From Isoetes taiwanensis (Eukaryota > Streptophyta > Lycopodiopsida > Isoetales > Isoetaceae): a stretch of 64,000 nucleotides of DNA. Shown here piece after piece: positions 1 through 64,000 of the stretch; the first letter of the stretch is position 1; each line of letters starts with the position of its first letter. The stretch spans positions 4,278,001-4,342,000 of the forward strand of contig JAJEKV010000064.1 in the NCBI GenBank assembly GCA_021234155.1. Reading direction: 5' to 3'. The notes under the pieces are model-generated. The model was not told the DNA's origin. It did not search any database and saw nothing but the letters and a program-made list of their open reading frames with translations. The position numbers and the translations under genes are program-made.

Positions 1-862
1 CATGTGGTCGAGCCAGCACACTTTCACAGGTATTCTCATCTGAAAGAAGGTGCGCTAATGCTCGAGCTGCTTCTGATTCAGTTACGGAACATTTAGGGAT
101 ATGTGTTTTCCCAACTGCTTCCAGAAGCCAATCGACAACTGCACCATTACCCGATGAGACAACTGCCAATCTCCTCTTCTCTCCAGAGGCTGTCAGATCT
201 GCCAAAAAGGCTGCGACCCTTGGACGCCACCATTCAGCTCCTTCACCATATGATTCCAAAACTGATTTTATACATTGAAAGAGCACGATTGTTGTCGCCG
301 ACGCATCCTTAAGTTCAGTAACTGCATTCTTTATTCTGTTTACTAACCTTTCAACTATAGATGAAGTTTTGTTTCCAATTTCTCCTGCAAACTCTTGTAT
401 TGTACTTATGACAAGACCTACCCCCCACGATGAATCTGATGGATCATTTTTTTCCTCAACTGGCACCATTAATATCCCTCCAATGAGTAGGGCAGCACCA
501 GCAGTGGAGAAATATAGAGGCCATCTTGAGAAGCCTTGTTCTTTCTGTTGAACTGTCTCATCGGGAGTTTTTGGCATTTCTGGTGGTTCTGAACACCTTT
601 TTGATAAACTGAAACCATTTTGGCTTGCATTCTCTTCCTGGATTCTTGAATGCTCAGTAACAGCTTCAGTTAATATAACAGTCTGTACTGAGAATGCCCT
701 TAAACGCTTGGGTCCAGTTAAACAATTGTTAAAATTACTCACACCTTTGCGATTGGATCCGTCAGATACAACATAGTTTGATCTCCAACTCCACCTAATG
801 CCCACCAAGTTTTGCCTCCGCTTCTGCACAAAATGCCGACAAGAGGTAGAAAGACGCAGCAT
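1..862 (-). CDS. 5' part of a probable organelle-targeted, membrane-anchored protein (runs off left edge)
   Basis: Seen: a first exon starts at ATG 862 and encodes an Arg/Ser-rich, acid-free N-terminus (MLRLSTSCRHFVQKRR...), typical of a mitochondrial or plastid presequence. It ends near 743 at a GTGAGT donor. A second exon, open from about 690 to base 1 without a stop, encodes an acidic Gln/Glu stretch, one membrane segment (about WPLYFSTAGAALLIGGILMV), then helical sequence including KRRLAVVSSGNGAVVDWLLEAV and ESEAARALAHLLSDENTCESVL. The last part reads like armadillo-type helices. Inference: a membrane-anchored organellar protein with an ARM-like region; some plant SERAC1-type lipases begin this way, but no catalytic domain is inside the window. 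The exact acceptor of intron 1 is not settled because several AGs are possible. The length of the open exon and its clean codon use make this a real gene. Confidence 0.6.
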   Translation of the reverse strand, partial: MLRLSTSCRHFVQKRRQNLVGIRWSWRSNYVVSDGSNRKGVSNFNNCLTGPKRLRAFSVQTVILTEAVTEHSRIQEENASQNGFSLSKRCSEPPEMPKTPDETVQQKEQGFSRWPLYFSTAGAALLIGGILMVPVEEKNDPSDSSWGVGLVISTIQEFAGEIGNKTSSIVERLVNRIKNAVTELKDASATTIVLFQCIKSVLESYGEGAEWWRPRVAAFLADLTASGEKRRLAVVSSGNGAVVDWLLEAVGKTHIPKCSVTESEAARALAHLLSDENTCESVLARPH

Positions 863-929
863 TGAACCTTAATCAGGTTCAGAAAAACCGCAATCGAAAG
901 ATCCTTATGAGCCCTGAAATTTGATTTCA

Positions 930-1830
930 TGCTTATGACCTGGCTCTACTACTTGGAGCATCCGGGCAATTGGAAATTAAGCAGAAGTTCAAACAAATAT
1001 GAAAAGGAATTGAACTCCATCGTGGTTAGGATAGAGGATATGCCGGATCGAATGTTTGAGCTGGAAGCGGATGTTTGGCGCCATTGGCCGGCAGACGACC
1101 AAGGTGCTCACTTGGAGTTTGACTAGGCAAGCAGGTCTTTTAGGGTTCCTGTTTTAGTCTGCAAATTGAAAGGTAAGCCATATTGCAAAGGCCTATTGCG
1201 TTTAGGGACTCGCACTAAATATAGAAAAAACTAGCCGATAGTATGGCCACAGCCTCTCCAACAGAGTCGCCCTGGAGAAGGGAAATTCTGCTCAAAACAC
1301 CAACACGACTTTCAAGCTTTGGAGTTTGAAAGAAGGTTCCTCCTGTCGGGACTATGACATGCAAGAATTGCAAAAGACACTCATTTCACAAGGCAAGGGG
1401 CTACATGTTGAAGCTCATGAACAATGTGCCATTGCGTGCGAGAATTGCAAAGGCAGAAAACAAAGCACCAAGAGCTAAGTTCCCAGCTTCAAGCACTGAA
1501 GGCAAGTGTAGACATTGCAGCCACTGCCCATGTCGAGGTATCTCGGGCACGTCCAACATGCCCTGCACGCCTGGCAGCCGCTAGCATGCAAAGGCAAGGC
1601 AACTAGGTTCTAGCTCAGACAGATAGCAAACCCCCAGGAAGCTGACCCACTCAGCTAAACCCGCTAGGCCGTCGAACAGAGGATATTGGGTGAGCACTCA
1701 AGGAGCAATGTGACGTCCCCTGCTCATATATGATGCCCCTTCCCCCCTCCCCAATTGAATAGGAGATTCCCTCTTGTCAGCATTTATCCGACGCCATACT
1801 CTTGATGGTGAGCAAGATTCTGACGTGGGA
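930..1830. other. Intergenic stretch, no gene recognised
   Basis: Short open frames only, none with recognisable domains or splice structure. It lies upstream of the divergent gene at the left edge, so the first few hundred bases may hold its promoter. Confidence 0.4.
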
Positions 1831-2690
1831 GGATTAGGCATATCATTCATCCCATCTCCCTTGGACTGGCCTAGCTGTGGAAGCGCATAATACATGAGCA
1901 CATGACAAACATCACATATAAAATAACCACCTCGAAGGGTGGGATATAATATCATAATCAAATACAATATACATCAATATAGGGAAATCCTACCCAAGCT
2001 CAGACTCATGGGGATCGATTGATGGCTTAGTCCTTCAGAGATCAATGCAGACAGAAATCGACAAATGGATTGGGCTGTCAAAGGAACATGGCCATTGGGT
2101 AGTCCACTCCATCCGCCCCTCCTGTGCGTACTTTGTAGATAGTCTGAAAAGTATTGGGACTTGACTGTAGCCTGTCGGGGATATAATCGAGGACTACTCC
2201 AGGGTTTCATCTCCCCTTGGCCGATGAGGCATGAAGAGATTAATCTCCTCCAGAAGGTTCATGCCAACTACAGGTGGCTAGACGGTCACGGTTTTCCTGA
2301 CATGAGAGGATTAGACATGTCATTCATCCCATCTCCCTTGGACTGGCCTAGCTGTGGAAGCGCATAATACATGAGCACATGACAAATATCACATATAAAA
2401 TAACCACCTCGAAGGGATAATATCATAATCAAATACAATATACATCAATATAGGGAAATCCTACTCAAGCTCAGACTCATGGGGATCGATTGATGGCTTA
2501 GTCCTTCAGAGATCAATGCAGACAGAATTCGACAAATGAATTGGGCTGACAAAGGAATATGGCCATTGGGTGATATAATCGAGGGGACTACTCCAGGGTT
2601 TCATCTCCCCTTGGCCGATGAGGCATGAAGAGATTAATCTCCTCTAGAAGGTTCATGCCAACTACAGGTGGCCAGAGGGTCACGGCTTTC
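1831..2690. repeat. Imperfect tandem duplication, about 380-480-bp unit, possibly LTR-derived
   Basis: The block starting GGATTAGGCATATCATTCAT near 1831 recurs near 2309 and runs on in the same order (CCTAGCTGTGGAAGCGCATAA, ACCACCTCGAAGGG, CTCAGACTCATGGGGATCG, CCATTGGGT, ACTACTCCAGGGTTTCATC). The second copy lacks about 85 bp between CCATTGGGT and GATATAATCGAGG. The composition is like a plant retroelement LTR, but no polyprotein lies nearby, so that label is inference. Confidence 0.6.
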
Positions 2691-3038
2691 CAAACCTGTA
2701 CACGACTTAAACCCCACTGAGGCAACACACCACCTAGGAGGTGTCGAGCCCATAGTGTCAAGGTATTAGGCCTAGACTGCAACGATCCTCCAGTAGACTC
2801 TACACGCCAAGGGATCAACTGCAGTCAGACAAGCCTTCCTTGTCAGTCAGTCTATCCTCGCCACCCATAGCCAGGTAGGCTCCTATGCACAGGCTGCATA
2901 TTAATGGGAATTAATGAGGTCTATCATTAGGAGCATAGAATTCATGGCTTCTAGGTATCTATCCCCCCTCCCCCTCCCCTTCCCATTCCCCAAGCACAAG
3001 AGATGTGAAACAGAGATATCACCCATCATACTGCAATA

Positions 3039-3161
<123 letters not shown>

Positions 3162-3497
3162 CACTAGCCTTGACAACAGCCCCACTAGCACAATCATCTA
3201 CCTCAGTCAATCCCTTGGTAGTATTATCCATCCACACATGGACTAGGCTAATCCAAGATGGTACTCCACATCCATGGTCCATGATACGTTTCAAGGCATA
3301 CAAAACTAGCCTAGTCTTATAGGCCTTGGACATCGGATATGACTCTTTACGGATTAAAAGATCAAAACAAATACTATATTAAATTTGATAAGACACTTTA
3401 ATATGTCTTTACAGAACTGTGCCTGTTCATAGAGGTCAATACATGTTCTTGAACTATTTGTTCTCAAGTACATCATTAGCCCCCAAATTATGCAGGC

Positions 3498-3673
3498 TTA
3501 TCATTCAAACACATATCTAAAATTTATTTCGACTGAATGCCTTAGATATCTGGATAATCCAAAAAAGAAGGATCTCACTAATAATTTATCATTCAAACAC
3601 ATATCTAAAATTTATTTTGACTGAATGCCTTAGATATCTGGATAATCCAAAAAAGAAGGATCTCACTAGTAAT
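3498..3673. repeat. Two-copy 88-bp tandem duplication
   Basis: The segment beginning TTATCATTCAAACACATATC at 3498 is repeated at 3586 with only one or two differences, ending GAAGGATCTCACTA in both. The near-identity indicates a recent duplication. Confidence 0.9.
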
Positions 3674-3699
3674 CTCCCAAAAAGTATGAGTGATTGTCT

Positions 3700-5840
3700 A
3701 TAATCGTATCTTCAAGTCATCAAATTTGAAATAATACTCTTAAGAGATGAAGTCTTGGTTACCTGCATCTAAACATGCCAAAGTTAGCAATACACTCGGT
3801 AACTAAACAAGGGATGACAGGTAAGCAATAAAACTTTATGGCTTATCGCCCTTTACCTAAAAGATATTATAACATATCAATGAGGAAGGCCAATGTTTAT
3901 AAAAAGAAAAAAGGGTCTAAGCTGCTTTTTATATTCGGATTAGACAATGCAATAATCAATCTGATTGTTAAGATGTAACATATTACGAATAAAATGTATC
4001 TCTGTTCGTAAAAAGGGTCATAGAGCGACCTGTTCAAAAATACATATGCAAAAAAAGATAGCTTGCATTTTAAAATGTACTTGATAAGTTCTATTAGAGT
4101 GTCACTATTCAATGAATTTGTAGCCAATATCTGTTGGTTCTTTCCAAGAAAACATCTAAGAATATTGATCTTTTCATGAAGCATTAAGAATATTCAAAAA
4201 CCTAGTAGGTGATGCTCCATATACTTATTTGAAGCTCCATTATTGCTATTGGGTTAAGTCCCTTAAGATGTACAACAGCTCCTTGTATGCCCTTAGAAGC
4301 TTCATTTATATTCTTGATTCTTGAATCAAACTATTCCTGAATAAGCTACTTGAATAATCAATTGGAAGGGTGCATCTAGTTATCATTTTCAAACAGTTGC
4401 AACCTTTGATCTGTGCAAAGCAAAACATAATATGCTATGTTCTATTTTCTCAAAATAATAGATGACGCTCCTTAGCACATCACCCAAAGATGCAAATATC
4501 CAACAAATTGTCTACAGAGGCATCACAGCCATATGAAGTAGATTTCAACATGGCAAGGAGAACTAAGATATGGAATCGGCCATATTTTATACACAGCGGC
4601 TCCATGAAATAGAGGTTTAGGGCAGCCACAAATGAAACTCTACTCATCGTTGTCGCAAAGATAGGGGTTGTGACAGGCTTATATAAATTTCTATTTTTTC
4701 AGCTTCAAAAAAATATGTATAGCATATTTGGTAAGTATGTAGTCTTTAGCTATCTAAACTCAGGTTAAAAACTTGATATTATTAACAATTTTGCGCACGA
4801 CTTGCCATATTTGCACTTATCAATCTACTTTGTTAATTTGGGATTATCCGGCCTGGCAGGAAATATTTTTGGAATTTATTTTAAATGATTTCACTATGAT
4901 TTTAGAGGTTTTGGCAGCCGAAAAAAAATCTCGATTCTCCAAAAATCGAGAAAGAATTTGGCCCTAAATGTATTTTTTGCATTTCCCCTTTTATTCCATG
5001 AATCTGCATGCACGAATATGGATAGCATTCACAGACGCACCGCCTATCTTACCGAAGGCCTTCATCTGATGCTTTGATTTCTCCTGATTGTCACCAGATG
5101 GCCGTACTATTATTAGGTTTGCTCAGAAGCATGGACGTATGCTACAACCTCTATGTTTCAGGTAGACTCATTTTCGTATTTGTTTTAAGAGTCTGGATGC
5201 CTTTGATTTTGTCTTGGATTAGGCACATAACTTAAATAATCTCCTTACAGCCTTTTCCGAAGATTTGTTCTGGTGCTTCATGGAAGTATTCTTAGCAGGA
5301 GCTTGGATTGTTACGCTATTATCTAATATCTTGCTTGTGATCTGCAGTCATTCTTTCCAATTGTATCACTTGCAGTCAGCATATATTCTGGATTTGGGGC
5401 CATTATCTTCAGTGCATATATTGTTTGTGACACGGACAATCTTATCAAGTGTTTCTCCTATGATGATTACATATGGACCTCTATATCTCTTTATCTTGAC
5501 ATCTTGAACCTCTTCCTAACGCTTCTGCAACTCCTTAGAGGAATGGATTCAAATTGAGAGGATCTTCAATACAACTGGAATAAGATATGTGAACTGAAAG
5601 AACTGTTTCATTTTACCGATTTGGCAAGCAAGCAAGTACTTCTAAGTGTTATTGGTTCATTTGCATAGTTATGTGTCCACAATAAGATCTGAACTCAAGA
5701 CTTCTTTGGATCTAAATTAATAGATCTGATGACAATGACGCTCTTGAACCACCCATGTACTCAAAAAGGTAGTTTTAGAAGCTTGAGATAACTTTTCAAG
5801 ACAGCATATTATACATTTCGTTATTATATGGCTATCATTA
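3700..5840. other. Gene-free AT-rich stretch
   Basis: No coding exon, RNA gene or structured repeat could be recognised on either strand; open frames are short and without domain signal. Confidence 0.4.
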
Positions 5841-5843
5841 TTG

Positions 5844-6120
5844 CAAAAATTTTTACATTAATTTTTTATTTTTTTTTTTTTTTTTTTCAAAAGTTTGTTT
5901 GGGTGTGTTATGGCAGATCTTGTGTTTTTTTGCTGGGAAGCAAAAAAAAAATCAAAAAACACGATGTGTAGCATATGAACCATTAGTAAGACTGTTCATA
6001 TAATGGTGTACACATCGTGCTTTTTGATTTTTTTCCTAACAGAAAACACAAGAACTGCCATAACACACCCAAACAAACTTTTGAAAAAAAAAAAAAAAAA
6101 ATTAATGTAAAAATTTTTTG
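5844..6120. mobile_element. Foldback MITE with arms of about 125 bp
   Basis: The left end (CAAAAATTTTTACATTAAT) and right end (ATTAATGTAAAAATTTTTTG) are inverted copies. The complementarity continues inward through CAAAAGTTTGTTTGGGTGTG / CACACCCAAACAAACTTTTG and ATCAAAAAACACGATGTGTA / TACACATCGTGCTTTTTGAT, leaving a loop of about 30 bases. There is no coding capacity. A T/G-rich tract (6121-6186) follows directly. The superfamily is unknown and no convincing target duplication was found. Confidence 0.8.
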
Positions 6121-6517
6121 GTGTGGTGTGTTTTTTTTTTTTTTTTTTTTGTGTTTTTTTTTTGGTGTGTTTTTTTTTTTTTTTTTAATTAAATAATTTC
6201 ATATAAGAAAATCATAAAACATAAAGCATAAGAGACAACTTAAAATGCAATTTGCTCATGCACAAATGTATGTGCTTTAAATTATTTGGAGACATACAAA
6301 GCTGTCATATGGAAGCATACAAAACATCTTTTATTTAGTTGGCCACTCTCTGAATAGCAAAACACCAAGAGCACAATGTTCTAGACACAACTCTATGCAC
6401 CCATGGTCTGTGGGTGCTCTCGAGCGAGCATACTCAATCCTTTAAGGTTTCGTACTAAAAGAGCACGAACACGGTTCATCTCAGCCCTGAACACACGTCG
6501 CTCACGTGTGGAGACTT

Positions 6518-8490
6518 TCACGCGTTCATCGTCCATAGCAGTGAAGCATTCCTCAAGAATATCATAAACATTTTTTTAATGAAACTTGCAGCTCTAAGAT
6601 GTTCCTTCCTTCGCGATGCCGCCATCTCCAATGCATCAAAAAATGGGCCATTCTCAACGTCTAGAACATTCTCTAATGCATTATCAATTTCCTTTTGCTC
6701 ATCAATCGAGCCATCAGAATCAACATCTATGAAGGGGGTAAAGAGTGATTCACTAAGTTCATCAATGTCCTTGTTTGCACCTACACACATGAACAAGTAA
6801 TTCGTCAATAATATGATAAAATAATAAAAATAGAGAAAATACTACATATTCAAAAAAACGTACTATGCCTAAGAAATAGATAAAGAATGATCTTTAAAAT
6901 TTAAGGGGATGTAATCTTGGAAGGGAGTGAAATCGGGATCCTCAGGTGGAAAGAAGGCTGGGGTCTCTTGTTCATACTCAGTGTCCTCCACGTGCAAGGT
7001 TCCTGGAATCTCTGTGTCATAACCATCATCAAGAGAATCACTGCTTCGGGGACTAGAGAGGGGAGTGCATGAGCCATCAAGCTCATCTAATTTTCTGGCA
7101 TCGTTCTCATCATCCCAAACCCTTCGCCTTCTTTTCCCCACTCTGCGTATGGGAACAACGTCACTAGGTAGACCATAGATAACGCAGCGTACATCTTTGA
7201 TGGAGGCCTGAGTGGGTGTGAGGGTCAAGCGCCATGCTGCTTCAACTCGCTCTTGGCTAATGTGTGCGGGATTGGATGGGAGCACCCAAGCACTAGATAG
7301 AATAAACTTTTCGGTTCTTAACATCCGTGCTATGGTGTAGCACAAACTAGGGGTTCTTTGCTTTCTTCCATGGTACAATATGAAATGCTTGGCTGCATCA
7401 AGTTTCGATTGTCTAGCGTGACACAATCCTTGATTTCACCTGCTCCATATAAGGCATACTTATTCTTGCCTTTCTCCATTTCCTCTGCACTAACCCCTTT
7501 GGCATAGTACTTAAAATGCATTTTGCCCATATCCTTAAGGCAATATCCAAGCATCCGTCGAAACAATGCAAGCGTGTGTCCTTTAGGGCCTTGCACATGA
7601 TTACTCCGCCCGGGGGTTTATGCTCAACCCAATCGAGCATGCTTGAGGCGGAGTTGACCGAATTAGGGGTTGTCATCTCCATCCCGAAAACACACCGCAG
7701 ATGCAAATGGTCCAACTCCGATCCCCGCTCACGTGAAACCATTCACGCTATGCAATCGGTGTCAAGAAAACGCACACCTTCAAGTATATTTCCTCCCGGA
7801 TGTCCGCGCCGCAATGCTTACGGTGGCGCTTAAGTCAAGGACACTAGAAGCCCGTGAACTAGGCTTCTTCCCCTTTGCTTTGTTGGCTTTGGCCTTCGCG
7901 CTTCTCCTCAAGAAGCCTTTTCTTCTAGATCCACGAGCTTACGCTTCTCCTCCTTCTCCTTAGCTAGCGTTGCTTTTCTTTTACGTTCTTTTCTGAGAAC
8001 CCTAGCAAACTTCATTATTTGCTCTTCTCGCTCTCGCTTTTGCATATCATGAAGAGTTATCTCCTTCTTTGGCTGCCCCTCTTCCTCCCAATGATTAAAG
8101 GTTTCTCGGGGCTAAAGGTGCATCGGGTTCTTCCTCTTCCTCAACAAAGCCGGATTTATGGAAATAAGGGGCTGCAAAGAAGAAAACTTGCATCCAACGC
8201 CCTAGCAAGAGTGGTGAAGCTGCTTCCAAGAATCTGCCTTCCTCATCTAAGCAAACTCGTGCACATGCAAAGCAGACTTTCGGGCTTGCTTGTGGCAAAA
8301 ATTCATCAGGTCTAGAGGCTTCGTTGGAAAGGAAAACGAAGTTTGGATTTGGATTTGGATTTCAATGTGAGAAATGGTGCTTGGAAAATAACAAAGGTTT
8401 GGATTTCGATTTGGATTTCAAAAGATGAAGAAACGTAACAAACCCGAAGGTGATGGCTGTTCGGAGTTGCATGGGCCATGGTAGACAGGT
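6518..8490 (-). mobile_element. Decayed Replitron-like (HUH endonuclease) element
   Basis: The minus strand holds a broken coding region whose parts, read 5' to 3' from about 8,330 down to 6,518, include a Lys/Glu-rich stretch, the HUH-endonuclease core (described separately), a basic patch GKRRRRVWDDEND, and an acidic Ser/Pro-rich tail. No terminal inverted repeats were found, which fits rolling-circle-type elements. Limits are approximate and are set by the extent of decayed coding sequence. Family assignment rests on the HUH and YxxKD motifs. Confidence 0.5.
6869..7830 (-). pseudogene. HUH endonuclease (Rep-like) pseudogene
   Basis: Seen: reading the minus strand, CGADIREEIYL...GVRFLDTDCIA is followed by a stop (TGA, probably from TGG) and then by ERGSELDHLHLRCVF. 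The HLH at 7701-7709 fits an HUH metal-binding motif. After EHKPPGGVIMCKALK there is a frame change and then FRRMLGYCLKDMGKMHFK, where Y-C-L-K-D (7531-7545) fits the catalytic YxxK(D) motif. Known: HUH replication initiators nick single-stranded DNA through this tyrosine, and Replitrons are eukaryotic transposons that encode such an enzyme. The copy has at least one stop and two frameshifts. A virus-derived Rep is the main alternative, but no helicase motif was seen. Confidence 0.55.
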
Positions 8491-9360
8491 TCAAGTGGAG
8501 GATCTCGGATCTGTAATCAGAAAGAAACTCTGATCTTCTGTGACAGAAATGGGTGTTTTGTGAATAGGAAAGGGCCGAAAATGGATTGCTCGAGCAGATC
8601 GAAGCTTTAAAAATCTCAACCTAACTTCTACCAAAAAGAAACTCTGACCCAAATCGGATCCATCGCTAAACTCGATCTTTTGTGAAATTGGTCGCTTTCG
8701 AATTGGCTTGGCCGAATTGGCTTTGGGGCGAAAACCCGTGGCTACTGGTTTAAAAGTCGATCGACGGTTTTGTGGCTACGGTTTTGATGGACGATGCAGC
8801 CACGGTTTTGATGGACGATGGTCGCTGCATAATTAGAACCCCAAATTAGAACCCTAAATTTAAAACAATGGTTTAAAACAAAAAACATTTCCAATGGTTC
8901 CCAAAAAACCCCAAACAACCATGCCAATGGTTAACCAAGGCATTTTTCAATTTTTCTTTTTCTTTCCCCCACCAAAAATCGAAATAATCATTTGGGAACC
9001 TTATTGGATAGGTGATATTTTGAAGCAGGGCTGAGTGGCCTTTCTAGAAAAGCAGGTTTGAGTGGCATATCTTTACAGCAGGAAACACTGGAGCAGTGCA
9101 GTATTGTTTGGCCTCTCATTTATTCTATATGTTTCATAGTTACGAAATGTAAGTATGCCAATCAGAGTAAGGGTCTGGATCTTTTTAACAACTCTTTTGC
9201 TCCATCTTTTGCTGTTGCATATACTGTCGTAGGGCACTAATTGTAGTTGCAGGTTCCAAAAACGACCTAACAGGATTATTAGCTTGAAAGCAAGCACGAA
9301 TTCATTAATTAGATAAAATAGCGGGATTTTGAGAATTTTGAATACAGCTCTTCGGGTCCA

Positions 9361-9490
9361 CCATAAGCAAAAAATGGTTCGCTTTAATTTGAAATTGTCC
9401 CGCCCAACATGGGCGGGAATAGAGACCATAAGCAAAAAATGGTTTGCTTTAATTTGAAATTATCCCGCCCAACATGGGAGGGAATAGAGA
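9361..9490. repeat. 65-bp tandem duplication
   Basis: CCATAAGCAAAAAATGGTT begins at 9361 and again at 9426. Both copies run through TTTAATTTGAAATT and CCCGCCCAACATGGG to GGGAATAGAGA with three or so differences. The CCCGCCCAACATGGGCGGG part is itself a small palindrome. Confidence 0.85.
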
Positions 9491-10618
9491 ATTAGGTGCA
9501 GGTCATCCACTTTAAATTTTACTGTGGGTAGCGACTATGCTGGTTGCGACCATGAGTGGGTAGCGAGCAACCATGCTGAACCTGCTTTTTTCTCCTTTGG
9601 ATCTTTGAATTTTCTCTGTCGTTTCCTTCTTTTTCAGACGTTGCAGGATCTCATTACCATGCAGGACCGCATCCCATGCCAAAGACTTTTTACAGGGCTT
9701 CCGGATCTTCAAGGATCTTCAACGATTTTTTACAGGGCTTCCGGATCTTCTAAGGTTTTTTTGCAGCAGCCATAGCCAAGGCCATAGCCATGGCTTTCAT
9801 TACAGGGTTTCGGATGTTATAGTTTCTGCAAAGGCCATAGCAAAGGTCATATCTCAAGGCCATAGCCAGGGTTTTTGTTGCAGAACTTTGGATCTCAGTA
9901 TTTATGTAGCGGCCATAGCCAGACCTTTTATTATAGGGCTTCTTGGAAGCCATTCCGGCATGGGCTATGGCAGCTATTTTGGCTATGGAGGTTGTTACAG
10001 CCTGTTCTCACCCTGAAACGTGAATGCAGACAGAGCCTTCTAGATCCTCCTGAAGTTCGGGGGCCACTATAGGCCTAACAGCAGTAAGAAATCAGAAGAT
10101 CGTTAAGCATAGAAATAGTGTGGATCTCAATGCATTTACATTTTTCGTTACTGAGGCATATGGGTGCATGCAGGCAGAGCTCTCAAATCTGTGATAGGGC
10201 TTGCATTTCGCTTGCCACTCCCTTGGGTTGATCACAAGTATTCCATAGCTCTATGTAGATCTTTGTAATTCGTAGCCAAGGTATTCCACAGCTCTGTAAT
10301 CTCAATAAAAGTTCCATTGTCAAGGTATTCTACAGATCAGAGAAATAGCAAAAATCAGAGAAATAGCAAAGAGAAATAGTAAAGATAAAGGCATTTTACA
10401 ACAAAATATCGGAGAAATAGGAGGTTTTCTTACTCAATTACGGGTAAGTTCTGAGAATTCATTTGTCTTTTCAGTTTGTAGATGATTCTTACCATATGAT
10501 TGCAAGCTTTCTATCCGTACAGAATCAGGCAAGCTCTAATTTATGGAAGGTTAATGCTCCATGAAATCGCCATCGCAATTTGGATGAACATAATTCTGGA
10601 GACACATCTATGTTCTTG

Positions 10619-10870
10619 CTCAAGCAAATCGCCACAGCGATTCTATTGAGCAGAAACAAATTGTTATTTTATGTTTTTTTTCTTCATTTGTATTTTTTAT
10701 TAAGCATTTTTTAATATTGGATAAACAGCAATTGTGTTGAGCAGGATCTCGAAGGAAAACAAAGCATTCGTGCTCAAGCAAATCGCCACAGTGATTGTGT
10801 TGAGCAGGATTTCATAGGCAAACAGAGCATTCCTGCTCAAGCAAATCGCCATAGCGATTGTGTTGAGCAG
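10619..10870. repeat. Hairpin repeats, three full copies
   Basis: Units such as TGCTCAAGCAAATCGC-CACA-GCGATTNTNTTGAGCA occur near 10,619, 10,773 and 10,835, with a half copy near 10,727. Each folds on itself (TGCTCAA/TTGAGCA and AATCGC/GCGATT). Function unknown. Confidence 0.7.
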
Positions 10871-12023
10871 AAAATATGTTTTTTTTTTAAGATTGTATTT
10901 GTTTTATTACGTAGAATAAGCTTTAAAATTTTAAAATAAAAATGTTATTATGTCAATGGAAGTAGCTACGCAGCTCTAAATGTTCGCGGTCGCGATCCTT
11001 CTGAACATTTTTACGCTTTCTAATGTGCAACTCTTACTCAAAAAAGAGCTCGGCTTAGCCTTACAAATGTCAATTTCGGATACACTGCTATTTTATGGGT
11101 GAAAATCATAAAAATAAACGGCAACTTCTACTCAATTGCAACCAATTACGGCGTTTTATAGAGAACCAACAACCTATTTCATACTAAACGAGAATTCCGA
11201 AATTCTCTAATTAATTAATTCTTGCATTTGAGTCACTGTGAATCTTACATATTACATTTGGTTTTCCTGGCCTGGTGGCAAAGCTTTTTGGTTTGATTCA
11301 TAGAGAACACTACAATGGGTTTGTCCCGTGACATCGTTAGATTTTCCAGAAGAACCATGTCTTAACGTAATTCTGAGAAGGTGAAATTTTGTTCTTCTGT
11401 TACTAAACTCTATAATTACCAACATTCATTCCTTGCTTCTGTATTTATCTTTATATACTATTGATCTTGGTCCTGCTTTCAGAGGCATGACTTATATTTA
11501 ATTCCCTATATTTCCTACATCCAAATTTTGAATGCCTTCTGAAATGATAACGCTAGCACAGCATGACAATCTGCAAAGTCCATTACCATTCTTGCCAAAA
11601 TTCAAAACCAGCTTACTTTCTACTTACCTATTGGAAGAAAATTGAAGGCCAAAGAACAAAAAGTCGGAATAGCAGATGATCAAAATTTTATTCCTGCAAA
11701 GACTGACCCAAGCTGGAGCTATCATAGCTGAATTCCAAATGTGCTATGCAGTTTCAAAGCAAACTCCAGCTGATATAAGCTTGCCCTATGATACATGCAT
11801 CTGGATCTCTTCAATTGCATCTCCAAGCAAAGAATAAAGGACCAAAATCATAAGGAAAAAGACCTGCTTTGCCACCCTTCTTATGCTTTAGCAGAGCTTG
11901 TAATATGGTAGTCTAACTTTGTTTCGTATATGCATGTTGCAAAATTGTAATATGGTAGTCTAACTAAGTATTATTCCATCCTGGCTACAAAACATATTCT
12001 TGTTGGTTTTTTAAAATAGCATG

Positions 12024-12051
12024 CATTAGAGTTTTTTTGAGGTCAAATAAG
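12024..12051 (+). repeat. Left TIR of the giant element
   Basis: 28 bases identical to the reverse complement of 27368-27395. Inside it lies a C-rich stretch with repeated CCTAACCTAAC-like words (12,120-12,185) and a GCCATCGANCTT repeat (12,240-12,320). Confidence 0.85.
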
Positions 12052-12819
12052 AGCCTCCTAAGAATATATTAGGGGGGCCGCCACGTAGGATCCCGAACCT
12101 AGCTTCCCCCCCTCCATACCTAACTTTCACTCTCCCCTAACCTAACTACCTAACCTCCGAACCTAACTCCCGAACCTAACCCCGCAATCATTATTTCCTA
12201 ACGAGCTAGGATTTTCGTTTTCCCACCTTCGAGCTTATGCCATCGAGCTTCAGCGCCATCAATCGAGCTTGCCCTCGCGCCATCGACCTTGCCATCGCGC
12301 CATCGATCTTGCCATCACGCCCAGGCAGTTTTTAAATTCGAATTATGGCGGATTCTTGCCAGCAAATAGAGCGAAAATTTTCAATTTCGCTCTGTTTGTT
12401 GGCAAGAATCTTCCTAATTCTAATCTCCGCTCCGGTTCTCGGTCTTTTGCAACGTCAATGGCAAAGGTATTTGGTTTCCGAGTCGTCATTGCATTCCTTT
12501 GAGTGTTCTTCCTTCTAATACTTCTGTTTCAGGATCAAACTAATTCCGAGGGTCAATTTAGAGTGCAAGTGCCAAAAGAATGCACGCCTTACGGGGAATA
12601 AGTTCACTTGGAAGCAACCAATAGATGAAGATGCATTGCGAGCTTACGGAGCCATGAATATAGACCTCCGGGCTAAAGGCCAATCAGTATCCATGTGATC
12701 CTTTCACTCGAGCCCATCAAACTTCCACTCGCATCCGGTCTTATTGAATTTGCTTGTAAGGGATGACAAGGGTTACTAGGTTCTTGTAATAATTTGGTTA
12801 ATGGTATCTTGATCCACAT

Positions 12820-14633
12820 TTGCGTGCCATGTATAACCACTTGTATGGATTCAATTGCAAAGTTTTATCGATGTTAATCAGCTCCAACAGCGAACTAGTT
12901 TTGTCTCAACAATGCCGCAAGCTCAATGAATTGGAGGTAGAAAATCAGAAATTGGTGACTGAGATGAATGCACTGCAGCAAGGAATGAAGAGGGTTGCGC
13001 AAGAAAATGATTCCCTTCACAAGCAGGTCAAACGCTTAAAAAGAACTCCACTGGGGATCAGGGAGAGGGCAAAAAACACGAAGCCCATAAATATATTAGC
13101 CCCAGGGGTGGAGGCTCAAAAAGGGTCATGGCTATTAAAAAGCTTGTTGATCCAAATCTTGCAGAAGAAAATAAGAGAAAACCTGCTAATATTTCCGGTT
13201 TATTAAAGAAATTAGTTACTAAAGATGATGTATTGAGAATGTTAAAGCTTCCTGGTAGCATTCAACTTAGGAAAGCTGTAGTACATCAAGCTATTGCGGG
13301 GAGTTGGGGAACAATCAAACCTCGAGAATCGGTGCAAGAAGCGTGGTGTGACAATGTCGGAATAAGTAGGCAAGCTTATATTGCTTTGTTCAAATGCTTG
13401 CAGGATGGCCTTAAACAACAAGGCATTACCAAAACTATTCTACTACCAAGGATGACTAGTGTGAGGACTTGTAGGTCATCGAGAAACAGACAAGTGCAAG
13501 AGCTTCTTGGTGATATGTATCAGCTGACCAGCAGTGTCAACTTGGATACATTGGCATCCTATATTAAAGGTAAGAAGAAGTCGAAGTTTGGTGATACTTT
13601 CTACCTTAATGAAAATAACAATTGCTGGATAGACTTAACTAGAATGCTTCAGCTTTTGGTTCGATTTTATGATATGAAGGTAGAAGAGTCTTGTTGGCAA
13701 ACTAAGAATTGTTTTGATTTGGATGAAATGGAATTGGTGAAAGGCGAGAAGTACGAGAGGGTTTCACTGAGTCTAATGAACAGAGCTTTGAATACAGGGA
13801 ATGAAGAGTCAAATCTAGATGGTAAGTTTTCCGTCCAGTCTGAAGATCACATTTGGTGGGTTGGTTTATTTCAGGTACCAGAGGAAAATCACAGTATACT
13901 GAAATGGGTTTTTGATCAAACACCCATTCCCACAATGATTGCCTCTCACGGAATCGGAGAAAAACTTGCAGTTCCTGGATATGGTGAGTACGAGGTTGAA
14001 TGGCATCTTGCTACAGATTTGAAGACAATAAAATGCATGTACAGAATGAAGCATGGTGCTGGTAAGACTACTCATGCTTGTCCCTACTGTGTCTATGCAA
14101 GAAGAGATTCAGCTGGATTGGACAAGAGTACATTAGACATTAGAATGTGTCCAGGATGAGCCACCAAATAGAGAAGAGAAGGACACAACCTTGATGCCAA
14201 TTCTGCAAATTCCGTTAAGAAGAGTACACATATGCACCCTTCATGCTTTCTTGAGAATCATAGACAAGATGGTTTACATGAGTCCTGTTTGCTTGGAATA
14301 AATCACCCCAAAGCTCTAGGGAAGCTGCCATGCATGAAGTTGAAAAGGTGCTATCTAATGTGGGACTTCATGGTGGGCACTACAAAATACTTCAAGATCC
14401 AAAGGTATCCGGCAAGGTTCCCCTGAAACCCAGTATGGGTGGTCCAAAGGCTAAGAGGTTTTGCCTCCATGAAAAGAGAACTTATCCGGTGTTTGGGAAG
14501 CTTACAAGGATCTTATTGCACCCCGAGGATGATCGAAATGATCGTGGCGAGATCACGCTGAAGAAAATCAAGGCATGGCGGGATTTCTCTCAGATCTTGG
14601 TAAAGGAAATGCGCGAAAAAAGGTAGTGCGGGG
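12820..14633 (+). pseudogene. Transposase-like gene (RNase H-fold type suspected) with N-terminal coiled coil
   Basis: Seen: from 12,820 the frame encodes a leucine-zipper-like coiled coil (LNELEVENQKLVTEMNALQ...). A frame change near 13,045 leads into a 343-codon frame (13128-14159) starting MAIKKLVDPN. Its C-terminal half reads WWVGLFQVPEEN, IPTMIASHGIG, VEWHLATDLKTIKCMY and then HACPYCVYARRD. After further frame breaks comes LHAFLRIIDKM (about 14,240) and GWRDFSQILVKE-like sequence to about 14,630. Known: hAT, MULE, RAG1 and related transposases place a CxxC zinc pair shortly after a catalytic Asp. Inference: ATDLK supplies the Asp, CPYC the zinc pair and the later His the ligand. Position next to the left TIR supports a mobilisation role. 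I could not match it to a named superfamily. Confidence 0.5.
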
Positions 14634-15197
14634 AAAATGATGTTGCCAAATTCAGGAGGCGATCACAAACTTCACTAAGTCTTTCGACGGCATGGGGTGA
14701 GGCCAATTTGACTCACTATGTCCATATTACGTTCGCACATGGCGTGTGGTTTGTCGGGGAATATGGAAGCCTGGGAATTTGGAATACACAGGGGAATGGA
14801 GAAGTCCCATAAGCAAGCAAAGGCGCATTCTTCCATTTCACTCAACAGGAGAGGTTGGGTTGGGAATTCCTTGCAGCAGATGTGTCAATGGTTTTACTGA
14901 AGGATCATGTGCAAGTGGGTGAAGAAATCACGCGAAACGAGTGAATCAACACTTGCTAAGTTGTTTAGACAAAAAAAATGAGAAAAAGAGGGCAGCTTGG
15001 TATAAGTCCGCAGCTGTTGAGCGATCAAGGGAGTGGAGATCAATGAGATGTAGGCAAGGCAAAGGTTATGTCCGTATTGAGAGCTCTTGATAACGTCTCT
15101 ACTGTAAAAGAGTTGGTTTATTTATCAGTTCGATAGTGCTCAGTGTGTGAAATGCTGTATTGTAAGTAAATTGGATGCATGTATTGCACATCGTGGC

Positions 15198-15490
15198 CAC
15201 ATTGCGAAATATGGGCCTGTAACTAAAATTGGATCTCATTATTTGACCGTAGCTACCGGTCGCGAAATAGGCCCTTCAATAATTTGTAACTGAGTCGATT
15301 TCGCACCGTGGCGACGGTGCGAAATATGGGCCTGTAACTAAATTGGATCCACGTATTTCGCACCGTAGCCATGGTGCGAGATAGGCCCTTCAATAATTTG
15401 TAACTCAGTCGATTTCGCACCGTGGCTACGGTGCGAGATAGGCCCTTCAATAATTTGTACCTGAGTCAATTTCGCACCGTGGCTACGGAA
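15198..15490. repeat. Hairpin array A (about six units)
   Basis: Palindromic units based on CGCACCGTRG-CYACGGTGCG recur at about 15,199, 15,246, 15,303, 15,359, 15,415 and 15,474. Spacers read GGCCCTTCAATAATTTGTAA or GGGCCTGTAACTAAATTGGA, and the period is about 56 bp. The array touches the 3' end of the H2B-like gene on the minus strand. Confidence 0.9.
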
Positions 15491-15925
15491 GAAGAGCGGA
15501 CCCAACTCCACAAAACCCTTGTACTCGTTGTAGTACGCCCTAATAAGGCCATACATCTGTCCCTTACAAATTTCATGAATGAACTCTGATATGTATTGAT
15601 CCAGAGAGTGTGCTAAATAACCAGCACGAAGAAGAGGCCTGAACTGCTGTAGCATCTCGTCCAGATAAGGAGGGGGTTCAAGAATTCCCCTCATTGCAAG
15701 TCTCCTATAACATTCAGATGGATTAATTTCCATCAGTGGCTCATGACCACAATCAAATCGCTCCAGAATGAAGTTGATCAACTCCATTGCAAGCTCCTTG
15801 GTGGGACTGTGGTGCAACCTCCACTCCAAGAAATGGTCAAATAGCTCATCATCAGGCCGCACAGAATGCCTGGGGCATGCTTGCAGGCCTTCTGGAGTAG
15901 CCCAGGGAGGATTGGGTCCAATCAT
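15338..15925 (-). CDS. Histone-fold-like protein, tentatively H2B-like (copy 1)
   Basis: Seen: ATG at 15925, MIGPNPPWATPEGLQACPR, then FDHFLEWRLHHSPTKELA, MELINFILERF, EINPSECYRR, GILEPPPYLDEML and a tail ending LGPLFFRS before the frame runs into the hairpin array; the first stop is at 15338 (195 codons, about 145 outside the array). Compared with H2B, the helix-2 pattern (M-x-I-M-N-S-F-I-N-D-I-F) and the I-T-S-R-E strand-to-helix-3 pattern are echoed by M-E-L-I-N-F-I-L-E-R-F and I-N-P-S-E. A paralogue lies at 16837-17379. The upstream leader is a purine-rich repeat (15,950-16,330). H2B identity is a hypothesis; the family itself, being duplicated, is real. Confidence 0.4.
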   Translation of the reverse strand: MIGPNPPWATPEGLQACPRHSVRPDDELFDHFLEWRLHHSPTKELAMELINFILERFDCGHEPLMEINPSECYRRLAMRGILEPPPYLDEMLQQFRPLLRAGYLAHSLDQYISEFIHEICKGQMYGLIRAYYNEYKGFVELGPLFFRSHGAKLTQVQIIEGPISHRSHGAKSTELQIIEGPISHHGYGAKYVDPI

Positions 15926-15949
15926 TTGCAAAAGCAAGCAAGGATCACC

Positions 15950-16330
15950 GACGGAGCAAGGAACAAGGAGCAGAGCAAGGAACAAGGAGCAAGAAGCAAG
16001 GAAGAAGACCAGGTAGCAGGGAACAAGGATCAAGATCAAGCAGCAAGAAGCAAGGAACAAGGAAGATCAAGGAGCAAGAAGATCAAGGAACAAGGAAGAC
16101 CAAGTAGCAAGGACCAGGACGATCAAGTAGCAAGGAACAAGGATCAAGATCAAGTAGCAAGAAGCAAGGAACAAGGAAGATCATGGAGCAAGGAAGCAAG
16201 GAAGCAAGGAACAAGATCAAGTAGCAAGATCAAGAGCAAGGAACAAGACCAAATAGCATGAAGTAGCACGAAGATGAAGGAGCAAGAAGCAAGGATCAAG
16301 ATCAATTAGCAAAGAACACGGAACACAAGG
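15950..16330. repeat. Purine-rich AGCAAGGAACAAGGA-type low-complexity leader
   Basis: Degenerate repetition of GCAAGGAACAAG / GATCAAG words directly upstream of the minus-strand H2B-like gene (pyrimidine-rich in its sense). Similar words recur at 20,215-20,345, upstream of the H4-like pair and of the other H2B-like start, suggesting a shared promoter or leader module. Confidence 0.7.
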
Positions 16331-16544
16331 TGAGAAGTGAAAGCAAGGTGAGAACACGAGAAGTGAAAGCAAGGTGAAAACATGGAACAAAGGTGAGAAG
16401 TGAAAGCAAGGTGAAAGAATTTATAGCTACGAATCCAATAATGTTGAAGTATAATACTAATACTGTTGAAGTATAATACCAAGAAAGTTGAAGAATAATA
16501 CCAATAATGCTGAAGTATTATGGGCCTGTAACTAAACTGGATCC

Positions 16545-16632
16545 ACGTATTTCGCACTGTAGCCACGGTGCGAAATAGGCCCTTCAATAATTTGTAACTG
16601 AGGCGATTTCGCACCGTGGCCACGGTGCCGAA
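16545..16632. repeat. Hairpin array B (two units)
   Basis: Units near 16,555 (CGCACTGTAGCCACGGTGCG) and 16,610 (CGCACCGTGGCCACGGTGCC) with the same spacer sequence as array A; located between the two H2B-like genes. Confidence 0.9.
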
Positions 16633-16836
16633 TATGACCACAAATAAAACATTCACATGAGAAAATACAAGGAAAATGGTAGAAGAAATCATTCAATTAC
16701 ACAAAGTGTAAGATTGCTAAGATAATACATGATAATATGAGGATGTTACTTAATTACACGGAAATCACTTGCTTATATACTTAATTTCTATGAAAATCTT
16801 TATACCAGTTTATACACATATTCCAGTGGAGTATCT

Positions 16837-19800
16837 TCACCTGTGATATGTACATATTATGTGTTGTGTGCTATGTAGCCATAGGTCACGTGTATCCCAA
16901 GGAATTGTATCCCAGGTGGAGAATCTAGACAGTAACCACAGGATGTTGAAGTCAAGGGAACGGAATAGGAGCTTACCAATATCCACAAAAGATTTGTAAT
17001 GGAAGTTGTAAAGTTCAATGAGGATATAAATCCTATTCTTCTCATTAGTAGGAATGACCAGAGGCACATACTGATCCAGAGAGTAGGCCATGAAACCATG
17101 GAAAAGCATGTCCTTCAACTGTTCTAGCCTATCTTCTAAATCTGAGGGGGGTTCAAGAAGTCCCAAAGCACTTAGAGTGAACCTTGCTTGACTCGAATTG
17201 ATCTCCTCCAGTGGAGGGAGATGACGAGTATAGCGATCGATAATGAAGTTGATCAGTTGCCTTGCAAGCTCTGTGGTTGGATCGTGACGCCATCGATGCT
17301 CCCAAAAGTTGCTAAAAAAATCATCAAAAGTGCACGTATTAATTCTGCCACATGCTTGCAGGTATTCCGGATCAGCCCAGCGAGGATCCCGGGGATTTCA
17401 CCTCTAACATTCCGTACCAAACATGTGCGTGACTGGTTAGGGGTTTTTTTTTGCCTCACACGTTAGTATACGGTCTGAAAAAAATACGGGTTCACCACCA
17501 CATTTTCGGACATGGTCGTTTAGGGGTGTGGTATGGAACTCCTCACCAACTTCATACGGTAGAGGGGTGCTTGAAGATCCAAGCTTTGAGTCATATGGTT
17601 CCTTCAAGATCATAGGGGTTTGCAATGAAGGTTTCGGTTTTTTTTGAATGAAGGTTTTTTTTGTTGTCGGCGGGGACTTTTCATTGCTCCCTAGGGTTTT
17701 AGAGTCTATACTCTCTACACGAAAAATTAGTCGCCGGTTTGTAGCGGCCGTAGATATGAGCAAGATTTCTTTCAATGGAGCATGACATGATGCAAAGATC
17801 AAGACCACTAAGGTTTTCTGTTATGGCCGTTTTGGCAAAGGTCTTTGGCGAGGATTTGACGTTCACTTGCCTAGAATATAAAATGGAAGGTACCAAGGTT
17901 TTGAGGCTTGAATGCTACCGTTTATGATCTCTAGTTATATAATAGTCACTTGTTTGCAACATGTTTACTCCGCCTTCTCTTGCTCTTAGTAAATTATCCC
18001 TCGTCCAAATGCAAGAACACCGCTTCTATTATGAGCGGCTATTGCACTTGTAATTCTCTGTTGGGTGCTTCAATGCATATCTTAACCTAGAAGAATGTGG
18101 CTCGAGGGCCAAGCTTTTCAGTTGAAGAATGCCGCTGCAAAGTAGTTTTGTTATGCGGTATTTTTGCTGATATGGAAGCAGCCGGGACAAGTTTTGAAGG
18201 AGTTGTTGCAATAACAAAAGGTGCATGCAAAAAATAGCGGGGTTGTCACCGAGAAATCTTGTTAGAAAGCATTGCTATATGTGGAAGAGCTAGTGGAGCA
18301 AACAACACGGAGCTGGATGCACGCATTTAACCCTCGCTACAAGTTTTCAAGACCTTGTGCATGAGGACGTCCCTCCTAACCGGGTTTGGCACACGTTTTT
18401 CTAAATAATATGGGAACAAACACAATAAGGGATGAAGTTTAATTATATCCGCATACTACTAGTGTTGTTCTTGATGTCTTACATATGCAAAAGCTAAGGT
18501 TCTATCATGCTTAGAAGATATGGTAAATTTGAACTCTCTACAAGTATGTTTTTGCGGGGGTGGATTTAATCTTGTCTCGTGATACTACTAGTGTAGTTCA
18601 TGATGCTTCAACTATAGCAAAAAAATGAAAGTTCTATCTTGTAGCATTAATGAGAATAAGTCCGGATTTTGTATAACACATTTTTTTTCAGTTAAAGCTT
18701 TTCCGAAATGATCATGCTCTAGAAATCCTTTTTGTGTCATAGGGTTTTGAAAGTTTCTCTAATGCACGTCTTATATTAGGTGTTGTCAATGAAGCGTTTT
18801 CCTCATAAAAAACAGGATTCTATATATTGCTACTAAGTTGTCCTTTACGTATTGTTGTGGTGGTGGCAAGATTGTCGAAAGTGGTCCACCTCCTTTGGAT
18901 TCAAGGATGCCAAACGAATCTGCTCTGTTACTCGAACAAGGTCATCTGTTGCATCTGTGGATCATTGATGGTGAAACACGAAGTGGTGATAAACAAGGAA
19001 TCTCCCTCTTCTTTGGGGAGGAATTTTGATAAGTTGCGGGATACCGACAACCCGTATGGAGCATGCGCATGATCTCAAGGTTGTGTCCAATCGGGAGCTA
19101 CTCTTAGCTAACGAGAGGGATATTTCCATTGATCTTTGGGATGAAGGTTTTGAAAAAAGTGTACGAGCAAGGCCATGGATCTATTGAAATTGGTAGAGAA
19201 TATCCGGAAAAGTATGCCCCGACAAAGGGGGGCAGTACAAGTTAACGAGAATATGTGGAAAGAAGTGCACTGAAAGGGGACATGGATCAATTGAAGTCAG
19301 CATGGAATATTTGGAAAAAGGTGTGCGAAAGCAAGGACAAGGATGGAGTTACAATTGAAGCAAGCACAAGCTTTTGAAAGAGATGCACCGCAAGGAGGAC
19401 AGGTTAGATGAAACATCAGCTCAACATAAAGACTAATAACGTGATAAATGTTCTTTTAGCTCTTGGGATATACATCTCCTTTTTGTCTATGAAATGATTA
19501 CTTATTCAAATGCTTTGAACGGGCATGGTTACTTGTATATAGCTTTCCTTGCACGGTTTAGTGATACGACGACCATTGGTAAATAAGTTTTTATTGGAAT
19601 AAATATTCTCATTTGACAATACAAGCATCATCCATTGGAAAGGAAAAGCAAACAAAAATTGTTGTTTCTTGGCTTTCAAGAAGGGTTATGTTATGTACAA
19701 ATTATGAGCACGGATTTTAACTCATCCGGAACACCTTTATTGCTGAATTCTATATGCTCTACATAGCAAAGGCTTTGTTAAATGTATAATGATTTATGGT

Positions 19801-20198
19801 CTTTGAAGAAAGCTTTTGCAAACTATCTTTTGAGCACTTAGAAAAAAGCAAGGTGGGTATGGTGCGAGATATCTTGGTCCGTCTTTGGTTGCTTGGTAAT
19901 CGGTCTTTGGATCGGCCCGGGCTTTTAGAGTCTCCACAAACCATTTTTTCCGAATAAGGCGACGGCACAAACTCAAGTACAAGATCGGGTAGGGGTATGT
20001 AAAACGTAACATAGTCCCAGCGTATATCTACGGTGATGGGGGCGGGAAACCGGGTTTTTCTATTTACGTATGTAGGGGTTTTCGACCTCCAAAAGTCGTA
20101 TACAAGGGGTTTTCTGGTGACCCCTTGCACGCACATGAGGTATCCCCATGTGCCTAGGTGAAATCCCCGGGGCGAGGATGTTCTTGCAAAGTTACCAT
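16837..20198 (-). pseudogene. H2B-like copy 2, split by a hAT-like insertion
   Basis: Seen: the main segment (17379 down to 16837) encodes HPRWADPEYLQACGR, FWEHRWRHDPTTELARQ, LINFIIDRY, EINSSQARFT, GLLEPPSDLEDRLEQL and KSFVDIGKLLFRS. These align throughout with copy 1 (PPWATPEGLQACPR, LINFILERF, EINPSECYRR, ILEPPPYLDEML). The first codons are missing here but are found at 20198-20180: ATG GTA ACT TTG CAA GAA C, joining in frame when the 2,784-bp insertion and one 8-bp target copy are removed. The join gives MVTLQEHPRWADPEYLQ, mirroring copy 1. The gene was therefore intact when the insertion arrived. Histone identity is as tentative as for copy 1. Confidence 0.55.
17388..20171. mobile_element. 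hAT-like element with 16-bp TIRs and 8-bp target duplication
   Basis: Seen: the left end CCCGGGGATTTCACCT (17388-17403) is the exact inverse of AGGTGAAATCCCCGGG (20156-20171). The flanks GCGAGGAT at 17380-17387 and 20172-20179 are a perfect 8-bp duplication. Inside the ends, further partial inverted similarity (ATGTGCGTG, AGGGGTT) is visible. No transposase could be recognised inside, only short broken frames, so it is probably non-autonomous. Eight-base duplications are typical of hAT, though the termini are not the usual CAGGG type. Confidence 0.85.
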
Positions 20199-20621
20199 TT
20201 GCAAGAAACTAGTGGAGCGCGAACAAGGAACAACTAGTGGAGCAGCAAAAGGTGCAAGGAGCATGCAAGAAAGGAGCAGACAGTGAGGCAAAGAGCAACA
20301 AGAAGCGGACAGGGAGGCAAGGAGCATGCAAACAAGAAGCAGACAAAGACAATGAAGGCATATATGCCTATTTAAAGAGAAATCAGGTATATATGCTATA
20401 TACGTACATTATATTTACGCTTTGGATTGCAGCCATGGATGAAGTTTGACACCATTTCTCACGCATTCACCAAGATCATTGTAGCTCATGTAGCATACGA
20501 GTACCATACAAGTATGTATATGATAATAATTTTGGTATGTATATACCATCAATAATTTTCTATGTATATACCATCAATAATTTTGGTGGGTATAAATATA
20601 CATCAAATTGCCGAGTGCAGC

Positions 20622-20891
20622 AACATTGGCCTCCGTCTAGCCATGTGGTCTCATTCTGGTCCTAAACGTGATTCCATTACCTGCAAGATGAATCATGAAA
20701 ACTTCAAGCAGTGTCGCGAGCGAGAAATACCCATGGAAGACTGGATGACCACTGCCGCTCTCAATCCTCGCTATTATCCTGATCCCTTCGATGTTATCAT
20801 CCATCTAATATGGAATAGAGAGCATCAAATGTACATGATAGAAAAGATCACTGGGGTGCCTGGTGACAATGACTCAGAAGAGTCCCCCTAA
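20622..20891 (+). CDS. Small protein, tentatively H4-like (copy 1)
   Basis: Seen: after a probable acceptor (GAGTGCAG at 20,613-20,620) the frame encodes NIGLRLAMWSHSGPKRD, SITCKMNHENFKQC, REREIPMEDWM, DPFDVIIHLIW, NREHQMYMIEKI and stops at 20891 after an acidic end. It shares DSITC-x-M...CxxRxIP...F-x-V-(V/I)-I-H-L with the neighbouring frame at 21052-21369, so the two are paralogues. The AT-rich word GTATATATGCTATATACGTACATT-like sequence precedes each copy. Resemblance to H4 (RDNI...RRG...F-x-x-x-V-I) is weak in this copy. Confidence 0.35.
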   Translation, partial: NIGLRLAMWSHSGPKRDSITCKMNHENFKQCREREIPMEDWMTTAALNPRYYPDPFDVIIHLIWNREHQMYMIEKITGVPGDNDSEESP

Positions 20892-21051
20892 ATCAATACT
20901 CAGAAGGTATATATGCTATATGCGTACATTATATACATGTGTATTTTGTACATTATGCTCGTATGTATAACCAATAATGCTGCTACTGCATGTCAATAAT
21001 TTTGTTCGATATAAGTACGGTTCCACTCAATGCAGAAGGCATCCATTTGCT

Positions 21052-21369
21052 ATGTCTCGGCCTGGTTATTCTTATTACAGGGGGTCTACCTTGCCTCCTC
21101 GTCCCGAAGATATGGACTCCATTACTTGCACTATGACATATAATGATCTTTATAGATGTTCTCGGAGGGGTATCCCCTTGATCCCCGGTTTGGAAGGAGT
21201 AGCAGAGGGCCGAAATCGTTCTTCCGGAGGGTTTTATCGTGTTGTTATCCACCTTTGGAGGGTTCCAGAGCGCGCGTCTATGAGATTAATCGCATCGCTC
21301 AACTACCTGCTCATGATTGCGAATGAGCTTCTTCATTCATGTATGCTATGCCTCTTATATGAGTTCTAA
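21052..21369 (+). CDS. Small protein, tentatively H4-like (copy 2)
   Basis: Seen: ATG at 21052, 105 codons, close to the 102-103 of histone H4. MSRPGYSYYRG leads to DSITCTMTYNDLYRC, SRRGIPLIPGLEG, GGFYRVVIHLW, RVPERASMRL and ASLNYLLMI. Placed beside H4, D-x-I (D24/I26 region), R-x-G-(V/I)-x-x-I-x-G-L and F-x-x-x-V-I fall at matching spacing, and the Arg-Arg-Gly is at residue 38-40 versus about 39-41. This could be coincidence at such divergence. The start codon follows an acceptor-like TGCAG, so an upstream exon may exist. A direct repeat (ATGCTATGCCTCTTATATGAGTT) covers the stop. Confidence 0.4.
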   Translation: MSRPGYSYYRGSTLPPRPEDMDSITCTMTYNDLYRCSRRGIPLIPGLEGVAEGRNRSSGGFYRVVIHLWRVPERASMRLIASLNYLLMIANELLHSCMLCLLYEF

Positions 21370-21535
21370 GTATATGCTATGCCTCTTATATGAGTTATAA
21401 GTATGTAACCATAAGTGATACATGTGATCCGTCTATTTACCGCACATTTTCAATTTGGAAAGCTCTTGGCCATTTTCCTTACGTGTAGATTCTAAATTCA
21501 GTTCAGCATTCTCTTCGCAGTGTGTGGAATAATGC

Positions 21536-21735
21536 ATTTTTCGCACCGTAGTCACGGTGCAAAATTAAGCCCTCAAAAACTTTGGAACTACTATTTTCAA
21601 GATCGTGGCCCGCGATTAAAATAGACCTTCCCAAAGAATGTGGAATAGTCATCGAGCCAAGCACCGTGGCGATCGCGGCGAAATAGACCTTTCCACAGAA
21701 TGTGGAATAGTCATTTTCGCACCGTGGCCACGGTC
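21536..21735. repeat. Hairpin array C (about four units)
   Basis: Units near 21,541, 21,603, 21,660 and 21,717, more degenerate than in other arrays. Spacer: AGACCTTCCACAGAATGTGGAATAGTCATTTT type. Lies between the 3' ends of the H4-like copy 2 (+) and the H3-like gene (-). Confidence 0.85.
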
Positions 21736-21866
21736 AACACTAGTAGATAAATGCACAGCCGCAATAAATAGAATAGCAAATAATTACAGATAAATATAAA
21801 ACACGCATCACGATAAATATTAAAACACTCATATATTAACAACCAAAAAAGTGTTACAAAAGGATG

Positions 21867-22700
21867 CTAAGGGAGGCATCCACGGAAGTATCTAGCTAAG
21901 GCATAGTCCCTGTCCTGCACAGTAACACGTCCTCTGTGCACACAACAGCGGACACTGTCCTCAAAGAGGCTAATTAGATGAGCCTCTGCTGCCTCTTGCA
22001 GTATGTCCAAGGCCTCTGCTTGGATTCTATTCACCTCCTCCTCCACCATCGGGACGAAGTCTGGTGCTCTGTCCCTCCTCTTCCTCCTTGATTCCTTCCT
22101 CCTCTCAATAATTTCCTGCATCTCAAACCTGACCATTCTAGCGAATGCAAACTTGGGAATCAGAGGCTGGGTGCGTGCTGCCAATTACCTAATCTCCCCT
22201 CAAAGCACGAGTGCGGGAGGAGCACCCTTTATCTTCTCAGGGCCACCATATCTAACACTAGGCTCCCCTTCCTTAGGCTTCCGCTTATTACCAAGCTTAT
22301 CTGTCTCCTTGGCTGCATCTCTCTCAGCTTGTCTCCAACTAGGAACAAGCCTAGGAGGCTTTGCCGGCTCGGATTTCTTCGGCTTGGATTTCAGCTTTCG
22401 CCGGGGCTTCCTAGTACCTGTTCCACTCGAACTAGGTTTCCCGGGATCAACATCTTTGGTCCCACGATCTTTGATCTTTTTGGGGCGGCTGATCCCATCG
22501 ATCTTCCCCGGACCGGTGATCTTCGATCTTGCTAGCCCGTCGATCCTGGCGATCATCTTTGGACCATCGATCTTTGGTCATCTTTGCACTTCCATATTCT
22601 GCACTTCTTCCTCCCCCCCACCACTGCCAAACGTTTGGGAATGCAATAATGGTCCCAACGTCTGAGACGAGGAGATAGCCTGATTCATGAGCCACTGGGC
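21867..22700 (-). pseudogene. H3-like histone-fold protein with basic N-terminal tail
   Basis: Seen: the C-terminal part reads LIPKFAFARMVRFEM, an inserted Arg/Lys-rich loop of about 18 residues, then IQAEALDILQEAAEAHLISL, FEDSVRCCVHRGRVTVQDRD and YALARYFRGC. Against H3 this matches [47 protein letters not shown] and IQLARRIRG with no gap after the loop. Upstream in frame are LVL-stop-GEIR-stop-LAARTQ, equal to the H3 segment VALREIRRYQKST; the stops are TGA (22200-22202) and TAA (22185-22187), each one C-to-T change from Arg/Gln. Before that lies a long Lys/Arg/Pro tail (GTRKPRRKLKSKPKKSEPAK). The histone fold is clear; whether it is canonical-like or centromere-like is not. It appears fused to the DUF8039-like part upstream. 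Confidence 0.75.
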
Positions 22701-23259
22701 ACCATGGCCCTGGTCAACCGGCCAAAGCATCTGGCCGTGTGTAGAACCCCCGGTGGTTTCAACATGTAATCCAGCTCATTACACAAGAATTGGAATGGCC
22801 GTGGCACATGACGTATGACCCGACGGCTTCCTCCAATGTCTCCGCTCCAGGGGTGGGGAACGGCAGGCTGGCTGTTGGATCCAGAGCTGTGTCCACTGAT
22901 ACCACAATACAGTCATCTGGAACTGGAATATTGTGGCAGACAGTGGCGTCACGGAAAACTCCTTCCCCAACAACCTTACCAGCGCTCAGCAAGGTGACCC
23001 GACTAGGAAGCACGGTCGGGTTTTCGAAATATTTGTCCACACTATTATTAATAGTGTGGACGACATTTCCAAGGGTTTGCCCGAAGTCTTCTGTAAGGAC
23101 AATCTCCTCTACATCCATCTGCTGGCTTGTGATGGGAATACCTGCCTCGCCCTCTGTGATTGGAATAGAAGTCTCGGCGCTGCTAGAAATGACCTCGTCA
23201 ACATTCTGGCGCTGGTCAAGCGCCTCATTTTGTGGGATTTCAGAGCTAGCGCCTTCCAT
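22701..23259 (-). CDS. DUF8039-like domain of transposon origin (N-terminal part of the H3-like gene)
   Basis: Seen: true ATG at 23259 (MEGASSEIPQNE), an acidic linker, then LPSRVTLLSAGKVVGEGVF, RDATVCHNIPVPDDCIVVSV and LPFPTPGAETLEEAVGSYV, followed in the next frame by NELDYMLKPPGV. Known: this arrangement (hGvpIP-x-x-c-x-x-V-x-V ... lpiPt-x-g-x-e-TL-x-x-A-x-G-x-x-v) is common in plant proteins associated with CACTA-type transposons, which I believe are catalogued as DUF8039. One or two frame changes (near 22,790 and 22,700) separate it from the H3-like part on the same strand, with no gap for a promoter, so a single fused gene is likely. Confidence 0.6.
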
Positions 23260-23347
23260 GGATATGAGCGGATTTTAGCAAGGAGGAGAAATTCAAATAA
23301 GCAATATTGTCTGTCCCGATCCCATAAACCCCTAGACTAAAAAATGT

Positions 23348-23590
23348 TCTTGGTAGCCACGGTGCGAAATCGGGCAGTCTAAAAACTGCCGACATCCTGT
23401 TTTCGCACCGTAGCCACGGTGCGAAATAGGGCAGTCCGAAAACTGCCGACAGCCTGTTTTCGCACCGTAGCCACGGTGTGAAATCGGGCAGTCTGAAAAC
23501 TGCCGACAGCCTGTTTTCGCACCGTAGCCACGGTGCGAAATAGGGCAGTCCAAAAACTGCCGACATCCTGTTTTCGCACTGTAGCCACCA
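23348..23590. repeat. Hairpin array D (five units)
   Basis: The best-preserved array: units near 23,350, 23,403, 23,461, 23,518 and 23,576 at a 58-bp period, each CGCACCGTAG-CCACGGTGCG. Spacers contain a second small hairpin (GGCAGTCTGAAAACTGCC). It lies between the 3' end of the H2A-like gene and the 5' end of the DUF8039/H3 gene. Confidence 0.95.
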
Positions 23591-23767
23591 TTAAAGAATA
23601 CCTAACATATACATCTAACAAGGATTTATTGCTCACATTGAATTCTAACAATTAATGAATATCATAAATGAACATTCATACAAAAGCAATTTCGTCATAT
23701 GAAAACAATTGATACATTATAGAAAAGACAATTTATAGAAAAGACATTATATCAATGCAAAAGTTTT

Positions 23768-24352
23768 TTAAGTACATTTCCTTTTCTTGGCATCAGGGCC
23801 TGTAGTACCCGAATCAAAATCTTCTAAGTCCTCTTCTTTTACTCCAGCCCCAATTGCATCTAACAGATACAATATGTCAGGGTCCTTCTGTGCACAGGAC
23901 AAGCGCAGTGTTTCCTTGTCCGCTCCACCCAAGTCTAGAGCTACTTTATTTGCAAGGACAGAGTACATTTTGAAGCCCCTGAAGACATACATTGCGATAG
24001 CCCTATCTACTGCTACCACTCGATCATAGTTTGAGGCTAGGGGCACGTGGTTGCCAGCTAATGACAGAGCCTTAAGCTTGAGGACCTCCTGTACTCCAGA
24101 TGGACTATATTTATTGTGAAACACAATAATTCCCCCCTTGTGAAGGTAGCCCATATAATGTGCAATACTGGCGTCCCGACCTAGGGTGACTCTCTGATGC
24201 CTTGCACAGAAGTCATCAATAAATAACTCCTGCATAAAAGAAACATCAGATTCAAGAAGAAATAGAAAATGAAACCAGATAAATACCTCTTTTGTCCCAT
24301 TCGACAACGGTTTGGGTTTGTTATTTTGAAAGAGGACTTTGGCAAAGCTCAC
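23768..24352 (-). CDS. H2A-like histone-fold protein
   Basis: Seen: an upstream exon segment (SFAKVLFQNNKPKPLSNGTKE) ends at a GTATTT donor near 24,290. The next exon, after TTTTATGCAG, encodes ELFIDDFCARHQRVTLGRD, SIAHYMGYLHKGG, VQEVLKLKALSLAGN, NYDRVVAVDRAIAMYV, YSVLANKVALDLGG and an acidic, then basic end (DAKKRKCT). Against H2A: (F)PVGR, AVLEYLTAEILELAGN, (N)KKTRIIPRHLQLAI, LNKLLSGVTIAQGG, in order and with nearly equal spacing (39 versus 36 residues between GR and AGN). Known: this is the H2A helix 2/loop 2/helix 3 signature. The stop is at 23768. No in-frame ATG was found for the first exon (it opens after GTG), so more 5' sequence or decay is likely. Confidence 0.6.
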   Translation of the reverse strand: MSFAKVLFQNNKPKPLSNGTKEVFIWFHFLFLLESDVSFMQELFIDDFCARHQRVTLGRDASIAHYMGYLHKGGIIVFHNKYSPSGVQEVLKLKALSLAGNHVPLASNYDRVVAVDRAIAMYVFRGFKMYSVLANKVALDLGGADKETLRLSCAQKDPDILYLLDAIGAGVKEEDLEDFDSGTTGPDAKKRKCT

Positions 24353-24592
24353 GTTCTATGAATTGAAGCAAGTGTTTGAAGAGCTAGCGACTTCAAATTT
24401 GACATCTTTCAACGCTTCATACCCCTCAGACTTTTTTGCATGACAATTTCAAATGCATCCTCACGGAGGTATTGAGGATCCATCATAAGTCACGGCCTCC
24501 ATCATTTTCCGGGGACATCGGGTCTCAAAGTCTATAAGTCCTCCCGGGCCGACAACATGGGCATATATCCGCCCAATATCTCGCGTCTTCTC

Positions 24593-25284
24593 TCAACCCT
24601 CGTCGCCGGATATGTCCGGCAACAACAAGTATGGTTTCCCACCTACATGGATGGGATATGCTTCTGATAGCCCCCAAGTAGATAACTTTTTCTCGGAGAC
24701 CTCCTCTTCCACAACCTCGATCTCCTCATTTTCCAGTACGAGCTTCTCTTCCTCAGGATCTATCGGCTCCTCTCTTGGTGAGGGGGGCGCGTTGTTTGGC
24801 GACGAATTGCACTTGAAGAAGAGCGGCATCTTTGCTTGGCTTAGTGTAAATCATGTATGTCTTTGAACATGATATCTAGGCCAAAAACTTTCCTTCCCCT
24901 CTTGCACCATAGATTCGCGGTAGTTTCTTCAAGAACCTTCTAATTCGGTCTTGATCGGGTTTGAAACATCTTAAGAAAAGCACGCATGCTTAGTGAAGGC
25001 AAACTAGTCACGGGACATGGTTTCCGCGTCGGGACCAGCTCGACCATGAAGCTATGAAGGATGCCGCCATATGCATCGAGTAAACCTGTTGTTAATCGCG
25101 TGCCATAATGTCTACGCTTCGGGCAAAATTATTATATACGATGGGTTGCATCCAGCGGCTCCTCTAGCTCCTCTTCGAACTCTTCGAGGGATGCTTCGGC
25201 CCGAAAATCCCGTTCTTTCTCCACTATTTTGTCATACCATGCGCTAAACAGCTCCCATGCCTTATCTGACCCGCTATTTGCCAT
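24593..25284 (-). pseudogene. Decayed gene with acidic region, function unknown
   Basis: ATG at 25284 opens MANSGSDKAWELFSAWYDK followed by an acidic stretch (FEEELEEPLDA) and stops. Further down come LDAYGGILHSFMVEL, LSMRAFLKMFQ, then KVLEETTANLWC and GRKVFGLDIMFKDI, a stop, and a very acidic frame PIDPEEEKLVLENEEIEVVEE ending at 24593. At least three breaks. Because it lies directly upstream of the H2A-like exon it may be that gene's lost 5' part or a separate gene. Confidence 0.3.
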
Positions 25285-25329
25285 TCTCGTGGAGCAGCGC
25301 CTCAATTTATGACAGTTAGAATGTGAGCG

Positions 25330-25695
25330 CCACTAACAACGTGGCAACGATGCGAAAATAACACTTCCTTAATTTATGCTATGCACAAATTCGCACCGTG
25401 GCTACGGTGCGAAAACAAGACTTCGATAATTTATTGTATTTACAATTTCGCACCGTGGCTACGGTGCGAAAACACCCCTTCCATTTTTTATTCTATGCAC
25501 ATTTTCGCACCGTAACAACCCTTCAATATCTTATTGTATGTATAATTTCGCACCGTGGGCATGGTGCGAAAATACCCTTTCATTTTTTATGCTATGCACA
25601 TTTTCGCACCGTGGCTACGGTGCGAAAATGGCCCTTCCATATATTATGAGAGCCACAATTTCGCACCGTAAGTACGGTGTGAAAACACGTCCACA
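25330..25695. repeat. Hairpin array E (about seven units)
   Basis: Units near 25,335, 25,391, 25,449, 25,504 (half), 25,547, 25,603 and 25,665 with spacers of the type CTTCCATATTTTATGCTATGCACATTTT. It lies between the 3' end of the BAH-like gene and the 5' end of the next minus-strand gene. Confidence 0.9.
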
Positions 25696-25764
25696 ATCAG
25701 AGGTGTACATAATTTCGCAATTAATATACAATAGATCTCCAATTAACAATCACTTATATTTATA

Positions 25765-26977
25765 TTAGATAGATTCATATACAGATATGACTTTGGGTGG
25801 CATGCATGACCCCAATTTATAGCTTTCTTCTCTGCGCTTTCCCACCTTCTGGCCATCTATCATGAAATGGAAGAAATTTAAGTCTGTCTCAAACTCTAAT
25901 TGCCGCCGAACATCGAATAGAGACCACTCACTCTCCGCTCTCAGACTTTTGAACAGCTGATTATCCTTATGAATGTTCAAGTCTATGACAACGGAATGAG
26001 TGCCATCATTGTCATCTTGTTCGACAGGAATCCAGACGTACTTTCTTCCTTCACGGACATTTCGCCATCTCCTATACTTAAAAGTGACATACAGAGTTTG
26101 CTTCCGAATGCAATATCTGAACCGAACCGTGTCTCGACTTATCCTGCATTCAGTACATTCAGCTCCATCGAACACTCCAACCTTCAAGAAATACACTATC
26201 TAAAAACTATCCACAAATTTGTTGAACTGTAAACATCTTCAAGGTCTTCTTTACATTGTGGTAGCTCTTGAATATGGCAATGAAACGGATCAATTCCTAA
26301 ATTTATCTTCACATGCCCATGAGACTCCTCCCTTCTCCTTCAATGCCGCGTGAACATTTCCTGCGACAACTTACTCCGTGCTAATAAGATAGAAGTGGCA
26401 TCCGAGGCCTGCGCAAGATAAATCGGACAAAGTTTGGGCAATGGAAGCTCGGTTAGCTTGGATCTTCGTGGAGAGTATTCATACCTCGAACCATATACCC
26501 CTTTCTCTCGAAATGCTTGGTGTGCTACCTTGAACAACAAGCAGCCCATATCTTGGTGAAAGCAATGGAATACATCGCTTATCGAAAGTGTGAAGAGACA
26601 GTGTTCTCCACATCGGATATACACAAACACGAGAGAATAGGAATGAAGGCTGGATAAGTAACTTGAACTAATTTGAATATGGATTGCATAGAATTACATA
26701 CTCACAATTTGCTTCTAACCGTGGGAAAAGTTCGTCGCTTGCTTATTTTTTCTTTTGCCATATCTGTTGGAGTGTATACATGCCTTACTTGTATAAATAT
26801 CTCTTTGCCTGATCGAAATCCGACCACCAAAGCCTTCCAATGTGCAGAAACATCATTTCTCCTGCATCTTTTGACTCGCCATTCACCTCGCATTGCAGGT
26901 TGAAGTGTAACAAAGCTCCCGGTCGACACCACGAAGCTTTCAAACTCATTTTCGACTGTGATAGAGCTTATAGCCAT
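25765..26977 (-). CDS. Multi-exon gene with BAH-like N-terminal region
   Basis: Seen: ATG at 26977; the first exon encodes VSTGSFVTLQPAMRGEW, then HWKALVVGFRSGKEIFIQVR and HVYTPTDMAKE. Known: BAH domains show G-x-x-V-x-L...A-x-I-x-x-I...x-V-x-V-R-W-(F/Y)-Y-x-P-x-(D/E)-(T/M), which this echoes. A second open segment (26630-26340) contains VYIRCGEHCLFTLSISDVF and CLLFKVAHQAFREKGVYGS. A third (26196-25765) encodes a 143-residue piece (VTFKYRRWRNVREGRKYVW, VVIDLNIHKDNQLFKSL) and ends at 25765. Exon joins were not fixed. BAH proteins bind nucleosomes or modified histone tails, which would suit an element carrying histone-like proteins, but that link is inference. Confidence 0.4.
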
Positions 26978-27367
26978 CTAGTCACAGAATTCAAATCAGA
27001 ATATGGAGCGGAATCGAAATACTAGGAAAGGCTACGCGATTTTACCTTGATCGAAGTTTTTCTGCGGTCGAAACTCCCCTTAGCGCAGGTCGAAGCAGTT
27101 CCCGAGTGAACCGAAGTTCCCTTGTCGCGGGCAATCGATCTTCGCGCAAACTCTGTTGTGGAAAACACCTGAGCGGGAAATGAGGGGGGCTAACGGTTAT
27201 AATTGCCACGTGTGTAATCTGAAACCCGAAGCTAGAGGCACGGATATTACCGAAGCTACATGCAGTTGACACCTGGAAAGGCGAAAGCAAGGCTCGGTAA
27301 AAAAGTTCTGTACAAGCTCGGCTCCCCATTGGCCGCGAGCTTTTTGACGTGGCATCGAGTAAGGGCC

Positions 27368-27395
27368 CTTATTTGACCTCAAAAAAACTCTAATG
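27368..27395 (-). repeat. Right TIR of the giant element
   Basis: Exact inverted copy of 12024-12051; the flanking base beyond is ATGTATATCTC or TATATCTC depending on where the end is placed. Confidence 0.85.
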
Positions 27396-27399
27396 TATA

Positions 27400-29000
27400 T
27401 CTCACTACACCAATAAATATAACAAATAATCCCACGTTAAGAATTTGAAAGAAAAACCTTTACACTAGCAATAGTTAATTAATATTGTATTATCTCCAAT
27501 GTCACACACATATATTTTAATGCTAAAATTATAGAAAGAATAGTAACAAAATCAAACAAACATCGTGGAACTTTGCCTGATTACTGTGTTCAATCTCATC
27601 CTTTATACAGATCGAATTTCAACTTATATACAGTTAGGGATCACCGCTTTCTGGCAATCCATTGATCATACCCTTTGGATTACAATTTCGGCAGCTAGAT
27701 CCTTGTGTTTGAATCCACCTGGCCGGGAACACTATTCACCGAGCTAGGTTTTAGGAATAACCATAAATAATTTAATATTTACAATCTAAGACCATTGTCC
27801 TAGATATATTTATATTCAATGATAAACATATAGACCTTTTATGTTTCATCTAGGTCTATATATTCTTCACTCCATCGGCTGTGTCATAACAAAATCTACA
27901 ATTCTGTCGTCTTTATTCTAGTTTTTGGCTTTGATTTTTTCTCATGAAGGGCGAAGAGAAACTACTAGGGGCAACTTGAATTATTTGTAAATATCAAGGT
28001 TTTTTTTGCAAATACCAGGTATTTAAAAAAAAAAAAAAAAAACTGATACTAAACCAATGGTATGCTAAGTTGAATAAGTTGTAAGGTGTTTCTTTTATAC
28101 TGATTAAACTTATGGAGCAACTCATAACTTATGGAGTAACTGATTATACAGTAACTCATCTATTAAGTCTTGAACATACACATGGTGTATTTGACCCACA
28201 CTCCAAGACCTAAACTCTAAAATTAAGCCCTAAACCCAAAGGTTTGCCTTTTGTTTCTTTAATGAGTCATTTAATACAATGATCTTTCTCTTTTGTGTTC
28301 AACAGCCCTGCCAGTATTTACGAGCAACTCCAATCCCTACATGCCTTATCAGTATTCATGAGCAACTCGAGAGTTAACACAAATGTCATGACTAGCGGCA
28401 TCAAGTAGAATAACTTTAAAGATGGAGACAATTCCGCCAACAAAATCTATTATTACACTACCCACTCGTTCCCATACATCTATTTGCATCTGCTGAAATC
28501 TGTTGCCCTAAACCCATTCCATCATCATCCCATCTAATTACTTATAACATTCTATTGCATCTGCTCAAATCTCTTGCCTTAAACCCATTTCATACATCGT
28601 TGAAGCCCAACATCATTAGGCACATGTTTCTAGTTGCATTAATGTTTGCATATACTTTGTTTTATGACTATAGGCAGCTGAAATAGACCTGATTTTCTTT
28701 GAAATACAAATGCAACAAGAAGTTTGTGGTTTTAAGTACAAATGCAACGATAAGTTTTCGGTTTAAAGTCTCCTTTTTCTTGGAATTATTTGCCTGCGTA
28801 ATACGATAAGATTCCTAAGGTCGAAATAATTGAAACAATAATAATACAGAAATTCTGAATGATGTTTCTTTCTAAAATGCAATACAAGAATTGAAGTTTC
28901 GATTAAAGATATGTGATACAGTCCTTGGAAGTAAACCAGAGAACATTCTACTGTCTAAACCGACCAAATTAAGAAAGTTAATTCTTTTGCCGATGCATGA
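27400..29000. other. Gene-free stretch
   Basis: No exon, RNA gene or structured repeat recognised. An A18 run lies at about 28,023-28,041. Confidence 0.4.
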
Positions 29001-29008
29001 ATAATCAA

Positions 29009-29547
29009 CTACAAACCCCTGTCTATCCTTGGATGATTCGTAAGATAATGCACGTAGTCTTCATAACTTTCCTGCCTAAAACTTGTATTGTTACACATTT
29101 TTCTTTTATTAACCAGAGAATCTACCACATCATTCTCAGACCTGCACTTGCAGCCTAACAATCTCCACCTTTTTCCGTCCTTTGTTGCCTCTTCAGAAAT
29201 TTCTGAAGCTCTGAAAGACCCTGAAATACTTCGTCTAAATCTTTTCGATATATTTGCAGCTTTGATGCCTAGCATTTCGCCTAAAGTGATGGTTTTTCTT
29301 TCAAAGAAACTGGACCTGAAAGACTGCAGAGCATAAGTCAGCAACATGCATATTAGGCTCAAAAAACTAAAAAATAAAACTAATAACATACCTCTGTTTC
29401 AAAGCTGGTACAAGATTGCGTTGAAAAACTAACAGACATGATTGAATGATCTTCATGTGCAGAAGAATTGAGCATGTTGATCTGAAGATCGAGATGGCAA
29501 CCGGGCAGAGAAGCGATCTCAAATATTTCCACATTATTCTGCTGCAT
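29009..29547 (-). CDS. Small two-exon plant protein, function unknown
   Basis: Seen: a likely ATG at 29547 gives MQQNNVEIFEIASLPGCHLD, ending at 29392 with ...SFETE and a good donor (GAG|GTATGT). Exon 2 starts at 29323 after CTCTGCAG and encodes SFRSSFFERKTITLGEMLGI, KAANISKRFRRSISGSF, then KRWRLLGCKCRSEND and a tail ending at 29009 (NHPRIDRGL). Both exons are in phase 0, so the joined frame is continuous (about 155 codons). The frame is open further upstream to 29712, so an earlier start is possible. The region after the splice is basic and the N-terminus neutral. I recognise no domain. Confidence 0.5.
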
Positions 29548-30285
29548 CTTTTTACCTAAACTACGAATCTTTGCAAATGAAAACGGGAGAAGGGCCAATC
29601 TGAGCACCTTTTTATCCTTAGAAGAAGACCCGAGTACCTTAGAAAGAATGTGGATCGAGGTCTCAAGCCCACCGCCTAAGAGGCATAGAAGGCGGCAAAT
29701 CAACAATTCCAAATCTCAGACCGCCACGTGGCCAATAATTTCTGGCACTAATAGAACGGTCGGAAATGACCCAGTCAATTTGGGCAAAACAGCAATATAA
29801 TTACAACTTAAAGGGGCCTAACATTGAAAAGTTAAATGATACAGTCTTGCATTTGACAATACAAAAAATGTACATCTGGAGAGCCGCATCATATACATTG
29901 CCTATTAAAGACAATGTTAATCTACCCACCAAATAGACCTGTGATTATACAACATATCTTGGTCATCAAAGTCATCCAAGCCTTTTTACTAAAGCTTACA
30001 CATGGTACATTGTGCTGTACACTAGGAACTTCAGAATGTGAGCACCAACCAGAACTTTGGTTGCACCATCTGGCTATTTCGTGTATTTGTATGATAAAGC
30101 TGATACTCTTTCTGACATGTCAAGTACAAAGCAGTCAACCATCGCATACCTGCCCAATTCTTTCCTAATGCAACTACAAAGACATCCACCGCCAACCTCC
30201 AAGCACAGCAATTACAAAGACATCCACCACCAACACTTACTTTGGAGCTCTCCAAGAACAGTTCCAATGCAAGTGGTCACAAGAA

Positions 30286-33200
30286 TTAGCCACGTGCTAG
30301 CAAAATTGCTTGGATTTCTTGCAAAGACCGTCCTTTAGTCTCAATTGTTGCTTTCTTCACAAAATATGCAGCAGCAAGACAAACAGTTGCAAAGAAGCTG
30401 TACACGTTTAGGGGACCAAACTGCTGTAGAAAATGCAGAAACGCCAATCCAACTATGAAGTTTGCAACCTGAAATTACCCACCATTTGGACCATAGATAG
30501 AATCCACAAATAGGGAGAAAAACTGTTCAGTAACTTTATATATCAGGAATTAACATGCTTACCCAGTGCACGGACATTGCCACAGACATGGCTTTTGCTC
30601 TAACAGAATCAGCAAGAATCTCTGATAATAACAGGCCTGGAATTGGGCCTGCTCCAAGAGCAAACATAAAAACAAACCTGCAAAAGGGAAGGGAACACGA
30701 AGGCAAGAACAAGAGAATTTCAGATGTGAAAATAAACGTACTGGCTAAGTTTCGGTGCAACGAGCTGAGTTTCAAAACCACCATAAGGCATCTAAAAGGA
30801 ATAACTTTAACTCACATCAGAATTCCGACGACTGAAACTTGACCTTGTAAATCAGCAAATATTTGAAATGCAGCAGCTGATGCCAATATTGACATGGCAA
30901 ACATCTGGACAGGAAAGCAAATGTCTCCATCATGTGTTTATGAAATACCAGCTAATTAATATTCCCAAACATATGTTTGATGAGCACCTTACCATTCCTA
31001 GAAAACTAAAGATAAGAAGAGTACGGCGTCCCAGTTTCTCTGTCAGATAGGTGGCAATAAGGGAAGCTACAAAATAATGGTTCCTAATCAAATAAGGAAG
31101 TTGAAAATGCATATGGAGAGTGTCTCACACAATAATAAGAAAATCAGAGTTGAATAACAACTTTATAGAGGAATGATGGTTTCTGCTCACCTAATAGATT
31201 TACGCATCCAACACAGACACTTGCTAACGTTGCAGATGTAAAGCCAGCATTCTGAAAAACTGTTGAAGAGAAGTAGAATACAGCATTGATTCCAGAAAAT
31301 TGTTGGAATGCAAAAAGAGCAGCTCCAATAATTAAAACTGTAAAAACATGGGAAATAAGATGCTGAATAAGGATAATGTGAAAGGAGTTAAGGATAACTA
31401 ATTAACATAAACTTTCAATTAGCATTCTTACCTCTTCTATTCTGCTTCTCCAAAAGAGCTCCCCATGAACTAGATTCTCTTTCAATGGATGCACCCTGTT
31501 GGATCAAATCTGCCATAGCTGCTTTCATATGTTCCTCTCCCCATAAGCGTCGGAGTTCACTGGCAGCGTCATCTCGTCTCCTTTTCTGCAGTTAGGCCCG
31601 AGTAAGGCAGCGCAGAGGGATGACTTTTGCGACAAAAAAGAATCAGACATTCTAAAACAAGCATTTCCAAGTGACACAAGAAAGCGCTTTCCTCTATATT
31701 AGCATAGCGGGTCTGGACCAATTATTTCCTAGTCACCTTAAATAGCCACCGAGGGCTCTCGGCACAGAACTCCATTCCAACAAGAAGCAAAATAGCAGGT
31801 CCAGCTGCAATCCAAAAACATGCACGCCACCTAAGGGAAAATTAATATCACTGTTAAAAACTTGTTTCTTTTCATTGTAATCTGAAGCCATGTGACTTAC
31901 CAACCGTATAACTTAACTGTTGGTAAGCTTATCAAAAGGGCACCAAGGATTCCAATGCATGTGGCAACTTGACATAAGCAACCATAAGCGCCCCGAACAT
32001 AAGTTGGGGAGATCTGTTATTTCTTTTCTTAGTAAGTTTGTTGTGTATCAATTGAAAGCCCAATGTATTGTGTGCAGTAAATGTATACCTCAGAAACATA
32101 AAGTGAGGTAACAGGCCCCACAATCCCCAATCCTACACCAACCAAGCTTCGACCAACAAGCATCAATTTGTTACTGGTTGCAACTGCGCTGCAAACGCAA
32201 AAAACTACTTAACTCTGCAATATCTGATGGATCATAATTCCAGAATGTCATCACACCTTAGCATAGTGCCTACGAGCATAGGAAACGCACTAAGTTGCAT
32301 GGCAGACCTTCGTCCAAGACCATCAGCAATTAAACCACTTAACGCACTTCCAAAGAAAGCACCTACCAGTAGCAAACTAACTAGCAATCCTGTAAAACCC
32401 ACCATTCGCCTATTTAACTCTGATCTTTCTGAAAAGAATAGAACATCCATTAGCTTTATAAGGGGAGATGACCTTGTGATATGTAATCATCAGCAAACCC
32501 CAGATCTTCTGCAATATGCTGAAGGGGAATATTCACCACTCTGATTGAAATGTGCGGTGGTGTTAACAAGCTCAAAATTTTAAATGCATGACAAGTATTT
32601 GTTGTTCTAACCGAGAAACTTACGCCATGTGGTAACCAAATAGAACGTTTGAGATTATTGCCACACAAGCATGCGGCAATGACAAATGCCAAGGTGGGTT
32701 TGTAGATGGTTCTGCGGGATGAAAACAACATTGTATTATCATCTTCAAATAGTAAATGCTGCTAATCACAAATTTACCTTGTGCACCATTATTCTTTGAA
32801 ATATACAGACAGGAAGGCATGCGGGCATACTTGAGCCTCCCATTAAAGCCCAATCTGGCAGGGCCTATTTCTTCTTCCAGCGGGACATCCTCCAACTGAT
32901 TGCGTAATGCAAAATCCTGTGATGACTCCCCAAGAACAGGGCCATTGGAAGGAACCACCTGTTTATAAGAATAAAATGAAGCCCCTCTTTCAGATGGCGA
33001 CCAATGTGATACATCCAAAACCATATCCTTGCTGCTTGACCTAAAAATTGGCCCTTCTCTAGCTTGAACTGCGAGCTCAACATTTCCCTCTTTACCCTTT
33101 CCATAATCAAAACTAGAACAAATTGCAAGCAGTTTTGCAATGCTTCCTTTTCTGGTTATTGTTTGCCCTAACTCATTGTCGGCCAGGTCGCCGTCGCCGT

Positions 33201-33290
33201 CGCTAAGCTTTGCAGCAGGACTAAAACCCTTTAGGGCCAGATTTTCCTGCACTATTGTACGAGAACGAAGGCGTGAATGCGGCAGAAAAA
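30286..33290 (-). CDS. Plastidic glucose transporter / SGB1-type sugar transporter (MFS)
   Basis: Seen: 13 coding exons with canonical splice sites and matching phases: about 33290-32778, 32711-32624, 32540-32473, 32389-32257, 32188-32089, 32013-31901, 31830-31737, 31585-31432, 31337-31191, 31066-30993, 30904-30816, 30677-30563 and 30468-30286. Motifs in order: NVLFGYHMAVVN (helix 1), GLIADGLGRRSAMQLSAFPM (the G-x-x-x-D-x-x-G-R-R loop), SNKLMLVGRSLVGVGLGI, AESPRWLFK (PESPR-type), FAFQQFSGINAVFYFSSTVF (QQ-x-x-G-x-N), LTEKLGRRTLL, FALGAGPIPGLLLSEI, IETKGRSLQEIQ (PETKG-type), stop 30286-30288. Known: pGlcT moves glucose out of plastids, while the close Arabidopsis SGB1 is a Golgi hexose transporter; the helix-1 and loop sequences are nearer SGB1. 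The start is unresolved: the first in-frame ATG is 33024, yet the frame is open to about 33,290 with no ATG. The gene looks intact. Confidence 0.9.
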
Positions 33291-33294
33291 TCTG

Positions 33295-33870
33295 ATCTAC
33301 TTACTTACAAAATGCTATTTTGAATGCTGTGCAGTTAGAGAATCCATGGCTGTTGAGCTCGTCGGAAGGACAGGCGATGGTTGAAAATCCGTGGGCGATT
33401 CGCATCCTGGGTGGCGCCATCCAACGGCCTTGATGTAATCCAAATATCACAGCCCTTACGAAGCATGGCGCTCAGCCATTTCATCTTGACCGTCCACGTT
33501 TATCGCCAACCTGATCCACACCTACTAAAGATTCCGCATGGTAATTCTACCCTAAGAGGCGCCTCACATGTAAATTTTTCTGTATTCACATGCAGTTCAT
33601 TTGAGACGGCCGGTTTGACGTTGAGCCGTTCGTCCACGAACTGCTGGAGCAGTTTACAGCTGAGCGGCTCCAACGGCTTGACGTCCGGCAAGTTTTTGCC
33701 GGTGACATGTGAAGCGTCCCTAACTAAACTCCCAAGGAGTTGCCATGCTATTTTTTTAAAACTCCCCTCCCGCCAACCATTTTTTCTAATTCTGAAGGTT
33801 ACACAATGGGGTGGAGGACCCCATCTCGAGCCAACGTCTCAAATATCATCCACTATCATGTTTAGCAAAG
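33295..33870. promoter_or_regulatory. Probable 5' region of the sugar transporter gene
   Basis: Sequence upstream of the first recognisable transporter exon, before the LINE-B fragment. It may hold a 5'-UTR exon: on the minus strand an ATG-containing stretch precedes a strong GTAAGTAAG donor near 33,300. No individual elements could be fixed. Confidence 0.3.
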
Positions 33871-34745
33871 GAAGGAAGGAAAGAAGGTATTTTTATCGTC
33901 CACGGAGACCAATTGGTCTATGGGACCCAATACAAAAAGCCGCCAGACAGTTTTGGATTTACTACCCGGATTAAAACCCCCCGGAAGTGTTTTCGAGGGA
34001 AAAACCGCGGGCAAAGAATCACCTGGCGACAAAACCATTCCAATATACGAAATGCAAAAACACACAAATATATACACTCACGTATCGTACCCATAGTGCC
34101 TGATCAGCGAGCAGCCAGGCGGGGGCAAAGGTGGGCTCGCAGATCCAAGACTTCCTCGAATGTAATGACCCTAGAGCACGCATCGACGTGTTCATCAAAG
34201 AAATGTAGGGGCAAGTCCTACTGCATTTAAGGAACATATCCGCCCGGACTGACCAATCCTTGGCAACTCGAAAGTGTGAGACTCCATCCTCAATGGCACC
34301 CGCTTGATGTTCTCGACAGAGCTCGCCCCGGCGGGCTCCCCAATCCACCGCCTGCCTCGAGCAAGGAGATGGTGGGCACCTGCGGCGTAATGGAGGCAAT
34401 GAGTCTCAAGGCTTCGGGGTACCGGGAACGCAGTAGAGTCATGGCCCCGCCAACGCTGGGTTGATGTGCTCCTTGTAATGGGCCGCTTTTGACCGCTTCT
34501 AGAGCCGGGGTTCCGAGCTTGCCAAGGAAGCAAGCGCCCGTGTATTCCCGCAGGCCGCGGACGACGGGCTCGTGGTCCACCGCGACGACTCAGGTTCCCG
34601 CACGCTCCATCCGGGCGAACCACTGATCTCTCTTACCCCTCCAACAGGCCCTGAGCCGCTGCGGGCCCATTGCCACAACGTAAGCCAGGTGCGGGAGCCG
34701 AGCGTCACCCATATTAACCACTTTCTGAAAATAGACGATGTGTAT
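33871..34745 (-). mobile_element. LINE-B copy 1, 5'-truncated 3' end
   Basis: Minus-strand retroelement 3' end. It matches the 3' part of the full LINE-B copy: TATCGTCCACGGAGACCAAT at its end, TATGGGACCCAA, ACTACCCGGATTAAAA, and the block from AGATCCAAGACTTCCTCGAA up to CCACTTTCTGAAAATA. The tail (left side on this strand) is a GGAAGGAAGGAAAGAAGG microsatellite. Coding sequence is broken throughout. Confidence 0.75.
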
Positions 34746-34965
34746 ACACCGTGTTTTATAGACAACCAGTTTTTTTCTGTGTTGTCATGTTAAAGCCAAA
34801 GTGAAAGAAAAAACACATGGTTTTTTTGGATTTTATGCTGGTTCGGACATGACAATGGATGATATTTAAGACGCTCGCATGAGGAGGCCTTGGGTACCCC
34901 ATTTTTTTAACGACATCGGTACCCCTTTCTTAACAGCCAGTTAACCAACTGGTAAGGCGAGACGA

Positions 34966-35410
34966 ATGCCAAAGCTAAATGCCATGCCGAACTGATTAGA
35001 CAATGCCAGTGATGAACAGAAGAATGTCGAAATGATTAGAATCGTCAATAGATCAAGGTTAGAATTTGATTCTTTGCCATTTTCGTATTTGCAGAAAGGA
35101 TGAATAGGCATTTCAAAAGTTGTATTTCAGGCATTTTAGAATGAAGAACATATGATGCTTTAGCATAAGTCAATTGAGCTATTTGGTTGTTGCCAAAGCT
35201 GAATGTCATGATGAACTGATTAGATAATGCCGGAGATGAACAGAAGAATGCCGAAATGATTAGAATTGTTTGAAGAATCAGTTTCAAGGTTAGAGTTTGA
35301 TTCTTCGCCATTTGCTTATTTTGCAAAAAATATAAATGGGCATTTAGAAATCTGTATTTTCGGCATTTTAGAATGAAGAAAATAGGATTCTTTAACATAA
35401 GTCAATTGAA
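34966..35410. repeat. Diverged tandem duplication, about 223-bp unit
   Basis: TGCCAAAGCTAAATGCCATG... at 34,966 recurs as TGCCAAAGCTGAATGTCATG... at 35,189. Both continue with AACTGATTAGA, GATGAACAGAAGAATG, GAAATGATTAGAAT, GGCATTTTAGAATGAAGAA and CATAAGTCAATTGA. Confidence 0.8.
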
Positions 35411-36039
35411 TTGATTGATTGTTGCATCATTATAGTCTGAACCATAATTCATAATGGTAATTTTATCTTTATATTGGAGATCTGGTTCCAATTGCTAAGA
35501 TATCTAGATTACTACTGTACTTTGTATTGGGGACATAATTATAAAATGGATTTGAGTGAAATACATGAGTCTATTTATTGTGTTCCATGATGTTTGGAGC
35601 TCTCGGTGTTAAGGAAATTAAACCATTTATTGAAGAATATTGGACCCACTTCTTGTCTTTATGTTTGAATCGTTTGGATTATTTCTCTTCCAAAAGCTAC
35701 ATTTGATGAAGTTTAACTATACTAATACATTCAATTTTTTCCTTTATCATAAGTCACGCTTTTCCTTTACATAATTTGGACATGTTTATTGTTGCAAGAT
35801 TATGGTCTGAACCTATTTTAGCATGGAAAAATTGGTTGATGTAGCTATGGCTATTTTCATAAATAGTGTCATGCTTTTCTTCACTTTTTCAATTTCACGG
35901 TGAATGCAATGGAGCTAAAAAGTCAAGAGAAAAGAAAATGAAAGAAGAAATAGGATTCATGGCTTTGGCATTATTTTTTATTTCGCATTGGCTTTTAGGA
36001 AGTTTAGCAAGTGTAAGAAGGGATTTTTGAGTCTTTCCT

Positions 36040-36394
36040 CGGCAATCAACATTTAATGAGGTAATTGAAACTCGTCCTTAGCCACTTTAATTCACTTGTC
36101 CGTGATAGCAAGTGGCTTGAGTTCTACCATATGGATTATGCTTCATTTGAGAAACTTGTTGACTTAATGTCCCTTACTTGATTGTTCCTAGTAGAAAGGT
36201 GAGAGAACAATGTTGAAGATTGTTTTCTGTGGATTAGGAGATGGCATGAGGTACAAAAGGATGAGAGACTTGTTCCAGGTTGGAAAATCCACAATTGAGA
36301 AATACACATATGTTATATGTGAGATTTTGTCTAACAGTCGCAAGCTTTTGAGAGTGTTTATACAAATTTCTAGAAGGGAAGAGTCGCAAAGAAT
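36040..36394 (+). pseudogene. PIF/Harbinger transposase relic (N-terminal HTH region)
   Basis: Seen: frames encoding SSLVRDSKWLEFYHMDYASF-EKLVDLM and, after a break, LKIVFCGLGDGMRYKRMRD, LFQVGKSTIEKYTYVICEIL. Known: Harbinger transposases have an N-terminal (F)R-M-x-x-x-x-F-x-x-L-(V/I) segment followed by a helix-turn-helix of the form LG-x-G-x-x-Y-R-x-x-x-x-x-F-x-V-G-K-S-T-(I/V). The catalytic DDE part is absent; the relic is cut off by the LINE-B copy 2 tail. Confidence 0.6.
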
Positions 36395-36520
36395 AGAATG
36401 GAATAGAATAGAATAGAAGGGTTTCTATCGTCCACGAAGACCAATCGACCTATAGTTACGAACAAAATGGTGCAGCGGACTTATTATGTCCGAGTTAAAA
36501 AACCTCCATCCCATAGGGTC
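36395..36520 (-). mobile_element. LINE-B copy 2, very short 3' fragment
   Basis: Shares TATCGTCCACGAAGACCAAT and a later GTCCGAGTTAAAAAACCTCC with LINE-B copies 1 and 3. The tail is (GAATA)n-like microsatellite at 36,395-36,418. Inserted in the Harbinger relic. Confidence 0.6.
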
Positions 36521-38299
36521 TACCATGTGGTAACTTCCAACAAGATAATAGGAATGTGAGAGAAATCGATATAAAACCTTATGTGCTTGGCGATAAAGCA
36601 TATTCATCTCGTGAATTTTGTATGAAAATCTTCAATATAAAGCAAGGCCAAGTTGTGAATGAGAACACATTTAGAATCTTGAAGGGTAAATTTTAGGTTT
36701 TGGACAATTTAAGATAGACAGACATATTCTACTGTAATTATATAATTAAGTTCTAGTCAAGTCACTGCCACCCCTAGCTACAACAAGTCCGCCAACAAGT
36801 AGAGTTAAACCTAGCTTCTATACTTGAATACTCCTTTTGATATGCTTATAAATCGCTATGCAGGTTCCTTATGGGATTAAGCAGGTAGAATACAATTTGA
36901 AGTACTGATGATTTTATCTTTGTATTGGAAATCCATTGTCCAGAATTCCAATTGCTAGGATGTATAGATTACGGCCGTATTTGCTAATACATTTCCAAGG
37001 GTTTGAAACTTACATTTTCAGACTTTTTTTGTTTTATATCAATAATGGTAAGTCATTCTCCTTTTATGTTATTGAGACTCTGAAAACTCGTGCAATTGTC
37101 TATTTCGGTCAAACTACATATTCTTGCATTAACATGATGCAATTGTCTATTATGGTGCAAACTCATGCATTAACATGTACCATCCATTTTCTTCAGCTTT
37201 AGTTTGATATAATTGGTCAACAACATATAAGAGATCGATGATTTGTTTTCTCTTCTTCTCAAGTATAAGCACAACTTGTACTTCTGAATATGTTCTTGAC
37301 GTGGGAATCCAAAGTATAAATAGAATAGAATAGAATATGATTTTATCGTCCACGGAGACCAACTGGCCTATGGGACCCAAGTACAAAAGAGAGTAAACAG
37401 CGATTACTACCGGGATTAAAAACCCCAGCCAGAAGGTTTCGGAGGAAAAACCTTAGTAGCAATAAGGATGCCGACATACCGCCTGATTATATACATAATC
37501 ATCACAAATCGCCGAGGTTAATGCCGGACGGGGGCATAAGCGAGTCCCGGCAGATCCATTACCTCCCGGAGGTACTGATCCCAACAAGCCTACAGAGGCC
37601 GCGGCGAAAGAGCTCATGCAAGGCCCGATGGGGCACAACTAACCGAGCATACCGAGCTGGGATATGCTCTACGCCGACGGGCCCGGAGGGCGTGACTTTC
37701 ATCCTCAATGCCGCCTCGCTGGACAAAGACGACGGACTCTGCCCTCACGCTGCGGCCCCGAATCCATCTCCCCGTCTCAATGCGGAGGTGGTGTGCACTC
37801 GTATGAATGGAAGCAATCACCCCGCTTTTCATGGGTAGATGGGTGCGCAGGTAGTGGTGTGGGCCCCTCGTGAGCATGGGATTAACCTGCTGTCGATAAT
37901 TTGCCACCTTGACATGTGACGGGGGCCTCTCAGATCCCAAAGCTTGGCCATGAAGCAAGCATCCAAGTATCGCTTCAAGGCAACGCGTTCCTTCGGTGTA
38001 TGCACTTTGGTCCACATCCGTGGTGCCTCGCACATTCCATAGCGAGAACCACCGGGCTTGCTTGTCTTTCCAAAGAAGCTTTGAGTCATTTGCGGGCCCA
38101 TCGCCATCGCCAAAGCAAGGTTGGGCAGCCGGGCTTCATCCATAGCCACCACCTTCCGGAAGTAAATAATGTGACGTTCCAGAGACCCTCTCAGAATGGA
38201 AGGAAGCCCGTCTCTTGGAGCAAGATCGATATGGGACCGTGGATTTCACTCAAAGGTGCCGGCCAAGAAAGCCTTCGTACTGCTCTAGATCGTTCCAAG

Positions 38300-39790
38300 T
38301 GGTGAGGGATATCACTTTGGCCCCCACACACACGCCCCATAGAGGAGGACCCGGTTCAACCAAGGCCCCGAACAAGTGTGCTGGTGACCCCATGCATACT
38401 GGCTACGCCTTCAGGATTGTTGTTTTGCATTGCATACGTGGCTTTCGAGCTGCGCAGTGACCCGTGAAACGATGGATGCATCCCGGTGTGTGGTAGTAGA
38501 AAACTTAATGCCCAAATACTTATAAGATCGAGCCACCTCCACTACCGCCCTTTGGTAAGTGAATGAGGGAAGACGTGGGTGCCGGGATGATGGGACAAAG
38601 AAGCACCCTTGTCTTGGCCAAGTTAACTCTCATGTCGCTGAATTGGCGAAAGTGTCCAAAGCATCCGGTGGCGTTGCATGTCCCTCGGGGTATATGCGAA
38701 GCAGGTCAACATCATCAGCATATATGAGTTGCCGGATTATGTGGTGCATCAGCGCCTCCCGGGTGCTCGCCTAGCCATTCTTCTAGCTGGTCAATGTACA
38801 AGCCGAAGAGCGTCGGGGATAGAGGGCAGCCCCGGGCGCACCCCAATGCTACTAACAACGGGCTCCCCGACGGTGTGAGACGACCGAGCAAGCCTCGTGA
38901 TAGTGCGTATATAGCATTCTCGCAAGTCGACGGGGGTCCCTAGGTCGTTTTCAATGGGTCCCACAACTTATCCCCGAGGCACGCGTGTCAAAAGCCTTTT
39001 GCGAAATCCACAAAGCAACAAAGCGATGCATTTCGGGCGTTGATTCCGGCTATCCTCTATGAGTGTTCGCAGAGTGAAAATATGGTCAATAGTAGAATGC
39101 GGGGGCGGAGGCCCCGCAAGCGGCGGTGAGCCCGACTTCTCCATCCCTCCGCCCAAAGTGTCAATCGCTGCTCAAGAATCCCGCAAGCAACTTGGCAAAG
39201 ACAGAACTGACCATAATGGTACGATAGTTGGCTAGGCTGTGGGGGTCCCCTGCTTTGTATATGGGCACAACTCTACTGGTAGTCCAGTGCGGGGGGAAGC
39301 CTTCTTGCAATGCCCTGTTGAAGAGTGCCTTGGAGAACCGGCACCATTGGGGCCCGCCCACTTGAGAAGCTCTCGCACCGCATACCATCCAAATCTGCCT
39401 GCCTTCCGGTTAGCGGCGCTATGTGCCCATTATGACATCCCCTTCAGTAATGACCAGTGCTAGGCCTGTCTGCGGAGGTACTGGTGCCCGGCTTCCCATT
39501 GGGTCATACAGCTGCTGCAAGTATCTCACCCATTGTTCCGGGGTAATATTTCCTGTGGGCTGTGCAGGCCGTGTCAGAACATGAATTGTTCCATCTCCTC
39601 CCCATTTAAACAATTCGATGCATATCCCATCTAAATCATGTGTTTTATTGCTCTCCATGCCAGAAATAGTTTCTCTAACATCGGCCTTAGAAGAAAGATC
39701 AGCATCCCAAGATATTAAAGGCATCCCTTCAATGTTACTTTTGGCGTAAATATCCTGGACCATTTTTAGCAGATCGTCCATATCAAGCAC
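38300..39790 (-). pseudogene. LINE-B reverse transcriptase (broken)
   Basis: Seen: ISGMESNKTHDLDGICIELF with KWGG (RT domain start, normally K-x-P-G-x-D-G-I), then FPPHWTTSRVVPIYKAGD, SLANYRTIMVSSVFAKLLAG, and, in another frame, IYADDVDLLR with the catalytic YADD at 38,711-38,722. At least three frame changes separate these blocks. It would copy the element RNA at a nicked target; this copy cannot. Confidence 0.7.
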
Positions 39791-40945
39791 AGGCTGTTCA
39801 CCTGGAGAAACAAGCGTTTCTTAGCTCTCAAGAGCTTTTTGTACCAGCTTGGTTTCCTTATGCATCCGGTTGGCAGCTTAGACCTCGCTTCTTTGCACTC
39901 GTTATCCCACCACGAATTACATGGTTTCCCTTTTACAAATTGCCTCGTGAAACCAAATACTTTCCCAGCAGCCTGGCGGATCATATCAGTGAAGTGCTTG
40001 GCATCTATGGCCATCGTATCTGTCCAATGGAATTGAGCGACCATTTCCTCTACTAACACCCGGTATGGCATGCATAATTTATAGTTTACTTTCAGTCTAG
40101 GATGGAAAGGGAGGCGCGCAGCAGCAGTGGCAACATGGTTGGATTTCAGCGTGACATGCAAAGGGAGGTGATCTGACTCAGACATCTTTGTGCCCACATG
40201 ACAAGAGTGGACCATGTCCAAGCTACCTGCCAGCAGATAATCTATGGTACTTGCCCCTGAATGATTCATGCAAGTGAAACTTCCAGAGTCTGGAAATTTC
40301 GATATGCCATTGACAATTTTCAAATGGCAAATAGTGCCAAGCTCAAGCAGGAAGTCACCCATCACGTTAGAGATTTTATCTTCTGAGGATCTACAAAATA
40401 AGGGCTCTGTAATCTCCTGCATCTGGACATCAGATACATCAACATACCTTTTTGACTGGTCACTACTCGTCCGCGCATTGAAGTCTCCGAGGAGGAAAAC
40501 TTCACCCTGTGACATGAATTGTAAAGTGTCTGCACAAAGCCTTTGAAAAGGGTCATCTCTATTAAATTCCTTGCTGTGGTATAGAGTGGCATTCAAAGGA
40601 GCAAGATAGCACGCTGCCACATATAAATCCTTGCTCTTTGTTTTAATTTTCAGCCATAGGTATTGCCTATTTGTGTCCTCTGAAACAATTTGTATGCTAG
40701 AAGCAATGTGCTCCCTGCTGTAAACTGCAATCCCTCCATAACCTCGGCCTGCTCCAGCAGTTTTCTCATTCCATACATGCCCTACTAATACAAATCCAGG
40801 CACATCAGGGAGTGATCGGAATTGGTGCTCCCACGTTTCAGTAAAGATTAAGATATCCTTTTTGTTCCAACTATTAGAGGTTGCATTGATCTTGGCTTGA
40901 TGTAAGCCATGAGCATTCCACAGACTGACATTCAGAACCCAATCT
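39790..40945 (-). CDS. LINE-B endonuclease (EEP family)
   Basis: Seen: LNVSLWNAHGLHQAK, IFTETWEHQFRSLPD, GRGYGGIAVYSRE, YLWLKIKTKSKDLYVAACY, VFLLGDFNART (GDFN motif), IDYLLAGS and MSESDHLPLHVTLK (SDH motif). Known: these are the N-x-x-G, E-T-W, Y-x-P, GDFN-R and SDH blocks of apurinic-type endonucleases that nick the target for non-LTR retrotransposition. The frame is open over the whole domain, running on into W-W-D-x-E-C-K (typical linker before RT). Confidence 0.8.
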
Positions 40946-40947
40946 CC

Positions 40948-41652
40948 CTAACTACATTTCCTGTTCGTGATTACGGCCTTGCCATTCTGGTCTAAGTAGG
41001 CAACATAACCAGAATTTCTAGCATCTTTCACTCTTGCCCATTCCCTTTTTCTTACTTCAATTTGTGACGGAGTCAGATCATGATCTAACCATATTCCTTT
41101 CACTCCTTTCAAGACTGCCCTGTTAAGCATGATCCTATCCCTTGCTTCCTTGCTTGGGAACCTAACCAAAATGGGGCGTGTGTGGTATCCTGGCTTGCCT
41201 AGCCTCTTTCCAGAAATAAAATTTGGCTCGTGAAGGTGCATGGTATCCCTGAAAAATTTTCGGATTACCTCTGATGTGTTTTCTTCTTCCTCTTCACTAA
41301 TACCGGATATCTTCAAATTCTTTGCCTGCGAATCTGTCTCAGTCTGCTCTAATGCAACATGCTCTCTATAAAGCTTCATTTGTTCTTGTGTTGTTTCTGC
41401 AATCAGGTTGGCCAGATTGGATTCCAGGGTACGAATTTGCTCTTTATAGTCCGCTGGTGGATTAGATTCCGCCAACGGCCTCTCCTTCTGCGCGACCAGT
41501 TCAACCGTTTCCCGAAGTGCAACCACTTCAGATCGCAGCCCCTTGATCTCTGAACTTAATTCATTGATCAGAGATATCAGGTGAGCGGAATCGCCATCGT
41601 ATTCCAGTAGGTCACCCGCACCGGGTGACCCATTCTTCTTCTTGGGTGGCAT
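40948..41652 (-). CDS. LINE-B ORF1 protein (coiled coil plus RRM-like domain)
   Basis: Seen: ATG at 41652 (complement of CAT), MPPKKKNGSPGAGDLLEYD, a long coiled coil (LINELSSEIKGLRSEVVALR; EQIRTLESNLANLIAE), then NLKISGISEEEEENTSEVI, RPILVRFPSKEARDRIM and LTPSQIEVRKREWARVKDAR. Known: L1-type ORF1p is an RNA-binding chaperone with coiled coil, RRM and C-terminal domain; this matches that plan (234 codons). Intact; its stop overlaps the start of the endonuclease frame. Confidence 0.75.
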   Translation of the reverse strand: MPPKKKNGSPGAGDLLEYDGDSAHLISLINELSSEIKGLRSEVVALRETVELVAQKERPLAESNPPADYKEQIRTLESNLANLIAETTQEQMKLYREHVALEQTETDSQAKNLKISGISEEEEENTSEVIRKFFRDTMHLHEPNFISGKRLGKPGYHTRPILVRFPSKEARDRIMLNRAVLKGVKGIWLDHDLTPSQIEVRKREWARVKDARNSGYVAYLDQNGKAVITNRKCS

Positions 41653-42673
41653 ACGAAAACCTACCTAAGGCGCCAGGCGGAAGCGACCAAAAAAATAAAT
41701 CGCCAATTGAGAAAGTCCAAGTGATCTAAGGCTTTCTTTTGTCTTTACATAAAACAGAACTTCACTTCACTTGCTTGTATTTTCACACCTAAAGCTAAGA
41801 ATTCATATGCAATCAAGACTCATTCTTGCATGTGTAGAAACTTTATCTCATGTTATGATGCATATTTCGAAACATTATTCAAAACGATGCTCCTCGCTTG
41901 TAAAGGTCTCATGTTAGTATGCATATTTTGAAACGTTATTTGAAAGGATGCTCTTGATTTGTATTACAGAATAGAGTAAGAATGCAAATTCCTATTCTGG
42001 AATAGCATAAGACTCCTATGTGTATTCCGGAATAGCTAGCGTAAGTGTGCAAGATTCTATTTTGGAATAGCACAAGACAACACGGGTATTCGAAAATCCT
42101 ATTCCGGAATATAGTAGAAATATGAAAACACTGACTAGGTTGTTCTCTAGATAGAGTTTGGCATGCTCTGATTAGTTATTCTTTGCACTAGCAAAAACTT
42201 TATGTTTACATTTCCTTCACAACTTGAACTTCTTGTTTAATGTTCATACTTTAAATTGTAATCTATTACAAATTCACCTCCTTTTGTCGTGTGTTCATAA
42301 TAACCCAGTGCTAGAAAAATAAATGTAGTTGAAACGACATATACTAAATTATAACACGATGATGTTAATGATTTAACCCCTAAAAAGCGCTATTTCAAGA
42401 TGCTGATATGTTGACCCCGTGATAAAAAATAATAATTTTCTGCTAAAATAGCACATATTAAATTGTAATCACCATGAGTTTTTGAACTTCACCTCTAAAA
42501 AGGGCCATTTCGAATGGTTAATGTGTTTTTTAGAAGGGAATCTTCAATCGAGAGTGCTGCAATACTCTCGTTTAATATGCAACTGTGTTTAATGTAAAGA
42601 AGACCATTTTCTTTACATTGTGAGAAATTTGAATCAACCAAGTATATATAAGGCAGATCTAAATAATATTTTG

Positions 42674-42812
42674 CCCTTCGGGGCATGGTCTAGTGGCAGG
42701 ACCTTAAGCCACCACACTCGAGGTCATGGGTTCAAATCTGGTCAATATCCGTCTTGTAATGGAGATTTTAACAATCCATTGCCTCGAGGTCACGAGTTTA
42801 AGTACGACCAAC
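42674..42812 (+). mobile_element. tRNA-derived SINE
   Basis: Seen: GGGGCATGGTCTAGTGGCAGG (A-box TGGTCTAGTGGC) and, 40 bases on, GGTCATGGGTTCAAATCTGG (B-box GGTTCAAATC). Spacing and order fit a tRNA-type RNA polymerase III promoter. The head does not close as a functional tRNA acceptor stem. A second, degenerate B-box-like GAGGTCACGAGTTTAAGTAC follows at about 42,785, suggesting a dimeric structure. Confidence 0.6.
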
Positions 42813-43220
42813 CGATCCTGTGGTAGAGACCTTAAACTTGCCATATATACTTGATATTCAAATGCAAAGCAGCTTCATGATGAATAGAATGACGTCCTTC
42901 AATTTAAAAAAATACTAGCCTTCAAATGCAAAATACTAGCCTTCAAATGCAAAGATCTAATAAAGGGTAACGATCCTGTGGTAGAGACCTTAAACTTGCC
43001 ATATATACTTGATATTCAAATGCAAAGCAGCTTCATGATGAATAGAATGACGTCCTTCAATTTAAAAAAATACTAGCCTTCAAATGCAAAATACTAGCCT
43101 TCAAATGCAAAGATCTAATAAAGGGTAAGGAGGCATGTGATGATGAATAGAATGACGTCCTTCAATTTAAAAAAATACTAGCCTTCAAATGCAAAGATCT
43201 AACAAAGGGTAAGGGAGGCA
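42813..43220. repeat. 158-bp tandem repeat, two and a half copies
   Basis: CGATCCTGTGGTAGAGACCT begins at 42813 and 42971. Both run through GCAGCTTCATGATGAATAGA, ATACTAGCCTTCAAATGCAA and AAGATCTAATAAAGGGTAA; a partial third copy starts near 43,139. The unit includes the SINE-like tail, so it arose after that insertion. Confidence 0.9.
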
Positions 43221-43735
43221 CTGGATGAAATTTTAGGTAACGGAATATGATAACAGAGCCGAACATTCCACAATATCTATATTTAAGTGCGGTGGTAAAA
43301 GAATCCTTGAGGCTACATGTTTCAATTCCTCTTTTAATAGGAATGAACGTGAGAAAGAAAAAAGTAGCAGGCTATGACATTCCTGCAAGGAACAATGTTC
43401 TAGTGAATGTATGGAATCTAGAAAACAATCCAACATATTGGAATGAGCCAGAAGTGTTCAATCCAGACAAGTTCATGGGCAAAAATAAGAAAGCAAATGG
43501 AAATAATATTGAATTTGTGCTATTTGGGGCAGGAAAAGGGTATCATATGTTGGCAATGGCAATTCTTTCTCCAATTTGTAGAGACTTTAGTCATTCCAGA
43601 GCAGGGCAGATGACTGAAGGTGGTGATGATGTACGAATCATCATGCCACTAAAATTTAGCAAAAAACTTGGAAGTTATAACACTGCTAATACTGATAGCA
43701 ACGTGGGAAAAAGAAGCAATGACAACAATAGCTGA
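43208..43735 (+). pseudogene. Cytochrome P450 pseudogene (last-exon fragment)
   Basis: Seen: LDEILGNG, a frameshift, then ITEPNIPQYLYLSAVVKESL with E-S-L-R (K-helix E-x-x-R), AGYDIPARNNVLVNVWNLEN, PTYWNEPEVFNPDKFMG (PERF-type) and IEFVLFGAGKGYHMLAMAI, then PLKF. Known: plant A-type P450s read F-G-A-G-R-R-x-C-P-G here; the heme-ligand Cys is missing, replaced by GAGKGYHM. With the frameshift and missing N-terminal two thirds this cannot be functional. It resembles CYP71-clan sequences; the family is not resolved. Confidence 0.85.
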
Positions 43736-43900
43736 TGGAATATACTCTAGTCATCCGTTCACCAAAATGAAAGGAGGACTCAAAAGTACTGAAGGGGTAT
43801 TGTAGGTTGAGTTTCTGAAAGTAACACAATATTCCTCACAAATACTATAACCATCGTCTAACATTAACCATCCTCTAACTCCCGTACCATCCTCTAACAT

Positions 43901-44434
43901 ATGTTATCACGCTTTAACTTAGAGCTTTTGAATGGTAGTGAGTTAAAGTGTTGGTTTCCTTCTTTGAAGATATTGGATGTAGATGTGCAGAAGGAATATC
44001 CCATTGGTGATAAACAGCAAAATATGGATATGTCTGCAAATCCTACAGAAGTTGCTCCAGAGAATCTGGATGAAAGGAAGGTATCTGGTTCGCAAGAATG
44101 TAAAAAAGATATAGAAGCAGTTCCAATGGTGGTTGGTGAGGATGTTCATGATTCATCACCAGATGAAGCGATGGAAAAATGTTCCAATGATGAGTTGGCA
44201 TGGCAAAGTCCTAAAAAGCGTAAAAGTAAAGCAAGGGTGAAGCATAACCTGAATAACGGTGATATCATAGAGTCAGGGACTGGTGATGATTCATCTGAGG
44301 AGGAAGATAGGCACAAGGATAGTTGTGGTCTAAATTCCTTTATTGCTGGCGATATTAGTGAGCATAACATGGACCAGGCCTTGGTATTATATAAGCCACA
44401 GGAAACTGAGGTAAAAGTGGGAAAAGCCTCATGA
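43901..44434 (+). pseudogene. LINE-A 5' open frame (ORF1-related, unrecognised)
   Basis: 177 codons, strongly charged: NLDERKVSGSQECKKDIEAV, a basic KKRKSKARVKHN patch, an acidic DDSSEEEDRHKD patch, ending just before the endonuclease start. Similar linker-like frames precede the endonuclease in plant L1 elements. No zinc knuckle is seen, and the first codon is not reliable. Confidence 0.45.
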
Positions 44435-44479
44435 AAAAAGAGGAGGAAGAAGAAATCCAAAATACCTCATATTTAAGAT

Positions 44480-44920
44480 CATGTCTTGGAATGTGAGATA
44501 AGCACGTTCATCTCCTCAAAAACGGCAGAGGTTGGCTAATTTAATTAAACACATTAATCCAGATATTTTATGTATTCAAGAGCATAAATGTGATAGTTGT
44601 TTGGGAAGCAAACTTCTGCTATAATAAGTACTTCAGGCAAGGCTCGGGGTGGTACAATGATAGCCTGGAGTATGGATGTTCATGTCACATTTACAGCAAA
44701 AGATAAATTTGGAAGGTGGACAGTAATTAAATGGAAGCAAGGACTTCAAGAATGTGGTATCATTAATGTATATGCATCTAATATTCCTAGAAAAAGAGCA
44801 ACTTTATGGGCTTCTTTATGTAATAAACTACCAAAATGGGGAGAAAATGTGGCTTGGCTTTTAGTAGGGGATTTCAATATGGTCGAATCAGCACAAGACA
44901 GATTAGGTGGTGCAAACTGA
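44480..44920 (+). pseudogene. LINE-A endonuclease (EEP), interrupted
   Basis: IMSWNVR followed by a stop (normally WNVRGL), RQRLANLIKHINPDILCIQE, HK, GTMIAWSMDVHV, then ECGIINVYASNIPRKRA and WLLVGDFNMVESAQDRLGG (GDFN motif). Later pieces (44,990-45,100: FTWTNNWVGPG, ARHDRMYANG) continue the domain in other frames. Endonuclease that would nick the genomic target. Confidence 0.75.
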
Positions 44921-45699
44921 CTGTAAGCGGCTTTGACGGCAGCAGTGGCAGAAGTTACTCTTTCAACATGGGTTTATGGAAGTTGATGGAGATTCATCTT
45001 TTACTTGGACTAATAATTGGGTTGGTCCAGGATTGTCACAGGCTCGTCATGATCGAATGTATGCAAATGGTGTGCTTTGTGATATATGTCCACGGTTATG
45101 GAGGCTTAATTATTTGGCACAAGCAGTCTCGGACCATAATCCTCAAATTATTGAAAATCGTGAACTTACTCATAGTCGACAAAAGAGAAAAACGGTATTT
45201 AAATTGAATACTAGATGCTTGCCTAATGAGGAGTTTGAAGTAGGATGTCAGGAGGCTTGGCACAAGGCTTCATCTCAACAACATGGTATGCGAAGAATTG
45301 TTGAGGCTTTGGCAAATGTCAAGATTTGAGAGCGCAACGAGTTCGTGAAGAACAAGAGACATTAAGTTATATGCTGAATTAGAGGAGCTTAAGAAAGTGG
45401 GTACAGACTCTTTTAGATTGCAACAGGTTATTGATGCTATTCGTGGTCTTGAAGTGGCCCAAATTCAATCAAAGACGAAGTTAAACTGGATTAACCCGGG
45501 CCGAAAGATGGAGATCGTTGTAATACGCTGTTTTTTAGAGCTTCAAAGCAGAAGAGGTATGCCGCTACTATGCACTCTTTATCTCTGCCGGATGGGAGGG
45601 CAATGACAGAGCCAAATGAGATTAAGCAGTCCCTTACTCAATACTTTGAAACTTTTTTTAAGGTCAAACACTTGCCTCATGAAGATGTAATGCAGGATA

Positions 45700-46184
45700 T
45701 TATGCTTTCTAAGGTTCATGCAATTCTTTCACAAGAGGAATCTCAATTGTTAGAGGCCCCATGTCCATGTCTGAATTGCGAGCAGCAACATTTGAGTTGG
45801 CTTCAGATAAATGTCCAGGTATGGATGGTATCCCTGTAGAATTTTTTAAAAGGTATTGGGAATGGACGTCAGTGAGCATTATGGAGGCATACAAAGATTT
45901 GTGTACTTCACATCAATTTGATAGGATTTTGAATACGGGTTTGATTTCTCTTATTCCTAAAGTGAAAGAACTCGTGGAGCATTCATGATTGGCCCAATAA
46001 CTCTTCTATCTACTATCTATAAAATTATTGCAAAAGCCTATGCAGAAAGACTTAAACAGGTTTTGGGATTGCGAATAGATGCGGCTCAGTCAGGCTTTCT
46101 TCCAGGTCGGCAAATTTTTCATAATATAGTGGCAGCATATGAAGGAGTTCATTGGGCTCAATGTTCAGGTCAAAATCTTCTATA
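45700..46184 (+). pseudogene. LINE-A reverse transcriptase, N-terminal part
   Basis: ELRAATFELASDKCPGMDGI with PVEFFKRYWEW, then LNTGLISLIPKVKELVEHS, RPI-equivalent region MIGPITLLSTIYKIIAKAYA, ERLKQVLGLRIDAAQSGFLP and GRQIFHNIVAAYEG. Known RT blocks 1-3 of non-LTR elements. It ends abruptly at the TCTATA target site of the 4.1-kb insertion. Confidence 0.8.
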
Positions 46185-46225
46185 AGTCGTATTTAATTAA
46201 AGTGGGACAAATCTCGAATTTTGGG

Positions 46226-46640
46226 AATTTTTTCGAATCTCGTGGGGAGGGAGATGGGGCACACCTTGATAAGGAGAAGGGTAGGAGGAGAAGGAGGGAG
46301 GGGCCACAAAGTTGAAGAGGGGAAGGGGCTAAGTTGGAAGAAGAGGGGAAGGCGCTAAGTTGGAAGAAGAGGAGGGGAGAGGAGAGAAAAAGGGCAAAGG
46401 AGGACGGGGAGGGGATATGTTGGAAGAAGGAGGAGGGAAAGGGGGAGGGGGGAGGGAAGGGGCAGGGGGAGAGATAGGAAAGAGGCAAACGAGGAGGGGA
46501 GGGTAGAGAAGAGCAAGAGGAGGGGCAAAGGGAGGGGCAAGAGGAGGGGCAAGGGGAGGTGGGCAAGGGGGCAAGAGGAGGGGGAAGAGGAGAAGGGGGA
46601 AGGGGGAGAGTGGGGAAGGGGGGAGGGGAAAGCCAAAAAC
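46226..46640. repeat. About 400-bp polypurine (GGGGAGAGGAG-type) tract
   Basis: From 46,226 the plus strand is almost all A/G (GGGGAAGGGG, GAGGAGGGGAGAGG words). Pro/Ser/Leu frames on the complement are artefacts. Confidence 0.9.
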
Positions 46641-46899
46641 AACTAAAGGGGAATGTATCCCCTTGAGATTAAAAAAGATTAATATTAAAATATAATTAAT
46701 AATTTCTTTAATTAAATATAAAATATTTTAATTAATTAAATAAAAAAAATATAAACCTTTCTCTTCTCGACTAGTGAGTCGAGAATTGGAAAGTGGATTT
46801 GCCAAGACGTGGCCAGTGAAGGAGTGGCAGAGAGTAAGGGTTTCATTCATATACAAAAAACCAAGCTCTTTAATGTACTGCGAAAAGGGTAGAGGTTAT

Positions 46900-47644
46900 T
46901 ATGAGCGATGCAAAAAAAAAAGGGGTGAGGTGGGATGGCGGGCATACAGTAGAAGCAGGCTGGCGTTGAGGATAGCGTGGCTGGCAACGTGGACCCAGTT
47001 ACTTTCCAAAAACAATTTCATCGCAGCTTCTTTTGTAGCTTCCCCTTTTTGAAGATGAGCCACAGTAAATCCAAACGACTTTTGCAATTCATCTTTCACA
47101 ACCACAGCTTCCTTCTCTGCCCAAGGGAGATCGAATCCAGGGAGATCAATCTCTGGGTTTCCAATGACCAGGGCAGAAGATGCTTTTGAACCTCTCTTCG
47201 TCTCTTGCTCCCGCTGCTGCAATCAGGAACGGCTCGTCTTCAATCAGGAACGGCTCGTCTTCAGCTTCATGAAAGGCAGCAAAAGGCAGCATTGAAAATT
47301 CCTGCAGAATCACAATTCCAATCACAAGAAAATAAGCTTGTTTCAGAGAAAAAGGACAAAAACAAACAGGCGAATAGAAATTTATAACAATGGCATCGTT
47401 TACCTACCTCATGAGGAATGACAAGCAGCTTCTTGGGTTTGAGACGCTGCAACTCCGGCTGGTACGGTTTCATAAAAATCTCCATTGTCTGCCACGGTGG
47501 TTGTTTTGAGCGGATATGGGGATCCCCTTTTACACCAGGAGGAGCAAGTCCAAGGGCGCTGCAATGCCTCCTGTCTGCAGTAGCCTCTCCCTGCAGTCCG
47601 ATCCCTGAAGAGTTGCCATGTTGCTGTTTACAGCCGCTCCGCAC
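46900..47644 (-). pseudogene. Captured CHAT-domain (caspase-like) gene fragment with intron
   Basis: Seen on the minus strand: exon 1 ends EIFMKPYQPELQRLKPKKLL-VIPHE at 47408 with donor GTAGGT. Exon 2 starts at 47301 after TTCTGCAG in the same phase: EFSMLPFAAFHEAEDEPFLI, an extra EDEPFLI from a 21-bp tandem duplication, then a frameshift, SSALVIGNPEIDLPG, LPWAEKEAVVVKDELQ, GEATKEAAMKLFLES and NWVHVASHAILN. Known: CHAT domains show iPhg-x-L-x-x-lPFaaL, llv-G-NP, LPwae-E-a, a-T-x-x-a and vH-x-a-(T/S)-H-G with catalytic His, then a catalytic Cys in LSAC. The His is present; the Cys part was not captured. Upstream exon sequence before EIFMKP is not recognisable. Confidence 0.8.
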
Positions 47645-48179
47645 ACATTAACCCAACTCCCATGTGCATTCGCCCGAAATTCCAATTGCAAAATGAAGGC
47701 GGTGGAGAGGCGGATCAGGCAGGAGCATATCGTGGGGTGCAGAGGCGGATCAGGCAGGGCTTTTTCTCAAGCTTGAAGAACCGGCTTAGTCCGGCGGAAT
47801 TTCTAACTCTGCAGGCCCAAGAACCTGCTTTAATCCGGCATTTTTCTAGCTTTAATCCGACATTTTTCTAGCTTCTAGATTCGGCAGGCATGCTCAGACC
47901 GGGCGATCATTCTCCTGCTCAGGCATGCTCTAAATAATTCCTTCTCGTATTTCTGATCTCCCTATTTCTGATCTCCCTTTCACATTTTTCAATCAGACTC
48001 TGCACTGCCATAACAGATCGGGCAGTTTTGCCAACGACAGATCTTACGCAACGCAGCAGATGAAAGGAAATGGTTCTTGGATAGCACATCTCCGCTTCCA
48101 TGCCATAGCCAGGATCTTGAGAGTTCGCCATAGCCAGCCACGATTTCGTAAGTGTACCAAATTTCTTCTTCTAAAAAGG

Positions 48180-48290
48180 TACGTACCAAATCTCCCCCCT
48201 TTTCAATTTCAAATTTCGAAAATTCCCCCCTTTTCAATTTCAAATTTCGAAAATGTCCCCCCTTTTCAATTTCAAATTTCGAACTTAAGA
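48180..48290. repeat. About 31-bp tandem repeat (three copies)
   Basis: CCCCCCTTTTCAATTTCAAA-TTTCGAAAAT repeats at about 48,195, 48,226 and 48,258 within the 4.1-kb element. Confidence 0.9.
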
Positions 48291-49028
48291 GGTGGGAGAA
48301 AAAAAAAGCCAAATACTGAGAGAAAAAAGTGGAATAATAGTGTGTACTCAAAAAAAAAATACGGATACAGATATATACGGTTATTTTTCTAAGGTTAATG
48401 GAAAAAAATAGCGGGGTACGTACCAAATTTTAAATTTCTAGGATACCATTAATTGGGCTATAATTTTATTAGTGTCGCCCATATAAATATTTGAATTTTT
48501 GTCGCAAATTGATAGCATGGTTGTGTGCTTGTATAATCATATTTTACACCTTATGTTGACCTTAGAGGTGCTAGGCATATAATTCTTATGTCTAAGATAA
48601 AAAGTTGGCTTATACAAGATAATAGTATACTTTAAATTAGTTCACTTTATTTCAAAGGAAATGATGCATGGCTATACTATATATTGCTTTGCATGGACCA
48701 TGTGCTAGTATGTTATACTATACTATATAACTATATATTGCTTTGTATGGACCTTGTGCTAGTATGCTAATGCGTGCATTATGAAAATTGTAGTATAAAG
48801 TACTAAACTCTGCTAATTAAGGTGTGCTAGTTAATAACCATTTAGGACATTGTCCTAAATCTCTTTTTTTTCAAAGGTATGTACAAAATCCCCCCCCTCC
48901 CCCTCTTTTTTAAATTTTAAATTAGTATGATAAAGTTTATTGTTTTTCTCACAGCACATTAGTATTTAGCACACATTAGTATGTAACAATTGTTTTTATA
49001 CTAGCACACATTAGTATTAGCACACATT

Positions 49029-49576
49029 GTTCTTAGGGCCATTTTTGGAAAATCTGGGGCACGAGGTTTTTTTTTCGACTCGCGAAGTCGAGAAGGCAAC
49101 TCAAAAGTGAAAACACAAGTTTTAGGGGTCATAGGGCCTTTCTCGACTCGCGGAAGTCGAAGGAAAACTCAAAAGCGTTAAAAATCCAGCTTTTAGGGGT
49201 CATAGGGCCTTCGACCCCCTAAAACCGCGTTTTTTTGAGTCGCCTTTTTCGACTTCGAAGTCGAGAAAGGCCTTCGACCCCTAAAACCCAGATTTTTCGC
49301 TTTGAGTCGTCTTTTTCGACTTCGCGAGTCGAGAAAGGCCTTCGACCCCTAAAACTGCGTTTTTTAAGCTTTGAGTCGCCTTTCTCGATTTCGCGAAAGT
49401 CGAAAGGCCCTATCACCCCTAAAAACTGCGTTTTTCGCTTTGAGCCTCCTTTCTCGACTTCATGAGTCGAAAGGCCCTATGACCCCTAAAACTTGTGTTT
49501 TAACTTTTGTTGCCTTTCTTTCTCGAAATCGAGAAAGGCTCTCAGGCATGTATTTTCCAAAAATGGCCCTAAGAAC
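49029..49576. repeat. Foldback unit with palindromic TCGACTTCGCGAAGTCGA array
   Basis: Ends GTTCTTAGGGCCATTTTTGG... (49,029) and its inverse ...CCAAAAATGGCCCTAAGAAC (49,576) enclose about eight units of TTTCTCGACTYCGCGARGTCGA + AAGGCCCTATGACCCCTAAAAC in both orientations. Probably a MITE nested in the 4.1-kb element. Confidence 0.8.
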
Positions 49577-50285
49577 TGTGTTTTAATTTATTTTTTTTTG
49601 CATGTAGCATCACTTGACTAACTTGATTTTGTCTTTTGCAGTCCTTATCTCGACCAGATAGTACATGCTTGGGAGCAATGACAAGACCAGTTCATTGAAG
49701 AAAGATGCCGAGAAGAGGGTGGTGACATCAGTTGGACATACAAGCACGTGGCCTATGAAGGAACTCCTCATACAAATTTCTATCGTCTGTAAGTTGCTCC
49801 GTGACTTGGACAGAGCTCCACGCGCCGTTTGCAGTAGGTGGTTCATGTGTGAAGAGGGTGTAATCATTGTGACAATACGACCACTATGGTCTCTTCACCC
49901 ACTGTAATGTATATTGTAATGAGCCCATTTATAAATATAAGGTATCTCAAAACTAGTATTTTTTGGTGATTAAGTAAACAATTTGCTTAATTTTTGTTGG
50001 AATTTATGATCTCTTGTCTACCCACCTAAGAAAATAGAGCCAAAAAGTCTTGGTAAAGGAATTCACCCTCACGCGAAAAACTCTTATTTTGAATGACAAA
50101 TAAGCCCCAAAACAGGGACTCGACTCGATATCCAAGAAAACTGGGAGAAAGCTTGGATGCACAGTTTCAGACAAAAATTCGAATTAAAGACAGTTTTCGG
50201 GTCGGGTTGCTCCTTTTTGTGTAAAATAACAGGGTTCCGGAAAAAAGTGGGAATAGAATGAGTCCCACTTTAATTAAATACGACT

Positions 50286-50955
50286 TCTATATTTAAAATT
50301 GGATTTTGCTAAAACTTATGATAGTGTGAAGTGGGGATGCCATGCTTTTGAAATTGGGATTTGGGTCTGGTTTCCGATCTATGATGCATAGAATGTTGGT
50401 TTTTGCTAAGGGGGTAGTACTGTATCATGGAGAACCATTGGTGCTTTTTCCAATTGAACGTGGAATAAGGCAAGGTTGCCCTTTAGCTCCTTTTTTGTTT
50501 ACTATAGTGGCAGAAGGACTTTCGCAATTATTGCATGAGGCTGAAAAGGATGGTTTGGTAAAGGGATTATTATTGGTGGAAGGTGAACAGGTTTTGGTTA
50601 ATCAGTTTGCAGACGATACCTTCTTGCTAGTGGATGGTGAAGAGAATAATGTGCAGCTAATCAAAAAGATTTTGGATATATTTTCAATTGCATCTGGTTG
50701 TCTCCTTAATTGGGCTAAGTGTAGTGCCTTATGGGTGGGGAAGGAAGCAGTTCCGCATTTTTTATATCTGGAAGGTTGTTTTACCATCTGCAAAGACAAA
50801 GCTTCTAGGAGTCCCCTTTGGTCTAGATATTGACATGAATGAAGCATGGGATGAAATTATCTTAAATTTACAAAGGCAACTGATTTGGTGGAGAGGTTCA
50901 AAGTTATCCTTGGCAGGTAGAATTCAAGTAACTAAGTCAGTATTGAACAATACGC
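50286..50955 (+). pseudogene. LINE-A reverse transcriptase, catalytic core
   Basis: LKLDFAKTYDSVKWG (block A Asp), then in another frame FPIERGIRQGCPLAPFLFTI (block B), VNQFADDTFLLVDGE (FADD, 50,606-50,617), GCLLNWAKCSALW and, after a frame change, WWRGSKLSLAGRIQVTKSVL. Interrupted at about 50,955 by the second insertion. Confidence 0.8.
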
Positions 50956-53530
50956 ATAACTAACACATAAGTACTATTATAATATTAATTAACATAAATT
51001 AACACAAACTATTACATCTAACAATTTTAAATTAAAATCCCCCTTAAACCCCCTTTGGTTTGGGTGCATATTCACACGGGGGGTTACTCCGGGCAACGAG
51101 AGCTGTCGGATGGGCATATTTGCCCTTTATTCCAAGATCTGGACCGTACATAGCGATCCTCGTTTGTGGGGTATGCATGTACAAGTTTTTGTATACTGTA
51201 TATTAAGGTTTGCAAAATACTATAAGGTTTGAGAGAATGTACTTAATGGTGTTAATTTTGTACATGTATTGTAAATATATTTTTGGGGCTCTCGCTGCCC
51301 TACGTAACCCCCCGTGTGAATATGCACCCAAACCAAAGGGGGTTTAAGGGGGATTTTAATTTAAAATTGTTAGATGTAATAGTTTGTGTTAATTTATGTT
51401 AATTAATATTATAATAGTACTTATGTGTTAGTTATCTTAAAAAAAATTTTGGGCCCTTCGGGCCCTAACAAAAACAAACATTATGTGCAGTTAGTTACAC
51501 GTTGACCAAATTGTTAAAGAATACAATTTTGCATATATAAAACACAAGTATTTAGATAACACCATTCTTATTCTCGTCCTTGCCAAACTTCAAATTTACT
51601 AGTTACTCTCTTTGCCAAACTTCCACCCCTTACTCCAAAACAAGGATGCCAGTTTATGTTAATAATGTTAATGGTAGTTGTGTGTTGATTATTATATTAA
51701 AAAAAAAAATTTGGCCCTTTGGGCCCTAACTAAAACAAACATAGGTAAACTTTATGGGTCTAAACATTAATTACTAAAAAGCACAATAACATCAAAAAGA
51801 CAAACAAATTATTTCCATTACATGCCAAGAGCCGCCCAAATATACGCAAACACACTGTTATAAAATGGGCAAAAACACCAATAACATCATAAGGTTTACT
51901 GAAGGGGGCCATGGCGCCCAATATAAAGCCAGTACTACTAGTTCAAGAGAATCAACTGTCAAAATAGTTTAAAATACCCCCTTCTATTGTAAACTGTACA
52001 TTGTCATGCATATGCTAGTGCATATGATAACATGTGCTGGTATCAATGCAAGCACATAATCTGTAACATCTGGTGCAAGATGTCCAACAAATATGGAATG
52101 ATCTGGACCGAAATCACCACGGAATAGTACAGTCGGAATAGTACAGTTGCAAATACCTCTTAACCGATTTTACAATGTCAGAAATTTCATGATGAGCATA
52201 CCTCAATTCATCTCGATTCTTTAACCTCAATTTTGGCATCTATGCCCATAACAATTTATCCATGTATATTACCTTTTAAGGGGTCTGAGATATATTACCT
52301 TTTAAGGGGTCTGAGACGCAGCCAATATGCCAACCTGCCAATGTGGCCTCAAATTCTTGTTGCCAGATGTCAAGTAAAATGAGTAGAGTGTTGAAAGTAA
52401 AAAAAAGGTTCTTGAGCTTGTACAAGTTCAGAAATGTGTGCACTTCATCGCAATGCCATCAACAACAAAGAAATCATCACATTCCAGCTACAACAAGATA
52501 TAGAGATATGCTAAAACCTTTACAAGGCAAGTTTAAAAAGGATCAACATACCAAGGCACATTTTTTCGCCCTTGCAAACTGCCTGCATGCTGCTGTCCAT
52601 GTTAAATTCCTGTGCATGTTAGATTCATGCTTCAATGCTTTTGCAACAATACTCTTTGATGGAGCAAGCAACAACTCTGCACATGTCTGTATGAAATTGA
52701 TCAACTAACAGCAAAACGTCCTTTTTCTGAATGGTACAATTGATAGGAACAATCAGTATAATGAATTGATTATCAAATACCACAGGAACCTAAAACCTTC
52801 AAAGATCACAAAACCATCTTACACGAATTTGCAGACCACCCGCATGCAGTACATCCTTTCAAGGTCCAATTAACACTGACAAACTCCATGGCCCAGAACC
52901 GTTATGCATTAAGCCTTCATCTTGGGCTGCACTAAAAAGACCCGCCAGTTCAGAATGAATCTGGGAAAGCATTAACATGTTCCTGGAAGAAATTATTGCA
53001 GTTTTAGATCTGCATCTCCAATGCTACCCATCCAGAGCTGCGTAGTCTCTCAGCAATCAATGCTCTAAAGATGAGAGCATTTGGGCATAATACGTTGCCA
53101 TTCATCAACTCAGGACCGGCAGTGAACCAAAATGAACAATTTCGATATAGAATGCCACCTAACCAAAGCCGCCATCAAATCCATCCTGGCTGCCTTGGAC
53201 ATTGCCCCTTTTCCGTTCTCTGTAATTTTCTCCCCAAACCTTTGCTTCTGCAACAGATCTGCCACAGCCCTAGAAAAACCCTAGAGAAAACCTATTCCAA
53301 AACCACAAACCTAATATTAACCTAATATTTGAAACCTAAACTAAAAAAACATGCAAACAATAAAAGCCCCACAACCACACGATTTTCCCTCTTCTTTAAA
53401 ATCAATGGCTAACAAATGGGTGCACTCTAGAAATACCGTTTAGTACGTCCACGTGAATACGCCCGTGAAATCATATGAAAACCATGCCAAAAAGCGTATA
53501 AAATCACAGAAAAAACCCCCTGTTATAATG
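50956..53530. mobile_element. Second insertion in LINE-A, beginning with a 480-bp long-TIR MITE
   Basis: 50956-51435 is a MITE with TIRs of roughly 130 bp (ATAACTAACACATAAGTACT... inverse to ...AGTACTTATGTGTTAGTTAT, with TTTGGTTTGGGTGCATATTC in both arms). The following sequence repeats part of its arm at about 51,650-51,740, including the palindrome GGGCCCTTCGGGCCC / GGCCCTTTGGGCC. From 51,750 to 53,530 no gene was recognised. The outer right limit is inferred from where LINE-A coding resumes. Confidence 0.6.
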
Positions 53531-54938
53531 CTAGATATTGGCTCCAGCTTCTAAGTTTGCAGAGATAAAAAAGATTGTAAGAGATTTTATATGGTGTACC
53601 GATCAAGGAGGCACTGTGAAGGTGGCGTGGAAGAAATGTATGTTGTTTAAACAACAAGGAGGACTTGGTATGTTGGATCTTTCTTCACAGGGTAAGGTCT
53701 TAGCTTCTAAGCTATTGTTCAGTTTGTTGAAAGATGATTGTGCATCACCAGGTATGAAGTTACTTAAACAATCAATAAAGAAGTGTATGGTTTTTCATAA
53801 GCGAGGTGTGAGAATTGAGCTCCCTTGGGCATTGTTATATCCATTGAAAGCTTATTCACATGCCTCTCCAGTACTGAAAGGCTTGTTTACACCGGAAGGT
53901 AGTCCAACAGTGATTACATTTGATTGGGAAGCTTGTCTCGGGCATCTTCCCCTTTTACGTGGTTGCCTTTGTATACTCATGGACAACTACACCCGGTTGT
54001 AGAATTTATGCATGTGCATTCCCAAGCGAGGTGGAGGAGAGCGGTATTATTTCTATTGAGCAAGTGGTATTTTGGTATTGACATTCTTTGCTTGGCAATG
54101 GTTTCAGGAGACATATGGGTTGTTGGATAAAGATATCACTATATGGGCTTATGTAGCAAGTGCTCTTCCTCTAATTAAGAAGGTGGATAACAAGAGTTGC
54201 TGGAACTTTGTTCAAGGTATTAAAGAAGGCAAGAAGCTAGTAAGTTCATACTACAGATTGCTTACCTCCTCAAGTATTTTATCACCTTCTCGAAAATGGC
54301 ACTTACAGACTTTGCCTTCTCAATGGCAATCCATCTGGAACCTTGTTTGGTCTAAATATAATCCTCCAAAGGTAAATGTTCTACTTTGGGGGTGATTTAT
54401 CGCTCTTTGAGAGTTAATCGGATGGTTCATCGCTTTTAAAGGGAGTAAGCCCACTTTGCCCAATGTGTGAGCGGTGCATTGAAACATTGGACCTTTGTTT
54501 ATATTTGTGTATTTGAGCTGAGTAGTAGTCTTAGGTCCGGCTGCATTCTCTTTTTGGAGTATCTTTGGATAGTCAGCACTTTCTTTTGGGTATTTATCCA
54601 AATCAGTGGACTGCTTCTAAAAGGATTGCATTTCACATGGCAAAGTCTTGGCTAATATGGAGTGTATGGAAGCGAAGGCGAAGAAAGGTCTTTTATGATA
54701 AGCGTATTTCTTCTCAGGTGGTGCTTCAAGAAATTCGTAAGAAGTTGTATAATTGCTTTCAGATCTCCAATTGGCCTCATCGTATTAAAATTCCAATATG
54801 GAGTGATCATCTAAAAGTGATTGATGCTTCAAGGACATTTCTTACTTCTGGAAGACTTCCAGAAGTACTTAGTACTTTGTAATATTTTGAGTGTATAATC
54901 TGAAGTAAAACACGTTCTTTAAAAAAAAAAAAAAAAAA
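53530..54938 (+). pseudogene. LINE-A 3' coding end with zf-RVT region and poly(A)
   Basis: ASKFAEIKKIVRDFIWCTDQ, VAWKKCMLFKQQGGLGMLDL, then KSCWNFVQGIKEGKKLVSSY, WNLVWSKYNPPKVNVLLWG and a C-x-x-C...H-type end (PNVCERC-like, about 54,460). Known: the zf-RVT domain at the C-terminus of plant L1 RT. The A18 tail at 54,920-54,938 marks the 3' end. Confidence 0.8.
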
Positions 54939-54949
54939 CCCCGGTCAAA

Positions 54950-56100
54950 CCTAGATGTAGGCCAAACATCAGCCCTGGTCAATCCCAGTAGTTGTATTAT
55001 CAATCCGGATACGAAATTTCGTATGAAACCGAGTACTTGATATCCTTTAGCCTCAAACACCCCAATTTGTAAATACAAGTCATAATAGACCATTGCTATC
55101 AAAGAAGCCTATAGTCAATGTATGCAAGCAGAATTAAATTTTAATCATTCGATGTACAAACTCCAATGGTCTAAAGCCCTTATTCCTACAGCACATATAT
55201 CCATGCACAATCTTGTCCTTACAGTTTTATTTCCCCATGCTTAATTACATTCTTAGACCATCTGTGCAGTCCATTCCAGATTTTCAGGGAAATAATGCGA
55301 GTACATGTAACTCTTAAAACATTTATCTCAATCGTCACAATACTAAACCTTGTTACATACATGTAAACCTTTAGCACAACCCTATAGCCTTAGAAACATT
55401 TTAGAAGAGGCAACGTGCCATGCATGCATGCATGCATGCATGCAACCACACATACTTTGCATGTCAATTCTAAGCTGTAAAATTTGACTAACGCTTGCCC
55501 ATATTTGCATGCATGTTGCCCATTGCTTGGTTGCATATAATTACACCTTAGACAATTAGTTCCAGATTACCAACCTGCTTATTCCTCATGGCACTTTATT
55601 CTTTTCTGCTACAGCCTTCTATACATGGGCAGGACATCCTGTTTTATAACTTCAAGGAGGCAGCATGTTTAAGCACGAAAATGCCATACACTTACTTAAC
55701 CTGAGCACGTATTTATCGCACCATCCTATTGTACAAGGACCTGTACTTTTCTTTTAGCCACTTCAAAGTGGATGCCTATTTAAACACTTCTGTACTACTT
55801 TTACTTTGCCACCAGTCTGTTTTGCAAGACTATATTTAAAATTTTAATACATGCCATAACTCATAGACACTAGTTTTCCATAACTATATCCTTGTTCTTA
55901 AAAATAGAGACTGTTTACAGGTTTATACCAAAATCAGAATTCCATTACTGTAATAATGATAACTTATGACAGAATTCTACCTTTTCCATACAGTAAACAA
56001 ACTTTGAGTACATCTCAAGTACATATTTTATCTATTGTTTATCAGAAAATTCACATATGCAATACAACCTGTATTTAGACGAAAAATAGATTGATATCAA
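54950..56100. other. Gene-free stretch
   Basis: No gene recognised. A (CATG)n run lies at 55,419-55,444. Confidence 0.4.
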
Positions 56101-56139
56101 ACCCTGTTATGCTGGTGGTGCTTGCAAAAATATCTTCAA

Positions 56140-56736
56140 TCATTAATGTTTTCCCAGAAAGTAGGGAAGCCATTTCCAATTCCAGATCCTAGCAAATTCA
56201 AAAACTTCCAGCAAAGAAAAGACAAGGGCAGGAGAGGTCCAGTACCTGCAGCCAATCATCATGACATTAGCAAAATATTGGTAATGCACGAAGGGCCAAA
56301 AGTCATTTTCCAGATTTCTGTAACTCTTTGTACTAAGCATTATAAGCCCATTAATTTAATTCTTAATTCCTGCACGTCCACATTTATTTTGAACAACAGT
56401 TACCTGAAATTCGTCTTGGTCAGATTCATATTCTTGTTGCAGTTGTGTTTCTGGAATACTACAGTCTCCAATATCCAAAATCCCAGCACTACTAGTGTGC
56501 ATGTCTTTTGCTCCAAAATTGCTCTTCTTGTTGGTATATCCTCCTCTGGAAGCATTTGCTTCCCTCTTTGAGTTTGCAGCATTTCTTTGCATATCTCCCA
56601 TTGTGTAGGTGCCCTTAGAGCATTCAGATAATGAAATACAGGCTTGGAATTCTTCCTCTAATAAATTATTATTCAATGCTTCATATTCAGAGTCGGAACT
56701 AAGGGGTCTGCCGTCTGAATCATATTCCCATTCCAT
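56140..56736 (-). CDS. Candidate gene, two exons, function unknown
   Basis: Seen: ATG at 56736 opens MEWEYDSDGRPLSSDSEYEA, continues LLEEEFQACISLSEC and ends IPETQLQQEYESDQDEFQ at about 56,403 with a donor (CAG|GTAACT). A following acceptor (GGCTGCAG, about 56,248) leads into short frames such as RYWTSPALVFSLLEVF without clear continuation. The first exon is acidic and Ser/Glu rich. I recognise no domain. Support is the length of the exon, the ATG and the donor only. Confidence 0.35.
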
Positions 56737-57480
56737 ATTATATAAAGATCTAGATATCTAAGGACTTAACAACAACTATTCAATGGGATTTTTTCTGCCA
56801 TAAACCGTGCAGAGCTTTCTTTAAGCGGGAAACCTATTCCTTTACATGTCTGCTGTCTGAGGTTTTGACCCAAAATTCTTAGAAGAGATCTAGTATGGAG
56901 GATTCACTTACCTTGTCTGGCAGTTGCTTTATCTCTCATGCTTGAAACAGAGGTATTCACTGCAGATTTCGGACTGCTCCCATGTGTTTAGCTGCCAGAT
57001 GTCGCCAACCATCGCCATCGAATAGGGCAAGGTGAGTTTCGGAATAGGGCAAGGTGAGTTTCGGGCAGTAGGATTTTCGGTTATTAGCATCAAACCTATT
57101 TCCAGACAAACAATATTTGACTACCTTAGGGCCAATATCTTTATTGTTTCAAAATACAGCCGATGTTTAACCCATAGGAACCATTCTATATGATATGCCA
57201 AATTTGAGCTTATTAGTCCTGAAATGATACCTTAGGAGGAAAAAAAACTGCCATCTAATATATGATTTACATGGATATGAAAGTTACCTTGGTTTTTCTC
57301 ATAATTTTCATCTGTGGCCAATGTACCGCCTTTACCCAAAAATTTGCAGTTCTTTCATATTCCACCCATGTCAGATGACCATGTGGATCACTATTGTTTC
57401 ACTATAATTTGAACTAGCAATAATTCACTATTGTTTCACTATATAATTCACTATATTGTTTGCAATAGCAAAATTTATGG

Positions 57481-57484
<4 letters not shown>

Positions 57485-57516
<32 letters not shown>
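57485..57516. repeat. A32 homopolymer run
   Basis: Possible tail of a retroposed sequence; the preceding 300 bases show no recognisable LINE or SINE. Confidence 0.8.
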
Positions 57517-57517
<1 letters not shown>

Positions 57518-57519
57518 AT

Positions 57520-59184
57520 ATGTTAATAAGTTCTGCTACTGATGTAAGTACTAACCTAGCTGAATATATTGAAGCATTGTACTGACATGAACTTGTACAA
57601 AAAAATTGAGAGTAGACTTGGCTAAAGGTAGATTTGAACCACATACTAGACAGACCATTCACTTTAGTATAGTTCAAATAGAAATACGTCACATCATTGA
57701 CCAGTTTTTTAAGGTGCACAAATATGATATGTACCACATGATTGAGAAGCAAATTATACATGCAATATAAAGAGGACATCTTACACAAGATCATGAGATT
57801 GGTAAAGGACTATGTTAAATCCAATATGTCCAAAAAAGTTCCACATAGTGGATTACAAAATCTTGAAGAACATAGATTGGTTCGTCAACAACTTTTATAT
57901 TGCTCGAGCGGATAAGATAGATAGATAGTATTATAAGAATATACCTCTGAGAATCCAAAATCTCTACTTTGTTGCCACTCCAATGCATGTGCAAAAGTCT
58001 GAAATCCCTGTTTGCATTTAAAGAAATTAAAATTTAGCAAATGATAACTCAAGAATGCTTCTTTGATAGCTAAAAGTAAAAAGTTAGCTGTGAGAATTTG
58101 AAATCTTGGCCCTGGTGCTCCAATGAATGCTCAAAATCCTGAATTATATGTGCATTTGAAATAAGTAGATTTTGCAAGGGGGAAGAGAAAATCTCAAAGA
58201 AAAATATGTTCTTCTGTCACAACAGCTAGGCCGGGCAGGCTTCGAAATTCCCGATTAAGTCTACCAGAAAAAATCAATGGACTTGGATGGAGGCGCCTTG
58301 CTATATGCTTTTGCTTTTAGCTGATAATCTCACTCTCTCTTTGCTTTTCGGGGCCCCCTTCCTATTCTCTAACTGATGAGCCTACGAATTGCACTGCCCC
58401 CGCTCGTATGGTCACCGCCAGTAGCGTTTTTGAAAGTAAATTCTAACTCTACTAACCTAATAGAATACCCCGGCACTTTTATAAATTTTCTAGAAATTTG
58501 CTACTTTTGCTATTCCATAACACGTAGATCGCCAGGTTACTGTTTTTTTTTGTTGGAACCAGCTTGTGGCTTGTTCAAAACTAAAGTGGAAATTAAGGAG
58601 ACTAACTCCGTGTTTTTCGAAGCCTGCTGGGCTCGCTTGGCTCAACATTTGGGCCCATCTGTCTAGATGCAAAAGAGACGACCTCTTCATGGCGCTGGGT
58701 TCAATTCTCTTAGATGCTGTTAACAGCTTGTTAACAAATGATCAACAAAAATGGTTTAGAGATGCTGTTAACAGGCTGTTAACAAAAATGATTGTTAATA
58801 ACAGCTCGTTTACAAATGGTCAACAAAAAATGGTTAACAATTGCAGGCCCCCTCCTATAAAATATGGAGACGCTTACGGAGAGGGTGTAAAAAGTTACGT
58901 GTGGCCACGCCTACTGTCGCGCCATCGTGGCCAAATTCAAAAATCTGCTATGGTGTCCGCTCAAATCCGGCTTCCTTGTTTGCTCGCATAGCAGCAGAAC
59001 AACGTGAATGCCAATTTGGAAAGCAGATGTTTTTTGCAAATTCCATACGGAGATGAAGTCGCCAACAGATCGAACCAGTGTTGGAGATTTTCTTCTCTGT
59101 TTGCTTCCCATCCCTTTTTTTATTCTTTTCCTCTTCATGCAAGTATAAGGCATCGCATTGAACTCAGCTCAAAAAGTGGCAAAC
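57520..59184. other. Intergenic region upstream of CFAP58
   Basis: No gene recognised. The last few hundred bases should contain the CFAP58 promoter, but no TATA box or other element could be fixed with confidence. Confidence 0.35.
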
Positions 59185-62100
59185 ATGGCTGCTGAAGAGG
59201 AATACAGAAAAGGAGAAAAGTTTAGGGGCCATGAAGCATCAATACCAGGCTTTGAATTGAAGGCTTTTGAGGCCCTAGAAAGGGAATTCCAAGAGGTGCA
59301 TTTATTTGAAATTTAGGAGATTTCAATAAAGAAAATCATAAAATAAATGGCATGTTCGCCATTAAAGCTTCATTGAAAAAAACACAGCAAGGATTATAGC
59401 AGCCCAAGTTTTTTCTCTCTAGAGAAGATAGCATTCACAATATTTCAAACCATTCTATTGTAGGGAAGAATCATTCTTGGAATTACGATGCTTTTATTAA
59501 ATATAGTAGACAACATGCGACCATGCACCACGTCTCTCAATCTCCCAATTACTGTATGTGTCAAGACGTAGTTCTTATTGTTCTGAACTTTTGCTTTTCT
59601 GCCAATGAGAATTTTCATAGTTGTTTTCCCTATAATCTTCATTTCTTGGTTGATTTTTCTTTCTTTTCCATTCTCTCATTCATTATTGGCTTAATAACAA
59701 CAATGATGGAGAAAGCATGCCATTTCCTATGCATGGGGAGCAGAAAAATTCATGACCAGGGATTTCATTGCAGACAGGCTTAGATGTGGCTCGATTACTA
59801 ACGATCCACCAGCTCCATAATGGCTATTGCCATTTGCTTCAACCAACCCCTCATGCCAATCTTACATTAGTTGAAGAGATTGTTAATGATCTACAGTTCT
59901 TGGGATAAACACCATCAAGTTATAGTGCAAATGTCTGGTTGAAGAGCAGTGTGATTTAATTAACCATCTCATTGCGGCCATTGCATTAAAAGTGTTACTA
60001 TTTCTATAATCATGAGTAGCTAATGTTTTAGCATTACATTGGGCAGGTTCTACAGGAATTGCTAGGGGACCCATCTCTAGACCGTTTCAGAGTGGAATAT
60101 GAAAAATTACATCGGGCTCTTAAAAAATCTCATGGTATGTTGCTTCCCCCTCTGATCCCTTGGTTAAAAATGCCTAGTGCATAACTGATGCACTGGTGTT
60201 TTTTTTCTTCATCCAGAAAGCGAGAAAAGGCTGGTCCGAAAATGTCGGGAGCTTAATACAGAAATTCTAACAAATGCCACGAAGGTTCAAAATGCACTTA
60301 AGCTTAATGAGGAAGACCAGAATACTATTACGGTTTTGAAAAAAGAGATTGACAAAGCATGGAAGCTAGTTGATGCTTCTCAGGAAAAAGAAGCAAAGGC
60401 GAAGGACAATATACAGTATTCACTTCACTACAATTGTTTATGACTGTATGGGAGAAAGAGGAATGATCCATGCTTAAGTGCGTTTAGAATAGGCTATTGT
60501 GTTATTAAGGCTCTTGACCAACCACATTAGTCTTTGCACTATGGTTAGCATAAAAATTTCTTAATTTTGCTTTTCCAAAAATATAAGGTATAATGCTCAA
60601 GATTGCCATTTATGAGGCTGTCTGTTTTTCTATCAATAAGCAGCTGTGTTCAATGCTTTCATAAAATCAGAGAATTGAACTCCAAAAGCTGTACAAATCA
60701 CCAAAGGCATGAATGCTGTCAGTTTGCATTTTTCAATCCTTTGTAGGCTCGGCTTCATGACCAATATGGACCCATAGAAGCTCATCCATAGACCGCATGT
60801 GATGTGTGTCTCTTTTATGTATGTTATCTGATTCTGATCTCATGTGCAATTGCTATAATTTCTTTCCTTCTGATGCAGGCAACTGAAATTAGAGATTGCC
60901 AACTTAAGCCAAATAATTGAGCAGGGCTGTGGAATAAGCACAGCGCAAGAGAATGAGGTATTGCATTTATGTGAGAAAATATGTAGTAGAAAAGGAATAA
61001 AGCTTACTCAAACAGTATGAATGTGCAGCTTGGTGATGTTGTTAGAATGAGGGATAAATTGGTAAAAGAGCGGGATCAACAGCTAGAGCAGATTTTGCAA
61101 CTAACGAAAGTGAATACTGAGTTGATTGAAAGGTCACGGGTTTCTGAAGAAGTAAAGGTTAAGCTGGAGTATGAAATTGCATTGCTTAAGGAGCAGCTTG
61201 CAGCAAAGCATGCAGACTCTGAAAGGTATTTGCTCTTTACTGTGTGTGATTGAATCTTCATATCCTTGACGGACATGTCTCAGATGTCCATCTAATGCAG
61301 GGAGGCAAGAAAAAGAGGAAGGATGGAAAAAGAAATAAAAGAGCTGAAAGGGACACTAGAAGCTAGGCAGAATGACATCCAGAAGAAAATTGCAGAAGGC
61401 ACATCTTATCAGGAGCAAATAAGTACCCTAGAGGCAACTGTACAAGAGCAGAAACTACTGGTGGAGCAAAATAAAAAAGAATTTGATGCTTTGAATCAGA
61501 AGGTTTTGATCTTTAAGCCAGTATCATTCTTATGGGAGAACATTATAGTCTGTCTCTCTGTTACTTATTTGTTTATGTTATATTCTTAGGTTATGAAGTT
61601 GGATGTTGACCTACAAGAGCAGATACATACAAATACTTTGTTACTAGCAGAAAATAGCCAAAGGCAGGTGGAGGTAAATGTGAGGGAGCAAGAAATTCAG
61701 TCACTTAAGGCAGAAATTATGCGTGTCCAAAAGGTAACTATTCACTTGCATAGACTCTAATAAATAATATCGAACCATCACAGAGTATTTCTTTCAGCTT
61801 CGTGAAGCAATAATGGCAAAGTTGAAAGCAGAAGAGAAAGCAGTTGAAGAGGCGCAAAAGCAAAAGGACAAGCTACACACTGACATACTACACTTGGAAA
61901 AAGATCTAGAACATCAGCGTAAACTCACTGAACATGAGCGCAAGCGGCAGGAGGATCTCCTTCGTGAACGAGATGTTCTGAACAAGCTGAAAACCCAGGC
62001 AGGATTTCCTTGTTTAGAACTTTATAATGTATATAGGTAAGTTGTCAATTGGGTCTATGTTATGAACTTAGAGTTATATATTCATATAAAGCCAACCTCT

Positions 62101-63988
62101 TCTACGAGCATATGTTCAATGCATATTGAGGTTTGTTTCAATAGGTAAGTTTGTTATACTGTACTAGTAGGTTTTACATGTACTTTGGCTTCAAATACAA
62201 GACAAGCCTCAAATTAAAGTACTTACATTATACTGTTAGACTAGTTGTTCTACATGCAATTTGGCTTGGAATACAAGACAAAACCTCATGATTAAAAGGT
62301 TTATGATCATATTACATGTCAATCACCCCTTTTTAGGTAGAATATTGCAGATTTCTAAACCCTTGCATTTGTTCCTTGGAGCAGGCAGAAAATTCTGTGG
62401 AAATGCAGTCCGATTTGGTGAAGATCAATGAAGTAGCTATACATAACCTGGAGATAGAAATACAGAACTATCGGTCTGGAGCAGTAAAGCAGGAAAAATT
62501 AATTCAACAACTGGAAAAGGATCGGCAAAGGTGTAATAATGAAGCAACTCAGGCTGGAATCAAATATATGCAGGTGACTTAAAGTCTCTCCATAAACAGA
62601 AGACCTGTTTTGGTTTTCAAGTATTTGTAACAATATCTTTATTCTTTTTTCTTGGATCCAAATTAGAGCAGGTTGAGTTTGGATCATTTTCAATGATCTA
62701 ACACAGCAAAAGTCTGAATAACTGTCTTTAGCACAAACCCCAGTGAGTTGCAAGTTGTTTTTTGCTGGTAATATTATCTGGTATTCTTAGATTAATTCAA
62801 TGGGTCCGTCGCTTGGATACTGCTTTTATATAATCCTTGTATATTGTGGAAGGTAGCAACTTGACCAACATTGTAGTTTTAAGTCTGAAGTAGAGCAAGT
62901 GAACTTAGGAAAGTCAATGAAGTCAGATAATGTGCCTATTTACTTCCCGAGTGGCACTTTAATTGGAGGGCATTACTTTCACAATTTTGAGCATGATCCG
63001 ATAGTCTTGAAGCAGAAACCAACTAAACATGTTTGATAAGAGCTAATCAAAGATATAACAGCCTTGATTAAGATCATGATCATGATCATGATCATGATCA
63101 TGATCATGATCATGATCATGATCATGATCATGATCATGATCATGATCATGATCATGATCATGTAAGCTTTTAAGCTTTCACAACCTAACACGACGGCGAC
63201 AAGGATTGGAGCTTCTTGTTTCCTACTTTTACGATTGGAAGTAATCTATTAGTTTTTTTATTACTTATATTGTCACTATATACTGAAATTAAATAATTTC
63301 ATCCACTAGGCATTGGATGATGTCAAATTTCGTGATGGACTCGTTAACGAACTGCAAAAGAAGATATTTGATGCCGAAAATAAGTTGAAAGTTCAACAAA
63401 ACATGTATGAAACAGCCCGGAGTGAAAAATTACTATATAGCAAGACCCTCTTGGAAGCTCAAGATCAGATCAATGAATTACAGAGGAGAATTAAGATTAT
63501 GAACCACGAAATTGAGAAGCTAAGAGAGGATTTAATCAGCAAGGATTCAGCTCTTATAAAAGAACATTCTGAGCTTCTGAAGGTATTTCCAATTCTTTTA
63601 GTTATGGAGGACACGATTGTTCTTTATGCTGATTTTGCTTATTCTATACAGTCACAATAAATGCCCATCTTTGATACTGTTCTGAATATGCTAATTACTT
63701 ATGCTTCAATTTTCAAAAAAGATGTCTAATGCAAGTTCTTGCTGCTTTAGACATGTGCCTCTGACTTACACTGTCTTGACCTCATAGGTCGAGAAAGAGA
63801 GGGAAGGACTAAAGAAGGAAGTGGGTGATGTGAACCAAGAGGTGAAAGAATTGAAGGCGGTTATAGAAACCCACCTGTCAACAATTGAAAACCTGAATTA
63901 TGTAACTGCTGAGGCAGACGAGGAGATCTTTCGTCTAAAGAAGGTGGTTGATGTCACAAAGAGTGAAAGAGATATATTGGCAACACAG
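59185..63988 (+). CDS. CFAP58: Cilia- and flagella-associated protein 58 (5' 11 exons; continues beyond window)
   Basis: Seen: exons 59185-59295, 60047-60134, 60217-60415, 60879-60957, 61029-61225, 61301-61502, 61590-61733, 61798-61998, 62385-62573, 63310-63582 and 63788-63988, with phases that all agree (about 628 codons). Key matches to CFAP58: FEALEREFQEVLQELLGDPS, RFRVEYEKLHRALKKSHE, KRLVRKCRELNTEIL, LKKEIDKAWKLVDASQEKEA, QQLKLEIANLSQIIEQG, LLRERDVLNK, NLEIEIQNYRSGAVKQEK, YETARSEKLLYSKTLLEAQD and RRIKIMNHEIEKLREDLISK. Known: an all-coiled-coil axonemal protein of about 870 residues, needed for flagellum assembly and motility, kept only in lineages with motile cilia. Start chosen at MAAEEEYRKGEKF, giving a short N-terminal extension. 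All introns are GT-AG except that after exon 8, which appears to be GC-AG. No disabling mutation seen. Confidence 0.95.
63072..63162. repeat. (GATCAT)15 microsatellite in a CFAP58 intron
   Basis: A perfect hexamer run of about 90 bases; the unit TGATCA is itself a palindrome, so the whole tract is self-complementary. Confidence 0.97.
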
Positions 63989-64000
63989 GTATTGTGGTAT

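Follow-up and report, generated by a model that had tools for sequence, protein, structure and literature searches.

Whether a plant DNA transposon may carry genes for several distinct histone-fold proteins is the question raised by the interval 12021-27398 of the 64-kb window (the whole stretch of DNA that was analyzed). A first-pass annotation had described this interval as a TIR-flanked element with a transposase-like gene, hairpin arrays and a set of histone-fold-like genes. We give about an even chance to the reading of the interval as a single large TIR DNA transposon of a plant genome, old, decayed and of unassigned superfamily, which bears palindrome arrays and includes a divergent H3-like gene among its accessory genes.

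The ends of the proposed element are the following:
12021-12055, plus strand: left TIR of 35 nt, exact core 12024-12051
27364-27398, minus strand: right TIR of 35 nt, exact core 27368-27395

The exact 28-bp inverted ends were confirmed: 12024-12051 and 27368-27395 are matched over all 28 nt, and the extended pair of 35 nt is 94% complementary. A 23-nt TIR core was found twice in the window (up to three mismatches) and not once in 100 shuffles, which argues for a single transposon. Further support comes from seven ORFs of at least 170 codons in the interval, some of which overlap on opposite strands, compared with a mean of 0.1 in simulation. On the other hand, a search for target-site duplications of 4-10 bp within 8 bp of either end found none, which counts against this reading; lengths of 2-3 bp cannot be judged by this check, and decay of a duplication is possible. 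Target-site duplications are found in most TIR superfamilies, not in all of them.

The lack of such a duplication also fits a composite locus, whose ends would derive from one or two small elements and whose 15 kb in between would be ordinary repeat-rich DNA with nested insertions. The same can be said of the sequences just inside the two TIRs, which show no mutual match beyond 35 nt, and of the stretch at 17.4-20.2 kb, which has no ORF of more than 149 codons. However, the TIRs are mirror images that occur at these two places only in the window, and one family of palindromes runs throughout the interval and is absent from the rest of the window. We regard a composite locus as unlikely.

Next to the left end lies the transposase-like region:
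13011-14159, plus strand: transposase-like ORF, 382 codons from stop to stop, by-eye motifs WHLATDLK and HACPYC
14171-14299, plus strand: transposase probably continued in a different frame, judged by eye and without Pfam match; frameshift or intron
14330-14809, plus strand: probable continuation in a third frame, with TAG at 14624-14626

The long ORF behind the proposed transposase-like gene is present, and an ORF of at least 300 codons appeared in none of 200 simulated elements. Its resemblance to a transposase is by eye; no family was assigned in Pfam (E up to 1) or PDB (E up to 10), which counts against the decayed transposon, as do the frame changes required by the continuation. The piece at 14627-14809 gave matches at chance level only (RAG1, E = 0.044; DUF6338, E = 0.058). 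A search for prokaryotic relatives of the transposase-like ORF found none.

The central gene of the proposal is located on the opposite strand:
21867-22184, minus strand: H3-family histone-fold ORF, recognized by Pfam, PDB and our own profile
22185-22556, minus strand: upstream extension of the H3 frame, with an alpha-N-like segment and the stops TAA (22185-22187) and TGA (22200-22202)
22759-23259, minus strand: ORF upstream of the H3-like gene, without Pfam match

The H3-like protein was confirmed. Pfam placed an H3-family domain at 21870-22184 (minus strand; E = 4.4e-13), and PDB gave a match with E = 5.7e-12 over 89 of the 105 amino acids given. Among 801 ORFs, our own H3 profile gave this one an E-value of 9e-18; the lowest value in 16,821 controls, reversed or shuffled, was 0.033, with both E-values scaled to 801 sequences. 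The hhalign probability for H3 was 98.7%. The plant H3 core is identical to the ORF at 26 of 50 positions, the next best six-frame position reaching 12. Loop 1 contains an insertion of about 21 amino acids. Upstream in the same frame, the alpha-N-like segment shows 11/26 identities, the highest value in the window (next, 9), and is preceded by a Lys/Arg/Pro-rich stretch. Two in-frame stops cross this segment, which counts against the decayed transposon. Because the upstream similarity continues in frame across both stops, this copy of the gene looks broken, an intron being the alternative. The ORF at 22759-23259, which we take to resemble a domain of plant transposon proteins, possibly belongs to the same gene.

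Plant transposons are well known to capture genes (PMC8903248, PMC13317346), and the H3-like gene might be a host CENH3 or H3-variant gene acquired by Pack-type capture, a passenger that never served the element and is now decaying. The interrupted frame is consistent with this possibility, and the best two PDB matches of the ORF are fission-yeast CENP-A (cnp1). An enlarged loop 1 together with a basic tail would be in keeping with a CENH3. The core is equally near typed Arabidopsis CENH3 and typed H3 (26/50 identities each), and the PDB bit scores for CENP-A and H3 are practically equal (48.9 vs. 48.3), the latter speaking against a captured CENH3. The loop 1 insertion is presumably larger than that in plant CENH3, and the gene lies among other ORFs of the element which have the same arrangement of arrays. 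On balance, we consider Pack-type capture a less probable alternative.

The remaining ORFs had been suggested to encode further chromatin proteins:
15482-15922, minus strand: P5, paralogue of P6; the frame runs into array A to 15338
16837-17397, minus strand: P6; the part in common with P5 is 16957-17397
20562-20891, plus strand: P7, weak paralogue of P8
20977-21369, plus strand: P8, weak paralogue of P7
23768-24232, minus strand: ORF claimed to be H2A-like, part after a probable intron
25765-26199, minus strand: ORF P10
26702-26977, minus strand: ORF claimed to be BAH-like, without Pfam or PDB support

P5 and P6 are a true paralogue pair with 65/144 identical residues (15482-15922 and 16957-17397), and P7 and P8 form a weak one (16/47). 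The constraint on P5 and P6 is weak (dN/dS 0.70 to 0.80 by three methods), which counts against the decayed transposon. For these duplicated families, the tentative identification as H2B or H4 failed: no score of P5/P6, P7 or P8 was clear of shuffles, and no histone was found among their PDB matches (E up to 10). The closest approach to a signal was P5/P6 against H4, with an hhalign probability of 0.4% that was reached by one of 20 shuffles. Among all 801 ORFs, the best E-value was 0.44 for the H2B profile (best control, 0.071) and 0.58 for the H4 profile (best control, 0.040), the latter belonging to the H3-like ORF itself.

The ORF at 23768-24232 (sequence examined, 23771-24232) looks like H2A by eye around LSLAGN and in the following 40 residues. 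The proposed H2A identity was rejected, with no Pfam family (E up to 1), no PDB histone (E up to 5) and no place among the three matches of our own H2A profile (E up to 5); 33 of 200 shuffles scored as well, and the hhalign probability was 1.2%. The BAH-like candidate (sequence examined, 26705-26977) likewise found no BAH match in Pfam or PDB (E up to 10), searches in which HMMER filters may hide weak matches. P10 matched a designer pentatricopeptide protein in PDB (E = 3.8e-6); this match was set aside because no stretch passes individually, the pattern expected from the summing of weak partial matches along a repeat protein. When 21 element sequences were compared with Pfam, histone-fold families came up for the H3-like sequence, and all other matches were at chance level. 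The idea of several distinct histone-fold genes is not supported by these searches, as only H3 among H3, H2A, H2B and H4 passes any sequence test. The AlphaFold2 models of the 23768-24232 ORF (single sequence, pLDDT 32.4) and of P5/P6 (two sequences, pLDDT 39.8) are both too poor to use, and the statement that no histone fold exists beyond the H3-like protein holds for the sequence searches.

These results also bear on the idea that a near-complete, divergent set of core histones packages or marks the DNA of the element itself. One true H3-family protein is present, and several nearby ORFs have no family, one of them with the H2A-like appearance described above. The failure of the H2A reading in all five tests, H2B and H4 profile matches worse than those of the controls, and the broken H3 frame argue against such a set, and we find this idea very improbable indeed.

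A viral origin was also considered and rejected. IMG/VR contained no relatives of four proteins or of the palindrome, in scans that need exact peptide words; no viral gene was recognized among the element sequences scanned, and PHROGs returned one match for ten proteins (E = 0.072). Elsewhere in the window, a P450 ORF (43241-43732) has cinnamic acid 4-hydroxylase, a plant enzyme, as its best PDB match, which indirectly supports a plant origin of the DNA.

Five palindrome arrays, all unstranded, are distributed among these genes:
15188-15491: array A, flanked by the transposase region on one side and the P5 3' end on the other
16554-16628: array B, downstream of P6
21543-21736: array C, consisting of two units, on which P8 and the H3-like gene converge from either side
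23348-23588: array D, downstream of the ORF claimed to be H2A-like
25336-25685: array E, downstream of P10

The hairpin arrays proved genuine. The palindrome has 14 matches with up to three mismatches, mostly spaced by 57 bp, all of which fall within 15300-25683 and none elsewhere in the window. All five arrays are located at or downstream of the 3' end of an ORF. Spacers of 10 hand-chosen units are 67% alike when both come from one array (9 pairs) and 39% alike when they come from different arrays (36 pairs). These three observations support the decayed transposon, and the likeness within arrays agrees with the target repeats of VANC proteins, whose units evolve together (PMC10398659; PMC5735166). 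Several features count against it: arrays A and B have nearly the same spacer, no array follows several of the ORFs (P7, 22759-23259, 24593-24829 and 26702-26977), and a weak palindrome at 19848 falls within an ORF. A second element with hairpin arrays and its own TIRs is present in the window at 49030-49575, which also counts against this reading; it has no histone match, and therefore arrays are not tied to histones.

The arrays occupy positions expected of hairpin signals at mRNA 3' ends. In the stems (14 units of 11 pairs, or 154 cells, leaving out the two outer pairs, which are mostly unpaired), there are 11 departures from Watson-Crick pairing, 8 of which retain G-U pairing in RNA of plus-strand sequence but not of minus-strand sequence; these events are few and partly dependent on each other. 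Five of the seven ORFs beside arrays are on the minus strand, opposite to the plus-strand RNA favored by the G-U pairs. Rfam gave no match at gathering scores.

Returning to the decayed transposon, a possible mechanism may be outlined. The element would carry a transposase-like gene, whose product may act on the TIRs, along with a number of accessory genes. Among these would be the gene for a divergent H3-family histone-fold protein that has a basic extension at its N terminus. The palindromes at gene 3' ends are putative binding sites for a protein encoded by the element. When intact, the H3-like protein might have become part of the host nucleosomes on the element, or imitated them, and thereby weakened silencing. 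Our model for this role is the VANC proteins, which clear silent marks from VANDAL elements via tandem non-coding motifs. A broader proposal is that there is a family of large TIR transposons in plants whose members specify divergent chromatin proteins of their own. These would comprise a member of the H3 family, its loop 1 enlarged, and partners too diverged to recognize, and palindromic arrays at the gene ends would recruit them to build a distinct chromatin for silencing evasion or independent segregation; we consider this joint proposal very unlikely.

Transposons whose cargo genes act in DNA demethylation or anti-silencing are already known. For transposon-borne histones, no report was found among the open-access papers searched, a set with few subscription papers. 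If our preferred reading is true, a transposon-borne histone-fold protein would put a component of the nucleosome itself into the arms race, and intact copies, if they exist, would make it possible to test directly if a mobile element can supply its own histone variant. If the gene is instead a captured CENH3 or H3 variant, this would be a common kind of gene capture, notable for its cargo.

Several known systems share features with this element. In Mimivirus, transcript 3' ends follow a hairpin rule, which resembles the palindromes at gene 3' ends observed here; the Mimivirus hairpins are described as not conserved in sequence (PMC4402537), whereas those of the element form arrays of one conserved sequence. 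Giant viruses and bracoviruses also have histone genes in a parasitic genome, and entry into the nucleosomes of the host is assumed for viral histones that occur singly (PMC9145170). Our element differs from them in having no recognized viral gene and no IMG/VR relative (four protein queries). In the brown alga Ectocarpus, giant KDZ, EnSpm and Sola1 elements of 15-30 kb are likewise large DNA transposons with accessory genes, and their transposase is frequently pseudogenized, which favors the decayed transposon; one of them encodes a ParB-like/DNA-methyltransferase protein, presumably capable of marking the element's own DNA, and the report on these elements does not contain the term 'histone fold' (PMC12477816). 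Fungal DNA transposons, including KDZ, hAT and EnSpm groups, similarly carry genes for epigenetic proteins, namely TET/JBP dioxygenases proposed to aid escape from silencing (PMC12730594). In contrast, the element described here has a plant host, a histone-fold cargo and a transposase without assignable family. VANDAL elements of Arabidopsis are also plant DNA transposons with accessory genes and tandem arrays of non-coding motifs whose units evolve together (PMC5735166, PMC10398659). No VANC-like protein was recognized here among the 21 element sequences compared with Pfam; the motifs of our element are palindromes at gene 3' ends, and an H3-like gene is present among its accessory genes.

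The 15.4-kb interval, best read as a decayed large TIR transposon, had been given exact inverted ends in the first-pass annotation (12024-27395), and a repeat search recovered them at these coordinates and extended them to 35 nt (12021-12055 and 27364-27398, 94% alike), beyond which the likeness between the two ends breaks off. The 23-nt core of the TIR has two matches in the 64 kb with up to three mismatches, and none of 100 shuffles contained any. No direct repeat of 4-10 bp was found within 8 bp of either end, and thus a target-site duplication is not demonstrated.

Several histone-like genes had been proposed within these ends, and the H3-like one (ORF 21870-22184, minus strand) is well supported. 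It matched the Pfam Histone family (E 4.4e-13, with 89 of its 105 residues as the query), H3 and CENP-A chains in PDB (5.7e-12 to 2.4e-10 among the best 60 of 179 matches) and our own H3 profile (9e-18, against 0.033 for the top-scoring sequence among 16,821 reversed or shuffled controls), and hhalign against H3 gave 98.7%. In the alpha2-alpha3 core, 26 of 50 residues are identical with a manually entered plant H3 sequence, the next-best six-frame position having 12. By descent the gene may be either H3 or CENH3: the core shows the same number of identities (26/50) to a CENH3 sequence entered likewise, and the PDB scores do not separate H3 from CENP-A among the best 60 of 179 matches. His113, Arg116 and Asp123, which we take to be contacts of the H3-H3 four-helix bundle, are conserved, and by eye approximately 21 additional residues lie between alpha1 and alpha2.

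Upstream in the same frame is an alpha-N-like segment (11/26; maximum of the window background, 9), which is crossed by two in-frame stops (TAA 22185-22187 and TGA 22200-22202). With the stops read as X, the H3 profile found this segment as a separate domain (4.6e-5 in a search of that one sequence). A Lys/Arg/Pro-rich stretch lies further upstream in the frame, and ORF 22759-23259, also upstream, may belong to the same gene. The H3-like protein would belong to a cargo that counters silencing or alters chromatin; capture of the gene as a passenger would explain the stops in its frame equally well.

The remaining histone-like assignments and the BAH-like one found no such support. ORF 23771-24232, annotated as H2A-like, fell into no Pfam family (threshold E 1). 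Its five PDB matches (E up to 5) included no histone, and it was missing from the three hits (E up to 5) of an H2A profile built from six manually entered sequences. When it was aligned with H2A, 33 of 200 shuffles scored equally well or better (z 1.2), and its hhalign probability of 1.2% was reached by one of 20 shuffles (2.2%). AlphaFold2 with single-sequence input gave a pLDDT of 32, too low to speak for or against a histone fold. For the duplicated families suggested as possibly H2B- and H4-like, duplication was confirmed for the first and weakly indicated for the second, but histone identity was not supported. The minus-strand ORFs P5 and P6 (15482-15922 and 16957-17397) are paralogues (65/144 identical) whose shared frame contains no stops, whereas the remaining two frames on the strand contain 4-14; their dN/dS is 0.70-0.80. 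Their nearest histone signal was H4 (hhalign 0.4%, reached by one of 20 shuffles); 28 of 200 shuffles matched H4 as well as P5 did, all PDB profile matches were at E of at least 1.1, and AlphaFold2 gave a pLDDT of 40. The plus-strand ORFs P7 and P8 (20562-20891 and 20977-21369) form a weak pair, and a PDB search to E 10 returned nothing for them. No BAH match to ORF 26705-26977 was found in Pfam or PDB. Because HMMER filters can mask weak matches, these negative results indicate absence of support rather than disproof. The region 20385-21017 shows signs of a 420-520 bp tandem duplication carrying both P7 and P8, with a 30-bp motif at 20385 and 20905 (97% alike) and a 25-bp motif at 20574 and 20993.

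Seven stop-to-stop ORFs of at least 170 codons were detected in the interval, compared with a mean of 0.1 in 200 first-order Markov simulations of it (at least one in 18 of 200); these do not equal seven genes, since some overlap on opposite strands. The longest (13011-14159, plus strand, 382 codons; simulation maximum 284, n = 200) contains WHLATDLK and HACPYC motifs and is transposase-like by eye. The long ORF of the proposed transposase-like gene was recovered but a family match was not: neither Pfam (E up to 1) nor PDB (E up to 10) gave a family, the sole PDB match being a designed repeat protein (E 0.028) with no single stretch passing alone. Pieces downstream of this ORF fall in different frames, implying either a broken or a spliced gene. 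The piece at 14627-14809 matched RAG1 at no better than E 0.044 and DUF6338 at 0.058 in Pfam. Comparable unclassified transposase-like proteins are known from invertebrates and plants.

The hairpin arrays were also borne out. The pattern TTCGCACCGTRGCYACGGTGCGAA, with up to three mismatches, has 14 matches, all within 15300-25683, and none in 100 shuffles. A looser palindrome core (plus strand, up to 4 of 18 mismatches) has 20 sites, all within 15188-25680, which form five clusters and one weak lone site at 19848:

15188-15491, array A, flanked by the transposase region and by P5, whose open frame enters the array
16554-16628, array B, after P6
21543-21736, array C, between the convergent P8 and H3-like genes
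23348-23588, array D, after ORF 23768
25336-25685, array E, after ORF 25765

Every cluster coincides with the 3' end of an ORF or lies beyond it, a pattern rather than a statistic, judged on gene models made in this analysis. However, no array follows several smaller ORFs (P7, 22759-23259, 24593-24829 and 26702-26977) and the lone site is inside an ORF, which argues against a strict 3'-end rule. Ten of 14 within-cluster intervals are 57 bp, that is, 19 codons, and the P5 frame therefore stays open through array A, where 15338-15482 reads as an imperfect peptide repeat of the GPISHRSHGAK type. For ten hand-picked units, spacer similarity was 67% when both units came from one array (9 pairs) and 39% when they came from different arrays (36 pairs), and the sole compared unit of array B has a spacer almost identical to that of array A. 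When five pieces were folded as single strands, the z-scores ranged from -2.2 to -8.1. Of the 11 non-Watson-Crick pairs in stems at 15303-25680, 8 are G-U as read on the plus strand and A-C on the minus strand; such a bias, in events that are few and partly dependent, would preserve hairpins in plus-strand RNA only.

A second, 546-bp element (49030-49575) is bounded by 24-bp inverted repeats that match perfectly and contains a hairpin array of the CTTTCTCGACTTCGCGAGTCGAGAAAG type. The period of this array is 67-69 bp, and its sequence is unlike that of the arrays in the large element. No histone profile match was found within the 546-bp element, and no target duplication was seen by eye. Since this element has an array and no histone match, hairpin arrays may be typical of TIR elements in the genome and have no tie to the H3-like gene. 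Elsewhere in the window, ORF 43241-43732 (plus strand) encodes a P450 whose best PDB match, cinnamic acid 4-hydroxylase (4.1e-24), points to a plant host, and 39766-40947 (minus) and 50330-50833 (plus) contain LINE-like endonuclease/exonuclease and reverse-transcriptase domains in Pfam. A 148-nt inverted repeat at 50956-51435 (97% complementary, arms 184 nt apart) is perhaps a MITE or foldback element.

Four protein queries and the palindrome gave no relatives in IMG/VR, in scans that depend on exact peptide words, and the transposase-like ORF gave none in GTDB contigs. Our search of open-access literature found no report of a transposon with histone-fold cargo, and the word "histone" is absent from two articles on giant transposons and gene capture (PMC6431247 and PMC13317346). 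Giant DNA transposons of a brown alga reportedly carry accessory genes and, often, a pseudogenised transposase; one encodes a ParB-like and DNA-methyltransferase protein (PMC12477816). TET/JBP genes are reported in transposons of fungi (PMC12730594). Thus, chromatin-related transposon cargo is already a known kind. VANC proteins provide the closest published behaviour: they bind tandem-repeat motifs in non-coding parts of the VANDAL elements that encode them and induce loss of silent marks, the repeat units evolving together within a repeat (PMC5735166 and PMC10398659). By analogy with this system, we infer that the palindrome arrays are predicted protein-binding sites and that the H3-like protein may have the cargo role suggested here.
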